A DNA stretch of 64,000 nucleotides, taken from positions 1 to 64,000 of the forward strand of contig CAWUHX010000158.1 of assembly GCA_963922205.1 (NCBI GenBank), in the 5' to 3' direction. Source of the DNA: Romanomermis culicivorax. Taxonomy: Eukaryota; Nematoda; Enoplea; Mermithida; Mermithidae. The translations under genes and the position numbers were made by a program. Below the pieces are notes generated by a model. The model searched no databases. It was given only the letters and a program-made list of their open reading frames with translations, and was not told the DNA's origin. Positions within the stretch are counted from its first letter, which is position 1; each line of letters opens with the position of its first letter. Shown one piece after another: positions 1 through 64,000 of the stretch.

Positions 1-26
1 AAGCAGTGGTATCAACGCAGAGTACT
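1..26 (+). other. library adapter sequence
   Basis: The first 25 bases are the SMART-type primer ending GCAGAGTAC, followed by a T as in the PacBio ultra-low-input amplification adapter. Genomic-looking sequence starts right after it. This is almost certainly untrimmed adapter at a contig end and not biology. Confidence 0.93.
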
Positions 27-383
27 CTAGGTTTTACAGATATTGATACAAGGTGTGTGGACTATTCACAGAAAACCACAATGCTTATGGCAAAACATCC
101 ACTTGATATGAAAGGAGACTTACGTTATTTTTACATCTACTGTGACATTGTACAGCCTCAGATAGTAGGTTATACTTGAGCACCACTGCTGCAGGTAGCT
201 TATGTTGAGGACGACTATATGAAAATTGTCAGTAGAATATACATTAGTCCACACTATGTAACTGTATTAAAGAAATCATTCAATGTAATGAATGTGGAAA
301 TAAAAAACGATCTTAATTAACCAGTTGAATTCGAATTTGGTAAAACAATATTGGAACTACATTTCAGAAAAATTCGAGACATG
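27..383. other. no recognisable gene
   Basis: Unique-looking AT-rich sequence with no long open frame, RNA or repeat that I could recognise. Confidence 0.5.
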
Positions 384-640
384 AAATGAAAAAAGGGGGC
401 CTGGAACTGAAGAATGTACAACAGGAATTGAAAAAAGTGAGACAAGAAGTGAAAAAGTGGGACGTGCAGTGGAAAAAGTGGCACAAAATTCACATGCTTA
501 AGCATAGGAAAGATGAAAAAGAGGGGACAAGAAATGAAAACAGTGGGCAAGAAGTGAAAAAAGTGGGACATGAATTGAAAAAAGGGGGGACATAAATTAA
601 AAAAAGTGGGACACAAATTGAAAAAAGTGGGAAATATTTT
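384..640. repeat. minisatellite, ~20-bp unit (GTGGGACA + A-rich)
   Basis: Degenerate tandem copies of a unit of about 19-21 bp built from GTGGGACAAGAAT or similar followed by TGAAAAA. The same unit recurs at 4148-4262 in the same orientation. The frames open through it, including a Phe-rich minus-strand frame, are by-products of the repeat. Confidence 0.85.
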
Positions 641-785
641 TACACTCAGAATAAGTTTTTTTGTGTAAAGTGACCACATCCATTGAACCCCCCCTCCCCC
701 CAATGCTCAAAACCTCTTCCACCAAAAAATGTCTAAAATATGCTTGTTTCCACCTGGATAATTTTTTTGTGTAATGTGACTGACA
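636..785 (-). repeat. copy of the ~100-bp dispersed tandem unit
   Basis: About one and a half units of the family that forms the big array at 60.5-62.9 kb. Shared blocks are TGTGTAAAGTGACCACATCC, ATTGAA followed by C-rich sequence, CACCAAAAAAT and TATGCTTGTTT. Orientation matches the right-hand arm of that array. Confidence 0.75.
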
Positions 786-3229
786 TCCCAGACCTGCCCA
801 CAAAACCATGGTCCATGACAACTATTTTCAACCTATGCTTATCTACAGTGTACCTCTCCTTGCTGTTTGTTTAGGTATGCCCTGGATGCTAATCCAACCA
901 GACCCAGAAGTGTCTGCCATGCCAGCCCAGACATACCCAACACTGATGTCCAAACCATACTCTACAATAACTTTTTTGGCTCATGCTTAACCATTGCCTA
1001 TACTTAACTATTGCCACCCTGACTATATGATGGTTGTTGGCCTTTACTGATACTACAGTAAGACACCCTTACCTGATCCCTAGGTACAGCATTGCAAAAC
1101 ATAAGTTCTAGAACATTTGTTCTTGAACTTTTATTTTAGAATTTGGGGATAACTCCTGGGTAAGCCCTGTATGCTGACCCCAATGAGACCCTGGCCTCCC
1201 GACCCAAATGCATCCGCCATCCTGCTTGGACGCACCTGCCACTCACTGCTGGGGTCCATACCATAGTCCATGATAACTTTTTTTACCTATGCTTAACCCT
1301 TGCAACCCAGGGCACCATGCTATACTACTTAGTTAATTATTATACAATCCTACAAAATGTGAAAATTTACTTTTTTTGACTATTGTGCATCACCATATAT
1401 TTTTTTCTTAGCTGTTCTACTGTTGATCTTTGTTTCTTCAATCTACATAAATAAATATTGTTCCTACTGTACTATTACACACTCTATTAACACACCATTT
1501 TATTTCTCTCCATCTTTGTTAACTATACATGTCTACACAAGGTCAGAAAATAGATTCATTGAGGCATACATGTTGACAATTTTTCCAACACTTTTCATGA
1601 TATTTAAATCTATAAATTTTCTTAATGTACATAAGTACATATCCCTATTATTTTTTAGTCTTTTCCTTTTTATTGTTTATGCCTTTCTTACCTATACATC
1701 CCTACACAAGGTCAAAATCTGTGTTTATAGAGACATACAACCATGATGGTAAAATGTTCCAGAATGTTCCAGAAAGATTGATTCCACAAACTATATACAG
1801 TACAATTTTATCATACAGTAATATTTATCACCTGTTACCTGTTATGCTTTAAGGAAAATTAATTATCTTTTTGTTCTTAGTAGGCATCTACCCAACAACT
1901 TTCTTCTATTTCTTCTACCATAGGTTAACACCTGCTCCATTTTCATAACTCTCAGGTAAAAAATTTATACAGTTGACCATTATTATTATTTTTATGTTCT
2001 CAATGATGACCTTTTTATCCAACACATTTTATCTTTTTCTTTCTTCTATTGTTCAAAGAAATTTTACAGTATTATGTCGAGAAATGTAACATCTACAGCA
2101 TTAGAGTAAGAAGTCCATACAATTAGTTGCATTCCTCTTTACTTTTAGTAATCTCTCCACTGTATACTTATTTTCTCTAATTACTATAAGACTACAGTAT
2201 ATTGTTAATACTATAAAAACTATAGATAAATAGCGATATAAATGTCAATCAATATTAATGTCAAAACAAAACTTCAGCCCTAGATGTGGGAGGCAAGATA
2301 CTCCACAACTGCCAGGCTAGGTTTTCATCAGCCAGTTAGGGGTCCTACATCCAATGTAGGTGTTTCATGAAACCTCCAAAGGGTTTCATCCTAGCTGGGT
2401 ACAACTGGCCCTACTGGCCTTTCCATCATGACTTGAAAGCAAGTGCCATCTCTTCCAAAAAAGTGGAAGCCATTCCATTAATGTTCACATTCATGAGGAA
2501 TGGATCTAAATTTAATAATTATTATTAATTCAAAATAATCAAATTAGTTCAGTCTTAATTTTAAATTTAGTAGTAAGATAACGACTTACCATAAATTTTG
2601 AAGGCCCCTCTCAATGAAATGATGAGAGAAAAAATTATTTTTTCATGGTTGGGGAGGAATGCAGCTACTGATGGTGAATAGAAAAAAATCAGACATGATT
2701 TTTTTTTTCTTTTTCATCCTATTCACATCTTTTTTCTTCAAAAGCTACCTTATTTTGCTGCCAATTTTTCTTATTGAAGCCTTCTGGTTTTTCTGCCTAT
2801 TTTCTTTGAAGCTTTCCAGTTAACCTAAGAGTCTATGAAGAATAATTACCATGTCTTTGAGAAGCATCTTTGATGCCAGCTTTTTTCTATACAACTTTTG
2901 CTCTTTTTCCAGAATTCATGATTGTTTTTATGAGGTAAACAGGCTTTTGCTGTTTAACCTGTTTTATGTTTGTTTTGGAAAACTGCCAACCTGCAGAATA
3001 AAGCATTTTCCTGTATAAAGCACTACCTATAATGAGGTGTACCACTTTCTATACATTTTATCTGTCCCTGTGTTTCTCTAGGTCATTATTTTCTGTAGAC
3101 CTTTCTTTTTGCATGCTTTGCATGCATTTTTTATGATTTAGGCACAATTTACTTTGTGCACAGTATGCATACTCTCTTTCCATTGTCCACTAAATGTTTT
3201 TTTTGCAGGTCTTCTCTTTGAGTGCAGCC
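786..3229. other. intergenic, old repeat copies only
   Basis: No coding region is supported. Three diverged copies of a block containing ATAACTTTTTT and TATGCTTAACC lie near 806-850, 950-1010 and 1255-1310. Two copies of a block containing CTACACAAGGTCA lie near 1531 and 1704. The rest is AT-rich and unrecognised. Confidence 0.5.
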
Positions 3230-3489
3230 CATAAACGCGAACAGCCCATTAGGGCAAATGGGCCCACAAGCACACAAGCACAAAAGGCCGATAAGTGCAA
3301 AAACCCAGAACAGTTTATAAGCCGGAAAGGCTCACAGGCGTGAAAGGCTCACAAGTGCGAAAATGTTATTTCTACCCTATCATATTAAAACTGCCTGTGA
3401 GAAAAGGCGTATAATATGCTAAGGAAGTCTCCACTTTTTGAGTTAAAAATAGAAATGAAAAATTCAACTAAGAGCTTCAACAAAATGAT

Positions 3490-3615
3490 TGTGCCCCAAC
3501 ATTGCCACCATCCCAACACTGCTACTGCCCCAACATTGCTACCGTCTCAACATTGCCACAAAAAAATCCCAACATTATCACCATCCCAACATTGCCACTG
3601 TCCCAACATTGCTAC
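3490..3615 (+). repeat. minisatellite, CCAACATTGCCACCATC unit
   Basis: About seven tandem copies of a 17-18-bp unit. This is the left arm of the inverted pair with 4390-4560. Confidence 0.85.
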
Positions 3616-3629
3616 CATAAACCTATCAG

Positions 3630-3815
3630 GGTCTCTATAGCCACTAGGGTCTGTACGGCCACCAGGGTCTCTACAGCTACCGGGGTCTCTACAGCTACCG
3701 GGGTCTCTACAGCCACTAGGGTCTTTACAGCAACCAGGGTCTCTACAGCCACCAGAGCCTCTACATCCACCAGGGTCTCTACAACTACCAGGGTCTCTAT
3801 AGCCACAAAAATCCG
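3630..3815 (+). repeat. minisatellite, GGGTCTCTACAGCCACCA unit
   Basis: About ten tandem copies of an 18-bp unit. As a multiple of three it keeps several frames open on both strands (Thr/Ala/Arg-rich and Cys/Arg/Gly/Asp-rich). A degenerate relative lies at 33860-34000. Confidence 0.88.
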
Positions 3816-4147
3816 TCTGAGTAAAGTAAAACAAACTTAAGGAAGTATTCTGGTCTAACTGGACAGAAGAGTATTTCCTTGTTGAGGAGAGATATGCCGG
3901 GACCCCCTGTTCACATTTTAGAAGACAAATTAGGCGAGAAATAAGAAGAAATTTTCTTTGAATCTGAGCTGCAGAAAATTAAAACTGATGTTGAGGATCT
4001 ATGAATTATAGAAAAAGTTCTTAAAATCCATAAAAGTGGAAAAAATTATATCTCTGGCTAAATGGAGAGTATACCAACCCATATTTGGTACTTGGGTTTC
4101 AGAGCTGGTTAAGTTATAAATATAATTTTTTTTCACACCAAGTTTAA

Positions 4148-4262
4148 AAAATATGAAATAGTGGGACAAGAAGTGCACAAAGTGAGACATGATTTGATAA
4201 AAGGGACCATGATTTAAAAAAAGTGGGACATGAATTTAAAAAAGTGGGACAAGATTTGAAAA
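4148..4262 (+). repeat. minisatellite, second array of the ~20-bp GTGGGACA unit
   Basis: Five or six degenerate copies of the unit found at 384-640, in the same orientation. Confidence 0.8.
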
Positions 4263-4389
4263 TTGCAGAAAAATTATAGACTTCCACTCGCTCCTCGGGA
4301 GGGTGAAACCCCCATAGAGGATACCCCTAGAATTATGTTATGTTACGCCAAATTACATTATGTTGTGCCAAACTTTTATCCAAGATTCC

Positions 4390-4560
4390 ACTTTAAAAAA
4401 TGGTGGCAATGTTGGGATGGTGGCAATGGTGGGATGGTGGCAATTTTGGGATGGTGGCAGTGTTGAGACGGTGGCAATGTTGGGATTTTTTGGTGGCAAT
4501 GTTGAGACGGTGGCAATCTTGGGATGGTGGCAATCTTGGGATGGTGGCAATGTTGGGACT
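4390..4560 (-). repeat. minisatellite, inverted copy of the CCAACATTGCCACCATC array
   Basis: About nine copies of GATGGTGGCAATGTTGG, the reverse complement of the 3490-3615 array. The two arrays could form a long hairpin. Confidence 0.87.
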
Positions 4561-5502
4561 ACACCAACAAAACAACCAATACATTCAAAATTTTGGCCCT
4601 ATCACTGAGTCTCGACAGATCAGTGATAAAAATCATGGATTTTAGTGTCTGTATCACAGGTATCTGTGCAATGTTCAACTTCTTGTGGGTAAAAAGTCAT
4701 TAGTGGTTATGGCCAATGATTGAATGAAAATCATTTTTGTTAATTTTTTAGAGTAAATAAAATCTTAAACGTTATCACAGAATAAATCAGAGACTGCAGA
4801 GTTTGAACATTAGGATACATCAACAGGGTTTTTTATCATGGTACTGAAGGGAGAAATTTAAAAAAAAATTCAGGAAGAAAACGTTTTCAGTGAAAACTTT
4901 TCAGTGAAAACTAAAAAAAAACAACATGCTCAAGCATATACTGTTTTTGCACTCATAAGCCATTCGCCTAATGAGCTCATTGGCTGTTACAGGCCATTTG
5001 TACTTATCAACGCCAACCTTCTCTTTATGTCCACTATGCCTGCTCTTTTTCTTTGCTTTCTACATGCTCTCTTCTAGGTCGATAACAATTGCTGCATGTC
5101 CTTTCTGTATATCATGATGTGCTCTTCACATCGATTTTCGTTTCACCTTGCCTTTTTCGCCTTTCTACACTACATACTCTCTGTATGTCCACTTTTTCTT
5201 TGAGATCAACTTTTTTTTGCCTTACCTTTTCTGGCCTTTGTCTACTACATGCACCCAGCATGTCCACTTTTTCTTCCAGACTGGTTTTTCCTTTTTACGC
5301 AACCTACAGTAACCCTTGAAGGTTTCCAACCTATATGCTTCACGACAACCCCTATAAAGGGAGAAAAATTTCAATTCAACCTGTATGCTTAACCATACCC
5401 CCTATAAATGGACAAAAATGTCAAATCACAGGGGGTACACAAAAGATATAAAATGGTCAGAAAAATCCCCCCTATGCAGTCCAGCATTACTACTCATGTT
5501 GC

Positions 5503-5635
5503 AGCTTCGGGTTTACTTTCTACATGGAAATCAAATATTACACATTGAAGCTTCGGGTGTACTTTCCACACCCTCCATCCCCCCTAGTATCACCACACAA
5601 GTTTAACGAAATTTGGATCATATTACATCATCGAC
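5503..5635 (+). repeat. dispersed repeat, copy 1
   Basis: Contains GAAGCTTCGGGTGTACTTTC and AAATTTGGATCATATTACAT. It matches the reverse complement of 15425-15570 over about 130 bp, so this is a dispersed repeat in opposite orientations. Its class is not recognisable. Confidence 0.75.
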
Positions 5636-5639
5636 TAGG

Positions 5640-5850
5640 TCTATTCCCAAGTGAGCACTTCCCAAGTGAGCGATTCCCAAGTGAGCGAATTCCCAATTGA
5701 GCAATTCGCATGTGAGCGATTCCGAATTGAGCAAATTTCCAAGTGAGCGAATTCCATTTGAGCGATTCTCCTGTGAGCGATTCCCAATTGATTGAGTTCC
5801 CAAGTGAGTGAATTCCCAATCGGGCGATTCCAAACGAGCAATCGAGAATC
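5640..5850 (+). repeat. minisatellite, CCAAGTGAGCGATTC unit
   Basis: About thirteen degenerate tandem copies of a 15-16-bp unit. The Gly/Leu/Asn/Ser-rich minus-strand frames across it are repeat artefacts. Confidence 0.88.
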
Positions 5851-5859
5851 TAATACTTT

Positions 5860-6580
5860 TTTCATATTTTCCTTCTTTACCTAACATTTTTCTTTGTAAG
5901 TATTTCTTTTTTCTTTTGTTTTCTGGGTGTATTGTTAATGTTTTCATTCACGTATGTTTTTATGTTTTCATCTTTTGTCTCTGCTTTCTTTTACTTTCGT
6001 TTTTCTTGTCATCTACTTTTTTCTTTTTTGCTCATGAGACAACATATTACATGTTGTCATTTTGAATAACAGAGTCTCCTCTATAATTCTAGCACAGTTC
6101 GACGTGCTAGAGTCTTTCGTCGTTGTAAGTCTGAAAATCTTCATAAAAAACATTAACAAAAGAATGCTGAAACAAACAAAACATCAAGAGAAAGGAAACG
6201 TAAACAAAAAGGAAGACATTAAGAATAAGTGAAAATAGGTGGAAAAGCATTAAAAAATAAAGAAAAGATGAAGACAGTGACAAGAAAGACGAAGAAACAT
6301 AGAGAAAGCAGCAACCAAGAAAGAAAAAAATGTGAAAAAAGAACAAAAAAGAAAAAATCAGGAGAGATTGAAAGCAAAAAACTAAGATGAAAAATAATGA
6401 AGAAAAATCACAAAAGATAAAATTATGTAGGAAACAGAGCATGACGAATGGTATAAGAACTATAAGTGATATTATGCTTATTAAAAATAAGAACTTGTAA
6501 TTTGTTGTTTTATTAGCAAAAAAGAAAAAAGTAAATGAAAAGAAAAACGAAAGTGACAACGTCAAAAAATATGTCAGCAG
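5860..6580. repeat. pyrimidine-rich then purine-rich inverted tract
   Basis: The plus strand is T/C-rich up to about 6060 and A/G-rich from about 6120. Segments around 6010-6055 and 6490-6540 match as inverted copies (CTTTTTTGCTCATGAGACAA and its relative). The 196-residue Phe/Leu/Ser minus-strand frame here is low-complexity translation and is not annotated as a gene. Confidence 0.55.
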
Positions 6581-7339
6581 TTTTTGTTTACGGTTCATTA
6601 CTACACGCAATATAAGCTCATTTTTAAGTAGAAAAGACGTATTTTGAGCACCATCAGGCCCAAAAACGTTTTCCCAAGGGAATCCCCGACCCATCACAAG
6701 CTTGGGAACATTTTTCTAAAAATTGAATCCAAATGTTAGAGCCGAAAAAAATTTATGTACAGTAAACTTTTTTATTGGCTTTTTCTGATTGGTCGCTGTA
6801 TATAGATAAGAAGTTTTGATTATCGTGGAACCTACCCCGCGACTATGCCTTCAATTCATGTTTTTAAATAAATTTCAAATAGATCTGTCGATTAGCACCC
6901 ATTTTATCGCACTTCGAAAGATAAATATTCCTTCTCCTTTGATGGTCGCTATTTATTGGAACCTGAGTAAAGTCAGACACTGTCTGGGTGTGAAGTCAAA
7001 ACAAACCAATCACCACCGACAACGCCGACGTGTATTTGTCAATCGTACTGTAGAACAAACATCCTCGTTTTAAAATTATTGTTGAAATTTCTCCTATAAT
7101 TTCCTAAAATCGTTTGAACAGCTGAAACACTAACACCGAATTAGTCTATTTTCGGATTATGTGTATTGAAATTTCCTATAAAATCGGCTGCCCATAACAC
7201 TAAAAATTATTTTCAATTGAATTTTATTGAAGAGGAAGGGTGTCTGTGTGTGAATTCTCCTTCAACGAAAGCGCTTTTTCATCGTATATTTCAAAAGACA
7301 TTGATGCCGATCGAGCTGATTGCCTCCACCATTGGCAAC

Positions 7340-7451
7340 ATGTACGGCGTTTCGTTGAAAATGATGCTCGCTCTGGCCGCCTTCGCGGTTCTTGGCGAGG
7401 CACAAAATGCGCATTCGCAAAACGGAACCGACTCGTCTCCCCAAAAGCAAG
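7340..7451 (+). CDS. candidate first exon, small secreted Cys-rich peptide
   Basis: The ATG at 7340 opens a frame whose first ~22 residues look like a signal peptide: MYGVSLKMMLALAAF, then small residues. A polar, Gln/Asn/Ser-rich spacer follows. The exon ends at 7451 in front of a good donor (AAG|GTAGGT) after 37 codons plus one base. It is more GC-rich than its surroundings, as a selected exon would be. A matching acceptor at 8146 leads to a second exon in phase (see 8147-8229), giving a precursor of about 64 residues. I do not recognise the family. The signal peptide, donor and phase are read directly from the sequence. The gene model itself is inferred, and no transcript evidence is available. 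Confidence 0.55.
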
Positions 7452-8146
7452 GTAGGTGATTTCTATTTGTGTAGCCATTGAAAAGTTATCCATAAAGATT
7501 ATTCATCTATCCACTTCGTGAGGCCAAGACGTCAACAAAAATTCAGCCAGGGGTTCGAATACTAAATATTTTGATAAATTAAAATAATAAATTAAATAAG
7601 CCTGTTGTTGAAACCTACAAACGGATGTGGATAACTTGACTAACTGAGAAAAAAGATTTCTCAACAAGTAGCCATACCTATACTGTTCCTATTTGATCAG
7701 ACAGTTTTTCATTTATAATGCAGCTAATGAATAAAGCAGCTGCAGTCTTAACCACAGGAAAGTTGTTCAATTTAAAGTTGACACAAAGGTGACGGAGTCT
7801 TGTTTCAACCGGATACCTAATGTATGAAACGGGTCGGTGCCAGATCCGCTACCTAGTGCACATCCGCTACCATAGTCAGATCCGCTACCTAGCGCACATC
7901 CGCTACTTTCTACCGAGGTATATAAGTAACACGTTACATTTACTTTTTGCGTTGAATAACTTAGGCAGGATTTCATTATGGAAGAATGTACGGTATACAT
8001 TTACAAATTATTAGGCTCATTTAATTTTTTTACAAATTAAATGGTGCATGTATCGTGAAAATTAAAAATTTCATTCGTTAAAAATTGGGAAATTTGCGGT
8101 TGCAACCGATGTGACTCAAAATTTTCAATTTGTCCCGTATTTTCAG
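7452..8146 (+). other. predicted intron of the Cys-rich peptide gene
   Basis: 695 bp between the GTAGGT donor and the TTTTCAG acceptor. It contains the left minisatellite arm at 7843-7912. Confidence 0.45.
7843..7912 (+). repeat. minisatellite arm, GATCCGCTACCTAGTGCACA
   Basis: Three to four degenerate copies of a ~16-20-bp unit. Its reverse complement makes up 8787-8905. Confidence 0.85.
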
Positions 8147-8229
8147 AAGTAAATGCAAGAAATTGTGTTCTGCCAAATGCGTGTCACGAATCCCGGTGTG
8201 ATGCAGTGGTTTGTTGTTCTAAACCCTAG
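8147..8229 (+). CDS. candidate second exon, Cys-rich mature peptide
   Basis: The acceptor ATTTTCAG ends at 8146. Two bases complete the codon left by the 7340-7451 exon, then 26 codons run to a TAG at 8227-8229. The encoded tail has five cysteines, spaced roughly C-x4-C-x4-C-x4-CC, and ends three residues after the last one. Together with the upstream signal-peptide exon this looks like a secreted disulphide-rich mini-protein. The odd cysteine count suggests dimerisation, a further exon, or a wrong model. The exon lies between two inverted minisatellite arms (7843-7912 and 8787-8905), so exon capture by a foldback element is possible. No function is assigned. Confidence 0.5.
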
Positions 8230-8786
8230 GGTTATCCCAATAATTTTCTATAGACATGGGATAATTGCCATGGACCCACGTTTGCTGAAAATAATCAGTC
8301 CTTGGTCTACTCGGGAGGTACATTCAACATTTTTTTTTTAAATTTTGAACTCAAAATGATAAAATATTTGAAAATAATTAAAAAAAGTATTTGGAAAAAA
8401 TTAAAAAACAAAACGAAAACGATATTTTCATCACCCGGATTGGTACAGGTAAAGAATGAAAAACGTCCGCCTAGGCTGATTGTTCTGTCACTCGAGGTGC
8501 TTGTGTGGTCACTTTGTTATGTATATAAGTATTTTTCACGCATTAGAATGTGGTTGCGTGGTCATTTTTATGATTTTATTACGTATCTTTACTCATTAGC
8601 GACTTACCTTTAGGAAGACTTTCTGTAGTATTACGTTTTTTAACATTCTTGCGGTTCCATAAAAGTGGCAAACAAAATATTTTTTACCACGCAGAACGCC
8701 TACCGTATTCCATTTTCCTTTACTCTTTTGTCTTCGGAAAACCTTCATGAAAACAATAGCAAAACCTTTTTTCACTTTTTTTGCTG

Positions 8787-8905
8787 TCTAGTAGCGGATC
8801 TGACTATAGTAGCGGATATGCACTAAGTAGCGGTCGTGCACTAGGTAGCAGATGTGCACTAGGTAGCGGATGTGCAGTAGGTAGCGGATCTGCTACCCAA
8901 TCGTA
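8787..8905 (-). repeat. minisatellite arm, inverted copy of 7843-7912
   Basis: About seven copies of GTAGCGGATGTGCACTAG. Flanking sequence is also shared as inverted copies (TATGAAACGG at 7820s and 8905s), so the arms extend beyond the minisatellite itself. Confidence 0.85.
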
Positions 8906-9361
8906 TGAAACGGATTCGAGTACAAACAAAATTCCGGAAACGATTTTTAATCTGTTAAAATGAAAAATTGTGGTCTGCAATGTAAAAAATTTGATGCTGA
9001 ATTAACACAACTTTGCGGTGTCCAATTTTCTGTCCCAATTTGTTTAAATCCTATTAACGTAAAAAATAATGATCTCTTACAAAAAAGTTGTGTGAATCCT
9101 GTGGTGACGCATTGAATCTAGTGCAAAGGATGCGTTGACGCAACTGATGACGCAATGGCTTAAGTTACGTTGTCGTTGACGCAACTCAAGGCGCAATGTC
9201 TGAGAGGATTTAGCTTTGTTGTGATAAGTCAAAACAAAACTACACCGCCGAGAACGAATCAGACATTCATTTTGCATAGAAGTGTATGTACGACGTGCTA
9301 CAGCAAACTTAAAATCAGAATTTTAGAATTTTTGTCATATTTGGTGCATTTTGTCCCATTA
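8906..9361. other. intergenic
   Basis: No gene is supported. A short run near 9100-9200 repeats GACGCAA or GACGCAT several times. Confidence 0.45.
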
Positions 9362-9363
9362 TA

Positions 9364-10824
9364 CAGGGTGAGCCAAAAAAAGCGACAGGTACTGACTTTC
9401 ATACTTTTCAAATGGGTGAATCTTTTTTAATGCGATTTTCTGTCGTCGATAGATAAAATATCTGGCATAAAAACTGCAAAGTTTCAGCCATATTTCTTGA
9501 ATATTGACCGACAAGAGTCAAAAATACTAAATGTCTGTTTTTTTGCTAATAAATTTTGACAAAGTGATAAAAATTGACAAAATCAACATGTTTTACAAGA
9601 GAAAAGTACAATAGATTCAGTGATGAGAACCATATAGCAGCTTGAAATTACAAGAGAGTCATTTTAGTGTATCCCACTTTCCGTTTCACTAATAATTTTA
9701 ATCGTTTTTTCGATCTCGTCAATTTTGTTTTGATTTTGATTTTTTTCCAATTTCAAAACAAAAGCTCTTGATTTTGCCGAAATTTTTCCCCATATTGAAA
9801 CAAGAAGTTAATGACTTTGAATTACGTGTAACTTACAAATCTGGGTGACTTTTGAAGTATTATTGTGTGTTAAAAGCTTTACAAAACTTTTCTCACAATA
9901 GAACAACTTTTACTTTGATTTCACAATTTTTACTTTTTGAAAAATGATCACTTTTACTAAATTTCTGTTTGTACAGTAACCATACACGCTAGGAATATAA
10001 AACTTAGCCAATATAGCAAAGTGTTGTATGGCAACATACAACATTCCACCCATAGGATTGATGATTTAGCCAATCCACGGGTTCCGAACCCGGCCATTTT
10101 TGTTGAGCCCTGGTCGGGATGGTTACACCTACCCCGACATTGGCCAATGGTGGGACAGCTACGGCGCCACCCAGGAAGTTCTTCAACACTGGTGACCGTA
10201 CCAGGGGGCCCCCTGTTGCTCCAAGGGGGGAGGGATGTTGTATGGCAACATACAACATTCCACCCGTAGGATTGATGTTGTAGCCAATCCACGGGTCCCG
10301 AACCTGGCCATTTTTGTGGAGCCCTGGTCGGGATGGTTACACCTACCCCGACATTGGTCAATGGTGGGACAGCTACGGCGCCACCCAGGAAGCCCTTCAA
10401 CACCCTTCAACACAAAAAAGGGTTCCACAAAATTGGCCAGGTTCGGGACCTGTGGATTGGCTGAATCATCAATCCTACGCGTGGAATGTTTTATGTTGCC
10501 ATACAACATGCCTCCCCCTTGGAGAAACAGCGGAGCCTCTGGTACGGTCACCAGTGTTGAAGGGCTTCCTGGGTGGCGCCGTAGCTGTCCCACCATTGAC
10601 CAATGTCGGGGTAGGTGTAACCATACCGACCAGGGCTCCACAAAAATGGCCGAGTTCAGGACCCGAGGATTGGCTACAACATCCATCCTACGGGTGGAAT
10701 GTTGTATGTTGCCATACAACAAAAGATAGTCAGGGCTTCTAATGCAACAATGCGCATTAAAAAAACTTTATCCGTTCAAACATTATGATAGTCAGCACCG
10801 ATCGCCTTTTTTTGGCTCGCCCTG
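9364..10824. mobile_element. non-autonomous Tc1/mariner-type element
   Basis: The left end CAGGGTGAGCCAAAAAAAGC and the right end, whose reverse complement begins CAGGGCGAGCCAAAAAAAGG, form terminal inverted repeats extending about 35 bp. TA sits on both sides (9362-9363 and 10825-10826). That combination is typical of Tc1/mariner elements. No transposase frame is present. The body holds the foldback-unit palindrome at 10018-10722, probably a secondary insertion. Confidence 0.85.
10018..10722. repeat. foldback-unit palindrome (two units direct, two inverted)
   Basis: A ~213-bp GC-rich unit begins with the hairpin GTTGTATG-GCAA-CATACAAC. One complete and one partial unit run forward (10020-10232 and 10233-10415). 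A partial and a complete unit then run inverted (10421-10507 and 10508-10722), making a ~700-bp palindrome centred near 10417. The same unit occurs twice at 53039-53420 and in a diverged form at 59305-59400. Open frames of 80-180 codons on both strands are artefacts of this symmetry. Confidence 0.88.
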
Positions 10825-10829
10825 TATAT

Positions 10830-12418
10830 GTCATACTTGAGACTTCGGTAACAATTGGTGGCTGATTAACCAATGTGAAAAGAGTTCTTGCAGGGTCGGA
10901 CTATTTTGAATCATATTTGGCATTGCGTCGTTGCAAATCTAAAATGCACTGTCTACAAAAAGTCGAAAATCGAGATTGGAATGAGATAAATCGCAGGTCG
11001 AAATGAGGATGAGAAATCGTAAAATCAAGAGACCAACCCAATTTGCCAAATCTTAGATTTGTCAAATGAGTTACAATCAGCAAGAACAAGGTAAAAGTCG
11101 GGCGATTTCGTGTATTGTGCATTGTCGCTGGGGCGTGACTAATGAATCAATGTAAAACAACAATAATTTTCACATGTTGCAGAGACACGACAACACTTAA
11201 CATATCGTTGTACGCAAATGATGGCTTCATGAATTTTTGTCTAGTGAGTTGTGAGTCAGAAACCATTTACACTAGAATTTATCTGCACTGTATTTAACAT
11301 TTGCTTCGGAAGAAATCCCTAAAGTCGACCTTTTTAGAAGAATAGTGATAATTTTCTCAGAAAAAAAGTATGTTAGCCATACGTGCACATGCATAGAAAT
11401 TCTGCTGGGTGTCAGCCAGTGCACGGGGGAGAGGGTTAACATTTTTTCTTTCTTGATTATCAAAAAGAAAGTTTTTTAACATCTAACTAGCAAATTCCTA
11501 CGTCTAAATTACTCAAATATGTGGAAATATTCGCTTGGTCTGCTATTTTAAAGGTTATAATATTACTCCTCTGGAATCTTGTGTTTATGATGTATGCGTA
11601 AAAAATTTTCGTTCTTATGACGTCTTCCTCCTCTTTTGTTCTCATTTCCCTCATCAGCTTCTTGAACAATGCTTGGGAGCAGATCTGCTGGGGGTCGGCA
11701 ATAAACTGCTGGAGTCAATCAAAACTTGCTGGGGTCCCGACCCTCAAAACCACCCATGTGCAAGTGTGATGCTAATCTGTCAAGTCTGCGAAGCAACACG
11801 GAAGATTTTCACAGCATGTACTCGTATGGAGGTGGTGCAAAATTAGGTCAGATATGACGAAGAAATCGATACATACGTTATTCAAATAATCTAAAAAACT
11901 GTAATTATTACATGGTTTCTCAGGACAAAGTCGTATTATTTTTGACATTTCAATTCATATTGTAGAGCCAGAAACGGCATCAGACAACGGTTTTAAGCTA
12001 TAAGAAAGCTGAGATGATTACACGAAGCACTTAAAGGCACAGGATGAACTGTCTTGGAGCGGGGTGTCTAACTGGCGACAGCAATGTCAATATTTTTGCA
12101 GATGTCTCGCTTATCGATGCAAAGTTCCACTCAGGAAATAAACATAAAAGTCTGAAAAATTTAAAATTTTGTATATGAGCAGAAGGCCTGTTTCCCGACG
12201 CTCGGACTTCCATTTAATTTACTTTTCGATCCATTCGTGTTATGGAATCAACTCTGTGATCAGAGTTAATTCTTTTATGGAATCAACTCTGGGAAAGTGA
12301 CACATGAAATCCCAATCAGTTTTTTTAGAAAAGGCTACAGCACAAAGTCTTCTTAGAACTAAATCGATTGCGTAAGATATGTTATGGTAGGCTGCTGGCC
12401 GCCAGAAGTGTTGATGTC
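10830..12418. other. intergenic
   Basis: No gene, RNA or repeat recognised. The short frames here show no family signature. Confidence 0.45.
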
Positions 12419-12682
12419 TCAACCATAGACACCCTGACTAGTATGTTCAGTGCCCATTCCAGAAGGATGATTGCAGGGCATATTTTCTTGGTAGATCAAA
12501 AGCTGCTTATTTCTGGGTTCTGCAGGAGGCAATGGTTCAATGCCACATTCTGCCTCCTCTTGTTTTTTCCTTTATATTTGTTGTCTTCTGGCTTCTTCTG
12601 CTTCTCTGTCAGCCACTAAGACTATGGCTTGCAATAAGTCGAGTTGATCAGGAGTTGCCTGCTGCATTAGAGCCAGCATCAT
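12419..12682 (-). pseudogene. coding-like remnant with internal stop
   Basis: Read on the minus strand from an ATG pair at 12682, an 88-codon frame is interrupted by a single TAA about 35 codons in and ends at a TGA at 12419. The first part is rich in Gln, Leu, Asp, Glu and Ala (MMLALMQQATPDQLDLLQAI, then an acidic/basic helix). The second is Pro/Asn/Gly-rich. The composition looks protein-like, unlike neighbouring frames, and could be a decayed Gag-like or host coiled-coil segment. No family is recognised. Confidence 0.35.
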
Positions 12683-15424
12683 ATCTTTAGTGTAGCTTAT
12701 TGGTGTCTATTCTGATCTCAAAAATTGTTTTCTCAGTCACAGTGAGAAGTTAGAAAAAGCTAACAAACGTCTTCGTATATTTTGTTGATCAGTATATCAT
12801 CTCCTTCTGGTCATCTCTTATGAGGATTATTGTTATATTTGAAAATAAATAAGCCGTTAAGGATCCCTCGAACTGTTACTTGTTTTCGTCTGTGGATCGG
12901 AAGAGAACTGAGAGTTAGCAGGAGAGATAGCCAGGGATCGACCCTAATGCATGGGCTTTCTACCACCCAATGCTTATACAAGTAGACTAAAAAGAGAACA
13001 ACTTTCATCCAGGAAAAGACAACTCAAATTGATAAGTAGTCATACAGGCCCGCACAGGGGGTACACAATAGATACCCCTGTACAAAACACATATATCAAA
13101 GTTTAGCGCCTTGACCGTGTAGTTCGATACAGCAGGTGTAGAAAGTATGGTCCACAATCAGAGCCATTCTTAAAGTTTTAACGGCCTGGGACGAACTCAG
13201 GTCTAGCGGCCCTCATTTTTTCCAATAATTAGTGTACATTTTTTTACATAATTGATGATGCGATACTTTGAATACTTTCGAATATCTGAAAGCAACACAA
13301 AATTCCATTATTGCATGATTTTATTCACTAAAAATTGTGCTTCTATGAACCGGTTGAATGACTACAACAGGTCCTCCAACTCTGTGAATGCTCATCCATG
13401 ATGAACCACATTACACAATATATAACTTATATGTAATGAAACGTCTGCATATAAGACCTTAATGAAACGCCCAGCACTAACTGTAGATCGGTTTTTCCAA
13501 ATGAAATTTCAAAGTTCCGCAGGTCTTTTTTCCATAATTTTCCATTTTTTTCGGAGCAGAATTTAAATTGCACAATGGTAAAAATGCGTGTACCATACAG
13601 AGACCTGATCAATGTGCTGATATTTTCAACCGCCGCTAGCAAACTAGAAAACCAAAAACATCTATCAGACATCAACTATTTTTGATAAATTTGATTGAAA
13701 CAACAGAAATCAAATCTGTTTTGGACTAAAAAAACAAATAAAATTCAGAATTAGGCAACCACCATAAAAAAGAGATTGTTTGACCAGCAAGAACTTTTGC
13801 CATTGTCCAGCTGTAAAAATTATAACATTATAAAGCATACATGAGCAAAAATCCTATGAAATTGATTTTAAAATATGTCCTTAACATTTTCTCAGATTCT
13901 ACAATGCGTGAGCTCAATATTTTTTCCCAAGATAAATTTTCGTCAGTATTTGGCAATTTAATTTCAGCTGCCACATGCTTTTGTTTCAGTAGCTGTCTAT
14001 TTTTCTTTGAATTCCGTTTCAACAGTTTGATGGCTTCTTTGTGTCAAAAGTGTGTGTTTTTTGCCACTTTTGGTACAAAGAAGAGCAGAGTGGAAAAAAT
14101 AGATGCTTTACACAATTGTGGAATTTGTGTGTTCGGATGCACATTCCGTAACTGCGTAGACTGTGAAGCTTAAAATTTTTTTCTCAAATAGGAAAGATTT
14201 TTTGAAAACATGTTTCTGCTCAAAAAAGCTTATATAGCTACTGTTTGAGTAATCTAATACATAGTGTAATCGGAATCTAGTGGTTAAATGATCATCAGAA
14301 TTTCAACTAACTTTTTCATTACCTAATAGTTGACAAAATAGGAAAATATTTTTCAGAGCGTGCCATAAATTTACTGGATTATTGTTATCCAAGAGAGAAT
14401 GCTATTCTGAAACTAAATACCTTTGAAAAAAGAGAGTCCTAAATTATAATGTCTTTTTATATAAAATATCTTTTTGAAAAACTGATTTGAAGTTGGAAGA
14501 CTTCTACGGCATCATGCAGTCGACCACCAGATCAGGAAACAACTTGAAACTAAAAGTGATACCGAAAAATTCTCTTTTATAAGCAGAACAGTCGACATTT
14601 GGAACAAAAACTCTTTTAGTTTTCGTCAGTAATAATCGATTATTTAAACCTTTAGCAAAAAATTGTTTTCGAACAAATATAAATTCACTAGCCCTTTTGA
14701 CCATTACAGCAAAATATGAAATTCTGATATGAAATTTCATTTTTATACCGCCCACTATTGGTTTTTTCATTTATTTTTGTAATGTTCTCTGTTACCTTTT
14801 GTAATGCATCTACAATTATATTTTTTTCTTATTTTTGAATACATTTTGTTCGATACACTGTAACTAACATAGAAAATTTTCAAAACCAAGGACAATTAGA
14901 ATTTTCTGAAATTCGTTTCAATTTAATCACGTTCAAAGAAATTGTCATACAAAGCATCTCTCACAGGAGTATTATGTTTTGCCTGTTCTTCCAACATAAT
15001 ATCAGCAGAAAAGTTAAAACCTAATTACTCTTCAAAAAACGTTTAATATTAATTAGAGATGAAATAGAATTACGGCTGCACTAAAAATGTTAATCGAGTA
15101 ATAATTCTAGACTTCCTATGAACACTTTAGCCAACGCCAGATAAATAATGCTACTAGTGTCTAAAACAGAATAACAATCCAAATCAAAATTCCCTGACTT
15201 TTCCAGGTTTTCCGGGCTGGTGGACACTATCCTAAGGGCAAAGGAACTTAACAAACTGGCACCAAAATTATGTTTGTGGGAATTTTGTATTGTTTGCATA
15301 CAAAAACAGAAAATTTTGTTGATGGCCTATAAAAAAGACATTCTTCATGAATACGCTAAATGATTTTTAGCAGCCCTACATTTTTAACGGCCCTGGGCGG
15401 GCGCTCAGTTGCCCCCCCCAAAAA
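12683..15424. other. intergenic
   Basis: No gene is supported. It contains one copy of a dispersed ~75-bp repeat at 13088-13162. The remainder is AT-rich with short, unconvincing frames. Confidence 0.45.
13088..13162 (+). repeat. dispersed repeat (GATACAG..GGTGTAGAAAGTAT)
   Basis: Matches 61567-61641 in direct orientation: CATATAYATCAA, TTTA.CGCCTT, GTGT and GTGTAGAAAGTAT are shared. The class is unknown. Confidence 0.65.
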
Positions 15425-15570
15425 AACGGCCCTGTCCACAATGTAATATGATCCAAATTTCCTTAAACATGCAGGGTCAATATGGGTGGGTTTAGAAAGT
15501 ATGCCCAAAGCTTTAAAATGTAAAATTTGGCTTCCATGTAGAGAGTACACACGAAGCTTTAATGGGTAGA
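15425..15570 (-). repeat. dispersed repeat, copy 2
   Basis: Reverse-complement match to 5503-5635 (AATGTAATATGATCCAAATT on the plus strand here). Confidence 0.75.
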
Positions 15571-15666
15571 AATCGACCTCAATGTAGAAAGTACGCCTCA
15601 GCTGACTCAGACATTAAAATTGGTGGCATAATATTTCCCAAAAAATTTTAATGTGTCTCTTAAAGT

Positions 15667-16601
15667 GGTAAGTTTGTTGGCAGATTAAAAGCCGATTATA
15701 GTAATCAGGGATTAAACGTCGCTTATGATCCAGGATTAAATTTTTTTTGTAAGTTCGTCAGCCAATTAAACGTTGATTAATTTAATCCCAGATTGAACCA
15801 ATCCGTAAGTTCCTCAGCCAATTAAAGCTCGATTATCATAATCAGTGATTAAAATTATCCAAGTTTTCAATCCCGCCCCACCCCAGGTTTAAAAGGCTTC
15901 TGTTTTAGCGATTGCATAGTCTGTTTAGTAGTTGAAAAATAAATTCTGTTGATTTTTTGGACGATCTAAACGAGAATGAAGCAGAAAATAAAGTACAAAT
16001 TCGTCATCCCCTGGATAGATGGAATCCGATGGAAGCATATCTGAATGAGAGATTTTGGTCGCGATTTAAACAATGTAAGGACAGTGCAAGAAAACTAATT
16101 GGATAAAAAAATTAATAAAAATAAAAAAACAAAAAAGTTTATTTAAGAAGTAAGTTTTTTAAACACCAATTCTATAAAATTTTTTTAATAAGAAAATTGA
16201 AATCCTATGGTAAATGATTTTATTTTCTTCAAAATGTTTCAATTTTTCAGAATCAAAATTGGTGGTTTTCTATAGATACGTGGATTTTGAAGTGAATATA
16301 AAAAAAAATTGATAAGGATAAACTGATGACAAAAGGTGACGTACTGAAGGAAAAGCTGTACACCTACATGATAGACTGTTACACTTTGTACAGTTTTCAA
16401 TCATCAACTATACTTTTTTTAAATCCTGGATTATATGTTTATAATCAGCAATTTACTTTTAATCAGTGATTACATAATTGTCCTTTAATCAGCTGATGAA
16501 CTTACTGATTATTTTAATTGACCATTAAATTTTAATCCATGATTACATAATCGGGGATTAATCATAATCCTGGATTATTTAAATCGGCCAACAAGCTTAC
16601 C
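15667..16601 (+). mobile_element. TIR element, PIF/Harbinger-like, non-autonomous
   Basis: The left end GGTAAGTTTGTTGGCAGATT and the right end, whose reverse complement is GGTAAGCTTGTTGGCCGATT, form terminal inverted repeats. Sub-terminal regions on both sides are crowded with AATCNNNGATTA motifs in both orientations. The interior has a TATA-like TTTAAAAGG near 15888 and an exon-like open stretch at 15936-16074. No clear target duplication is visible and no catalytic domain is present. Confidence 0.6.
15936..16074 (+). pseudogene. first-exon remnant of a Harbinger-like transposase
   Basis: An open stretch of 46 codons containing DFLDDLNENEA and, further on, RWNPMEAYLNERFWSRFKQ ends at a donor-like GTAAGG. 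PIF/Harbinger transposases commonly have an N-terminal segment of this kind (Asn-Pro, acidic residues, then F-x-x-RF/Y) ahead of the DDE domain. The DDE domain is absent between here and the right terminus. The family assignment rests on the motif alone. Confidence 0.4.
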
Positions 16602-17094
16602 GCCCCTAGAATCCAATGATTTAATGGTTTTACTCATTTTTTTACAAAAGTTTTACAAAAAATATTCAGCATGCGTTTTCCAATGATTGCCTATGCTCAA
16701 GAATTGTTTTTCACTGCTACAAGACACGACTCTGAAACCTAATAGTTTTACTCGTTTTTATACAATTTTTGCTCAACTGAAGTTTTTTCAAGGACTATTC
16801 AGGAAAAATGGACCATCCAACAAAGAATAAAACTATCAACATGAATCATTGTACACTATATGGTCAACAGCTGAAGCTTCTGACAGTATTGAATTACTAG
16901 ACAGTGGCAATTTTTTAAAAACGTTGTTGACTGTCTATATAGTCAACAGCTGACATACCTGACAGTATCATATTACCAGACAGTACCATATTACTAATTT
17001 TTAAAAATTAAGGCACTAAACGACTTCTTGTACTGGTGGAGTGTTCAAGACTTATTCAATAAAAATTTATGTTACTGAATTTCCGAGAACAGAT

Positions 17095-17680
17095 AAAACA
17101 TGTAAAGGCTAATTTTTAGCTACAGTTTATTATTTGAATTGCTTTTCACAAAGTTTTTGATTTTGTTTCTCTAATCTTTCCAAATATATTTTGCAAGCAG
17201 AATCAGATTTATTGAAAAAATTGCTGGCTGTTTTTCTCATAAGTGTCCTCATCTATCTAAGCATAAAAATATTTTTCATTACATGAGAACTTTAAACAAA
17301 AGTGAAAAAAACAAAAAATTGGAGCAGAATGTATGGACAAAGACTATAAACAAAAACTGAGGATAAATTTGGACTAAAAGATGAGAATTTGAATAGTTTA
17401 GTACAGAGTAACTTATGAAAAATTGGAAACATCGATGACTACAGAGCAACTGAAAATACATTGCCAGGCAAAATATTCAAGCGGGATAGATAGTTTATGG
17501 GCAGAGCATTAGATCTAAAAACTCAAATACAAAGTGGCATGTGAAAATCGAAGATATAATAATTTGAATTCACAAAAAAGTAGAAATTTTCATGATATAA
17601 TCATTCTAAATTTTACAGTGAAGGCATGTTTTTCTGAAAAACTTAAAATGGTGACAATAAATTATTTAAATTAAACAAAA
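17095..17680 (+). repeat. long inverted repeat, left arm
   Basis: Pairs with 19090-19660 in reverse orientation at roughly 85-90% identity by eye. Shared stretches include TCTCTAATCTTTCCAAATAT and ATAAGTGTCCT. Confidence 0.85.
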
Positions 17681-17819
17681 TTTTGCAACTTCATAGTATT
17701 ATCATTGTTATTTGTAATTATTTTGATGAAATTGTACATTAAATTCGAAAAGTAGGGCACAAATCGAAAGTTTCAAGTATCAAGCATGAGTATCAAGATT
17801 TGAATTCGAAATTTCTAAA

Positions 17820-18500
17820 TTCCCTCCAGAAGAACATTCTCATCTGAACAATGATCATTTGTTCAACTTTGTATTGCTATACTATTTTATAGTACAACAA
17901 CCCTAAACAAGTAAATACAAAGTCATGGCTTAAGTCTTTTGTATTCAAACTTTCAACTCCCTCTCTAGAAGTACATTCTTATCAAAACAATGATCAGATG
18001 GTCGACTTTGTAATGGTATACCGATTAACAGTATGACAACCCTAAAAAAGTTTATACAAATTCATTGCTTGAGTCTTTAAATTCTTATTTGCAAGTTTTC
18101 CTGCAAAAGTACATTCTATCGAAACAATGATTATATGCTCAACTTTGTAATGGTATACCAATTTATAGTATGGCAACCCTAAACAGGTGAATAAAAACTT
18201 ATGGCTTGAGTCTTTGAATCCGAATTTGCATTTTCCTGTCCAGGAGTACATTCTTATCAAAACAATGGTCAGATGTTCGACTTTGTAATGGTATACCAAT
18301 TTACAATATGACAACTCTAAACAAGTAAATAAAAAGTTATGACTTTAGTATCAAACTTTGAATTGAAATTCGCTGAATTCCCTCCATAAGTACATTCTTA
18401 TCATAAGAATGCTCATATATTTAACTTTGTAATGGTATTCCATTGTAGAGTATGACAACCCTAAACAAGTAAAGATAAAGTTATGGCAAAGTTATGGAAT
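17820..18500 (+). repeat. ~140-bp tandem repeat, five copies
   Basis: Each unit contains GTACATTCTTATC, AACAATGATCA, CTTTGTAATGGTATACC and ACAACCCTAAACAAGT. Unit starts near 17832, 17972, 18111, 18248 and 18392 give a period of 137-144 bp. The array lies inside the inverted repeat 17095-19660. Confidence 0.88.
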
Positions 18501-19089
18501 ATGGCAATCAAATAGTATTTTACAGTAGTTACAATTATGCATTTATAAATTATGTCAGCCAGAAAAAAGACTATATGTCTAAATGTTTATTCTGCAGTTT
18601 TTGACATCAGCTGTCACAATACTGTTCAAATCAGTGTCATGCTACCAAAATTTCCATCGCCTACCCTGATAGTTCTTTTTCAGAGAGAATGTACATTATA
18701 ACTAGCTGAGGCTACAAACAGCAAAAATTCGATATCATCACTACCAACTATGTGTACGGAGCATATAGCTATACTGTATCACCTTTAGAAGCTAGAAGCA
18801 ACGAAAAATTCAATACCTACTCTATTAAACATGTACACAGGGCTTATAGGTATACTGTAGCATCTTCAGTCAGCATTGAAGCAAAAATTCAGCAAGAATT
18901 TATTCGTGGGAATAAACTAAAATTGCAAGTGAAAGTAGTATGAACAGGCGAAAAATTGTAGTAGAAGGGTATGGCGAAAATTTGATATTAACAACGCAAA
19001 GTATGCATAGAAATTACCTTAATAGTTTGGTGAAAATTCTACAGTAACGCCACCAGGTCTGCATAGAGCTTATAGATATACTCATTTGA

Positions 19090-19660
19090 ATAACTTACTA
19101 TAACCATTTTAAATTTTTTAGAAAAATATGCCTTCACCATAGAATTTGGAATGATTATACCATAAAAATGTCTGCTTTTTTAAGAATGTATATCATTATA
19201 TCTTCGATTTTTACATGCCACTTTAAATTTGAGTTTTCAAATCTAGTGCTTTGTCCATAAACTATCCATTCCACTTCAACATTTTGCCTGGCTATATATT
19301 TTTAGTTATTTTGTAATGATTGATGTTTCCAATTTTTTAAACGTTACTCTGTACTAAACTATTCAAAATCTCATCCTTTGATTATCCTCAGTTTTTGTTT
19401 ATAGTCTTTGTATATCCATTCTGCTCCGATTTTTCACACTGTTTTCACTTTTGTTTGAATTTCTCCTGTAATGGAAATATTTTTATGCTCCGATAAATGA
19501 GGACACTTATGAAAAAAATGGCCAGCAACTTTTTCGATAAATCTGGTTCTATCTGCACAATATATTTGGAAAGATTAGAGAAACGAAATCAAAAACTTTG
19601 TAAAAAAGCAATTCAAATAATATACTGTAGCTAAAAATTAGCCTTTAATTGTTTCAGCTG
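19090..19660 (-). repeat. long inverted repeat, right arm
   Basis: Reverse complement of 17095-17680. Together with the tandem array in the spacer it defines a ~2.6-kb foldback-type structure with no coding content. Confidence 0.85.
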
Positions 19661-19885
19661 TTCTCATAAATTTGGTGAATTGTACATAAATTTTTATCGA
19701 ATAAGTTTTGAATAAAGTCATAACCGAAGGATGCAGATCTATATGCTTTGCACTATTTGATGAAGCGAAATTCAGTTGGCGTTTTCTTAGAGTACAGAGA
19801 AATGTAGCTTTCTTACAGCTTAGTGCCTTACTCCAATGTTGTCTGAGAGAATAGCCCGACAACTTCCCTGAACAAAAATGTGCAT
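19640..19885 (+). repeat. direct duplication, copy 1
   Basis: About 245 bp repeated at 20012-20258 with few differences (AGCCTTTAATTGTTTCAGCT to GACAACTTCCCTGAAC). A ~110-bp A/T homopolymer-rich spacer separates the copies. Confidence 0.9.
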
Positions 19886-20011
19886 TTAATTGTTTTTTTG
19901 TTTAAAAAATTATTTAAAAAAAATTTTTTTAAATTATTTAAAAAAAAATTATTTGTTTAAAAAACAAAAAAAAATTAAAAATGTGCTTTAATTGTTTTTT
20001 CGTTCAAAAAA

Positions 20012-20258
20012 TTAGCCTTTAATTGTTTCAGCTGTTCTCATAAATTTGGTGAATTGTACATAAATTTTTATCGAATAAGTCTTGAATAAAGTCATAACCG
20101 AAGGATGCAGATCTGTATGCTTTGCACTATTTGATGAAACGAAATTCAGTTGGTGTTTTTTAGAATACATAGAAAAATAGCTTTCTTACAGCTTAGTGCC
20201 TTACTCCAATGTTGTCTGAGAGAATAGCCCGACAACTTCCCTGAACAAAAATGTGAAC
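20012..20258 (+). repeat. direct duplication, copy 2
   Basis: Second copy of 19640-19885. Confidence 0.9.
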
Positions 20259-20259
20259 A

Positions 20260-21429
20260 TTTTGGTTCCCAACTCAACTTTCTCAGTTGTATGTGTTCAC
20301 TTGAATAACTCACAACCTTTCAATGTTAGTTGGAGACATTTTATTTATAACTGATTCAATGCAATTTGTTAAGTTAGAAATTCATTAATGAAATTTTTTC
20401 ATGCCCAATCAAGGAGTCATTCATACAGTTCGGTATTGTCCTGCATTTTATTCACCAAAATTTCTGAAAGCTTCCAGCTGTCGAGATGGGACTTATGTAA
20501 GAAATAAAGAGAATGATACAACCTAATCATCTACTCCACTAAATCACCTAATCAGGCCGAAACCTTAGGTAGAAACAGTGTGCAATAGTTTGGTCGATCC
20601 CAATCTCAACAAATGACCAACCGTGTTCATTCTACTGAACTGCAGATGATCTGATAACTCTCTGAGCTCAGATAACTTCCTATCAATAAGTAATAACGAG
20701 AAGTCGGGCTGAGAATTGAGTTGTAAATGTAGACTGACATGCAAGGTGGCACTCCAGAAATCGGGGTCCTAACCTGCATTTCCTACATTGTGGGAATAAA
20801 AATAAATGTCCAAACCAACGACGTTGTATTTGGGCAAAAAGGCCTCCACAAATATAAAATCAATAAATATAAAAATATGGCCAGTCCAGGCCGGCCTTTC
20901 ATGGGCGTCATCTATGCAAATCGGCGTCGACATGATTTGCATCGACTTTGCCCAGGTTGCACAACCTTGAAATAGACTATGTCCATCCCCGACACAGCAA
21001 CCCATGCCGCTAATATAATTGAGATAAGTTGTGCAACTCAGCCAGTCCGGTTTTTAAAGTGTGAAACTTCTATGATGGTAATTATACTAGCAGATCGTAC
21101 AACTTGAGTTTTTAAATTTTATATTTTAAAATTAAAATTAACTAAATTTTGAATTTTGAAATAAAAAAAATTGGATATTAAATTTGAAAAATTTAAAAAT
21201 GTTTAAAATTTTTAAATTGCATCATTTTGGATCAACATAACTGGAAATGCGAGGTTTATGATGCAGTAGACTATCTTGCATAACATTCTAAGAGCGCAGT
21301 TGAAAGTCGAGTCAGTAATCATGCTTCTAATGTATGTCATCTTCTACTTTAAATTGTCAGTCAGATTAATCAGTTTAATTCATTCAACATTTGTATTGAT
21401 AGACTTTTTATTTAGCACTTGACATTTAG
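20260..21429. other. intergenic
   Basis: No supported gene. Short frames near 20740-21000 are open on both strands but show no domain. Confidence 0.45.
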
Positions 21430-21546
21430 GCGCGACTTCACCCACCATCGATTGCAAGATTGCTACTAATGGATATGCAGTTTTCAATTTATGGAACAAC
21501 GGATCTCTGGTGAAGTGTAATGGTACACAGCCCTTAAGCTTTGCAG
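21430..21546 (+). CDS. candidate isolated exon, extracellular-type protein
   Basis: After an acceptor-like ACATTTAG, 39 codons are open in one frame. They hold two cysteines and two N-glycosylation sequons (NNGS and CNGT), and end at the donor-like GCAG|GTTAGT. The other two frames are closed. Codon content and the glycosylation sites suggest a secreted or membrane protein. No partner exon was found with confidence: the next 900 bp is unassigned, and then LTR element 1 begins. The family is not recognised. Confidence 0.35.
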
Positions 21547-22472
21547 GTTAGTTGAATGCGTTTGGTTCATATACTTGTGGCAAGCTTCACCAATGTATTA
21601 TGATTGAAGAATTCGTCCTGAATAAATGTCCAGAAAACTATTTATTAGAAGTTATTGGCAGTTCAGAGCAACAATCTATTTTGAAATATCTGCCATCTTT
21701 TGTCGGTATCACTCAAAATGCAAGCTCAAAAACTAAAAAATTAACGTCCCCCCGCTATTGGCTTCATCAGCAATCTAGTGATGTGAAGATTATGCCTTTT
21801 ATAAACCGCTATTTTCCATAACCCGTGAACACTCTGACTTTTCTAGTTTTTGATATTAAGATTGATCATTGAATTTTACAAATGCAAAGAGCGAATATTC
21901 CGACATTTTTCATTTTGCGTTTATCTTGCTTATTTGGTTTGAGAATATGATTTGACTGATAACCATCATCTATGTTCTTAGAATTTTATTGTTCTGCAAA
22001 TAGAACTGAACTTGCACAGAAAAAAGTCAAAATCACTTCAGATATTCAATATACTCGGAAACGGTTGAAGAATGCTGACTAAAAAACTCGACTCTAAAAA
22101 TATACATGTTGATCAAGTGCATTAATGCCTAATCAATTCGGAGACATGAGTGAATATTGCTGTCTGAAACATTTACATCATGCTTTTGCTGAGGCACTTT
22201 TTGATCAACAACTCTTAGAGGGTTAGTTCCGAATAAGCAAGCTTACAAACATCGAGTCAGCATCACATGTATAATTTAGTTGTAGGAAATAAAAATATGA
22301 AATAAAACCTGTTTCCAGTCTTCATTATTACACCACCAGGCAAAATTGACCTCAAAAATTCGGCAGCACAACGAAAACTTTGATCTTTCTTAATAATTGG
22401 CATTCATGCAATAAGTATCGTTCATGAATTTTTCAGAATGTGAAGTGGTGGAGATGCATTTGCTTTTGACCT
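21547..22472. other. intergenic or intronic
   Basis: An 89-codon frame at 21552-21821 contains a few cysteines but no recognisable domain. Otherwise there is nothing that I can assign. Confidence 0.4.
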
Positions 22473-23334
22473 TGTAACGTACCTGCTAAAGCAGTACTGT
22501 AAATATGTAGCATACTGTATGTAATAGACATTTATTAGATATTATTTTATTTTCACATTTTATCGTCTCAAGGATGTCTGGGATTCACACCCAAACATCC
22601 CTACAAAATTACGTGAAGTACTTTATTTTGATCCGTTCACACCCCGGTAGCCCAATTAAGATGCCCTAATTAATTTGCACAAACGGCAGCTGTTCCCCTA
22701 GAACCTACACTAAACTACACATTCCACAGCTACCGTAATCCCCCGTAAAAATCGTAAACAACACCTGCACACAGTAAAATACGTAGAAGCCCCGCCGTAC
22801 AGTAGTCTCAAGTGTAACAGTAGCGGCGGCCCCACAAAACATGTGTATACAGAGAAACCGATACAGGAAGCATGCACAGAAGCACAGAGGTGTGGCCAAG
22901 CCCACCGTAGAAAGCAAGTGAAGCACAGAAAGCATACGGTACCAGAAAAGCGTTAGAGAGGTGTAACTAAGAAAGCATAAAAAGCGTAGCCGGAAACGAC
23001 GATTGGCGGAAGAAGATGGACAGAAGCTCGACCTCCCGCAGCGCCCAGGGAGTGGCCAGAATCGCCGTATAAAAGAAGAAGCAAAGTGTGATTTTGATCA
23101 TTCTGATTCTTGTTCTTGTATCGTTTTTATTTTGACCCCGCGCCCGCATTTGCAAGCAACCGTCTTCGAAAGCAATTAAACCGTGTCGTGTATTTTGTTA
23201 TTTGCAAGCAACCGCGCCGCCCCCGTTTTATTTTGTCGACGTTCAAGCGACCGTCGATTGCCTGTTGTTGTGTTGTAACCGTTCGCCCTCGCCCCGTCCC
23301 GTTATTTGCCCCGCCGTATCGACCGATTGGTTAA
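22473..23334 (+). repeat. 5' LTR of element 1
   Basis: Begins TGTAACGTACCTGC and ends GACCGATTGGTTAA. Compared with the 3' LTR I find three substitutions (around 22970, 22989 and 23087). Confidence 0.95.
23068..23074 (+). promoter_or_regulatory. TATA box in 5' LTR
   Basis: TATAAAA about 595 bp into the LTR, in a GC-richer stretch. This is a plausible core promoter marking the U3/R side, and the same motif lies at 29496-29502 in the 3' LTR. Confidence 0.6.
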
Positions 23335-23451
23335 ATCGAGCAGAGCGAAAAAACACAGTACCCCGCCGCCTCCACTAAAACACTACATTGGCCATTGTAT
23401 TGTATATTTTTATGTATAATAATCCCCACATCGTGTAGTGCCCAATTTCAG

Positions 23452-23952
23452 ATGTGTGGAACTTCATTGAGCAGTCACTCAGTCAGCATACCAAAACTTG
23501 TATCATGCATGCCCCCTTCCACAGTAGACAAACCCGTACAAACATTCGGAAAAATCTATATCCCCTCCACTAAGCCCCACATTACAGACGCATACAAATG
23601 CAGTGTTCGCAAACGCAAAATTTGTACTAATACAAGATTTTTTGGATCAAAAGGTATTGTCTTCGACCAAACCGAAATGCAAAATCTAACCCCACATGTT
23701 TGTAAGGCAATCGTTATAGACAAAGAACACAACGGTCAAAAATTATACGAAACCCAACCAGGATTTTGGTCAACAAATAACTCCCTAAGCGTAGAATACA
23801 CATGGTGTTGTACAGACCATTGTACCTCGGTCACTAACGTCATTATAGAAATAGGACAAATAGCATCTTGGAATGGAAAATCTATGACAGGTACATTAGG
23901 CGACCTAGGGTCATGCAAACCGACATCAGGTCATTGTGTCACAGCCGACTGA
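23452..23952 (+). CDS. glycoprotein-like N-terminal segment (element 1), ends at TGA
   Basis: The first in-frame ATG is at 23452, directly after an acceptor-like AATTTCAG. The frame is open back to 23335, and the codons just upstream of that ATG encode a hydrophobic, signal-peptide-like stretch (LYCIFLCIIIPTSCSA) with no AUG of its own. The product is rich in cysteine (about a dozen), with scattered Asn-X-Thr/Ser sites, as in an ectodomain. It stops at a TGA (23950-23952), after which the same frame continues without a gap into the next ORF. The layout resembles the N-terminal half of a chuvirus-type (Jingchuvirales) glycoprotein. That family call is from pattern memory and needs a profile search. 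Confidence 0.75.
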   Translation: MCGTSLSSHSVSIPKLVSCMPPSTVDKPVQTFGKIYIPSTKPHITDAYKCSVRKRKICTNTRFFGSKGIVFDQTEMQNLTPHVCKAIVIDKEHNGQKLYETQPGFWSTNNSLSVEYTWCCTDHCTSVTNVIIEIGQIASWNGKSMTGTLGDLGSCKPTSGHCVTAD

Positions 23953-24039
23953 TCCATTATCTGGAATGAAACAGCATTTGAAAACTTATGCCCCTTCGAA
24001 TACAAAAATACACATCCCATCAAACTCACACAAGCACAC

Positions 24040-26649
24040 ATGATAATAGAAGAGCTACAAGGTGCATTTTCGGTCAAAAATACACTCTTTTCAAACCCCA
24101 ATTGCCCAGAAATCCAAGACAGCATTCTAACCGAACAAGGCATTATTGTACAATTAGACAAAAGCACACCACATCGTAACACATTTTTAACCCCAAAAAC
24201 CAACGAAACTCATACTACATTATACGATTTTGATGATTTTGAACCCATCAATGCAAAACTAAACTATCTAGCAGACAGAATACAGGAATTCGAAATTCAA
24301 AATTTCAAAAATGTATGGAATGAATTATGCAGACAGGCGCAGCGTCACCTTGATCTCGTATGGCAAATATTACGTCTTGATGCAACCCTTGGAGCCCGTG
24401 CATTCCTACAGAGAACCGACATCATAGCAGAATTTACAGGAGAAGCCCTCACAGTCTGGCCCTGCAAGCAGGTAAACGCATCCAAAGTCTTCTACAACCA
24501 TAAAATCAACCAAACATGCTACAAACTTCTGCCCATTCTCGTAGGAACTGAACTCATGTTTTCAAATCCAGGAGGCAACGATTTGACCCCTTTCTCACAA
24601 ACCGTTGACTGCCATCACATGCATGTAGCCCTTTACAAACAGAATAATACATGGGTAAGTGAAACAGGATCCCCGCATGTCACAAATTTACCTTTAGAAA
24701 TCGTCTGGAACCAAAATTTCTCCCTTTTTCATTTTAATACACCCGCCATTTTTCATGATCAACTTGCAACTATTTCAACCAACTTACTCTTTTTGAAACA
24801 ATACATTTACAAAACTCACACACTCGAAAACATTGTCAAAAAACTCGTCAATTACACTGCCCAAATGTCTCTCAATTCCGATACAGTTTACAACATGATC
24901 TCAGGCACTGGTCAAGCACTCGGAAATACACTCTCTGGTGCCGGTCAAGGCATAGAACATGTAATAACCGGGACCACCCAAAGTCTCACGGATGGATTAA
25001 ACAATTTACTCAAAGGACCCCTGCAAATCATTATCAATCTCGCCGTTATTACTGTAGTTATTGCAGGCGTCTTTTATTCGTTTCTCGTTCTTCGAAAATA
25101 TTTCCCCTCTCCAAAGCATCATGCCACAAACGAACATGCATACGAAATACCATCAAACAACAGACATTTACATGAGACTATTCCCCCATCATTCGGCCAT
25201 GCTCTTTTAGAATTAGCTAATCGTCGTGGGGCCCAAACACAGCAGAAATACGTCCTTGTCGATATTGATACCCCCCGAACTCCTGCAATCGAACTCATCA
25301 ATCAAATTCAGCAATCCGCATCAAACAAGCCACCCCAAAACGTACCTGAGAAACATACCCCTCATATTCCAATCACACTTAACGGCAAATTAATGACAAA
25401 AGGCATGATCGACACTGGTGCAGTTTACTCACTCATTGATTCCCGAATCGCTCAAATCCTACAGTTAGACATGAAACCCCCGCTAGTCCAAGCAAAAGCA
25501 GCAAATAATCTCCCGATTCACTTCGTAGGAACCACTTTTGTCACAGTGACAGCCCAAACAATCCAGGAAACAATCATGGTCCATGTCCAAAAAGATTGCA
25601 CAGCAGACATCCTTCTAGGCAAAAACTTTCTCAGCCGATTTTTGGAATATACTATCAACAATCAGAAATCTCAGGTCAAATTTGGCAATGTTATACTACC
25701 TTGTGATGGCCTAGAATATAGCCCTCTTTCAACTCGTGGTGGAACTTATTTGGATGAGAAATTAGAATTACCACCCCGTACAGTAACCGAATTTACTGTC
25801 CCCTTGCCCAAATCGTACCTACAAGTTAAACAGCTTGAATTCACCCCGAAACCCAAACAGAATCCTAAAGTCCATTTCGCAGCTTGTATCTCTGAAAACC
25901 AAAACAGTCGCATACGCATATCGGTCCTAAACACACAAGAAACAGCTCAAATTCTTTATCCTGGAACATGCATTGGTACAGTCTCCTGTTACATCCCGAA
26001 ACAAAATACTCCCGCTAACGTAACCCCTTCCACGCAAAACCAGCCCAGCCGCTTTGATACATTCACATGGTTAAAAGAAAATGTTAATTTAACCTCCAGT
26101 GACCTCACAGAAGCAGAAAAAACGCAACTCCTACGCGCCCTATCGAAGTATCCCACATTATATGCTAAATCCAAAATGGACGTAGGCAGAACCACCCTCG
26201 TTTCACATACAATTGATACCAATGGCTCCCAACCCGTACGTAGACAACTTTATCGGACGTCCCCAAAAGAAAAGCAAATCATACAAGCAGAAGTTGAGCA
26301 ACTCGCAGCAGCAGGTGTCATAAGCCAAAGCAATTCCCCATGGTGTACCAACACAGTTTTAGTCCCCAAAAAAGATGGAGGCCATCGTTTATGCATTGAT
26401 TTTCGAGGCCTCAACAAAGTCACAAAAAAAGATACCTACCCCTTGCCCCGGATAGACGAAATTCTAGACACCCTCCGTGGAATGAAATATTTTACGTCCC
26501 TTGACCAATCCAATGCATACTATTCCATTCCCATAGCACAAGCAGACAGAGAAAAAACGGCCTTCAATTGCTCAGCCAGCCAGTATCAATTCAATTACCC
26601 CCCCCCCCATTTGGACTCACCAATGCCCCAGCCACATTCCAAAGGTTAA
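24040..26649 (+). CDS. glycoprotein C-terminal half fused to retropepsin and RT N-terminus (element 1)
   Basis: 869 codons from the ATG at 24040; the frame is open from 23953, right after the TGA. Residues ~1-320 continue the ectodomain: Cys-containing, with an RTDIIAEF-type segment and a Gly-rich stretch before the membrane. A single membrane span follows at ~327-352 (NLAVITVVIAGVFYSFLVL), then a short cytoplasmic-like linker. Retropepsin has its active-site DTGA at ~457. The RT N-terminal half starts at ~730 and includes KKDGGHRLCIDFRGLN and the fingers/palm region. The frame leaves the RT path at a run of 11 C residues near 26598 and ends at 26649. There is no zinc knuckle and no Gag between the LTR and the protease. 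Fusing an envelope-like domain upstream of protease in one frame is atypical. Confidence 0.88.
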   Translation: MIIEELQGAFSVKNTLFSNPNCPEIQDSILTEQGIIVQLDKSTPHRNTFLTPKTNETHTTLYDFDDFEPINAKLNYLADRIQEFEIQNFKNVWNELCRQAQRHLDLVWQILRLDATLGARAFLQRTDIIAEFTGEALTVWPCKQVNASKVFYNHKINQTCYKLLPILVGTELMFSNPGGNDLTPFSQTVDCHHMHVALYKQNNTWVSETGSPHVTNLPLEIVWNQNFSLFHFNTPAIFHDQLATISTNLLFLKQYIYKTHTLENIVKKLVNYTAQMSLNSDTVYNMISGTGQALGNTLSGAGQGIEHVITGTTQSLTDGLNNLLKGPLQIIINLAVITVVIAGVFYSFLVLRKYFPSPKHHATNEHAYEIPSNNRHLHETIPPSFGHALLELANRRGAQTQQKYVLVDIDTPRTPAIELINQIQQSASNKPPQNVPEKHTPHIPITLNGKLMTKGMIDTGAVYSLIDSRIAQILQLDMKPPLVQAKAANNLPIHFVGTTFVTVTAQTIQETIMVHVQKDCTADILLGKNFLSRFLEYTINNQKSQVKFGNVILPCDGLEYSPLSTRGGTYLDEKLELPPRTVTEFTVPLPKSYLQVKQLEFTPKPKQNPKVHFAACISENQNSRIRISVLNTQETAQILYPGTCIGTVSCYIPKQNTPANVTPSTQNQPSRFDTFTWLKENVNLTSSDLTEAEKTQLLRALSKYPTLYAKSKMDVGRTTLVSHTIDTNGSQPVRRQLYRTSPKEKQIIQAEVEQLAAAGVISQSNSPWCTNTVLVPKKDGGHRLCIDFRGLNKVTKKDTYPLPRIDEILDTLRGMKYFTSLDQSNAYYSIPIAQADREKTAFNCSASQYQFNYPPPHLDSPMPQPHSKG

Positions 26650-26652
26650 TGG

Positions 26653-28869
26653 ATGTTATTCTTTCGGGAGCTGCAATGGAACACATGCCTTGTGTATCTC
26701 GACGATGTTTTGGTATTCGCAGACTCCCATGCCCAAATGCTGGAACGTTTAGACACTATTCTTGCCCGATTCTCACAAGCAGGCCTTAAGCTAAACATAC
26801 AAAAATGCAAATTCTGCCAGCCCAAAGTCCAATACTTAGGCCACGTCATTTCTCAGCAAGGCATTTCACCAGATCCCCATAAGGTACAAGCCATCTATGA
26901 CATACCCACACCCAAAAGCTCAAAAGAAGTTAAGTCCTTCCTTGGCCTACCCTCATATTATCGCAGATTCATCCCAAATTGCTCTCAAGTCTCTAGCCCA
27001 CTCACATCGCTACTCAAAAAGAATTCCGAATTTTCCTGGGGCCCTGAACAGCAAAACGCATTCACTAAGCTAAAAGAATTACTCATTCATGCCCCAATAC
27101 TGCAGCATCCCGATTTCACAAAACCATTCATTCTGCAAACTGACGCCTCAAAACTCGGAATTGGCGCCATTCTCAGTCAGCTAGATAGTAAAGGTCAGGA
27201 TCGCCCCATTGCTTTTGGGAGCCGCACATTGAAACCCGCAGAACGCAACTACCCAATAACTGAGTTGGAAACCCTTGCAGTAGTCGAATTTGTCAAGTAT
27301 TTCCGCCCCTATCTTTTCCAGCAACATGTTATTGTACACACTGACCACACAGCAGTTCAGGCAGTCTTACAAAAGGAAAACCCGTCCCCTCGCATTGCCC
27401 GTTGGGGATTAGCCCTCTCCGGTATCCAGCTAGACATTGGACCCAAGAAAGGCACTGCTAACCGCAACGCAGATGCAGTTTCTCGATTCCCCTCACAAAC
27501 AGCAAAGCAATCCTTTGATATTGAGCAATTAGAAACCCGCCCCGAAATATCAACTATCAATTCAGTTTTGGAAGCCGAAGCAACTGAACAAGAAGAGCAA
27601 CAGAAAAACTTTGCCGAACTCCTACGCACTGATCCAACTGTCAAAAGTATTTTAGCAAAAATTGCCCAAAAACACCCCCTTACCCTTATCAAATTTGCAG
27701 TGCATCAAAACATTCTCTTCCGTATAGTCGACAAACAGGCAAAACTATACATTCCCAAGTCCCAAGTCCAGCATCTCATCGCCTCACATCATGACAGCAA
27801 ATTCACAGGTCATTTTGCGGCCCGGAAAACTTTACACTTGCTCAGACAGAAATATTTCTGGCCCCAAATGAGCCGTGATATCAAACGTTACTGCAAAACT
27901 TGTCACCCATGCCAGACACAGAAAGCTCTTAGGCACAAAGTACATGCAAACCTGGTACCAATTCAGCCGACTGGCCCATTTGATCGAGTTGGTGTTGATT
28001 GCATGGGACCGTTACCCCTCACTGAAGACGGCAACCGATTCATTGTCGTTTTCATCGATTATTTCACAAAGTATGTAGAGGCATTCCCAACCCCTGACAT
28101 CACTGCAGCTACTATTGCCAAGCTATTCGTAACCAAAATTGTTTGTCGTCATGGGTCCCCAAAAATCATTCATTGTGATCGTGGCACCGATTTCGTATCC
28201 GATCTTTTCTCACGGATCACAAGTTTATGCAATACTCAGAAAATTCACACTACCCCATATCATCCCATTGCCAATGGGGAAGTTGAGCGTTGCAACCAAA
28301 CCCTAGCCACCCGTATCCGCATGTACATCAATTCAAATCACACTGATTGGGATACTTATCTCCCGTATGCCGTTTTTTCGATCAACATTCATAAAAATGA
28401 TAGCACTTCGTATCCCCCATTTGAATTACTCCACGGTAGGCAAGCTAATCTCCCGTCAGATGCAGCTTTAAACTTTTTCCCCACGTCCTACATGGTTGAT
28501 TTGGATGACTACGCCCTTCGTGTAAAATCGCATTTCACAGAAGCACTCTCAACCGTGCAGAAAAGTTTGCAAAAAGCCCAAGCCCACTATGCCCGTCAGT
28601 ATAACAAGCATGCTCAGAACATACATTACAAGGCAGGTGATCTTATTCTTTATAAAAATCATTCGTGTAAACAAGGGTTGACTCCCAAATTCCTCCCTCG
28701 CCAGAACGGACCCTATACAGTTACAAATTTCAGGTACCCCAACGTTACACTCAAACACCCCCATAAGAATATTACATTTACGGTGCATGTAAACGAGACA
28801 ACCCCTTTCTACCCTCGGAAAGCAGCCAACGAATCCACCCCCACCCCTCCTCAACCTGGAAAGCCTTGA
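26653..28869 (+). CDS. RT C-terminus, RNase H and integrase (element 1)
   Basis: 738 codons in the same numerical frame as the upstream ORF, but joined to it only through about 85 bp read in another frame. The RT active site VYLDDVLVFA is near residue 15, followed by the thumb. RNase H has QTDASKLGIGAIL (~160) and HTDHTAVQ (~232). Integrase shows the HHCC zinc region (H-x-n-H then C-x2-C at ~415-418), core Asp at ~447, second Asp at ~506, Glu at ~543, and a GPY/F module near 685. All expected catalytic residues are visible. The ORF ends about 20 bp before the polypurine tract. The Ty3/Gypsy (Metaviridae) domain order RT-RH-IN is clear. Confidence 0.95.
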   Translation: MLFFRELQWNTCLVYLDDVLVFADSHAQMLERLDTILARFSQAGLKLNIQKCKFCQPKVQYLGHVISQQGISPDPHKVQAIYDIPTPKSSKEVKSFLGLPSYYRRFIPNCSQVSSPLTSLLKKNSEFSWGPEQQNAFTKLKELLIHAPILQHPDFTKPFILQTDASKLGIGAILSQLDSKGQDRPIAFGSRTLKPAERNYPITELETLAVVEFVKYFRPYLFQQHVIVHTDHTAVQAVLQKENPSPRIARWGLALSGIQLDIGPKKGTANRNADAVSRFPSQTAKQSFDIEQLETRPEISTINSVLEAEATEQEEQQKNFAELLRTDPTVKSILAKIAQKHPLTLIKFAVHQNILFRIVDKQAKLYIPKSQVQHLIASHHDSKFTGHFAARKTLHLLRQKYFWPQMSRDIKRYCKTCHPCQTQKALRHKVHANLVPIQPTGPFDRVGVDCMGPLPLTEDGNRFIVVFIDYFTKYVEAFPTPDITAATIAKLFVTKIVCRHGSPKIIHCDRGTDFVSDLFSRITSLCNTQKIHTTPYHPIANGEVERCNQTLATRIRMYINSNHTDWDTYLPYAVFSINIHKNDSTSYPPFELLHGRQANLPSDAALNFFPTSYMVDLDDYALRVKSHFTEALSTVQKSLQKAQAHYARQYNKHAQNIHYKAGDLILYKNHSCKQGLTPKFLPRQNGPYTVTNFRYPNVTLKHPHKNITFTVHVNETTPFYPRKAANESTPTPPQPGKP

Positions 28870-28887
28870 ACGAGGACGTTCAACTCC

Positions 28888-28900
28888 GGAAGGAGGGAAA
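28888..28900 (+). other. polypurine tract of element 1
   Basis: GGAAGGAGGGAAA immediately upstream of the 3' LTR; plus-strand primer site for reverse transcription. Confidence 0.88.
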
Positions 28901-29762
28901 TGTAACGTACCTGCTAAAGCAGTACTGTAAATATGTAGCATACTGTATGTAATAGACATTTATTAGATATTATTTTATTTTCACATTTTATCGTCTCAAG
29001 GATGTCTGGGATTCACACCCAAACATCCCTACAAAATTACGTGAAGTACTTTATTTTGATCCGTTCACACCCCGGTAGCCCAATTAAGATGCCCTAATTA
29101 ATTTGCACAAACGGCAGCTGTTCCCCTAGAACCTACACTAAACTACACATTCCACAGCTACCGTAATCCCCCGTAAAAATCGTAAACAACACCTGCACAC
29201 AGTAAAATACGTAGAAGCCCCGCCGTACAGTAGTCTCAAGTGTAACAGTAGCGGCGGCCCCACAAAACATGTGTATACAGAGAAACCGATACAGGAAGCA
29301 TGCACAGAAGCACAGAGGTGTGGCCAAGCCCACCGTAGAAAGCAAGTGAAGCACAGAAAGCATACGGTACCAGAAAAGCGTTAGAGAGGCGTAACTAAGA
29401 AAGCATAAAAAGGGTAGCCGGAAACGACGATTGGCGGAAGAAGATGGACAGAAGCTCGACCTCCCGCAGCGCCCAGGGAGTGGCCAGAATCGCCGTATAA
29501 AAGAAGAAGCAAAGCGTGATTTTGATCATTCTGATTCTTGTTCTTGTATCGTTTTTATTTTGACCCCGCGCCCGCATTTGCAAGCAACCGTCTTCGAAAG
29601 CAATTAAACCGTGTCGTGTATTTTGTTATTTGCAAGCAACCGCGCCGCCCCCGTTTTATTTTGTCGACGTTCAAGCGACCGTCGATTGCCTGTTGTTGTG
29701 TTGTAACCGTTCGCCCTCGCCCCGTCCCGTTATTTGCCCCGCCGTATCGACCGATTGGTTAA
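28901..29762 (+). repeat. 3' LTR of element 1
   Basis: 862 bp, matching 22473-23334 in length and, apart from three substitutions, in sequence. Confidence 0.95.
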
Positions 29763-30069
29763 TTGGTTAGAAGTAAAGTACCTCACACAAATCTGGTCGT
29801 TACAACGTAAAGTGTGACAACAGTTAACCTTTCTTTCATATCTGCTAATTAATGTGTGCTATCGACAGTGAAGTAAATAGGAAGCATGGGCAAAATTCTT
29901 TGGTTTTGTGTGACACAAGCATATGACCAATCAATTTTGTTGTCTCTGACGCATCCTGGGTGGTGTCCTGGAGGCGATTAGTTTCGCCTTGTAGTGTAAC
30001 TTGAAACAAGCAGAATGACACATAGTAGATTCTAATTGAGCAGCGTGCTACTGTTTTGCTGCTGCACAT

Positions 30070-30529
30070 TAGGGTCTGAATCGGGCATGAAGCCCGAAAA
30101 TTTTATTTTAGAAGCTCGAAACCGGCCCGGTCTCAAATCTTTATCTTTGAGGCTTAGCCTGACCGGATTAAAAAAACAAGGCCTGAAAGTTCGATTTTTA
30201 AATTTAGTGCAGATGCAATTTCATTTGGTATTTTACTATTGCTCAATATTGAACTTTTAGTTAAACATGATACAACAATCATGATTGTAAAATCGAAAAT
30301 CTCTTGGTTTTCTTCAGGTATCACGAACAAAATTTATTTGATACAGTAATCACAACGAACATGTTCAAAAACTACACTTTTCACCTCAAAATTTTTCGGG
30401 CTTTTGAAAAATAGGTCGGCTCGGCCAGGCCCGAGAATTTTTCCAGACCGCCCAAACCCGGCCCGAAGCCCGTATTTCGGGCTGGGCTTTTGGGCCGGGC
30501 CGGGCTTTCGAGCTTCAATTCAGGCCCTA
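30070..30529. mobile_element. hAT-type MITE
   Basis: 460 bp with terminal repeats TAGGGTCTGAAT and ATTCAGGCCCTA. It is flanked by CTGCACAT (30062-30069) and CTGCACGT (30530-30537), an 8-bp target duplication with one mismatch. The TIR style and 8-bp duplication point to the hAT superfamily. The interior is rich in GGCCCGG/CGGGCTT motifs in inverted arrangement, and no transposase is present. Confidence 0.82.
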
Positions 30530-30714
30530 CTGCACGTTATCAAGTCATAATACGAAGGATCAGTCATGGTTTATTGGATGAACTAGTCGATTTCGAATTA
30601 ATTACTCACAGAATTAAATATTACGGTGATAGAAATTTCAAGACTGTTCAATCTTTTCACGACTTTTTGTCGAACTATACGCCACGCGGCACAGAAAACT
30701 TGCGAGCATACTGA
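30530..30714 (+). pseudogene. coding-like segment next to the hAT MITE
   Basis: About 60 codons of protein-like sequence (RYQVIIRRISHGLLDELVDF, later HDFLSNYTPRGTENLRAY) end at a TGA. Removing the MITE by its target duplication extends the open frame upstream by about a dozen codons, so the MITE may have landed in or near an exon. The family is not recognised and no splice partner was found. Confidence 0.3.
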
Positions 30715-31050
30715 ACTAAGCGTTAGCACATTCTTGTAAAAAATCTACCGTTAAATGTTCGTGTCAACGGTTTCGACAGCAGTGCTAATTTTTGTTGTTT
30801 TCCGATTTACAAGCACCGTTTTTACCCGAAATGGACTCTTTTGAGGAAAAAGATTTGGAAATGAGGACAAAAATTTTGGGCATGGTTCATATCAGGAGTT
30901 CAAGACCGAAAAGATACATTTTGGTAAACTCTAGAAGGTCAAAATCTCAAAATTTTACTCATGTGATAGTCATTGTTTTTTATCAGGCGCGGCCGTTAGC
31001 ATGTCTACTTCCACTTACTAATTAATCTTCAACTGTTTATATCAATTGAA

Positions 31051-31308
31051 CTATAGTCTGTTTTTCTTGAAAAGCTTCTAAATAATGAATGTGGAAAGCA
31101 AGTAGTATTTCAAATTTTCACGATTTTTTGATAAACAATATCATATAACAATGAAAATTGGTGAACATACTGTCCTAACGCTTAACATTTTTTCGAGTGA
31201 AAAAGTTTACAGTAAGATGAATTTACAGTTACAGTAAGATGATTTGATGACAGTACTGATTTATGTCACTTTTCTATTTGGAAGAATTTTATAAAAAACA
31301 GACTTTAG
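31051..31308. mobile_element. TIR MITE, copy 1
   Basis: Ends CTATAGTCTGTTTTT and AAAAAACAGACTTTAG are imperfect inverted repeats. The body is closely related to 31460-31709 and 52139-52368. There is no coding capacity. Confidence 0.85.
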
Positions 31309-31459
31309 CTCATCGTTTTTTTATTCATTAAGAGTCAGTATTTTAAAGAAAATTCAAATTTTTCTTCAATCAATTTTTCTCTCGCTGGCTTGGAACTTTT
31401 TAAACATTCTCAACGTAAACTTTTGCATTTATAAACAATTAAGATTGAAGACATCTCTC

Positions 31460-31709
31460 TATAGTCTGTTTTTCTTGATATGCTTCTGAATAATGAAAGT
31501 AGAAAGCAAGTAGTATTTCAGATTTTCATGATTTTCTGATAAACAATATATCATATAGGAATGAAAATTTGTGAGCGTACTGACCTAACCTTTAACAATT
31601 TTTTGAGTGAAAAATTTTATAGTAGGAGCTCTATGTAAACAATTTTGACAATTACATTGATTTGTGTCACTTTCCTATTTGAAAGCATTTTATAAAAAAC
31701 AGACTATAG
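31460..31709. mobile_element. TIR MITE, copy 2
   Basis: Ends CTATAGTCTGTTTTT and AAAAACAGACTATAG are perfect inverted repeats of about 15 bp. A TA at each tip could be a Tc1/mariner-style target site, but this cannot be decided from one copy. Confidence 0.88.
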
Positions 31710-32538
31710 ACTGTAAATTTACAGCTCCTAATTCATCAATGTCTGTGGTAGAGATCCATTTTTCAGCTTTTTAGAATATAAAAATTCGAAATTTTGAAGC
31801 AAATTACAATCTATTAGTCTAATTTCAATTTATATTTCAACGTTTAAACGGTTCATTTTTAGCGTTTTAGAATGTAAAAAACCTGAAAATTTTTTCCGGC
31901 GCTTCGCAAACACATGAAGTTCGACATATATAATGAGAATCACAGAAATGTCAATAGCAGATGAATCCATGATAAATCTATCTTTAATATGATTTCAACT
32001 GTAGTAGAACACCAATGTGTCGTTCATCATCTCAACGTGACAACCTGACTAGAATTTTCTCTATTTTTTCCTCATTTGTTCAAGTTACAGAGCCCGCATT
32101 CATCAGAATGATTGGGTTGGGTATGCTCCTAAAATAAAGAAAAAACATTCGTGGCCACACTACAAAGATTTTTAGAAATTTTTGGAAAATGAGGAAACCA
32201 ATCTTGGGTATGGCTTTCATGTGGAAAAAATCTTCGCGATAAGAACGGTGCTTACGAGCTTTTTATACAAAAATACTACACATAGATTGAGGTTATATAT
32301 ATTTCTCGTTTTTTTATTTTTTTCGATGTTTTTGTCTTTTTTGTTTCTTTCATTTTTTTCGTTTTTTTCGCATTTCACTTTTTTCGAGGAGAGCTAAATC
32401 CAAAAGTGAAAAAGCGGGGCCGCTTTTTAGTACAAATAGAAAAAGCTGCGCCACGCGATACAGCGCGATACCGCTTTTTTACTTTCGGATTTTGCTCTCA
32501 CGTTATGTTGGATAGATGGAAATTCGTTTTACATTCAG
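31710..32538. other. intergenic
   Basis: AT-rich and unassigned, with a T-rich low-complexity tract near 32290-32390. Confidence 0.45.
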
Positions 32539-32691
32539 GTGTTATAAAGGAAGCAGAGCGGTGTTTATTTGAAGACAATGGTCAAGGGTTACTCGTGATA
32601 ACTTTATCTGCCAATCTGGACGGAAGAAATAGATCCGAATGGAGCGTCTGCAAAAACCCTGAAGATCCCAATTCAGAAAAGCGCTGGATAA
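32539..32691 (+). CDS. candidate isolated internal exon
   Basis: The acceptor TTTTACATTCAG and the donor GTAAGCAT bound 153 bp (51 codons). The open frame reads charged, protein-like sequence (KEAERCLFEDNGQGLLVITL, then Asn/Asp/Glu/Lys-rich). Composition and splice sites support an exon. No partner exon is identified and I do not recognise the family. Confidence 0.35.
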
Positions 32692-33859
32692 GTAAGCATA
32701 CATATTATGACAAACACATGAACTTGCCGTCCTCTGTGCTGGGGAGTCCTCGAGAGCTTGAACAAAATTTGAAATTTTCCATTTTTCTGCATTTTATGTT
32801 ATGAACATGCGATTCAAAATACCGTGGAGTAGAAGACACATAGGTCTATAATAAAGTATTCATTATATGCAGAAGGCAATTTTCAGAATTTGATATTATG
32901 AAACAAGTTTCCCAATTTCGTACTTTACGCTTAGATCGTCAAAAAGTGGTGGAAAAAGCCGATAATGCAAATTGGAGCTTTTTTGGCACCTTCCCAGCAG
33001 GTGCCGGAGAATTTTTTCTTCATTTTTGTAGGCGCTAATGTCCAACATATTTTGCTTGAACTCACGTCCGATTTGCCTGCCATTTTCGAAGTTGTAAAGA
33101 TTTGCACAAACTATAGTCATTCAAATATTTTTTGAATCAGAATCAATCTCTAACCAAAATCTACTACTAGGTTTTGGCTAGAGATTTGAAGCAGGTGATT
33201 TATGTGGAGGACAAAGCAAAGGCCATGACTTACCCGACAGACACTAATGATCCGAATTTTCAGCAGGAAAGTGATTTATTCCAAACTTGTTGGTTCAAAA
33301 ATTTGTCATTGTGTGAACTCTCTTAGTTATGCCCGACCACATTGTTCCAAATCGAATTGTTGAAATTAGTTTTAAACATTCATAGCATGAATGCTCAATA
33401 TTATTGCTTTGATATAAATATTTGGACAGTTTTTACATCTCTGACATGCTAATCAGCTGTACAAGGCCTGGCCAATAACTTGTGTCTTTCCAAATGACTA
33501 TGAAAGCATACTACTAATTTCCTGATCTAGTCTTGCTGCATCTGCAATTGCAAAATATACCAAACTGGTATGGAGGCCTCAGATGCTAATACATCATGTG
33601 CCTAGCGTAGGCAGAAAAATTCACGCCCAAAAGATCTAACAGGTCCAAAATGAAAGTTCAAGAACTACTGCGGTAGGAAAAAGTTCAAGAACGCAAAAAG
33701 TAGTATAGTTCGGCCTCCTGGATCCCAATGTTATGAGATAGGTAATCTTTAAAGATAGGTAGAAAAAGTTGTCATCAACTACGTGGTTATGTGACCAGTA
33801 GTCGTTGTTTTTGCCATGAGGGCGTTTCTGTGGCGGTGGGTGCATCTGAGCTCGCCTGA

Positions 33860-34000
33860 CGTGGACCACTACCAGGTTTCTAAAGCCACCAAGATTTCTA
33901 CTGCCACTGAGATCGGTGCAGCCACCAATGTCACTACAGTTACCAATATCGTTACAGCACATCAGGGCCAATACAGCCGCTGAGATCACTACAACCAAGC
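33860..34000 (+). repeat. degenerate minisatellite related to 3630-3815
   Basis: Irregular ~18-21-bp units of the form ACTACAGCCACCAAGAT, recognisably akin to the array at 3630-3815 but more diverged. Confidence 0.6.
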
Positions 34001-34297
34001 AATCATACCAAAATCAGGGTTAGCCTCTCCTCAAACCTGAACTTCAAAAGGTAAAGCACAACCATATTCTGCAACTTTATGAATTTTATCTAAATCCAGT
34101 CAGTGATTTACTAAAAATCTTATCTCTGTAGATAAGAAAATTTCTCTCCCAAAGTAGCTCTCGTAAAATCTCCAATATCTTTTCTGGAAACTTCTGCATG
34201 CTTGATGATGAGAGGAAAGTCAGCATACATGTCTTTCAAATGTTGTGAAGTATGTATATCTGGAGCCATCCAGAACAGACATGGTCATTGGGATTTC

Positions 34298-34460
34298 CTT
34301 TGTTGTCAATAATACTTATTTTTAAAACAGTAGATCGACAAAGTATTTTATTACTTTTAAAAAGCCAATAAAAATATCAACAAAAGATTATAATTAACAA
34401 TGAACGAACAGTGGACTAAAAATGTATGGAAAACTCTTTATAAGTTTACTTTTTGCATGG
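34298..34460 (+). repeat. direct repeat, copy 1
   Basis: Shares TTGTCAATAATACTT, TTTTAAAAAG and CTCTTTATAAGTTTACTTTT with 36100-36262, 1.8 kb downstream. Confidence 0.7.
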
Positions 34461-36099
34461 TAAATGACCATAGCAATCATTAATGATACTAACATCGGTC
34501 TTGTCTTTGGACATTGTGCAGTTGCAATGACATTTGGATCAATTGATCTCGAATCAACGACAGTTTCTGATTCTGTTCAACAAACAACGACTGCTTGATT
34601 TTGATCGGACAAAATTGAAGTCTAAATACATGGAAAAGCATCTATTCTGTGGGTACTGCTACGATTTGATGTGAAGTGAACTTTCATTCCTGTTTCTGCC
34701 TTCTATCCTTTGACACACAATGCTCTGTTATGATTCCCTTGAGAATATACACATGGTCTATTGACTTGACAATTTGAAACAATGTGAACTGATTTTAAAC
34801 AATAACATAGATTTTGATCTCGAGTTATCTGCTCATGAGCGTGTACAAGAAGCTCTGATCATTAAAATGATTTCCCATACAAAAACTGCATGTGGCTCTT
34901 GTTTTGTCGTGAATATCAGACCGGTTTTGATTCAAAAATTTGCTTCCAGATTTCAGGTAATATGATGAGAATGTTTGGAAAGTATCTGCTTTCCCACAAA
35001 AATTTTGATTATGATTCTGTGGTCTAGCATTTTAAATTCGAAAAATTTATTTTTAATCAGTTTCCTCTAGATAACCTGGAGGTAATGAATATGTAATGTG
35101 TCCCTTCCCTAGTAGTCACTAAACTGCTCAAATGATCCGGTGACTTAAACATTTCCCATGAAAAGCTGGTGTGGAAATTTTTCTAATACCGTTGTTGCTA
35201 GAGTTGGCTGTCCATATTTTCACCAAGAGAAGACAGTTGATGACAAACTCTCACTGTAGCCTCGAGATTATGATGCAAGTCACTGGTTTTTTTATAAAAC
35301 TTGAATCTTTCTCAGTTCAACAGAAGAGAAGTCTTTTAATGATGTTTGAATCTGCGAAACAATTTTCCAAAATGTCAATAGGCACACTGTAAGTATTTTC
35401 CAGAGTGTACTTAAGAGATAATTAAGTTTCAGTAAAGGTGGTATGACTTGATAATAGACTGCAGACCTGAAGGAATCATAAAATTCCATCTACCTGAGTG
35501 GACCTCCATGATATACAGGCAACTTGAGATTTGGTAATGAATACTAGACAAGTTTTAATCTTTAGAAGTGCTAGTTACTGTCTGAATTGGGTTGATCATC
35601 CTGTAACCAAAACTGAGGCTAGACTGGGAACTCTGAAAAAATTTCTTTGTTTCCAAGAGTTTGGATTCTAAATTTGTGATTGTTTCATGTCCATCTAGCA
35701 TGACTTTTAAAAAATTGACAGAATCGCTGGTCATTCTCAATTGATAATAATTGAAAAGTCAGTTATCTCTGTAAATTTTTGCCATTTTCGATTCTTTACT
35801 GTAGACATATCAACACACGACTTTGTATGCTTAATGAAATTGTCTATTGTGAGGCAAATGCTTTTTAGGTCTTGTGAGGTAAATGCCTTTTAGGTCTTCT
35901 CTTTCTCCATCCCTGTAACCATCAAACTTAATGCCTAGGTCTATATTTTTTAACTCCATCGAACAAGTCTGTAGCCTTTTTGATACTAGAATAATAAGCT
36001 GTCTGATGGGACAGAAACACGAATAAGCCTGATTCTGATTTTTTTGTCATGATTCAGAGTGACGTAAGTGCAGCTTATATAGTTTCGCCGACTATTTTC

Positions 36100-36262
36100 T
36101 TGTCAATAATACTTTTAAAAGAGTAAATGGACAAAAGTACTTCAGTATTTTTAAAAAGGTAATAAAAATATATATAAAATTTATTATTAAAAATAGCAGA
36201 ACAACGTAAGAAAATCGTACAGAACACATACTCTTTATATGTTTACTTTTCGCAAGCTAAAC
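36100..36262 (+). repeat. direct repeat, copy 2
   Basis: Diverged partner of 34298-34460. Confidence 0.7.
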
Positions 36263-38221
36263 GTAACTTTTTTGGTAAAGGAAAGTTTGATCAGGCTAAA
36301 ATTTTTGATTTTTCGCTCAGGAGAAATGGGAGAAAGTTATTTGGAAACTTGTCTGAAACAAAAAACCTTAATCTGGTCACAGGAAAAATTGAAGCAACAA
36401 CAAAAAAACAATTCTATTGGATTTTAGCAACATTTATCCAGTGTTGAAAAAAACGAACTGTTGTATTATGCCATTTTCTTCTCCAAATAATTATGAGATT
36501 ATTGCTTACAGCTATCAGGCCAGCTTCATTTTCAAGACACTTTCTATTGTTCTTCCCAGGATCTTGCTCATAACCTATGCAAGCAAGTCTAGATTTGCCA
36601 GTTTCTGCACTAGTGGCATACAGTTTTAGTTTTATGACAGTTTCCACCTACAAAAAAACATTTTTTGCCCTGTTACGCTGATGTTGGATATATAAACCTG
36701 ACTTAGGTACCAGATTTATATTCAAACCATTCAACTGCCATTGAGTTTAGTAGCCTTTTTTCTGTGAAACTTTCAATTTTCCATGTTGATCTTGTGATCA
36801 AAATATCCTGTAGGAGTGAGCTTTAATTGAGCCCACAGGTTTAGAACATTTACGTCCACAATGATGGCCTTGACTAGTTTTTTTCTGGATACCCTCTAAT
36901 AAGAGTCCTGACTTTAGAAGTTCGTTGAGTCATGACTATAGAGAGCCCTCCAGTCATAATAGCTTTGGAATCGTTGTACAAATGTTCAGTTTTCTCAGTG
37001 AATAAACTAAATTTGGTACCTGTAATACCTTTAAATAAATACTTTTTTGGTAACTCCAGGGAAAGAACTCTAAAAAAATCAATGTCAAATTTTGACGAAT
37101 ACAAATTAACCATATTCAGACAAGCTTAGTGAAAAGCTTCAACATCTAGCTTGCTGTAGAAAGCCAAATATTCCATTACATTTTTCATATTGAGCTGGTT
37201 CCGATATACTTTGCATTGTGCATGATTTTTCAGCTAACTATAAAATCTTTTCATAGGAGGAAGTTGTGTTTTAAAAATTTTTCTCAAAAGAGTCAAGATA
37301 TTCGAATTAAAAAATTGCTTTAATCAGTGAAGCTCTGCAAACTTTAAAAAATTCGTCCAAATTGAAACCAGGTGTGTGGTAATGTACTATTAAAGAAACT
37401 TCAGAGCATGTCTAGAGTAGGAAATAAGTTGTGTTTTACTAGATTTCTATCATATTTCCCAGAATTAGACCCAAGGCAAGTCAGATGAGTGCAGTAGTTA
37501 TAAAAAGGTTTCTCTCGGTTCAGTGAGGTAGTTTAGTAGCCACTTCTTGTGTGCCAGTTAGGTTTTTATAAACTGTCCAGATATGCCTTAGATTCAGATA
37601 TTTTAGTTTCCTACTGGAGAAAGAACACCTTGTAATGTTTTAGCAAAATATCTGTTTAGATTTTTGAAACTCACTCCAGGTGAGATGTTATCATTTTTAT
37701 TAAGTAATCAGGATATGTATTCACAAAGCACACTGTTTCAAATCCTGGCACATGTGTTTGGTTGGTAAGCCTAATTTCTACTGAAGCCCCGAATAACAGG
37801 GAGGTACTCTCAATATTCAATATTTTCTATACATTCTTCTAGAAGCTAAAAAAAAGCCGGAACAAGTTTCCTTTTGTGACAGTATAGAGATTTTGTAAAA
37901 ATTTTGGACGGATTCTGATGAATACTACTATTCACTTTTTTTACAGTATGTCAAGTGAACAATCGGTGCGTTACGTTGTGGGCTTTGGTACAAAAATTCG
38001 GGATGGATCTGGCAGGTGATTGGTTTCACTCATTCACATGACTGCTCTTAGTCAAAGTGACGGGATCACACTCAGGATGTGGGAGGATTTTCTGAATCGT
38101 GTCCTGAATTCATTAGCATCACCAAGGTTCATATTTCTTAGAACACGAATAAACTTATGTTGTTCAAGGTTAAAAGTGGAAAATAGTTTAAACAAACTTT
38201 TCAGAAAAAGGCCAATATTTT

Positions 38222-39055
38222 TGTCAGAGGGTCAATTCCTCTGACCTTTGGTCCTCTAATTACATCATTTCATTTTCTAAAGTTTCTTTAGTGCTAAAGT
38301 GTTTTCATTTATTCTCAGGTAAACAAACCGATAAAACGGTTTGTGTCACTCATATTTTTGGTCTAAAATAAACAAATGGTTGGCGCAAATGTTTTGCATA
38401 TCACTTGCAGGTCGATGTTAGACGCGCGACAGCGCTTTTATTCATTCTCGTTTTTTCTTATTATTATTATTGTGGAAAATATTCTCGTCTGGAGACTCGC
38501 CTCTCCCTTGTGTATTATTGGCGTCTGCAACGTAGCATTCGGACGCTGTGTTATTTGGACGGTGGTGACGAAGGAAAGGATCATCGTTTTGTTTATTTGT
38601 ATTTCGTGATACGCGCCGCGGGCGAATTTGAGTAGTAACGCGGCCTGAGACGTTTTCGACGTTTCCCCTTTGAGGAAAGGAACCAGTGAGTGGTTGTTTG
38701 AGTTAGTTTACTTATTTTTGGTAGAGTTTCAGCTTAGGCCGTGGCCTGAGAGATCCCATTGGCCCTGTGGCTCGTTGCTCAGGGACAAGTCAGAAGGATC
38801 AGTCGACTAGGGAGGTTGTTGGCGTTAGTGTTTATATTTTCGGCACTCTGCACCTTTGTTTCGTACTTACATTCCTCATTGTATTCCACTACCTGTTGTG
38901 TTTTGCTCACCAATAAACGTTCACGTACATCAAGTCTCAACTCACTGCAGTAGGAGTGAAATTAGTACCGGGTTAGCGTCAGGGGCCGTACCAGATTGGA
39001 TCTCCCAAGAACCGCAGGTAGGCAGCCGAGGGCATACGAGCACCACAATACGACA
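38222..39055 (+). repeat. 5' LTR of element 2
   Basis: Starts TGTCAGAGGGTC and ends AATACGACA. An AATAAA polyadenylation signal lies at 38912-38917. Small open frames inside it recur in the 3' LTR and are not genes. Confidence 0.95.
38912..38917 (+). promoter_or_regulatory. polyadenylation signal in 5' LTR
   Basis: AATAAA about 140 bp from the LTR end; the copy that would act on element transcripts is at 51734-51739 in the 3' LTR. Confidence 0.55.
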
Positions 39056-39075
39056 TTGGTGACCGGTACAGCTAC
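39056..39075 (+). other. primer-binding site of element 2
   Basis: TTGGTGACCGGTACAGCTAC directly follows the 5' LTR. TGGTGACC is a common Metaviridae primer-binding start (complement of a tRNA CCA end). The tRNA was not identified. Confidence 0.65.
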
Positions 39076-39086
39076 AAAGGTAAAAG

Positions 39087-39587
39087 ATGAAGAAAGTATC
39101 GAAGCCGAAATTAACGATAAGGAAGCAACCTGGACGGCGGCCGAAAGTAACATTATCGCAAACGGAATTGACTAAAGAGGATCACGATGAACGAATGGCA
39201 AATATGGAAGCAACGATCGAACAAGTAGCAAAGAAATTTGTGAATTCACCCGATGACAGCAACAAAGATCAGACTATTGACGCAGAGACATATGATTATG
39301 CGGATCAGGGGATACAGACGTCCTCTGGTTCAGTGTCATCCTTCGAGAAGATTAATGTAACTCCGAAAACGAATGTGGTATCATTTCATAATTCGAAATA
39401 TACGCCTACAATACCGGAAATCGACGCAAAGGTGGGTATCGAAACGAAACCAAGGAATGAAACCGAAAGACCGACGAAAGGAAATTTGCAGGATGTGGCC
39501 ACTTTAGCCATCCTGGAATCAATGCAAAGAGCAGTTGATAAATCAGCAAATGCCGTTAATGTGGAAAGAACGAAAGCAGCGCTCTGA
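39087..39587 (+). CDS. Gag N-terminal segment (element 2), ends at TGA
   Basis: The ATG at 39087 is 31 bp after the LTR and opens a Lys/Arg-rich start followed by a hydrophilic region. At 39585-39587 a TGA interrupts it, but the same frame continues to a second TGA at 39654-39656 and then into the long ORF at 39687. Both stops sit in a Glu/Gln/Arg-rich coiled-coil-like stretch and share the context TGA GAA CAR. The original product is therefore most simply one Gag-Pol polyprotein from 39087 to 45110. Confidence 0.8.
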   Translation: MKKVSKPKLTIRKQPGRRPKVTLSQTELTKEDHDERMANMEATIEQVAKKFVNSPDDSNKDQTIDAETYDYADQGIQTSSGSVSSFEKINVTPKTNVVSFHNSKYTPTIPEIDAKVGIETKPRNETERPTKGNLQDVATLAILESMQRAVDKSANAVNVERTKAAL

Positions 39588-39686
39588 GAACAAGAAATAT
39601 TAGAGCAACTTATGCAAGAAAGAGCAGAGAGAAAATTATTGGAAGAAAGGTTATGAGAACAGGATCAACAAAATGCGAGAAAGATA

Positions 39687-42600
39687 ATGGAAGAGGTCGA
39701 AAAACAAATGCGAGAATTGATGAGGAAAACGGACAAGAAGCTCGATGAAAGAATATCGAATTATGAAAATGCAGAAATACTTCAGTCTGAACCGGTTAAA
39801 GACCATTTAGACAGAAGTTTAGAGAGAAAATTAAATTGGTTTGAAAATCATCTTGCCCAGGCACAGGCTCAAGGCGCACAATATCGAAGGATGGAAGATG
39901 AAATACCAACGACGTCATGGAATCGCGGAATGGAACAACCTGTGTCTGGAAGTATAAATCGAAATCCGCAAGATTATGGACGATATTGTGAAGATCCCGA
40001 GAAAAGAATCAAGATAATTTTGGGTCGAATGAAGAATAAAGAAATATTGGATAAAATGGAGGCCGCAGAGATACTCAATTTTTTCGCCTGTTTGGAAGGC
40101 ACATTCAAGCCTGAAGATACGGAAGACCTTAGAATTGAAGTACTTTGGCGATGTTGCGATTTTGAAACTTCGACATACGTGGATAAAAATAGTAGCTATG
40201 AAGAAGGAAAAGCGAGTGTGATTAGAATGATTGCTCCCAAAATGGACACTCCTGCACTTAGAAGGGAGTTACATGATATGAAAAAACGAAAAGGGGAGAC
40301 GACAAAGGATTTTTTACACCGAATAAAAACTTATGTTCATTTATTAAATTACGAAAAAACGGAAAATGAACGGAATAGAATTGTTATCGAAACGTATTTT
40401 CACAAAGCTCCAGTTTACGTCCAAACTCGAATGGAGGGTCGGCTTCACGAATTCAAAAATATCGCCTCTTTGGCGGAATTCGTAAACAAATTGAAAGCCG
40501 ATACGACGGCCTGGAAGGAATTTAGCGAGGACCAAGAAGACGGCGAAGATGATCGGTTGAATAGAGTCTATGAAAATAAAAGATTTAATAATTTACAATT
40601 TCGGCCGCAGGATAGTAATACAGGTCAACAGCAACAGATTATACGGCCTCAGCAAATTTTCCCGCCACCACCAGCATTTCAAACCCCTTTGTCTCAACAG
40701 GATATTATGAAAATGGTTAATGAAGCAATTAGGAGTCAGGGCCCTCCAACTCTTAATCGTTGGGGAGTCAATAATAATCCTAATAATGTACCATATAATA
40801 ACAACTTACCTGGTAGAACTTTGGGAAATCCGTATCGTCGACCATATTGTACATACCACAAATCGAATAGTCATTCGTCTGAAAATTGTTTTATCCTGCA
40901 CCCGGAATTGATCCAACCAACGGATCAAGGGAGGTCGTGGAATCGCGGCAATAATTTTTATAATCGAAATTTTGACCATCGCCGCGGCTTTGTAAATCGT
41001 GGAAGAGCAGGATTTGCTAATTTCGGCCAACGGGTGCCATATCACAATAATAACGTCGAGCATAATCCGAATGTGGCATATTATTACCGCCAAAATAGCG
41101 CCCCACAGCCACCGCCAAATGTTGTACCAGTAACACCATCGCAACCAGTGAATAACCCTCCGAATAATTCCGTAAATGTTATAAATTCGCAAGAGGCTAA
41201 AAAACAAGATAAGCCGGAAATTATAGCATTAGATGGAGTTTTGATAGAGAATTACGAGTTAGGCTTGGGGAACGTTATCAATTCTACTTCAGAAACGAAG
41301 CCTAGACTCGCCAATGATAACGAGCACCTATTTTTGGAAAATTTTCGCAAATGTCAACCGTTATTGATACCCGTTAGGATACGCCGAGAAGAATTTAAAG
41401 CCCTAATCGATACGGGAGCGCAATCTAGCTTCATGAGGACAGATACAGCGTCCAGGCTACTGAATACGCCCAAGACAAAATTCCCTATCTTAAATTCAGT
41501 AGTAACAGCCGTCGGAAAACGAGTAACAACATATGGGCCTACATTTGTGTACGTTGGAACCGGTTTTGGAAATTTTCTGGCCAGATTCGCATTACTAGAT
41601 AACCTAAATGAAGGTATTATATTGGGTCTAGATTTTCTAACCCATCCTAGTATACAGGCGTCTATCGATTTTCGAAACGGCCACATACGCCTAGCAAATG
41701 TAGAGAAACAAATTATTAGTGAGACATTATTCGACGATGCGCAAATACCGTCCCGTTTACCGATCCCTACGAATCCAATGGTTCTGGATTACGTACCTCT
41801 ACAAGAGGAAGTCAAAGAAGAAGATCTACCTGAATTAGAAAGTGACGAGGATCAAGAACAAGTGATGCGAATTACTGAAATGAACGAAGAAACCTTTATT
41901 TGGACAAAAAACGGGACATATATTCCCCCAAATACCACTTCTTTTGTGCAAGCTGTGGTTTGGCCACAGAAAGATTGGGCAAAGGGTCCCATAGTGGTAG
42001 AAGAGACGGGGAAAGATACCTTATTTGACGTCGATGCCTCAATTGTGGACGCTAGAGACAACAATTTTCGTATCCTACTCATAAATGAGACAAACAAGGG
42101 AATCAAACTGCGTAGCAACGAGTTGATAGCCAAGTCCAAAACGAAGTTCGTAGGGCCAGAATTTGACGAAAAAATACATCAACTGCAATCAGAGCCTCGA
42201 ACTCAATGGCAAATCGAACCAGAATTCGTCAAAATTGTTACGCAGTTGGTAAAGGAATCGAGTGTCGATAGAGAAGGAAAACAACAGCTTATGAATGTCT
42301 TACTCAAGCATAGGCACGCATTCAGCATGAAGAGCGATCCTTTAACAATGACCCACGAAGCAGAACACAAGATCGATACAGGAGACGCGTTACCTGTCCA
42401 AAAACACTACTGGAGAGCTCCAATTATGCAAAGAGATATAATTCGAGAACATGTGAAGGATATGATGGAGAAAGGCGTCATCGAGCCTTCTAGAACCCCT
42501 TGGGCTGCGCCATTGTTTTTAGTAGGCAAAAAAGATGGCACATGGAGACCAGTAGTCGACTACAGAGGAATCAATCAAGTGACGAAAGACGATAAATTTC

Positions 42601-45110
42601 CGATACCGCGAATCGATGATTATTTAGACGCCCTAGGAGGAGCACGGTACTTTTCCACATTGGATTTAAAGTCTGGGTATTGGCAGGTACCGATGCACTC
42701 TGAATCAAAAGAAAAAACAGCATTTATATGTCAAGAAGGTTTGTTCCAGTTCAAGGTGATGCCGTTTGGTTTAAAGAATGCTCCCGCGGAATTTCAACGA
42801 CTAATGGAACGAATTTTATACCCATACGTATGGAAAATATGCCTAGTATATATCGACGATGTTATAATTTTTTCAAAAACCGTCGAAGAGCATATAGAAA
42901 ATTTGGAGACAATATTTCGATGTCTAACAAACGCGAACCTCACGCTAAAACCTGACAAATGTTCCTTTATGCCAGCCAGTGTGAAATTTTTAGGCCACAT
43001 ATTGGACAAGAACGGAATGTCAGTCGATCCACAAAAGATAGAAGCTGTAAAAAATTTCGAAGTACCTAAATCCATCAAGCAGCTGCAAAAGTTCTTGGGA
43101 TTAGTGCAGTGGTCTAAACGTTTCATTCACAATTTAGCCTTTATCGCCCAGCCCTTATTTAAAGCCCTCGCAAAGAAAAATAGGAAGGAAAAGTTTGAAC
43201 TTTCAGAGGAGCAGTTAGCAGCTTTTGAAAGTGTAAAGAATGCCCTAATGACGGCACCCTTCCTCCGATATCCAGTATTCGACGGATCGGCAAGATTTGT
43301 AATTCAAACGGATGCATCAGGAACGGCAATAGGGGCAATTTTGTATCAGGAAACGGAAAATGATCGATGGACAATAGCTTACTTGAGTCGAGTTTTAAAC
43401 GACGCGGAAACAAGGTATTCAACGACAGAAAGAGAATGTTTGGCAGTAGTTTACGGGTTCAAGCAGTATAGGCACTACGTGATGGGGTTTAGGGTCACAA
43501 TCAGGACAGACCATAAACCACTCACGTGGCTCTCCGCAGAGAAGCAGCAAAATCAAAGGTTGTTAAAATGGGCTTTATATCTTGGTCAATTCAATTATGC
43601 ATTCGAATACGTAGCCAGACGTGAAAACGCCTTCGCGGATTTCTTATCACGATCCGAAGAAAAGGAAAAGATTCGAAATAAGAGACAAGAAACAAAGGAA
43701 GAAATCGAAGAGGAGAAGTTCAGTACGGAACCTGAATGCATGGCAGTAACTCGAGCCATGACGAGGCAAATGCTTGAACCCGAGACTCAAGAGACATTCA
43801 TTGATCCCCCACCGCCGACCCAACAAGAAATAGATCAAACACCGAAAGAAGTGAAAAAAGATTCCGAATTATTCTCCCTGGAATTAGTTAAGAAACAACA
43901 ACAATTGGATCCGAAGTTGGTGGACATTTTTCGGAACGTTGGTGAAAATAGTTCGAAAAAATACTTTAATAGTTTTCACTTGGAAAACGGAGTATTATAC
44001 CGCGAAAATGCCCATGGAAAAAGCCAACTAGTAATCCCATCAAGACTTAGACACCTCATCTTACATCAATATCACGGCGATACATTAATGGGGCACCAGG
44101 GAATAGATAGAATTATAGCCGCGATAGGAAACAAATTTTGGTGGCCAAATATGGAAAACGACATTATTAAATGGATAAAATCCTGCGTCGTTTGCCAACT
44201 GTGCCGCCCCATAGCAAATCCGATCCAACCGCTTAACCCAATACCCGTCTCGTACCCGTGGGAAATAGTAGCAACCGATGTGGTCAGTATTTCGCCCCTT
44301 CGAGAAAAAAGACCATACGTTATTGTATTTATGGACTATTTCACGAAATGGGTCGGCATCCCAGATCAAAAGGCCGATACGATAGTGAAAGCGTTTATGG
44401 AGAAGGTCATTTATACGCACGGAACACCGAAACATTTGCTGAGTGACCAAGGCTCAGCATACATGTCCGAGTTAATGCGCAACGTGTGCGATCTCTTAAA
44501 AATAAAGAAAATAAATACAACACCATACCACCCGCAATGCAATGGTATGGTGGAGAGATTCAATAGAACGTTAATAGAACAAATTAGGAGAGTCGCAATA
44601 ACCGACCCGGACGATTGGCCACACTATCTCGAGCAAATTTTATTTGCGTATCGGATTACGCCGCACAAAACAACGAAAAATTCCCCCCATAGCCTACTGT
44701 ACGGACACGAGGCAAGGTTTCAATTGGATAATGAGATAGCGAGGCCAATAATTATCCAGAATAATTACGACACCTACAGATACATGTTAACGGAGCATCT
44801 CCTTAACACGTATAAAATCATAAATGAAAATCATGAAAAATCCGCGGCCGAAAGAAAACTACAGTACGATAAGAGGGCTCGCGAAAAGACGTTCCAAATG
44901 GGAGAACTTGTTCTCTACCAGAAGGGAATTATCAAAGGAAAGGCCGACACAACAAACGACGGTCCGTATGAAGTAATTGAGACATCGAATTTAGAAAAAA
45001 ATGTCATAAAAATACGTCGCGCTGGGAAACCAGATTCACGCGTACAAATAGTTTCTGTAAATCGCGTAATGCCTTTTGTTACGCGAACGCCCGATTTTTA
45101 CTGTAACTAA
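39687..45110 (+). CDS. Gag-Pol polyprotein (element 2)
   Basis: 1,807 codons. Residues 1-~70 continue the coiled coil, and ~90-290 form the Gag capsid-type helical region. A Gln/Pro/Asn-rich linker precedes a variant zinc knuckle, C-x2-H-x4-H-x4-C, at ~387-400. Retropepsin DTGA is at ~574. RT spans ~915-1110 with active site YIDD at ~1055. RNase H has [13 protein letters not shown] (~1207) and [10 protein letters not shown]. Integrase has an HHCC zinc region from ~1460, core Asp ~1529, Asp ~1587 and Glu ~1622, then a GPY/F module at ~1759. All catalytic motifs are intact, and gag and pol are not separated by a frameshift. Confidence 0.97.
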
Positions 45111-45498
45111 CAATTCATTTTTATCGTTTTCGTTGTGCGTTTTGTTCGGATTAATTTTATGTGTATTTTCTAATTGTATTTTTTCTAACCTTTTCCCCTT
45201 TCTTCTTTTTCAATTTTTAATTGTACTGACTTATTTTTGGCAATTTTATGGCAAGTTTTAGGCATTTTCCAAAAAATTACAACGCCGGAAAATTTTTAAT
45301 GGGCGAAATAATATTTTTTCACGCACTCAGTGTGAAAAAATTAAATCTTAATAAGTCCCGGGAAAGTCTTCCCCGAATCATTGAAGTCGCGAAGCCGAGG
45401 AATTATGGAATTATTTTTTAGATTTCATTTGCAAAGCGTTAGTGTATTAGTAATTTTCGTCGATTGGAAATTTCAAGAAATTCGAATTCGAACGCGAT

Positions 45499-45583
45499 AT
45501 GGCAACGTCCAGTATCGTCGAAATTGATAGCACCTTCGGGCAGCCTCAAGATCGGCAAGATAATACGAATTTTCAACTTAGTA
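45499..45583 (+). CDS. predicted short AUG exon of ORF2 (element 2)
   Basis: ATG at 45499, 28 codons plus one base, ending at a consensus donor GTAAGTAT (45584). Unspliced, the frame runs on only briefly. Joined to an acceptor AG at 45810-45811, the single left-over base completes a codon in exactly the ORF2 frame, which lacks its own early AUG. This exon was too short to appear as an independent ORF. It is inferred from donor strength and phase match. Confidence 0.55.
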
Positions 45584-45811
45584 GTAAGTATCGGAAAGGT
45601 AGAATATATGTTGAAATTTTTCGGAATAGGACTCTAAGTTGACCGGCCGGCAATTTATATGCCGAGGATTTTGGGTGTTTGAGAGCCTGATCAACTCCCC
45701 TTCGTCCAAATTTATTTTTGTGCATTTGAGTCGTTTTTTTCGAAATTATTGTCAAAAATTGTAGTTAGAAAATTGTATGAAAATTTTAAGATTACAATGT
45801 TCGAAGATTAG
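45584..45811 (+). other. predicted intron of ORF2 (element 2)
   Basis: 228 bp, GTAAGTAT to GATTAG, AT-rich as expected for a small intron. A stop at 45787-45789 closes the ORF2 frame upstream, so ORF2 needs this or a similar splice, or a non-AUG start. Confidence 0.5.
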
Positions 45812-48800
45812 TGCGTTCAACGGATATTTCAAATTATTTCACGTCGTTGTTCGGTGTGCCTCATGCGGCCATCGAAGAACCATTATTTTTGGCGCCCGAA
45901 AATTTGAAAGCATTTATTAAGGCGATAAACCATTCGAAGTTTCGAGGACGGATAGTCATAGCGTTGGATACAGAAAGTGGGAGGAAGCCAAAAACCCCAG
46001 GATCGAAGCCTAGCGATGCATTGCGACTTTTAACGATTTCAACCATGTGCGGAAAGAACTTTATAATCGATTTGAAATTTTGGGACAAAGAACATTTCCA
46101 CAAAGTATATGGAACAATATTTCGCCGGGAAAACATCATCGTCGGTTTTCACATTCGAGAGGACATCATGTTAGTTCTGACTAAATTCGGATATTTAGAT
46201 CAGGAAAAAGAACTAGTGCGGAAAAGACGGGACAACATAGATTATATTTTATCGTGCTGCGTTTACGATTTGGAGATTGTGTTGGCAGAGATGAAGGACA
46301 AGCCGAAAGCAAGAATAGTCAGAATCAGCCCCGAAGGTCTCAATTTGAAAGCCCTCATGACGGAAATTTTGTTTTTATGGGCCGACGCCTTCAAGATTTC
46401 GTGGGGACAGTTGAGTTCCCTAGAGTTTCGACAGCTAATGGAGGCAGATAAGCTAAACATAGAACTTCTGAGATACGCGACGCTCGACACGCGCGGGTCG
46501 CTTTTATGTTTTTTAGCGTTACTTCGATATGGATTCGCGAGCGATATTCAAAATTGCTTTCAATTGTACCCACACGACACGATGGAGCCGGAATTGATCT
46601 CCGATCTAGCACGAAGATTTAGAGATACGTTCGAAGGTAGAATTGCCGATCCAGAGTGGAAAGGAGCATATGGAGTGGAAGAAGTAACGGATAACAACAA
46701 CGCGCTGTATTTCATGATGCGTGGAGAAGCTATCGCGACGTATAAATTGTCGGAAGAAATGGCGCCCGGGACTTTTCACTGTCCTCCGCATTTCTCCAAT
46801 ACCGATATTGAGCCACAGCCAGTACCAAACGGTTGGTTCCCGTGGATAGAGAGAAAAGTGAAAGCGTCAAGGAAAAGAAAAGATACTGACGATTCCGAAG
46901 AAGCACCGGCAAACGATTGGGATTTAGAGGATATCTTGGCGGCACGACAGTTCGGACGGCCAATTGAACTCCGGGAAATGGAAATGAAAAAAGGAAAATG
47001 GCCTAAGGAAGTGATCCACTTCACTAATGTTATACGAGAACAAGTTTCGGCACTTAAAGACCATTATCACTCCAAAATCAACCGATCAATCGTCCCCATA
47101 GTCAAAGATTTGTACGAGAAAAACGTGAACCCAATCATTTACTTCTTTTGGCCTCACTCGGCGCAAGAGTGGAAAGCCTGGGTTCCTGGATTCACGTCTG
47201 GTATGTGGGCCTCTGTGTGGAGAACCGAACAGGAAGGGATTGAATTCATGAAGTGGATGGGCCAGGATCTTTTGAACGACAAAATTACCGATCAAATGGA
47301 GCAGATGATGGAACGGTATCCGAAGATACGTACGCAGAAATCCATCCAGAACACTTTTTGCGTACTACCTATAAGATGGATACCGCGATCCTGCAAAGAA
47401 CCTATCCAAGAAATAAAGACGAATTTGCGCGATAATTCTATTTATCATATGAATTGTAACTTTTATAACTTGTTTCATTTTCTGAATATCCATGCCGCGA
47501 GTCAGAACCTCATTTACTGGAATGTTTCCGCGTCCATATTCGAGGCTAAGGACCTATGGGCCCCTAGCACCTCTGCGACCTTTAAATCTGTAAATAAGTG
47601 GGACGATTCAGATCTGATTCCACAAGTAGAAGTTGTGGTTCCCGCTAGCCAGGGCCCTATGGAAGAAACTTCGAAGGAACAGACTGTAACAGTACCCTCT
47701 ACAATAGATAATTCGAATGTTTCAGGTACCGAGATGGAGCAAGAGAAACCCGTAGTTGTGGTCATCACGGATCCCCCTATCGCCAGTACACCCGCTGAGG
47801 GGAGTACAGGTGTTGAAGAGGAGGAGAAACTCATGGAAATAGTCGAAACTGAAAAAGAAACCCAACCCGATTTGGAGAAATTAACCGACCAGATAAAAGA
47901 AATGAAAGAAAAAATAGAAGTTTTGGAAAAAGAAAAGTACGGGAAGGGTGCAATGGGTGCAATCGGATTAGCAAAGCAATTAGAAGATGTCAATCCCGAG
48001 GAAGAAGAAACGAGCGAAGAACCCTACGTGGAGGTGGTATCAGAGATCGGTAGCGATGACAAAGAAATTACGGATAGCGTTTTGCCCACGCCGCCGGTTT
48101 ATGCAAAAGCCGGTGGGCAAAATGTAGAGAATATCAAGAATCCGGGAAAATTTGCGAAGGTGATGCAATCGAAAAGACAGGCTACAGAGAAACGAATAGA
48201 TCGCGAAGAGAATAAAGCCGAACTGGACAAAGTAAAGAGCGGGCAGTTTCAACAGCCAGCCGGAAACCCGAATGATAAAGTCAAATATCGACGAGGCCTC
48301 GGGAAACGGGGGCAAGTTCTTAACAAGGCCTTGAAGGAAGGAAAGTACGTCGTCGACTTCCAGTACGGGAGAGTATCTCTGTCAAATCCATGTGTCCAGA
48401 AGTATCTCGCGCACATGGATCCCACTTTGGATGAGGAGGTAGCTCTGATGGCGACAGACCTGATAAACCGTGTATACGACGAGGCCGGGATCGAAATTGA
48501 AACTATACGATATTACGAACTACAGTTTCACGTTCTACAGGCGAACTTGCCAGAAAAATTGTGGAGTATTTTCGAGCTTCAATTAACCGAATGGAGTACT
48601 ACACGATCTGCGGAGAAAGCTTATGAGGCCGCCGTATGGGCTTGCGCGTGTCTATTTATGAAATTGTCGAGATTGGGCAGGATTCCCCAAAATTTTGCTG
48701 GATTCCATTACCAAGCCCATGCGTATGTTACAATGAAATTGCGCCGCGAGTTCAACGCTAGGCAAGGAGGAGCAGGGAGCAATTTTCATACGTTATACTC

Positions 48801-48966
48801 CTCATGCCAGGCAAAGGCAGCGGGGTTAGCCTATACGATTGCTAAGGCCGTGCTACAAGACAAGAAGGACCCTGAACCGAAATACGCGAATATACAAGTT
48901 TGGAAGAAGGAAATTGACAATACCGACCCCCGAATACGGTTTTGGGAGGTCATCGATCGGAAGTAG
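45812..48966 (+). CDS. ORF2 of element 2: DEDDy 3'-5' exonuclease-like protein
   Basis: About 1,050 codons after integrase, in the env position. Counting from 45811, the N-terminal ~240 residues carry a full DEDDy exonuclease signature: motif I D53-x-E55 (IALDTES), motif II GFHIREDI with D118, a CVYDLEIVL helix, and motif III Y222-x3-D226 (LLRYATLD). This is the RNase D/WRN/MUT-7-type fold, which removes nucleotides from nucleic-acid 3' ends. The ~350-570 region has many Trp and Phe residues and is unrecognised. Residues ~590-750 are acidic and low-complexity with a coiled coil at ~690-715. The C-terminal ~230 residues are a basic, helical, possibly globular domain. There is no membrane span or signal peptide, so it is not an envelope. 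It ends at TAG 48964-48966, with the frame open beyond. Confidence 0.85.
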
Positions 48967-48978
48967 GCTCGTGATATA

Positions 48979-49872
48979 TTGGAAGTTCAAAAAGCCTTAA
49001 AGAAAAGAGTGGGATACCGAGTCAAGCATGCCCACACTAGGCCTGCGACCAGTAAGGTATCCAAAAGATGGATTAGAAAGGAAAGTGATACACAAAGAAA
49101 GGAGAAATCGAAAACGCTGGAGAAAGACAGAAAGAGAAGACACGAAAGCAAACATAGAGACGAAAGCCGCCACGAGAAGTCGATGTCACGAGAAAAGAAA
49201 CGCAAGGAAGCTGAAGAAGAAAGTTGGCGCAAAGAGATCGATGATTACGAAAGGAACTACGAAAGGAAAGAAAAAGAAAAGAGAGAAGCGGCAGAACGCA
49301 AAGATAGCAGAGAATCTCGGAGTAGAAAAAGAACATCGGCATACTACCAACACGATGATAGAGTGGACGTGGCCTACTCCAGTCGAAAGACTTCACTGGA
49401 TAGGTCTAGGGCCACCGAAACAACTCAGCAAGGAGTGTCAATGGCCGATCCAAACGCGATGATGCAAGCCCAGCAGCAGCAGTTACCTTATTTACCGCCG
49501 AATTATCCGGGATTGCCGATGGTGGGTGTTGATTGTATAAACCGCCCTCTTTTTTCAGGACAGTTATTCCCGAATACAATGGTGCCCCCGCCGGCACAGT
49601 TTCAAGTCCCGCAGTTTCCGGTCATGCAATTCCAGGCCGGGCAACCCCAATTTTACCACCAGTTCTTAGTTCCGCCAGGAATGCAGATGCCTCCGCCTAC
49701 GATGATTCCGCCGGTGCGTAATGTGCAAACCGAGGAAAGGATGGACATCCCGGGGACGTCTACGAGTACGAGACCGCCGTCGACCGAAAATCCCGATTAT
49801 ATTTCACCGCTTAAACGGGATACCGGTATTGGTCAACCGGGACGGGACCATAGCGGTCATAGAAGGAAGTAA
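48979..49872 (+). CDS. ORF3 of element 2: Arg/Ser/Glu-rich then Pro-rich protein
   Basis: The frame is open from 48967, in phase with ORF2 and separated from it only by the TAG. Residues ~1-150 are dominated by Arg, Lys, Glu and Ser with SRSRKR-like and REKKRKE-like runs, resembling RS/RE-type RNA-associated proteins. Residues ~155-260 are Gln/Pro/Met-rich (QQQQLPYLPPNYPGLPM). No catalytic domain or zinc motif is seen. The predicted start lacks an AUG nearby, so it is probably expressed as an ORF2 extension by readthrough, or is a recently separated C-terminus. A nucleic-acid-binding role is inferred from composition only. Confidence 0.7.
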   Translation: MEVQKALKKRVGYRVKHAHTRPATSKVSKRWIRKESDTQRKEKSKTLEKDRKRRHESKHRDESRHEKSMSREKKRKEAEEESWRKEIDDYERNYERKEKEKREAAERKDSRESRSRKRTSAYYQHDDRVDVAYSSRKTSLDRSRATETTQQGVSMADPNAMMQAQQQQLPYLPPNYPGLPMVGVDCINRPLFSGQLFPNTMVPPPAQFQVPQFPVMQFQAGQPQFYHQFLVPPGMQMPPPTMIPPVRNVQTEERMDIPGTSTSTRPPSTENPDYISPLKRDTGIGQPGRDHSGHRRK

Positions 49873-51030
49873 AGTTTTTATGTTTCAGATGACCCCGCTC
49901 TCCGTGAGGTCATTATAAGGATAGTTATTTCGTTCTGTAAAATTTTTTGATATTTCAAGAGTTACCTATTTTTTCCGTTTTGAGCGTCTGTATTACAAAA
50001 TCGAAACCGGTTGTGCCACCTTTTTATGCCTTAAAGTTGCCTCTTGTACTAATCTCAAATTGTTTCATTTATTTTTTCGTTTGTGTTTTGTTCGAGATCT
50101 GCACGGAAATATATCGTATTTCTTTTTTTTGTGAATCTGGAAATTGCCAAGCAATTTTTTGTACCTTCTTAAATCGCGGGTATTTTTGTGTTCCTTTCCG
50201 AAAAGTCACCAACTGACATCGCCCAAGGATAGCAGGCTTTGCGCTGCCATTTTCATATTTTTTCCATCTTTTTTTTCCAAAACACATTTTCATTCTAAAA
50301 TTTTTTTTTTTCGTGGCACAGACTGTGTTATGGGTTTAAGTTTACCTCTTAATAAGGCAAATTCACTTTAGCATTAAATACCATAAACATTTTTGGTTCA
50401 AAATCTAGACAGCCAAAGGGCCAGAGGATTTGGTTTTCGGGCATCCTTTCTCCCTGGGGGCAGATAATACCAAAGGCGTCGGGGGGCCAGTGTCCGGCCA
50501 AGGGGCCAGAGGAGCAACGGCGGCGGAATTTGGAAAGTCTTGCGGGCTCTCCACGAGCAACAACCCCCCCTCCGGAGAGGACGGAGACGAATGCCACAAT
50601 CCGTGATGGAGGAGCCGCCGATACGAAATAAATCGACGGCAGTGGGGAGCAGCCCACAACCTAACTCGGGCACCGCGGGGGTCGCCGCCGATTAAACGTT
50701 TTTATTTTTATTTTGATCAAAATTCGGCCCGAGTGCCGCGAACGCTATTCGTTCGAACATTTTTTATTCTTGTATTTGGGACCACGAGCCCACGGGGCAT
50801 TTTATTAGCGAACTTTTTAGCGTCGGGGGTAGCATCCGGCGCAATTGGCCCAAAGTTGTAACGATACCATTCAATACAGACATTTTATTTTTTATTGTTT
50901 ATAATTGCGTCAACGGCGCGTAGCGTCGTTCGTTGGAACATTTGGAGGCGTCGATCATCGGCGTCGAGTGTCTGGGGCCCTTGGGGGACCTCCTGACTTT
51001 TCCCTTCGCTGGCGGGAAAAGTCTTGCCTT
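49873..51030 (+). other. 3' untranslated region of element 2
   Basis: 1.16 kb between ORF3 and the polypurine tract. It contains T-rich tracts and then a GC-rich segment at 50400-50690, in which all three minus-strand frames are open (composition artefact). No conserved product is recognisable. Confidence 0.65.
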
Positions 51031-51043
51031 TGGGGGGGAGGGA
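51031..51043 (+). other. polypurine tract of element 2
   Basis: TGGGGGGGAGGGA immediately upstream of the 3' LTR. Confidence 0.88.
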
Positions 51044-51877
51044 TGTCAGAGGGTCAATTCCTCTGACCTTTGGTCCTCTAATTACATCATTTCATTTTCT
51101 AAAGTTTCTTTAGTGCTAAAGTGTTTTCATTTATTCTCAGGTAAACAAACCGATAAAACGGTTTGTGTCACTCATATTTTTGGTCTAAAATAAACAAATG
51201 GTTGGCGCAAATGTTTTGCATATCACTTGCAGGTCGATGTTAGACGCGCGACAGCGCTTTTATTCATTCTCGTTTTTTCTTATTATTATTATTGTGGAAA
51301 ATATTCTCGTCTGGAGACTCGCCTCTCCCTTGTGTATTATTGGCGTCTGCAACGTAGCATTCGGACGCTGTGTTATTTGGATGGTGGTGACGAAGGAAAG
51401 GATCGTCATTTTGTTTATTTGTATTTCGTGATACGCGCCGCGGGCGAATTTGAGTAGTAACGCGGCCTGAGACGTTTTCGACGTTTCCCCTTTGAGGAAA
51501 GGAACCAGTGAGTGGTTGTTTGAGTTAGTTTACTTATTTTTGGTAGAGTTTCAGCTTAGGCCGTGGCCTGAGAGATCCCATTGGCCCTGTGGCTCGTTGC
51601 TCAGGGACAAGTCAGAAGGATCAGTCGACTAGGGAGGTTGTTGGCGTTAGTGTTTATATTTTCGGCACTCTGCACCTTTGTTTCGTACTTACATTCCTCA
51701 TTGTATTCCACTACCTGTTGTGTTTTGCTCACCAATAAACGTTCACGTACATCAAGTCTCAACTCACTGCAGTAGGAGTGAAATTAGTACGGGGTTAGCG
51801 TCAGGGGCCGTACCAGATTGGATCTCCCAAGAACCGCAGGTAGGCAGCCGAGGGCATACGAGCACCACAATACGACA
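51044..51877 (+). repeat. 3' LTR of element 2
   Basis: 834 bp, identical in length to the 5' LTR with four substitutions that I could find (three clustered at 51381-51409, one at 51791). AATAAA at 51734-51739. Confidence 0.95.
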
Positions 51878-52138
51878 TTTTGGAGTTTAATATAGCATAC
51901 CCAATATACTGTGTAAATCGTTAAATGAAACTATAAATAGCAAATCAAGTAACATTATTTTCTAGGTTTAGTAAAAAACCTATCATGGTACATCACCAGT
52001 CTCTGTTCCGGTCGAAAAACGCTTATCTTAGGTGCTATGTTATAACATGTGCTCATGTAATAATTTTGCTCTCCAGAGGGGGTCCTTACTATTCATACTT
52101 GCAAAAAAATATGTTAATAATTAAAAGCAGAGAATATC
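51878..52138. other. flank of element 2
   Basis: Unassigned AT-rich sequence. Confidence 0.4.
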
Positions 52139-52368
52139 ATATATTCTGTTTTTTAAATGCTTCTGCATAATGAAAGTGGAAGCATGTAGTATTCAGATTT
52201 TCACGATTTGCTTATAAACAATACATCACATAGGACTGGAAATTTGTGAGCGTACTGAATTAACTTTCAACAATTTTTTCAGTAAGAGCCCTATGTAAAC
52301 GATTTTGACGACAATACTAATTTTTGTCACTTTTCTGTTTGGAAGCATTTAATAAAAACAGACTGTAG
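52139..52368. mobile_element. TIR MITE, copy 3
   Basis: Diverged relative of the copies at 31.05 and 31.46 kb. It shares TTGTGAGCGTACTGA, TATGTAAACNATTTTGAC and the terminal AAAACAGACTGTAG; the left end is eroded. Confidence 0.8.
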
Positions 52369-53038
52369 AATGTTTTATATGCATGGAAATAATGGGATTT
52401 CTCGTGTGATTACATTGATTAGAAGTAACGGGACAGAACCGACCTGGTGTTCAAGATGCGGCTGTTCTCGTTTAAATTAGTCGATCCCCAATAACATGCA
52501 TGGCTACATAATTTATTGATGTTACCGTTCTGATTTATTGTTTGTCTTAGACCAATCAATGTCCACCTGCAATCAAGCCATGAACAAGTTAGAAAGTAAT
52601 GGGCAAGGCGCAGCATTGGACAGTTTTTTCGACATTGAAGAAAACACTTGCGATTTTGAGCGTTTAATTAATGGTGAGCGCACTCCATTTTTAAATGTCA
52701 TTTGAGTTCAAGCAGACCACTCTTCTGCCCGATGCAGAATTCTCGTTGAGCACAGCAGGTTCCACTCCCAGTAGATTTTGTTGTGGCAGTTCGAGAACCC
52801 CATCTTTCTACCACCAACAGCACAGCCTTGCTCACGCCTATTGCCACTGTATCAGTGCTGCCACAAAAATCCTGGTCCAGCCTTTGGATATAGAAGATTA
52901 AGTCTAAGGATTTCAGAAATAAATGCACAATTATGGGCATGACTAATCGAGGAAACCCAAATGCGGATGCGGATGTGGATGGCGGATGGGGAATCTGCAT
53001 ATCCACTGCCTAATTGGTGGATTAAAATGGCAGAATCT
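52369..53038. other. intergenic
   Basis: No gene supported. Repeated GGATGCGGATGTGGAT-like units near 52970-52985 match inverted ATCCAC motifs near 54660-54730, suggesting that 52960-54740 is one larger inverted-repeat-bounded element. Confidence 0.4.
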
Positions 53039-53420
53039 GTTGTATGGCAACATACAACATTCCACCCGTAGGATTGATGTTTTAGCCAATCCACGGGTTC
53101 CGAACCCGGCCATTTTTGTTGAGCCCTGGTCGGGATGGTTACACCTACCCCGACATTGGCCAATGGTGGGACAGCTACGGCGCCACCCAGGAAGCCCTTC
53201 AACACTGGTGACCGTACCAGGGGCCCCCCTGTTGCTCCAAGGGGGGAGGGATGTTGTATGGTAACATACAACATTCCACCCGTAGGATTGATGTTTTAGC
53301 CAATCCATGGGTTCCGAACCCGGCCATTTTTGTTGAGCCCTGGTCGGGATGGTTACACCTACCCCGACATTGGCCAATGGTGGGACAGCTACGGCGCCAC
53401 CCAGGAAGCCCTTCAACAAA
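53039..53420 (+). repeat. foldback unit, second locus (two direct units)
   Basis: One complete and one 3'-truncated copy of the unit described at 10018-10722, nearly identical to it, each beginning with the GTTGTATG/CATACAAC hairpin. Confidence 0.9.
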
Positions 53421-53589
53421 TCCACACTTTTTGGTGCATATTGAGGTCTACTGGGCGAATGCGGAAAATGACGGAATCCACATTCTTCAACTCTAAAAGG
53501 CTGATATGCATGGTGGATGGCGGAAATTTATTTCCAAATTTTTTAGTGGTTTTGTCCAACTCCAAAATTTTTTTGGTGAACATGAACGT

Positions 53590-54430
53590 CTAAAAAGCGG
53601 ATTTTGGAAAAACGGGCGGAAAAAATTAAATTTTGAACTAAATGCAAAATTGAAATCAAGTGAATTTTTAATTTTGTGGTAGGATCAAAATTTAGAACAT
53701 TTAGAATTTTTAATTGCATTTGAAATTTTGTGTCGATGAATTTTTAAAATTTTTAATTGATCAATTATTTAATTTATTTTTAAATTTGTAACTTAATTTA
53801 TAGTTTAATTGCAGTTCAATTTAATTAATTTTTTCGATTAAATTTTTTAAAAGTTTTATTTAATTTTTTTAGTTTTATTTAATTTATTTTAATTTTTTTA
53901 GTTTTATTTAATTTATTTTAATTTTTTTAGTTTTATTTAATTTATTTTAATTTTTTCACGGTTCAATTTAAAATCTAATTTTTGTTATTTTTCAAAATTT
54001 AATCCAAGATTCAATTTAAAATCTAATTTTTGTTATTTTTCAAAATTTAATCCAAGATTCAATTTAAAATTTTTACCTAAAATTTAATTTAAAATTTAAT
54101 TTAAAATTTAATTTAAAATTTAATTTAAAATTTAATTTAAAATTTAATTTAAAATTATTTTAAAAAATTCTATTTAATTTTGATATAATTTTTAATTTTG
54201 TATAATTTAAAATTTCAATTTTTAATTTTTTCAATTTTTAATTAATTATTCAAATTTTATATTTATAATTTGATTTATAGTTCAATTTATATTTCAATTA
54301 CATTTTTTTCAATTCATTTTTTGCTTTAATTTAAATTTTTCCAGATTTACTTTATTTATTCAAATTTTTCAAAATTCAATTTAAAATTTTATTCAAAATT
54401 TGATTTAAAATTTCATTCAAAATTATAATC
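53590..54430. repeat. AT-rich low-complexity block
   Basis: Almost entirely A and T, with short tandem runs of TTTAATTTATTTTAATTTTT (53860-53950), a duplicated ~55-bp block (53960-54060) and AATTTAATTTAA repeats (54070-54160). Confidence 0.88.
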
Positions 54431-56245
54431 CCACCGCAAACGGAAAAATCCAATTCTGCCACATCTAATCCACCATACTCACGAAAATTTTCCACCATTT
54501 AAACGTGATGTGGTTGATGGATACTGATCTGCCATTTCTTCCAATATCCACCTTTCAGAATTTTCAGACCTTTTTCCTCAGCCAAAAGACTTCCCAAAGA
54601 CAAAAACACTGAAAAATTTGGAAAAATATACACCATCCACCAAGCAGATCCGCCTTTTAGGCATGAAAATGGTGGATTTCGCATCCATGATTAGACAAAA
54701 ATATCCACAAAAAAGTGGATTTCACATCCACATTTGTTGTAGTGTGTTTCTACCAATTTCGTGGGATTTCATTAAAGTTTGTCTTTTTTGAAGAAACGCC
54801 CGCAGGCACACCTTTGATCAAGCGTAGAGAACCATTCAAGGCTGTTTACTGTAGGAAGAAGTTTCGGCAGATGTGCGAGTCAGCTCTTTTTAATTATTCA
54901 GTATTCGAGTTTGTTTTCCCATGCGCCTTGTGAGTGTGCATACTTTAGATAAGGTAAAATTCTATAGGACACACTGCTCCTTTTCTCAAGTTAAGCATTG
55001 GGTTAGACTCAAATTTGGAAATGAGAGGTTTACTAATTTGAGCCATTATTTGTGGGTTTAAGTACTTTAGTTTCAAGTCCATTTTGGGTAAGTGTGGGTT
55101 GATAGGAAACTCGTGGATTAAGGACGATCCCTGGGTATCTCTCCTGCCGACTCTCTATTCTCTTCCGACTTATGGACTATGACAGGTAACAGCCCGAGAG
55201 ATCTTTAACCCCTCTCTTATTTTAAATATAACACATTCGCCTATAGGCCATATCCACAATCTGCATCCACATGCAGATTCCCTCCATTGGTCATACCAAA
55301 ATGACAAACTGCAAGTACTCAGATTGTACCTTAAAAATGCGTGTTTTGTTTTGAAAAATACCCCACAAATCACAGCCATGAAATGGTGACACATAAATGG
55401 AACAATAATTAGTTTTTCTGTTGTCTACTGCCATTACAATATTTTTTGAAATCTATCTATTGATTACATGAAGCAATCTGAGTCACCCTAAGGACCAAGG
55501 ATTATCGGCGAATGCACGGAAATTGTACGTAGATCTTTCTTGGTGAAAATCTGAGTCATCTGAGTGAATCCTGACCATTTGAATGATATTTACATCTATC
55601 ATTTTCATGATGATCCGAAGTCATCTGGGTGACCAGAATGACCAATGTTCACTGGGAGGACTTCATGTATTCATGTAGATAACTTTTAGCATGATATGTG
55701 AGTGACTTTGATAATCATTGATTATTGGGTTACAACATTGACTAGTAGACACACAATTCACCTGAAAATTGATTAATTACATCAATGGTCACTTGCTAAA
55801 CTCATTAACAACATTACTTCATCAAAAAATAACCTGATAAGGTCGTTCGAGTCAGATTCAGTGTCATGTCACTCGATCCAAAATCACAACCATAGTCTAG
55901 CTGGTCAGTTCGGCACAGAAAAGGCCAATTTCAATGCTGGTTCCAGGTTTCACAGACGAACAGGGATCCAGTGCTGGCTTTTACATGGATACTTCAGAAT
56001 CCAGAAAGGGATTGCCAGGCACTTGGCAGCTCATGCCTGTGGTTGCTGGACAGGCTGGAGCTTATTGTGTTTTGTCAAAAACAGAGTATCACAGAAATTA
56101 TTTAGATTAGGCTAGAGATCTGCTGCGAGAGAATCTTGGAAAGAATTCTCTTTTTTCTCAAAGTTTGTTTCGTTTTGTTCAACAATAGATTTTGGTGAAA
56201 CTCACCGTGCTTTATTACCCGATTTCTGAGAGATAAGACCATATA
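54431..56245. other. intergenic
   Basis: No supported gene. ATCCAC-rich segments near 54530-54730 and 55245-55280 relate to the repeat motif at 52970. Confidence 0.4.
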
Positions 56246-57576
56246 CATGGTGAGGCAAAAAACTGGTACTGCATATATTACATTATAACTTCAGTTTATA
56301 CAGTTGAATTTTAATGCCATTTTAACACATTGTAAAGCAACCAGTTTTTGACATCACAGCGAAATTTCACGAGAATTAGTTTAATAATGGGAAAGATTTC
56401 ACCAATATCCTGCTCCTTTGTGCTTAAACTAGTGAACATTGGTTATGCCACCAACAATTTTTGCAAACTGAATTGTACATACTCTGGAGTTCATACTTTG
56501 GTCAAAAAAATCCATAAGACAGGATCAATTGATAGAATTGTCGACAGCAGTGAACCAAGAAGCACTCAAATGAAAACAAATGCTTGAATGGCCATCAAAT
56601 TGACAATTCGCCTGAAGAATAGAGTTGGTGTTCACTTGTCACAGCAAAAAATTGTTAAAAACTAAAATTTCACAGCGATCCATTAATCGGTTATTGAAAG
56701 AAAATAACGTTGATGTATTAAAATGAGTCCCACTTCAAGAATTTAACTTGAAGACCAAAGACAAGTGGCTCATTAGGATTAAGCACATATTACGTTTGCT
56801 TAAAAAGTCGACTATGGATTGAATGATTTTTTCTGATGAAAAAGACTTTCTTATTGGTCAGTCAACACCCAAAATTGCCTAGTATACTGAAAAGAAAAGT
56901 TGAAACAAAATATTCCGGCTGCTAATCTGATGATTGAAAGGAAGCATTCTCTGAAAAAAATATGGTTTGGGCTGGTGTTTCAAAATGCGGAAAGATGAGA
57001 ATTTATTTTATTGACAATAAATCGAAAGTGAACAGTGATGCTTATATTAATATTTTACAAAAAGCTAAGAAAGACATTCCAAAATTGTATCCCAATGGAG
57101 ATTTCTTATTCCAACAGGATGGCACAACATCCCATATGTCCAAAAAGATGATTCAATGGTTGAATTGAAATTTTAAAAAAATTTTGAAACCTAAGAATTG
57201 GCCACCCTGTTTGCCTGATCTTAAGGTTAGGATTATTTCATTTGGGAGCTTGCAGTCAATGGTTTATGCTACGCCGATTGAGAATTTGGCTCCTTTAAAA
57301 AATCTAATTCAATCTTGTTGGAAGAAGTTGTCTCAAGAAAGTAATAATTTGGCTTTTGATTAATTTCACATCAGGATGCACTTGTCGCCATGTCTTCTGG
57401 AATTCACTGTGAAAATTTCTTCTTGTGAATTTAATTCTATTGTTTGTTGATTTATTTTAATAGTACTTTGTCACGAATTGAATGCTAAATCTTATCATTT
57501 AATTTTGTTTTCTTAGTTTTGAATTAAAAGCTCACAAATTTCACAAATTCCAGGTACCATTTTTTGCATCATCATG
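56246..57576 (+). mobile_element. decayed Tc1/mariner transposon
   Basis: 1,331 bp. The left end CATGGTGAGGCAAAAAACTG and the right end (reverse complement CATGATGATGCAAAAAATGG) are inverted repeats, with TA on both sides (56244-56245 and 57577-57578). It contains a broken transposase gene, 56348-57363. Confidence 0.9.
56348..57363 (+). pseudogene. Tc1/mariner transposase pseudogene
   Basis: Recognisable pieces lie in order but in more than one frame and with several stops. An N-terminal helix-turn-helix region with SGVHTLVKKIHKTGSIDR is at 56348-56587. The first catalytic Asp is in MIFSDEKDF near 56830. Then comes the MVWAGVSKCGKMRIYFIDNK block (56962), with the second Asp in FQQDGTTSHMSKK (~57115). 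After a TGA, a WPPCLPDL segment and the C-terminal LKNLIQSCWKKLSQES region follow. The residues after PDL, where the third acidic residue should be, are altered. The protein cannot be made intact. Confidence 0.9.
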
Positions 57577-58599
57577 TATTACAACAACCCTTGATAAATT
57601 GGAAATTAATAATATCTGAAAATGAGATATTTTGATCAGTTTTACATGCTCACTATCGTGGCAGCATTTATTTTGCATAAGAATCAGCCTAGCTACAGAA
57701 GCCCAAAGTTTAGATTTTTTACATTTTGTGACGTATTTATGTCTGGCCTGTTTCTAAATATCGCAGCTCAGAAAAGTGGTGACACTGTAGCCAAATGTTC
57801 ATTGTGCACCAAAGACCATGCTATATATTCAAGTTTGAAAAAATTTATAATACCTTATTTTACACTTTATGCTTATTTGAAGTGTAAGGAAGCAAAAATA
57901 AACCAAAAAAGTCGTTTGAGGTTTTTTTCTGCCCAGGTTCTGGCATGATGCCCATAATTCTTTTTCTCAATTTCTGTGGCCACTAATGTCTAACATATTG
58001 TTTTAAAATTTCAATCAGAGTTGCATGCCATTTTGGGTTAGTGCCTACAGAAAGGGAGAAGAAAATTCTGCAACATCCCATCAGAAGGTGTACACAAAGA
58101 GTTCCAAAAGACTTTTTCGGCTTTTTCCACCTCTTTTTTGATACTGTGAAATAGCGTAAGAAGTGTGAAGTACAAGTTGAGAAAAATGGTTTCGTACCAA
58201 ATTATACAGTATTGTCTCTTGCAATGAATGTTTTAATACAGGATTATATCTTTTCAGTTGTATCCCTATTCCTCGAACATCCCCTTTTCTCTAAAGTTCG
58301 AATTTTTCAAAAGTCTGGGTTCCTGGAAAGTCCTGATTCCTCGAAAAGTGGATAAAATTCCCCATTCCTCAAAACATGTTTTAGTGCATCATGAATTTGT
58401 TGTCCCAATTCCTCGAAAAGAAGATAAAATTCATGATTCATCGAACATTGGTGCATCACAGATTCCAGTTCATTGAAAGTGCATATATAAGCAGTTTGAT
58501 TTTCCTGAAACGTCTGTACATTTGATCATGAATATTATAATTTCAAAATTACCATATATGATGATATGAAGACACAACAGTATTAAGAAATTTTTTGTG
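57577..58599. other. intergenic
   Basis: No supported gene. ATTCCTCGAAA-type units recur loosely between 58265 and 58480. Confidence 0.45.
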
Positions 58600-58605
58600 C
58601 TTAGG

Positions 58606-58775
58606 GCTCAGTCTTAGGCTTAAGCTTAAGCTTAGGCTTAGGCTCAGGCTTAGGCTTAGACATAGGCATAGGCATAGGCATAGGCTAAAGCTTAGGCTTA
58701 GGCTTAGCCTCAGGCTTAGCCGTAGGTTTAGGCTTAGGCTTGGGCTTAGGGTTGTGCTTAGGCTTAGGTTTGACC
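58606..58775 (+). repeat. interstitial telomere-like array (TTAGGC)n, degenerate
   Basis: About 28 hexamers, mostly CTTAGG in phase, with variants such as CATAGG and CTCAGG. TTAGGC is the nematode telomere repeat. The Arg/Leu-rich and Leu/Ser-rich frames across it are repeat artefacts. Confidence 0.88.
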
Positions 58776-59304
58776 ACAATTTTTTACTTTCCAAGGTGGA
58801 AAAGACCGGGGGGAACTTTATGTCATGGGAACCTTCACATTACAAAATGGTAAATTTAAATCTGCACATTATTATTTTCGAGGAAATGGGATTTTTTGAC
58901 AAAATTTTTTTAAGAATAGGGACTTTCGCTCAAACAGGACTTTGTAGATAAAATCTTAAGCACTATTCAAAGAATCGAGGCACTCAGTGAATCGAGACGT
59001 TCCGGGAATATTGACATTTGATGGATCAACACACAGTCATTTCTATGCTTTGATCTTTTGAATGGTGTGCACATTGCAAAATGCTAAAAAATGGAATATT
59101 CCAAGGTTTAGGATACTGTAGGTGCACAGATTTTGACTCTCATGGAAAATAAACTGTGGAATGATACTTAACATGTAGAACTATCAATTTTCAATTTATC
59201 ATAGTCTCTTATGCAAATCCACTGAATGTTAATCAAGTGTACCAATTTCGTACAAAATCTCAAAGACAATGAATGACGTTTGGAAGCCTAATGCAATTTT
59301 TTTT
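58776..59304. other. intergenic
   Basis: Nothing recognised. Confidence 0.4.
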
Positions 59305-59400
59305 CTGTAGGATAGATGTTCCGTTCAATCAATGGGTTCCAACCCCGGTCGAGATGGCAACCACATACATGACACTGTCCATTGGTAGGACAACATAAGC
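59305..59400 (+). repeat. diverged foldback-unit relative
   Basis: Shares the spaced blocks GATAGATGTT, CAATCAATGGGTTCC, GGTCGAGATGG and CCATTGGTAGGACA with the unit at 10018-10722 and 53039-53420, but is much more diverged. Confidence 0.55.
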
Positions 59401-59752
59401 CTGAAACAGAAAATGGGTGAAAAAAACAAAAAAGTTTCAGAAAAAAAATTACAGGCGTTTTATTAAAAGAGACCATATCATTTTTGGGGGTTCAATCAGT
59501 CAATAGACAAGCTGAACCTGATTAGAAGTGAAAATTACATGGAATTTTTTATTTGAAAATAAATTTGAAAAATAGGGTGTAGCCAGAAACGATTTTTAGC
59601 ATAGAACTCCAATGCTTGTGGTTGTGGACCTACAACCTTTGGCTAATAGCAACATACCTGTTGCTTTGAACTGCTGACCAATGATGTTGCTGACTATTTA
59701 GAAATGAACAATACATAGAATTTTTTGGAGTGAAAATGAATGTGAAAAATAG

Positions 59753-59824
59753 GGTTTAGCCAGGAGTCGAACCTGAGTTACAAGCATTCCAGGCTGATGT
59801 CTTCACCACTTGACCACCACATCA
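59753..59824 (-). tRNA. tRNA-like SINE head, minus strand
   Basis: The reverse complement carries an A-box-like TGGTCAAGTGGTGA, the same CAGCCTGGAATGC anticodon arm as 60135-60205 and a B-box GGTTCGACTCC. The acceptor stem pairs poorly. This is a SINE or pseudogene head, not a functional tRNA. Confidence 0.45.
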
Positions 59825-60134
59825 GGAGGTGAACTCAGATTAAGGTGCTCCCCTTGGCTACAATTTTTAGCATACATCTCCAATGCTTGGTGGCCATGAA
59901 TCTACGACCTTTGGTAAATTTCAACATACCTGCTGCTTTGACCTGCTGACCAATGAAGTTGCCGACTGTTTAGAAATGAAAATTATATGGATTTTTTGGT
60001 AGTGAAAATAAATTCGAAAAATTGGGTGTAGCCACAGTCAAACCTGGGTTACCAGCATTCACAACTACCAAGCATTGGAGTTGTACGCTAAAAGTCGTAG
60101 TCAAGGGAAGCACCTTAATCTGAGTTCACCTCGT

Positions 60135-60205
60135 GGAGTGGTGGTCTAGTGGGGAGGACATCAGCCTGGAATGCTGGTAACCCAGGTTCGACACCTGGCT
60201 ACACC
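60135..60205 (+). tRNA. tRNA-like sequence, anticodon GGA (Ser-type), SINE head
   Basis: A 71-nt cloverleaf can be drawn. The acceptor GGAGTGG/CTACACC has one or two mismatches, and a D arm is present. The anticodon stem is TCAGC/GCTGG with loop CTGGAAT, and the T arm is CCAGG-TTCGACA-CCTGG. The GGA anticodon would be serine, but the long variable arm typical of tRNA-Ser is missing, so it is more likely a tRNA-derived SINE head. Confidence 0.5.
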
Positions 60206-60409
60206 CTATTTTTCAAAGCTGGACCTGATCACTATTCTTAAATTCAACATTGGAAATATTAGATCCATAGCAACTCTGTAATGCATTAATAGATGAAATA
60301 GAAAAACCAGGATATAAAAAAGAAAGTTATGCAGATCCCAATCAGGTCTATCAATTTGTGCCCTATTGTTTCTGCCTTGGAAGGAAGAAATCCCTATACG
60401 ATTTGAAAA

Positions 60410-60555
60410 GTCACTATCTGGGTCGAGCCAAACACTTTCTGAGTCAACAAAAAGTCCCAACATATAATCTCCAACGCAAAATGTCTCCAACAAAATATCC
60501 CCGATTATGGTCTCCAAACAACAAAGGTAATTCTGTGGTCTTATTGGGGAAGGAG
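60410..60555. repeat. GTCTCCAACAAAATATCCCC units, left end of inverted array
   Basis: Irregular units of ~17-20 bp that are the inverted counterpart of 62930-63150. Confidence 0.6.
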
Positions 60556-61560
60556 TTTTCGACCTAGGGGGGTTCAATGGATGAGATCACTTTACACAAA
60601 AAAGTATCCTGGGTGTAAGCAAGCATGTTTTCGTGATTTTTTGGTGGAAGGAGTTTTCAACCACGGGGAATTCAATGGATGTGGTCATTTTACACAAAAA
60701 AATTATCTTGGGTATGAACAAGCATATTTCCGGATTTTTTGGTGGAAGGAATTTTCGACTGCTGTGAATTCAATGGATGTGATCACTTTACACAAAAGTT
60801 ATCCTGTGTGTAGGACTTTATCATTTCCGTGGCGTTTTTAGTGAAGGAGTTTTCGACTATTGGTATTTAATGGAGGTGATCACTAAACAGAAAAAAATAT
60901 CGCAGATAAAAACTATCATATTTCTATGATTTTTTGCGGAAGGTGTTTTCGACAGTAGGGAACTCAATGGATGTGGTCACTTTACACAAAAAAATTATCT
61001 CAGGTGTACACAACCATATTTTTGTGTTTTTATAATGGAAGTTGTTTTCGACTGCGGGGAATTCAATAGACGCAGTCACTTTACTCAAAAAATTATTCTG
61101 AGTGTACACACGCATATTCCCATGAATTATTGATGCAGCAGATGCACTCACTTCATACCTGTAAGAGGTCCGACCAGTTGGGGGAAGGTAAACCCAAAAT
61201 GTTGGTAAGAGGGCCCAAAATTTCTCAAATTTGGGGGTGCGTTGAAAAAAACTCAAAAAAGTCGAAAAAATTTCGAAAATTTTCCCAGAAAATGTCCAAA
61301 ATACATTTTTTCCCCAACTTTTTCAAATTTTTTTTGAGTTGGGAGGGTTGGGTTTAGGGTTCACCAAGTCGAGTGTGGGGGTCCTCCCCAATCACTCCTC
61401 CCCCCAATTACAGATATGGGTCACTTTACAGAAAAATTATCCTGAGTGTAAACAAATGCATTTCTGCAATTTTTTGGGCTGAGGGGTTTTCGGCTATGGA
61501 GAATTCGATAGATGCAGTCACACAACACAAATGGCTGTCCTGAATGTAAACAAACATATT
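60555..61560 (+). repeat. ~104-bp tandem array, forward arm
   Basis: Six or seven degenerate units with TTCAATGGATGTGGTCACTT, TACACAAAAAAATTATC, a GTGTAAACAAGCATATTT-like block and GGTGGAAGGAGTTTTCGAC. A non-homologous insert lies at about 61130-61410. Confidence 0.82.
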
Positions 61561-61566
61561 GTACTA

Positions 61567-61641
61567 AACATATACATCAATGTTTACCGCCTTAACTGTG
61601 TGGGGCGATACAGGGGGTGTAGAAAGTATAGCCAATTATCC
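61567..61641 (+). repeat. dispersed repeat, second copy of 13088-13162
   Basis: See 13088-13162; direct orientation, about 80% identical by eye. Confidence 0.65.
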
Positions 61642-62039
61642 GAATTTGTATAATGTGCGGGGCGATACAGGGAGCTCACTTTCCAAGAATGCTTACATGA
61701 TTGTTATCAATTTAAATTTTAAAATTTTATGATTGGCAAAAACAAACAACTCTTGTGAAGGTTGACAGACATGATTCCTTGAATTAGTTGGCATCAAGCA
61801 CCCTTCAGTCTGGAATTTCATTCGAGAATTAGAAAGGGACAAAAGCATCAACCAAATGAAAATTGAGCTGGTCAGCAACCACCACCTGGCAAGCGAAAGT
61901 ATAAAGATTGTACACAACGAATTGCTAGTATTGCTGCCCGTTTTGATCATGCATGGATTGGTGCAGGACAAAATGATGCGCTCATTGATTATCTAAAAGA
62001 CTGAGCCTACAGTTATAATTTTAAACATTTTTGAATTTT

Positions 62040-62885
62040 CCAACAAATGTAAAAAGAATGTAAAGTGACCATATCTGTTGAATTCCCAATGGTCAAGAAC
62101 CCCAACCCAAAAAATCACAGAAATACCTTTGTTTATACGAAGGACAATTTTTTGTGTAAAGTGACTGCATCCATTGAATTCCCCATGGTTAGTAGCCCCT
62201 TCCCACAAAAATTGCGGAAATGTCTTTGTCTACACTTAGGATAGTTTTTTGTGTGATGTGACTGCATCTATCAAATTCTCCATAGCCAAAAAACCCTCTG
62301 CCCAAAAAATCGCCGAAACGCATTTGTTTACACTCGGAATATTTTTTGTGTAAAGTGACTGCATCCATTGAATTCCTCGCAGTTGAAAACTCTTTCGCCG
62401 AAGATTAGCGGAAGTACGTTTGTTTACAGTCAGAATGACATTTTGTGCAAAGTTTCCGCATCCATTGAATTCCACACCGAAAGCCCTTTCCATCAAAAAA
62501 TCACAAAAATACAATAAATTACTCTCAGGATAATTTTTTTCGTAAAATGACCGCATACGTTGAATTCCCAATAGTCAAAAACCCCTTTACCAAAAGACCA
62601 CAGAAATACCTTTGTTTTACACGCAGGGTGACTTTTGTGTAAAGTAACCACATACATTGGATTCCCCATGGTGGAAAACTCCATCCACCAAAAAATTCCG
62701 AAAATACGCTTGTTTACACCTGGGATAATTTTTTTGTGTAAATTGACCACATTCATTGAATTCCCCTCTTCACGGTCGAAAACTCCTTCCACCAAAAAAT
62801 CACGAAAATACGCTTGTTTACACCGAGGATAATTTTTTTGTGTAAAGTGACCACATACATTGGATTCCCCGCGGTTGAAAACCCC
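62040..62885 (-). repeat. ~104-bp tandem array, inverted arm
   Basis: About eight units in reverse orientation to 60555-61560 (TTTTTGTGTAAAGTGACCAC, CATTGAATTCCCC, AAAACNCCTTCCACCAAAAAA). Confidence 0.85.
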
Positions 62886-62929
62886 TTCTCAAATAAGACC
62901 ACGGAACCTTTGTTGTTTCGAGATCATAA

Positions 62930-63150
62930 GTTGAGGATATTTTGTGGGAGATATTTTGTTAGAGGCGTTTTGTTGGAGACATTTTATGCTGGTGACATTT
63001 TGCATGGGATCATTTTGTTCGGAAATCATTTGTTAGGGATATTTTGTTGGAAATATTTTGCTGGAGACATAATGTTGGGGATGTTTTGTACGGAGACATT
63101 TTGTGTGGGAATATTTTGTTGGAGATGTTTTGTTGGAGACATTTTGCTGT
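62930..63150 (+). repeat. minisatellite, GGAGACATTTTGTTG unit
   Basis: About 13 units of ~15-17 bp (GGAGATATTTTGTTG, GGAGACATTTTGCTG and variants), inverted relative to 60410-60555. Confidence 0.85.
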
Positions 63151-64000
63151 GACACAGTCAAAACCTCGTAGCACGCCCACGCTGATGTACGCTCAGGAAT
63201 GTAACCATTCTATTGTGGGATATGCGGCTCGTATACCCTCGGCTAACCTTTCTACGGTTCGTGGGAGATTCCTGACTTGATTCTAACCCTGAGGCCAACT
63301 GCACTAACTGAGAAGTGTCCAGGGGAAACTCCAAAGCTGTGTGTTGATGTTAATAAAATTATTATTGTGAAAATGGGCAAACAATGTGCCAAAAGGGTGA
63401 ATGCAATACAAAACACAAATCGGATGAAAAATGTTCGTGCACAAAAATACAAATTCTCCCTTCTTTATCGACGGTTTGAACGGTAAGGTAGGACGATAGA
63501 AAGACGCTAAATAAAGATGCATATAAAGTAGAAGAGGGACTCGGAGGATGAAAACTGGAAGTATTTTTATAACAAAGACTTTTTGATATAAAAAGATGAT
63601 GAGGGAGCCAAAGGTCTGAGTAACGCTTACATCAGTGTTCAATGAGCAATATATTTTCATTTCAGAGAGACTGGAAAGCCGTATAATCATACCCTGCCAT
63701 ATACATGGAAACCAAGCTGGTTTGGCCTTTGAAGTTGTAACAACGGACATAAAGTTTTATTACTGCAACGAAACTGTCCTAGCGAAGCATACGACAAGTT
63801 AGTATTGTAATAGCCACAATCTTCTGTTCTAAAACTGCATTGCATAGGAGGGTTGGACTGCTAAGTCGTGAGGTAGATGCATTGATGAGTAGCATGTTCA
63901 GCACATCAAGGCATGGCAAATGGTTGAACATATGCATGCATACACTTTACCTTGAGATTGATAGGTTAGTACTTGAATCCATTTCAGAGAGCTGTTTTCT
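63151..64000. other. unassigned window end
   Basis: No supported gene. A minus-strand frame of 148 codons (63304-63750) and an overlapping plus-strand frame show no domain or splice context that would justify calling either one. Confidence 0.4.

What the first reader, a model, noticed from the sequence alone, without database searches (positions are those of the whole stretch)
45499..48966. A Ty3/Gypsy element carrying a DEDDy 3'-5' exonuclease ORF in the env position
Seen: a ~1,050-codon ORF after integrase, within the same pair of LTRs, has all four DEDD acidic residues plus the motif III tyrosine (D53, E55, D118, Y222, D226), with spacing like RNase D/WRN/MUT-7 exonucleases. Known: an extra ORF at this place in Metaviridae is usually an envelope or is absent, and I do not recall a DEDDy exonuclease there. 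Inference: the enzyme could trim cDNA or tRNA-primer ends, degrade host small RNAs or target mRNAs, or counter host silencing, since MUT-7 and related exonucleases act in nematode small-RNA pathways. It may be a captured host gene.
Basis: partly seen in the sequence, partly recalled or inferred. Interest (0 to 1): 0.92.

Follow-up and report, generated by a model that had tools for sequence, protein, structure and literature searches.

The report
Retrotransposon carrying a DEDDy exonuclease gene
A large family of jumping genes, in what is probably a nematode genome, carries a third gene whose front part belongs to a known family of enzymes that chew DNA or RNA from one end; its key residues have been kept by selection, so it probably helps the element, although similar genes were already known from rotifers.

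Summary
Window 38222-51877 is a Ty3/Gypsy element with 834-nt LTRs, and its ORF3, after integrase, carries D53/E55/D118/Y222/D226. In this copy a premature TAG splits it, and gag-pol has two in-frame stops; other copies are open there.

DEDDy identity could not be shown from this protein alone (Pfam, PDB and AlphaFold2 failed). It is shown through a homologous ORF3 family in the same genome: 24% identical, all five residues kept, joint profile matching DEDDy exonucleases at E 2.4e-6, far above shuffles.

The family is large (at least 150 places), and its exonuclease domain is under purifying selection (dN/dS about 0.05 among 20 copies). A further Ty3/Gypsy lineage here carries a clear DEDDy ORF3.

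It is not the first of its kind: bdelloid rotifer Juno and Vesta elements carry DEDDy ORF3s (PMC5408684). New here are a TTAGGC-repeat (nematode-type) host, a roughly 1,380-residue protein with no homologue found in the protein database, and evidence of selection. Substrate and role remain inferred.

The parts
38222..39055 (+). 5' LTR (834 nt, TG..CA)
   Evidence: target-site duplication TTTT at 38218-38221
39056..39075 (+). probable primer-binding site region (TTGGTGACCGG...)
   Evidence: sequence directly after the 5' LTR; primer tRNA not identified
39087..45110 (+). gag-pol; in this copy two in-frame TGA stops at 39585-39587 and 39654-39656 (no stop there in 4 of 4 other copies), then open 39687-45110. 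[quoted passage not shown]
45499..45583 (+). ORF3 exon 1 (28 codons + 1 nt)
   Evidence: ATG, frame and GTAAGT donor in 20 of 20 loci
45584..45811 (+). ORF3 intron (GT..AG, 228 nt), predicted from sequence
   Evidence: no RNA data
45812..48963 (+). ORF3 exon 2 up to the premature stop
45946..46515 (+). DEDDy exonuclease domain: motif I IALDTE (D53, E55), motif II VGFHIRED (D118), motif III RYATLD (Y222, D226)
48211..48963 (+). conserved C-terminal domain of ORF3 (aa 801-1051), no known relative found
   Evidence: dN/dS 0.061; at least 150 places
48964..48966 (+). premature in-frame TAG of this copy
48967..49872 (+). rest of ORF3 in the same frame: K/R/E/S-rich tail then P/Q-rich end; TAA at 49870-49872
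51032..51043 (+). purine tract before the 3' LTR
51044..51877 (+). 3' LTR (834 nt); target-site duplication TTTT at 51878-51881

Best explanation
ORF3 is an element-borne accessory protein of about 1,380 residues: an N-terminal DEDDy-type 3'-5' exonuclease domain, a middle part, a second conserved C-terminal domain, and a basic RS/RE-like tail (RGG-rich in the sister family).

Shown by computation: it belongs to a multi-copy Ty3/Gypsy family; it is homologous to DEDDy exonucleases; its five catalytic positions are kept; and selection preserves the exonuclease and C-terminal domains.

Inferred: it is made from its own spliced mRNA; the tail holds it on RNA; and the enzyme, with two metal ions on the DEDD residues, trims or degrades 3' ends of RNA in or around the element's ribonucleoprotein. 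The two likeliest targets are host small RNAs or their templates (counter-silencing) and 3' ends of the element's own RNAs. I hold the exonuclease identity at about 0.93, the spliced mRNA at about 0.8, an RNA substrate at about 0.65, and counter-silencing and own-RNA processing at about 0.35 each.
For: Identity: the A2 alignment (window exonuclease domain, 2 same-family rows, 6 of the 7 sister-family places fetched) keeps D53/E55/D118/Y222/D226 invariant at 24% identity. The sister family reaches PF01612 with E 1.4e-4 to 1.3e-3 on its N-terminal pieces and 0.0079 on the whole L054 ORF. Profile-profile comparison with 7 DEDDy references gives probability 89 and E 2.4e-6; with references plus 5 ORFs of the second lineage, 94.7 and 5.9e-8; best of 100 column shuffles is 21.9 against 48.3 and 60.5.

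Homology to the sister ORF3: tblastn of the window protein matches 7 of 7 sister places (E 5e-21 to 1.8e-15); in the one held nearly whole, L054, also aa 853-982 (E 4e-6). The pol upstream of one sister place is 49% identical to the window pol over 944 aa.

Selection: pooled, uncorrected dN/dS over 20 loci is 0.055 (aa 1-275), 0.061 (aa 801-1051) and 0.16-0.19 elsewhere. Window against the 89%-identical L052: about 138 synonymous and 40 non-synonymous differences in 290 codons.

Splicing: ATG, frame, donor and acceptor in 20 of 20 loci. Tail composition.
Against: No relevant Pfam, NCBIfam or PDB match for the window protein itself. No homologue at E<=0.01 among 6,642 and 5,169 candidates of the protein database. 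Both AlphaFold2 models are unusable (pLDDT 41.2 and 40.4) and Foldseek found nothing at E<=0.001. D226 is changed in 2 of 20 loci. 17 of 44 places have a stop within the queried part of ORF3. Within the sister family selection looks weaker: six pairs give dN/dS of about 0.09-0.27 from few differences. The subfamily comparison has saturated dS, so its ratio of about 0.02 is rough. No RNA, protein or activity data exist here. RNA rather than DNA as substrate rests on tail composition and analogy.
Confidence: 0.6

Rival explanations
1. The domain keeps the DEDD fold but works as an RNA-binding scaffold (as described for Maelstrom and EXD1) in element RNP assembly or transport, with little or no catalysis.
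For: Long tail of RNA-binding-like composition; no known motif found outside the domain; passages of PMC5408684 mention catalytically inactive DEDD derivatives in piRNA factors.
Against: All five catalytic positions survive at 24% identity between families, and in 20, 20, 20, 20 and 18 of 20 loci; their loss would be expected in a pure scaffold.
Confidence: 0.15
2. The enzyme acts on DNA: it trims 3' ends of the element's cDNA or of target DNA during integration.
For: WRN acts on DNA, and DEDDy domains in Dada transposons were proposed to process 3' ends (passages). An enzyme encoded by the element could meet its cDNA.
Against: Ty3/Gypsy integrases are not known to need a helper nuclease (recalled); basic RS/RE and RGG tails suggest RNA. 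No direct test.
Confidence: 0.2
3. ORF3 still does an envelope-like job (membrane fusion or cell entry).
For: It occupies the env position and is predicted to be spliced, as env genes are.
Against: No glycoprotein or fusion family in Pfam for ORF3; a conserved part is an exonuclease domain. Another element in this window shows that the same search does find an acquired glycoprotein. Transmembrane segments were not predicted by a dedicated tool.
Confidence: 0.04
4. Passenger or chance resemblance: the motif pattern is accidental or the ORF is not under selection.
For: Single-sequence tests are weak.
Against: Profile-profile E 2.4e-6, invariance of the five residues, low dN/dS, at least 150 places.
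Confidence: 0.02

Closest known systems
DEDDy ORF3 of bdelloid rotifer LTR retrotransposons Juno and Vesta (Rodriguez, Kenefick and Arkhipova 2017, PMC5408684; abstract, passages, sections 3.1 and 3.6 seen)
   Same: LTR retrotransposon, extra ORF after pol, RNase D-like DEDDy exonuclease, ORF3s said to be expressed from spliced messages, TG..CA LTRs.
   Different: Rotifer families have a dUTPase between PR and RT; Pfam found none in the window pol. In rotifers DEDD is changed to DEED; here it is intact. [quoted passage not shown] Direct sequence comparison was not possible (sequences not held).
DEDDy exonuclease ORFs of Athena/Terminon Penelope-like elements (PMC6431247, passages seen)
   Same: Retroelement-borne DEDDy exonuclease.
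   Different: Different retroelement class.
Dada DNA transposons with a DEDDy domain (PMC3706591, passages seen)
   Same: Mobile element with all four DEDD residues conserved.
   Different: Domain inside a DDE transposase, not an ORF3.
Cellular DEDDy exonucleases: RNase D, WRN, EXD2, NrnC, diDNase
   Same: Motifs and profile match; best PDB hit of the joint profile is EXD2, not significant (E 0.37).
   Different: The window protein alone is not matched by them in sequence searches and has about 1,000 extra residues.
Second DEDDy-ORF3 Ty3/Gypsy lineage in the same genome (L022-L051)
   Same: ORF3 after integrase; 608-614 codons in 10 of 25 loci; PF01612 E 1.9e-10 to 1.7e-13 in 6 of 6 exonuclease ORFs scanned.
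   Different: ORF3 not alignable to the window ORF3 by blastp; separate clade in a small tree.

Membership tests
Metaviridae (Ty3/Gypsy) | PR-RT-RNase H-IN order in pol | tested here: met
Metaviridae (Ty3/Gypsy) | paired LTRs with TG..CA and short target-site duplication | tested here: met
Metaviridae (Ty3/Gypsy) | multi-copy, dispersed | tested here: met
DEDDy exonucleases (PF01612, DNA_pol_A_exo1) | four acidic residues and motif III tyrosine, in register with the family | tested here: met
DEDDy exonucleases (PF01612, DNA_pol_A_exo1) | single-sequence match over the Pfam cut-off | tested here: not met
   window none; sister family 16.5-22.1 bits by hmmscan against 23.6; one sister place 24.0 bits with neighbours in the genome search
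DEDDy exonucleases (PF01612, DNA_pol_A_exo1) | profile-profile homology | tested here: met
   E 2.4e-6
DEDDy exonucleases (PF01612, DNA_pol_A_exo1) | DnaQ / RNase H-like fold | tested here: inconclusive
   models too poor
DEDDy exonucleases (PF01612, DNA_pol_A_exo1) | 3'-5' exonuclease activity | not testable with these tools
   needs biochemistry
Bdelloid Juno/Vesta DEDDy lineage | dUTPase between PR and RT | tested here: not met
   no dUTPase family at E<=1 in pol
Bdelloid Juno/Vesta DEDDy lineage | ORF3 sequence kinship | not tested
env-bearing Ty3/Gypsy elements | fusion glycoprotein ORF3 | tested here: not met
   no such Pfam family in ORF3

The most novel reading that the evidence does not exclude
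Ty3/Gypsy elements of a probably nematode host have long maintained, under strong selection, their own exoribonuclease of the MUT-7/EXD2 kind fused to RNA-binding modules, as a weapon against the host small-RNA pathway; at least two lineages in this genome acquired such an enzyme separately.
Probability: 0.25. Interest if true: 0.85.

Novelty: new variant of a known kind. Interest (0 to 1): 0.6.

Why it matters
Among LTR elements my literature searches found DEDDy ORF3s only in bdelloid rotifers, with no test of selection on them in what I read. Here the same solution appears in a different host, in at least two Ty3/Gypsy lineages of one genome, at 150 or more places, with purifying selection on the catalytic domain. 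That makes the question of what a retrotransposon gains from its own exonuclease directly testable, and points to a recurrent conflict or processing step at nucleic-acid 3' ends.

Tried and rejected
Led nowhere:
- Pfam, NCBIfam and PDB with the window protein or its pieces; the only NCBIfam row was a 17-bit match far under its cut-off.
- Protein-database search with the ORF (642 candidates) and with the two-family profile (169 candidates): none at E<=0.01.
- Viral contigs and phages: no relatives.
- AlphaFold2 single sequence and with 9 rows: pLDDT about 40; Foldseek nothing at E<=0.001.
- The search for homologous proteins with a DEDDy alignment listed 120 of 3,619 hits; the named ones are enterobacterial RNase D. 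Not used.
- Direct link between the window ORF3 and the second lineage: no blastp hit, hhalign probability 0.2 and 4.7 with the joint profile.
- The triple-motif test is insensitive: it gave no score for 3 of 4 second-lineage ORFs.
- Rfam SL1 search: nothing, but only 50 of 149,498 candidates scored and no control rang; the exact SL1 22-mer has 0 matches. The host class therefore rests on the TTAGGC repeat (25,431 matches of a 30-mer).

Considered and rejected: envelope gene; chance capture in one insertion; several small ORFs instead of one split ORF3. The 297-aa ORF at 48979 is in the same frame as ORF3, and ORF1 39087-39587 is in the same frame as gag-pol. An early note counted 11 of 20 open loci; recounting one search gives 12 of 20. 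Earlier notes put the LTR ends one base short; one search gives the ends used here.
Full report
WHAT IS THERE. The window holds a Ty3/Gypsy LTR element at 38222-51877 (13,656 bp). The LTRs are 834 nt with TG..CA ends and 4 differences, and a TTTT duplication flanks the element, so the insertion looks young. [quoted passage not shown] In this copy two in-frame TGA codons at 39585 and 39654 interrupt it; 4 of 4 other copies looked at have no stop there. Downstream lies the ORF of the finding.

THE GENE IS LARGER THAN THE FINDING SAYS. A 28-codon first exon at 45499-45583 ends at a GTAAGT donor, and an AG acceptor lies at 45810-45811. Joining them gives an ATG-initiated frame. ATG, frame, donor and acceptor are present in 20 of 20 loci compared, the window included. 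The TAG at 48964-48966 that ends the 1,051-residue ORF is premature: the same frame continues to 49872. 12 of 20 loci are open to codon 1349-1353; the other 8, the window among them, have an earlier stop. The 297-residue ORF at 48979 is therefore the end of ORF3. The whole protein has about 1,380 residues. The window copy is defective in both gag-pol and ORF3; copies with open ORF3 frames exist.

IS IT A DEDDy EXONUCLEASE? From the window protein alone the case was weak. Pfam, NCBIfam and PDB gave nothing relevant, and the DEDDy-profile score was only just above shuffles (22.1 against 20.7 in 100 shuffles; best of 24 decoy segments 16.5). A three-motif score placed the best triple exactly at D53/D118/Y222, but 3 of 3000 shuffles reached it, and the test missed 3 of 4 clear DEDDy ORFs. 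The case was settled through relatives. A PF01612 search of the own genome at a loose threshold (119 of 119 candidates scored) listed seven places near or below the cut-off inside open frames of 1,232-1,398 codons. All seven were fetched, and 7 of 7 match the window ORF3 by tblastn (E 5e-21 to 1.8e-15). One, L054, was held nearly whole: a 1,396-residue ORF that also matches residues 853-982 (E 4e-6), behind a pol 49% identical to the window pol over 944 residues (upstream checked for 1 of the 7). At 24% identity all five residues are invariant (6 of the 7 places in the alignment). Pfam gives the sister family PF01612 with E 1.4e-4 to 0.0079, below the curated cut-off. The joint profile matches seven DEDDy references with probability 89 and E 2.4e-6, and references plus five ORFs of a second element lineage with 94.7 and 5.9e-8; column shuffles stay at or below 21.9 against 48.3 and 60.5. 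In that alignment the motifs are in register with RNase D. The best PDB sequence hit of the joint profile is EXD2, but not significant (E 0.37). AlphaFold2 gave no usable model, so the fold itself is not shown.

IS IT FUNCTIONAL FOR THE ELEMENT? The ORF up to residue 1051 has at least 44 places (the window and 43 others at 94-98% identity; 44 of 3,015 candidates scored), 27 of 44 without a stop in that part. Its C-terminal domain has at least 150 places at 87-100% (150 of 703 candidates scored). Among 20 loci pooled, uncorrected dN/dS is 0.055 for residues 1-275, 0.061 for 801-1051, and 0.16-0.19 for the middle, linker and tail. Between the window copy and the 89%-identical L052, the exonuclease region shows about 138 synonymous and 40 non-synonymous differences over 290 codons; dS is saturated (about 2.6, not computable against L053) and dN is 0.06. 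Within the sister family six pairs give weaker ratios, about 0.09-0.27, from few differences. D53, E55, D118 and Y222 are kept in 20 of 20 loci and D226 in 18 of 20. The 20 loci include broken copies, which should push the ratios up. So two parts of ORF3, the exonuclease domain and a C-terminal domain of unknown kind, are preserved by selection.

A SECOND LINEAGE. PF01612 at E<=1e-3 has 80 places in this genome (119 scored). Of 25 loci fetched, 10 have ORFs of 608-614 codons at the match. Ten proteins were scanned: six exonuclease ORFs, all PF01612 positive (E 1.9e-10 to 1.7e-13), one integrase ORF upstream of such an ORF, and three other upstream pieces without a Pfam match. Five loci extended upstream all contain Ty3/Gypsy pol sequence before the ORF (5 of 5). 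These ORF3s are clear DEDDy exonucleases (hhalign 97, E 8e-11), but they do not align with the window ORF3 by blastp. A small tree keeps them apart (fork support 98/98 and 100/99; long branches, so not safe). Two acquisitions, or one very old one, are both possible.

HOST. The 30-mer (TTAGGC)5 occurs 25,431 times in the 359-Mb assembly, which points to a nematode (TTAGGC is the nematode telomere repeat, recalled). The canonical SL1 22-mer (recalled) is absent, so the host may not be a rhabditid. The species is unknown.

HOW IT PROBABLY WORKS. Shown by computation: homology, catalytic residues, selection, copy number, predicted exon structure. Inferred: a separate spliced mRNA; RNA binding by the basic K/R/E/S tail (RGG-rich in the sister family); and 3'-5' degradation or trimming of RNA. 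Counter-silencing and processing of the element's own RNA ends are the two leading roles; DNA end trimming and a non-catalytic scaffold are the rivals. Nothing here separates them.

WHAT IS KNOWN. Rodriguez et al. 2017 (PMC5408684; abstract, passages, sections 3.1 and 3.6 read) describe DEDDy ORF3s in Juno and Vesta LTR elements of bdelloid rotifers and in Athena elements. They report that DEDDy ORFs were acquired at least twice, that ORF3s come from spliced messages, and that DEDD is changed to DEED. [quoted passage not shown] They propose RNA 3'-end processing and also raise a MUT-7-like role. Passages in PMC6431247, PMC5718144 and PMC6338049 cite DEDDy or DnaQ-like exonucleases in retroelements, the rotifer case among them, and PMC3706591 reports a DEDDy domain in Dada transposons. 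Seven literature searches listed no paper on such an ORF in a nematode LTR element, as far as titles and abstract openings tell; beyond the papers named I saw no more than that. The finding is therefore a new variant of a known kind, not a first.

VERDICT. Observation confirmed and extended; interpretation partly supported; interest 0.6.

Noticed in passing
window 24040-28869 (+): A second Ty3/Gypsy pol whose ORF carries a Monjiviricetes-type fusion glycoprotein match (PF24664, E 1e-18) and a hydrophobic stretch that looks like a membrane segment upstream of the protease, i.e. a glycoprotein at the 5' side of pol instead of the usual env position.
   Followed up: partly
window 58599-58768 and whole genome: TTAGGC-type repeats are abundant: a 170-bp (GCTTAG)n array here and 25,431 matches of a 30-mer in 359 Mb, many of the listed ones inside contigs.
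   Followed up: partly
G000 C158:182213, 187991, 193769: Three PF01612 fragments on the window's own contig at exact 5,778-bp spacing, apparently a tandem repeat.
   Followed up: no
G000 C429:19803, C180:145798, C54:742319: A further group of borderline PF01612 places in open frames of 345-508 codons that may be another element-borne or host exonuclease family.
   Followed up: no
G000 C238:491040 and C150:297279: Two places where the ORF3 C-terminal domain lies in open frames of 2,449 and 2,592 codons, possibly ORF3 fused to another frame.
   Followed up: no
window 59752-59823 and 60135-60206: Two tRNA-Ser(GGA) genes in opposite orientation 311 bp apart.
   Followed up: no
window 39585, 39654, 48964: An insertion with only 4 differences in 834 LTR bases already has three premature stops; some may have been present when it was copied. 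No rate was computed.
   Followed up: partly
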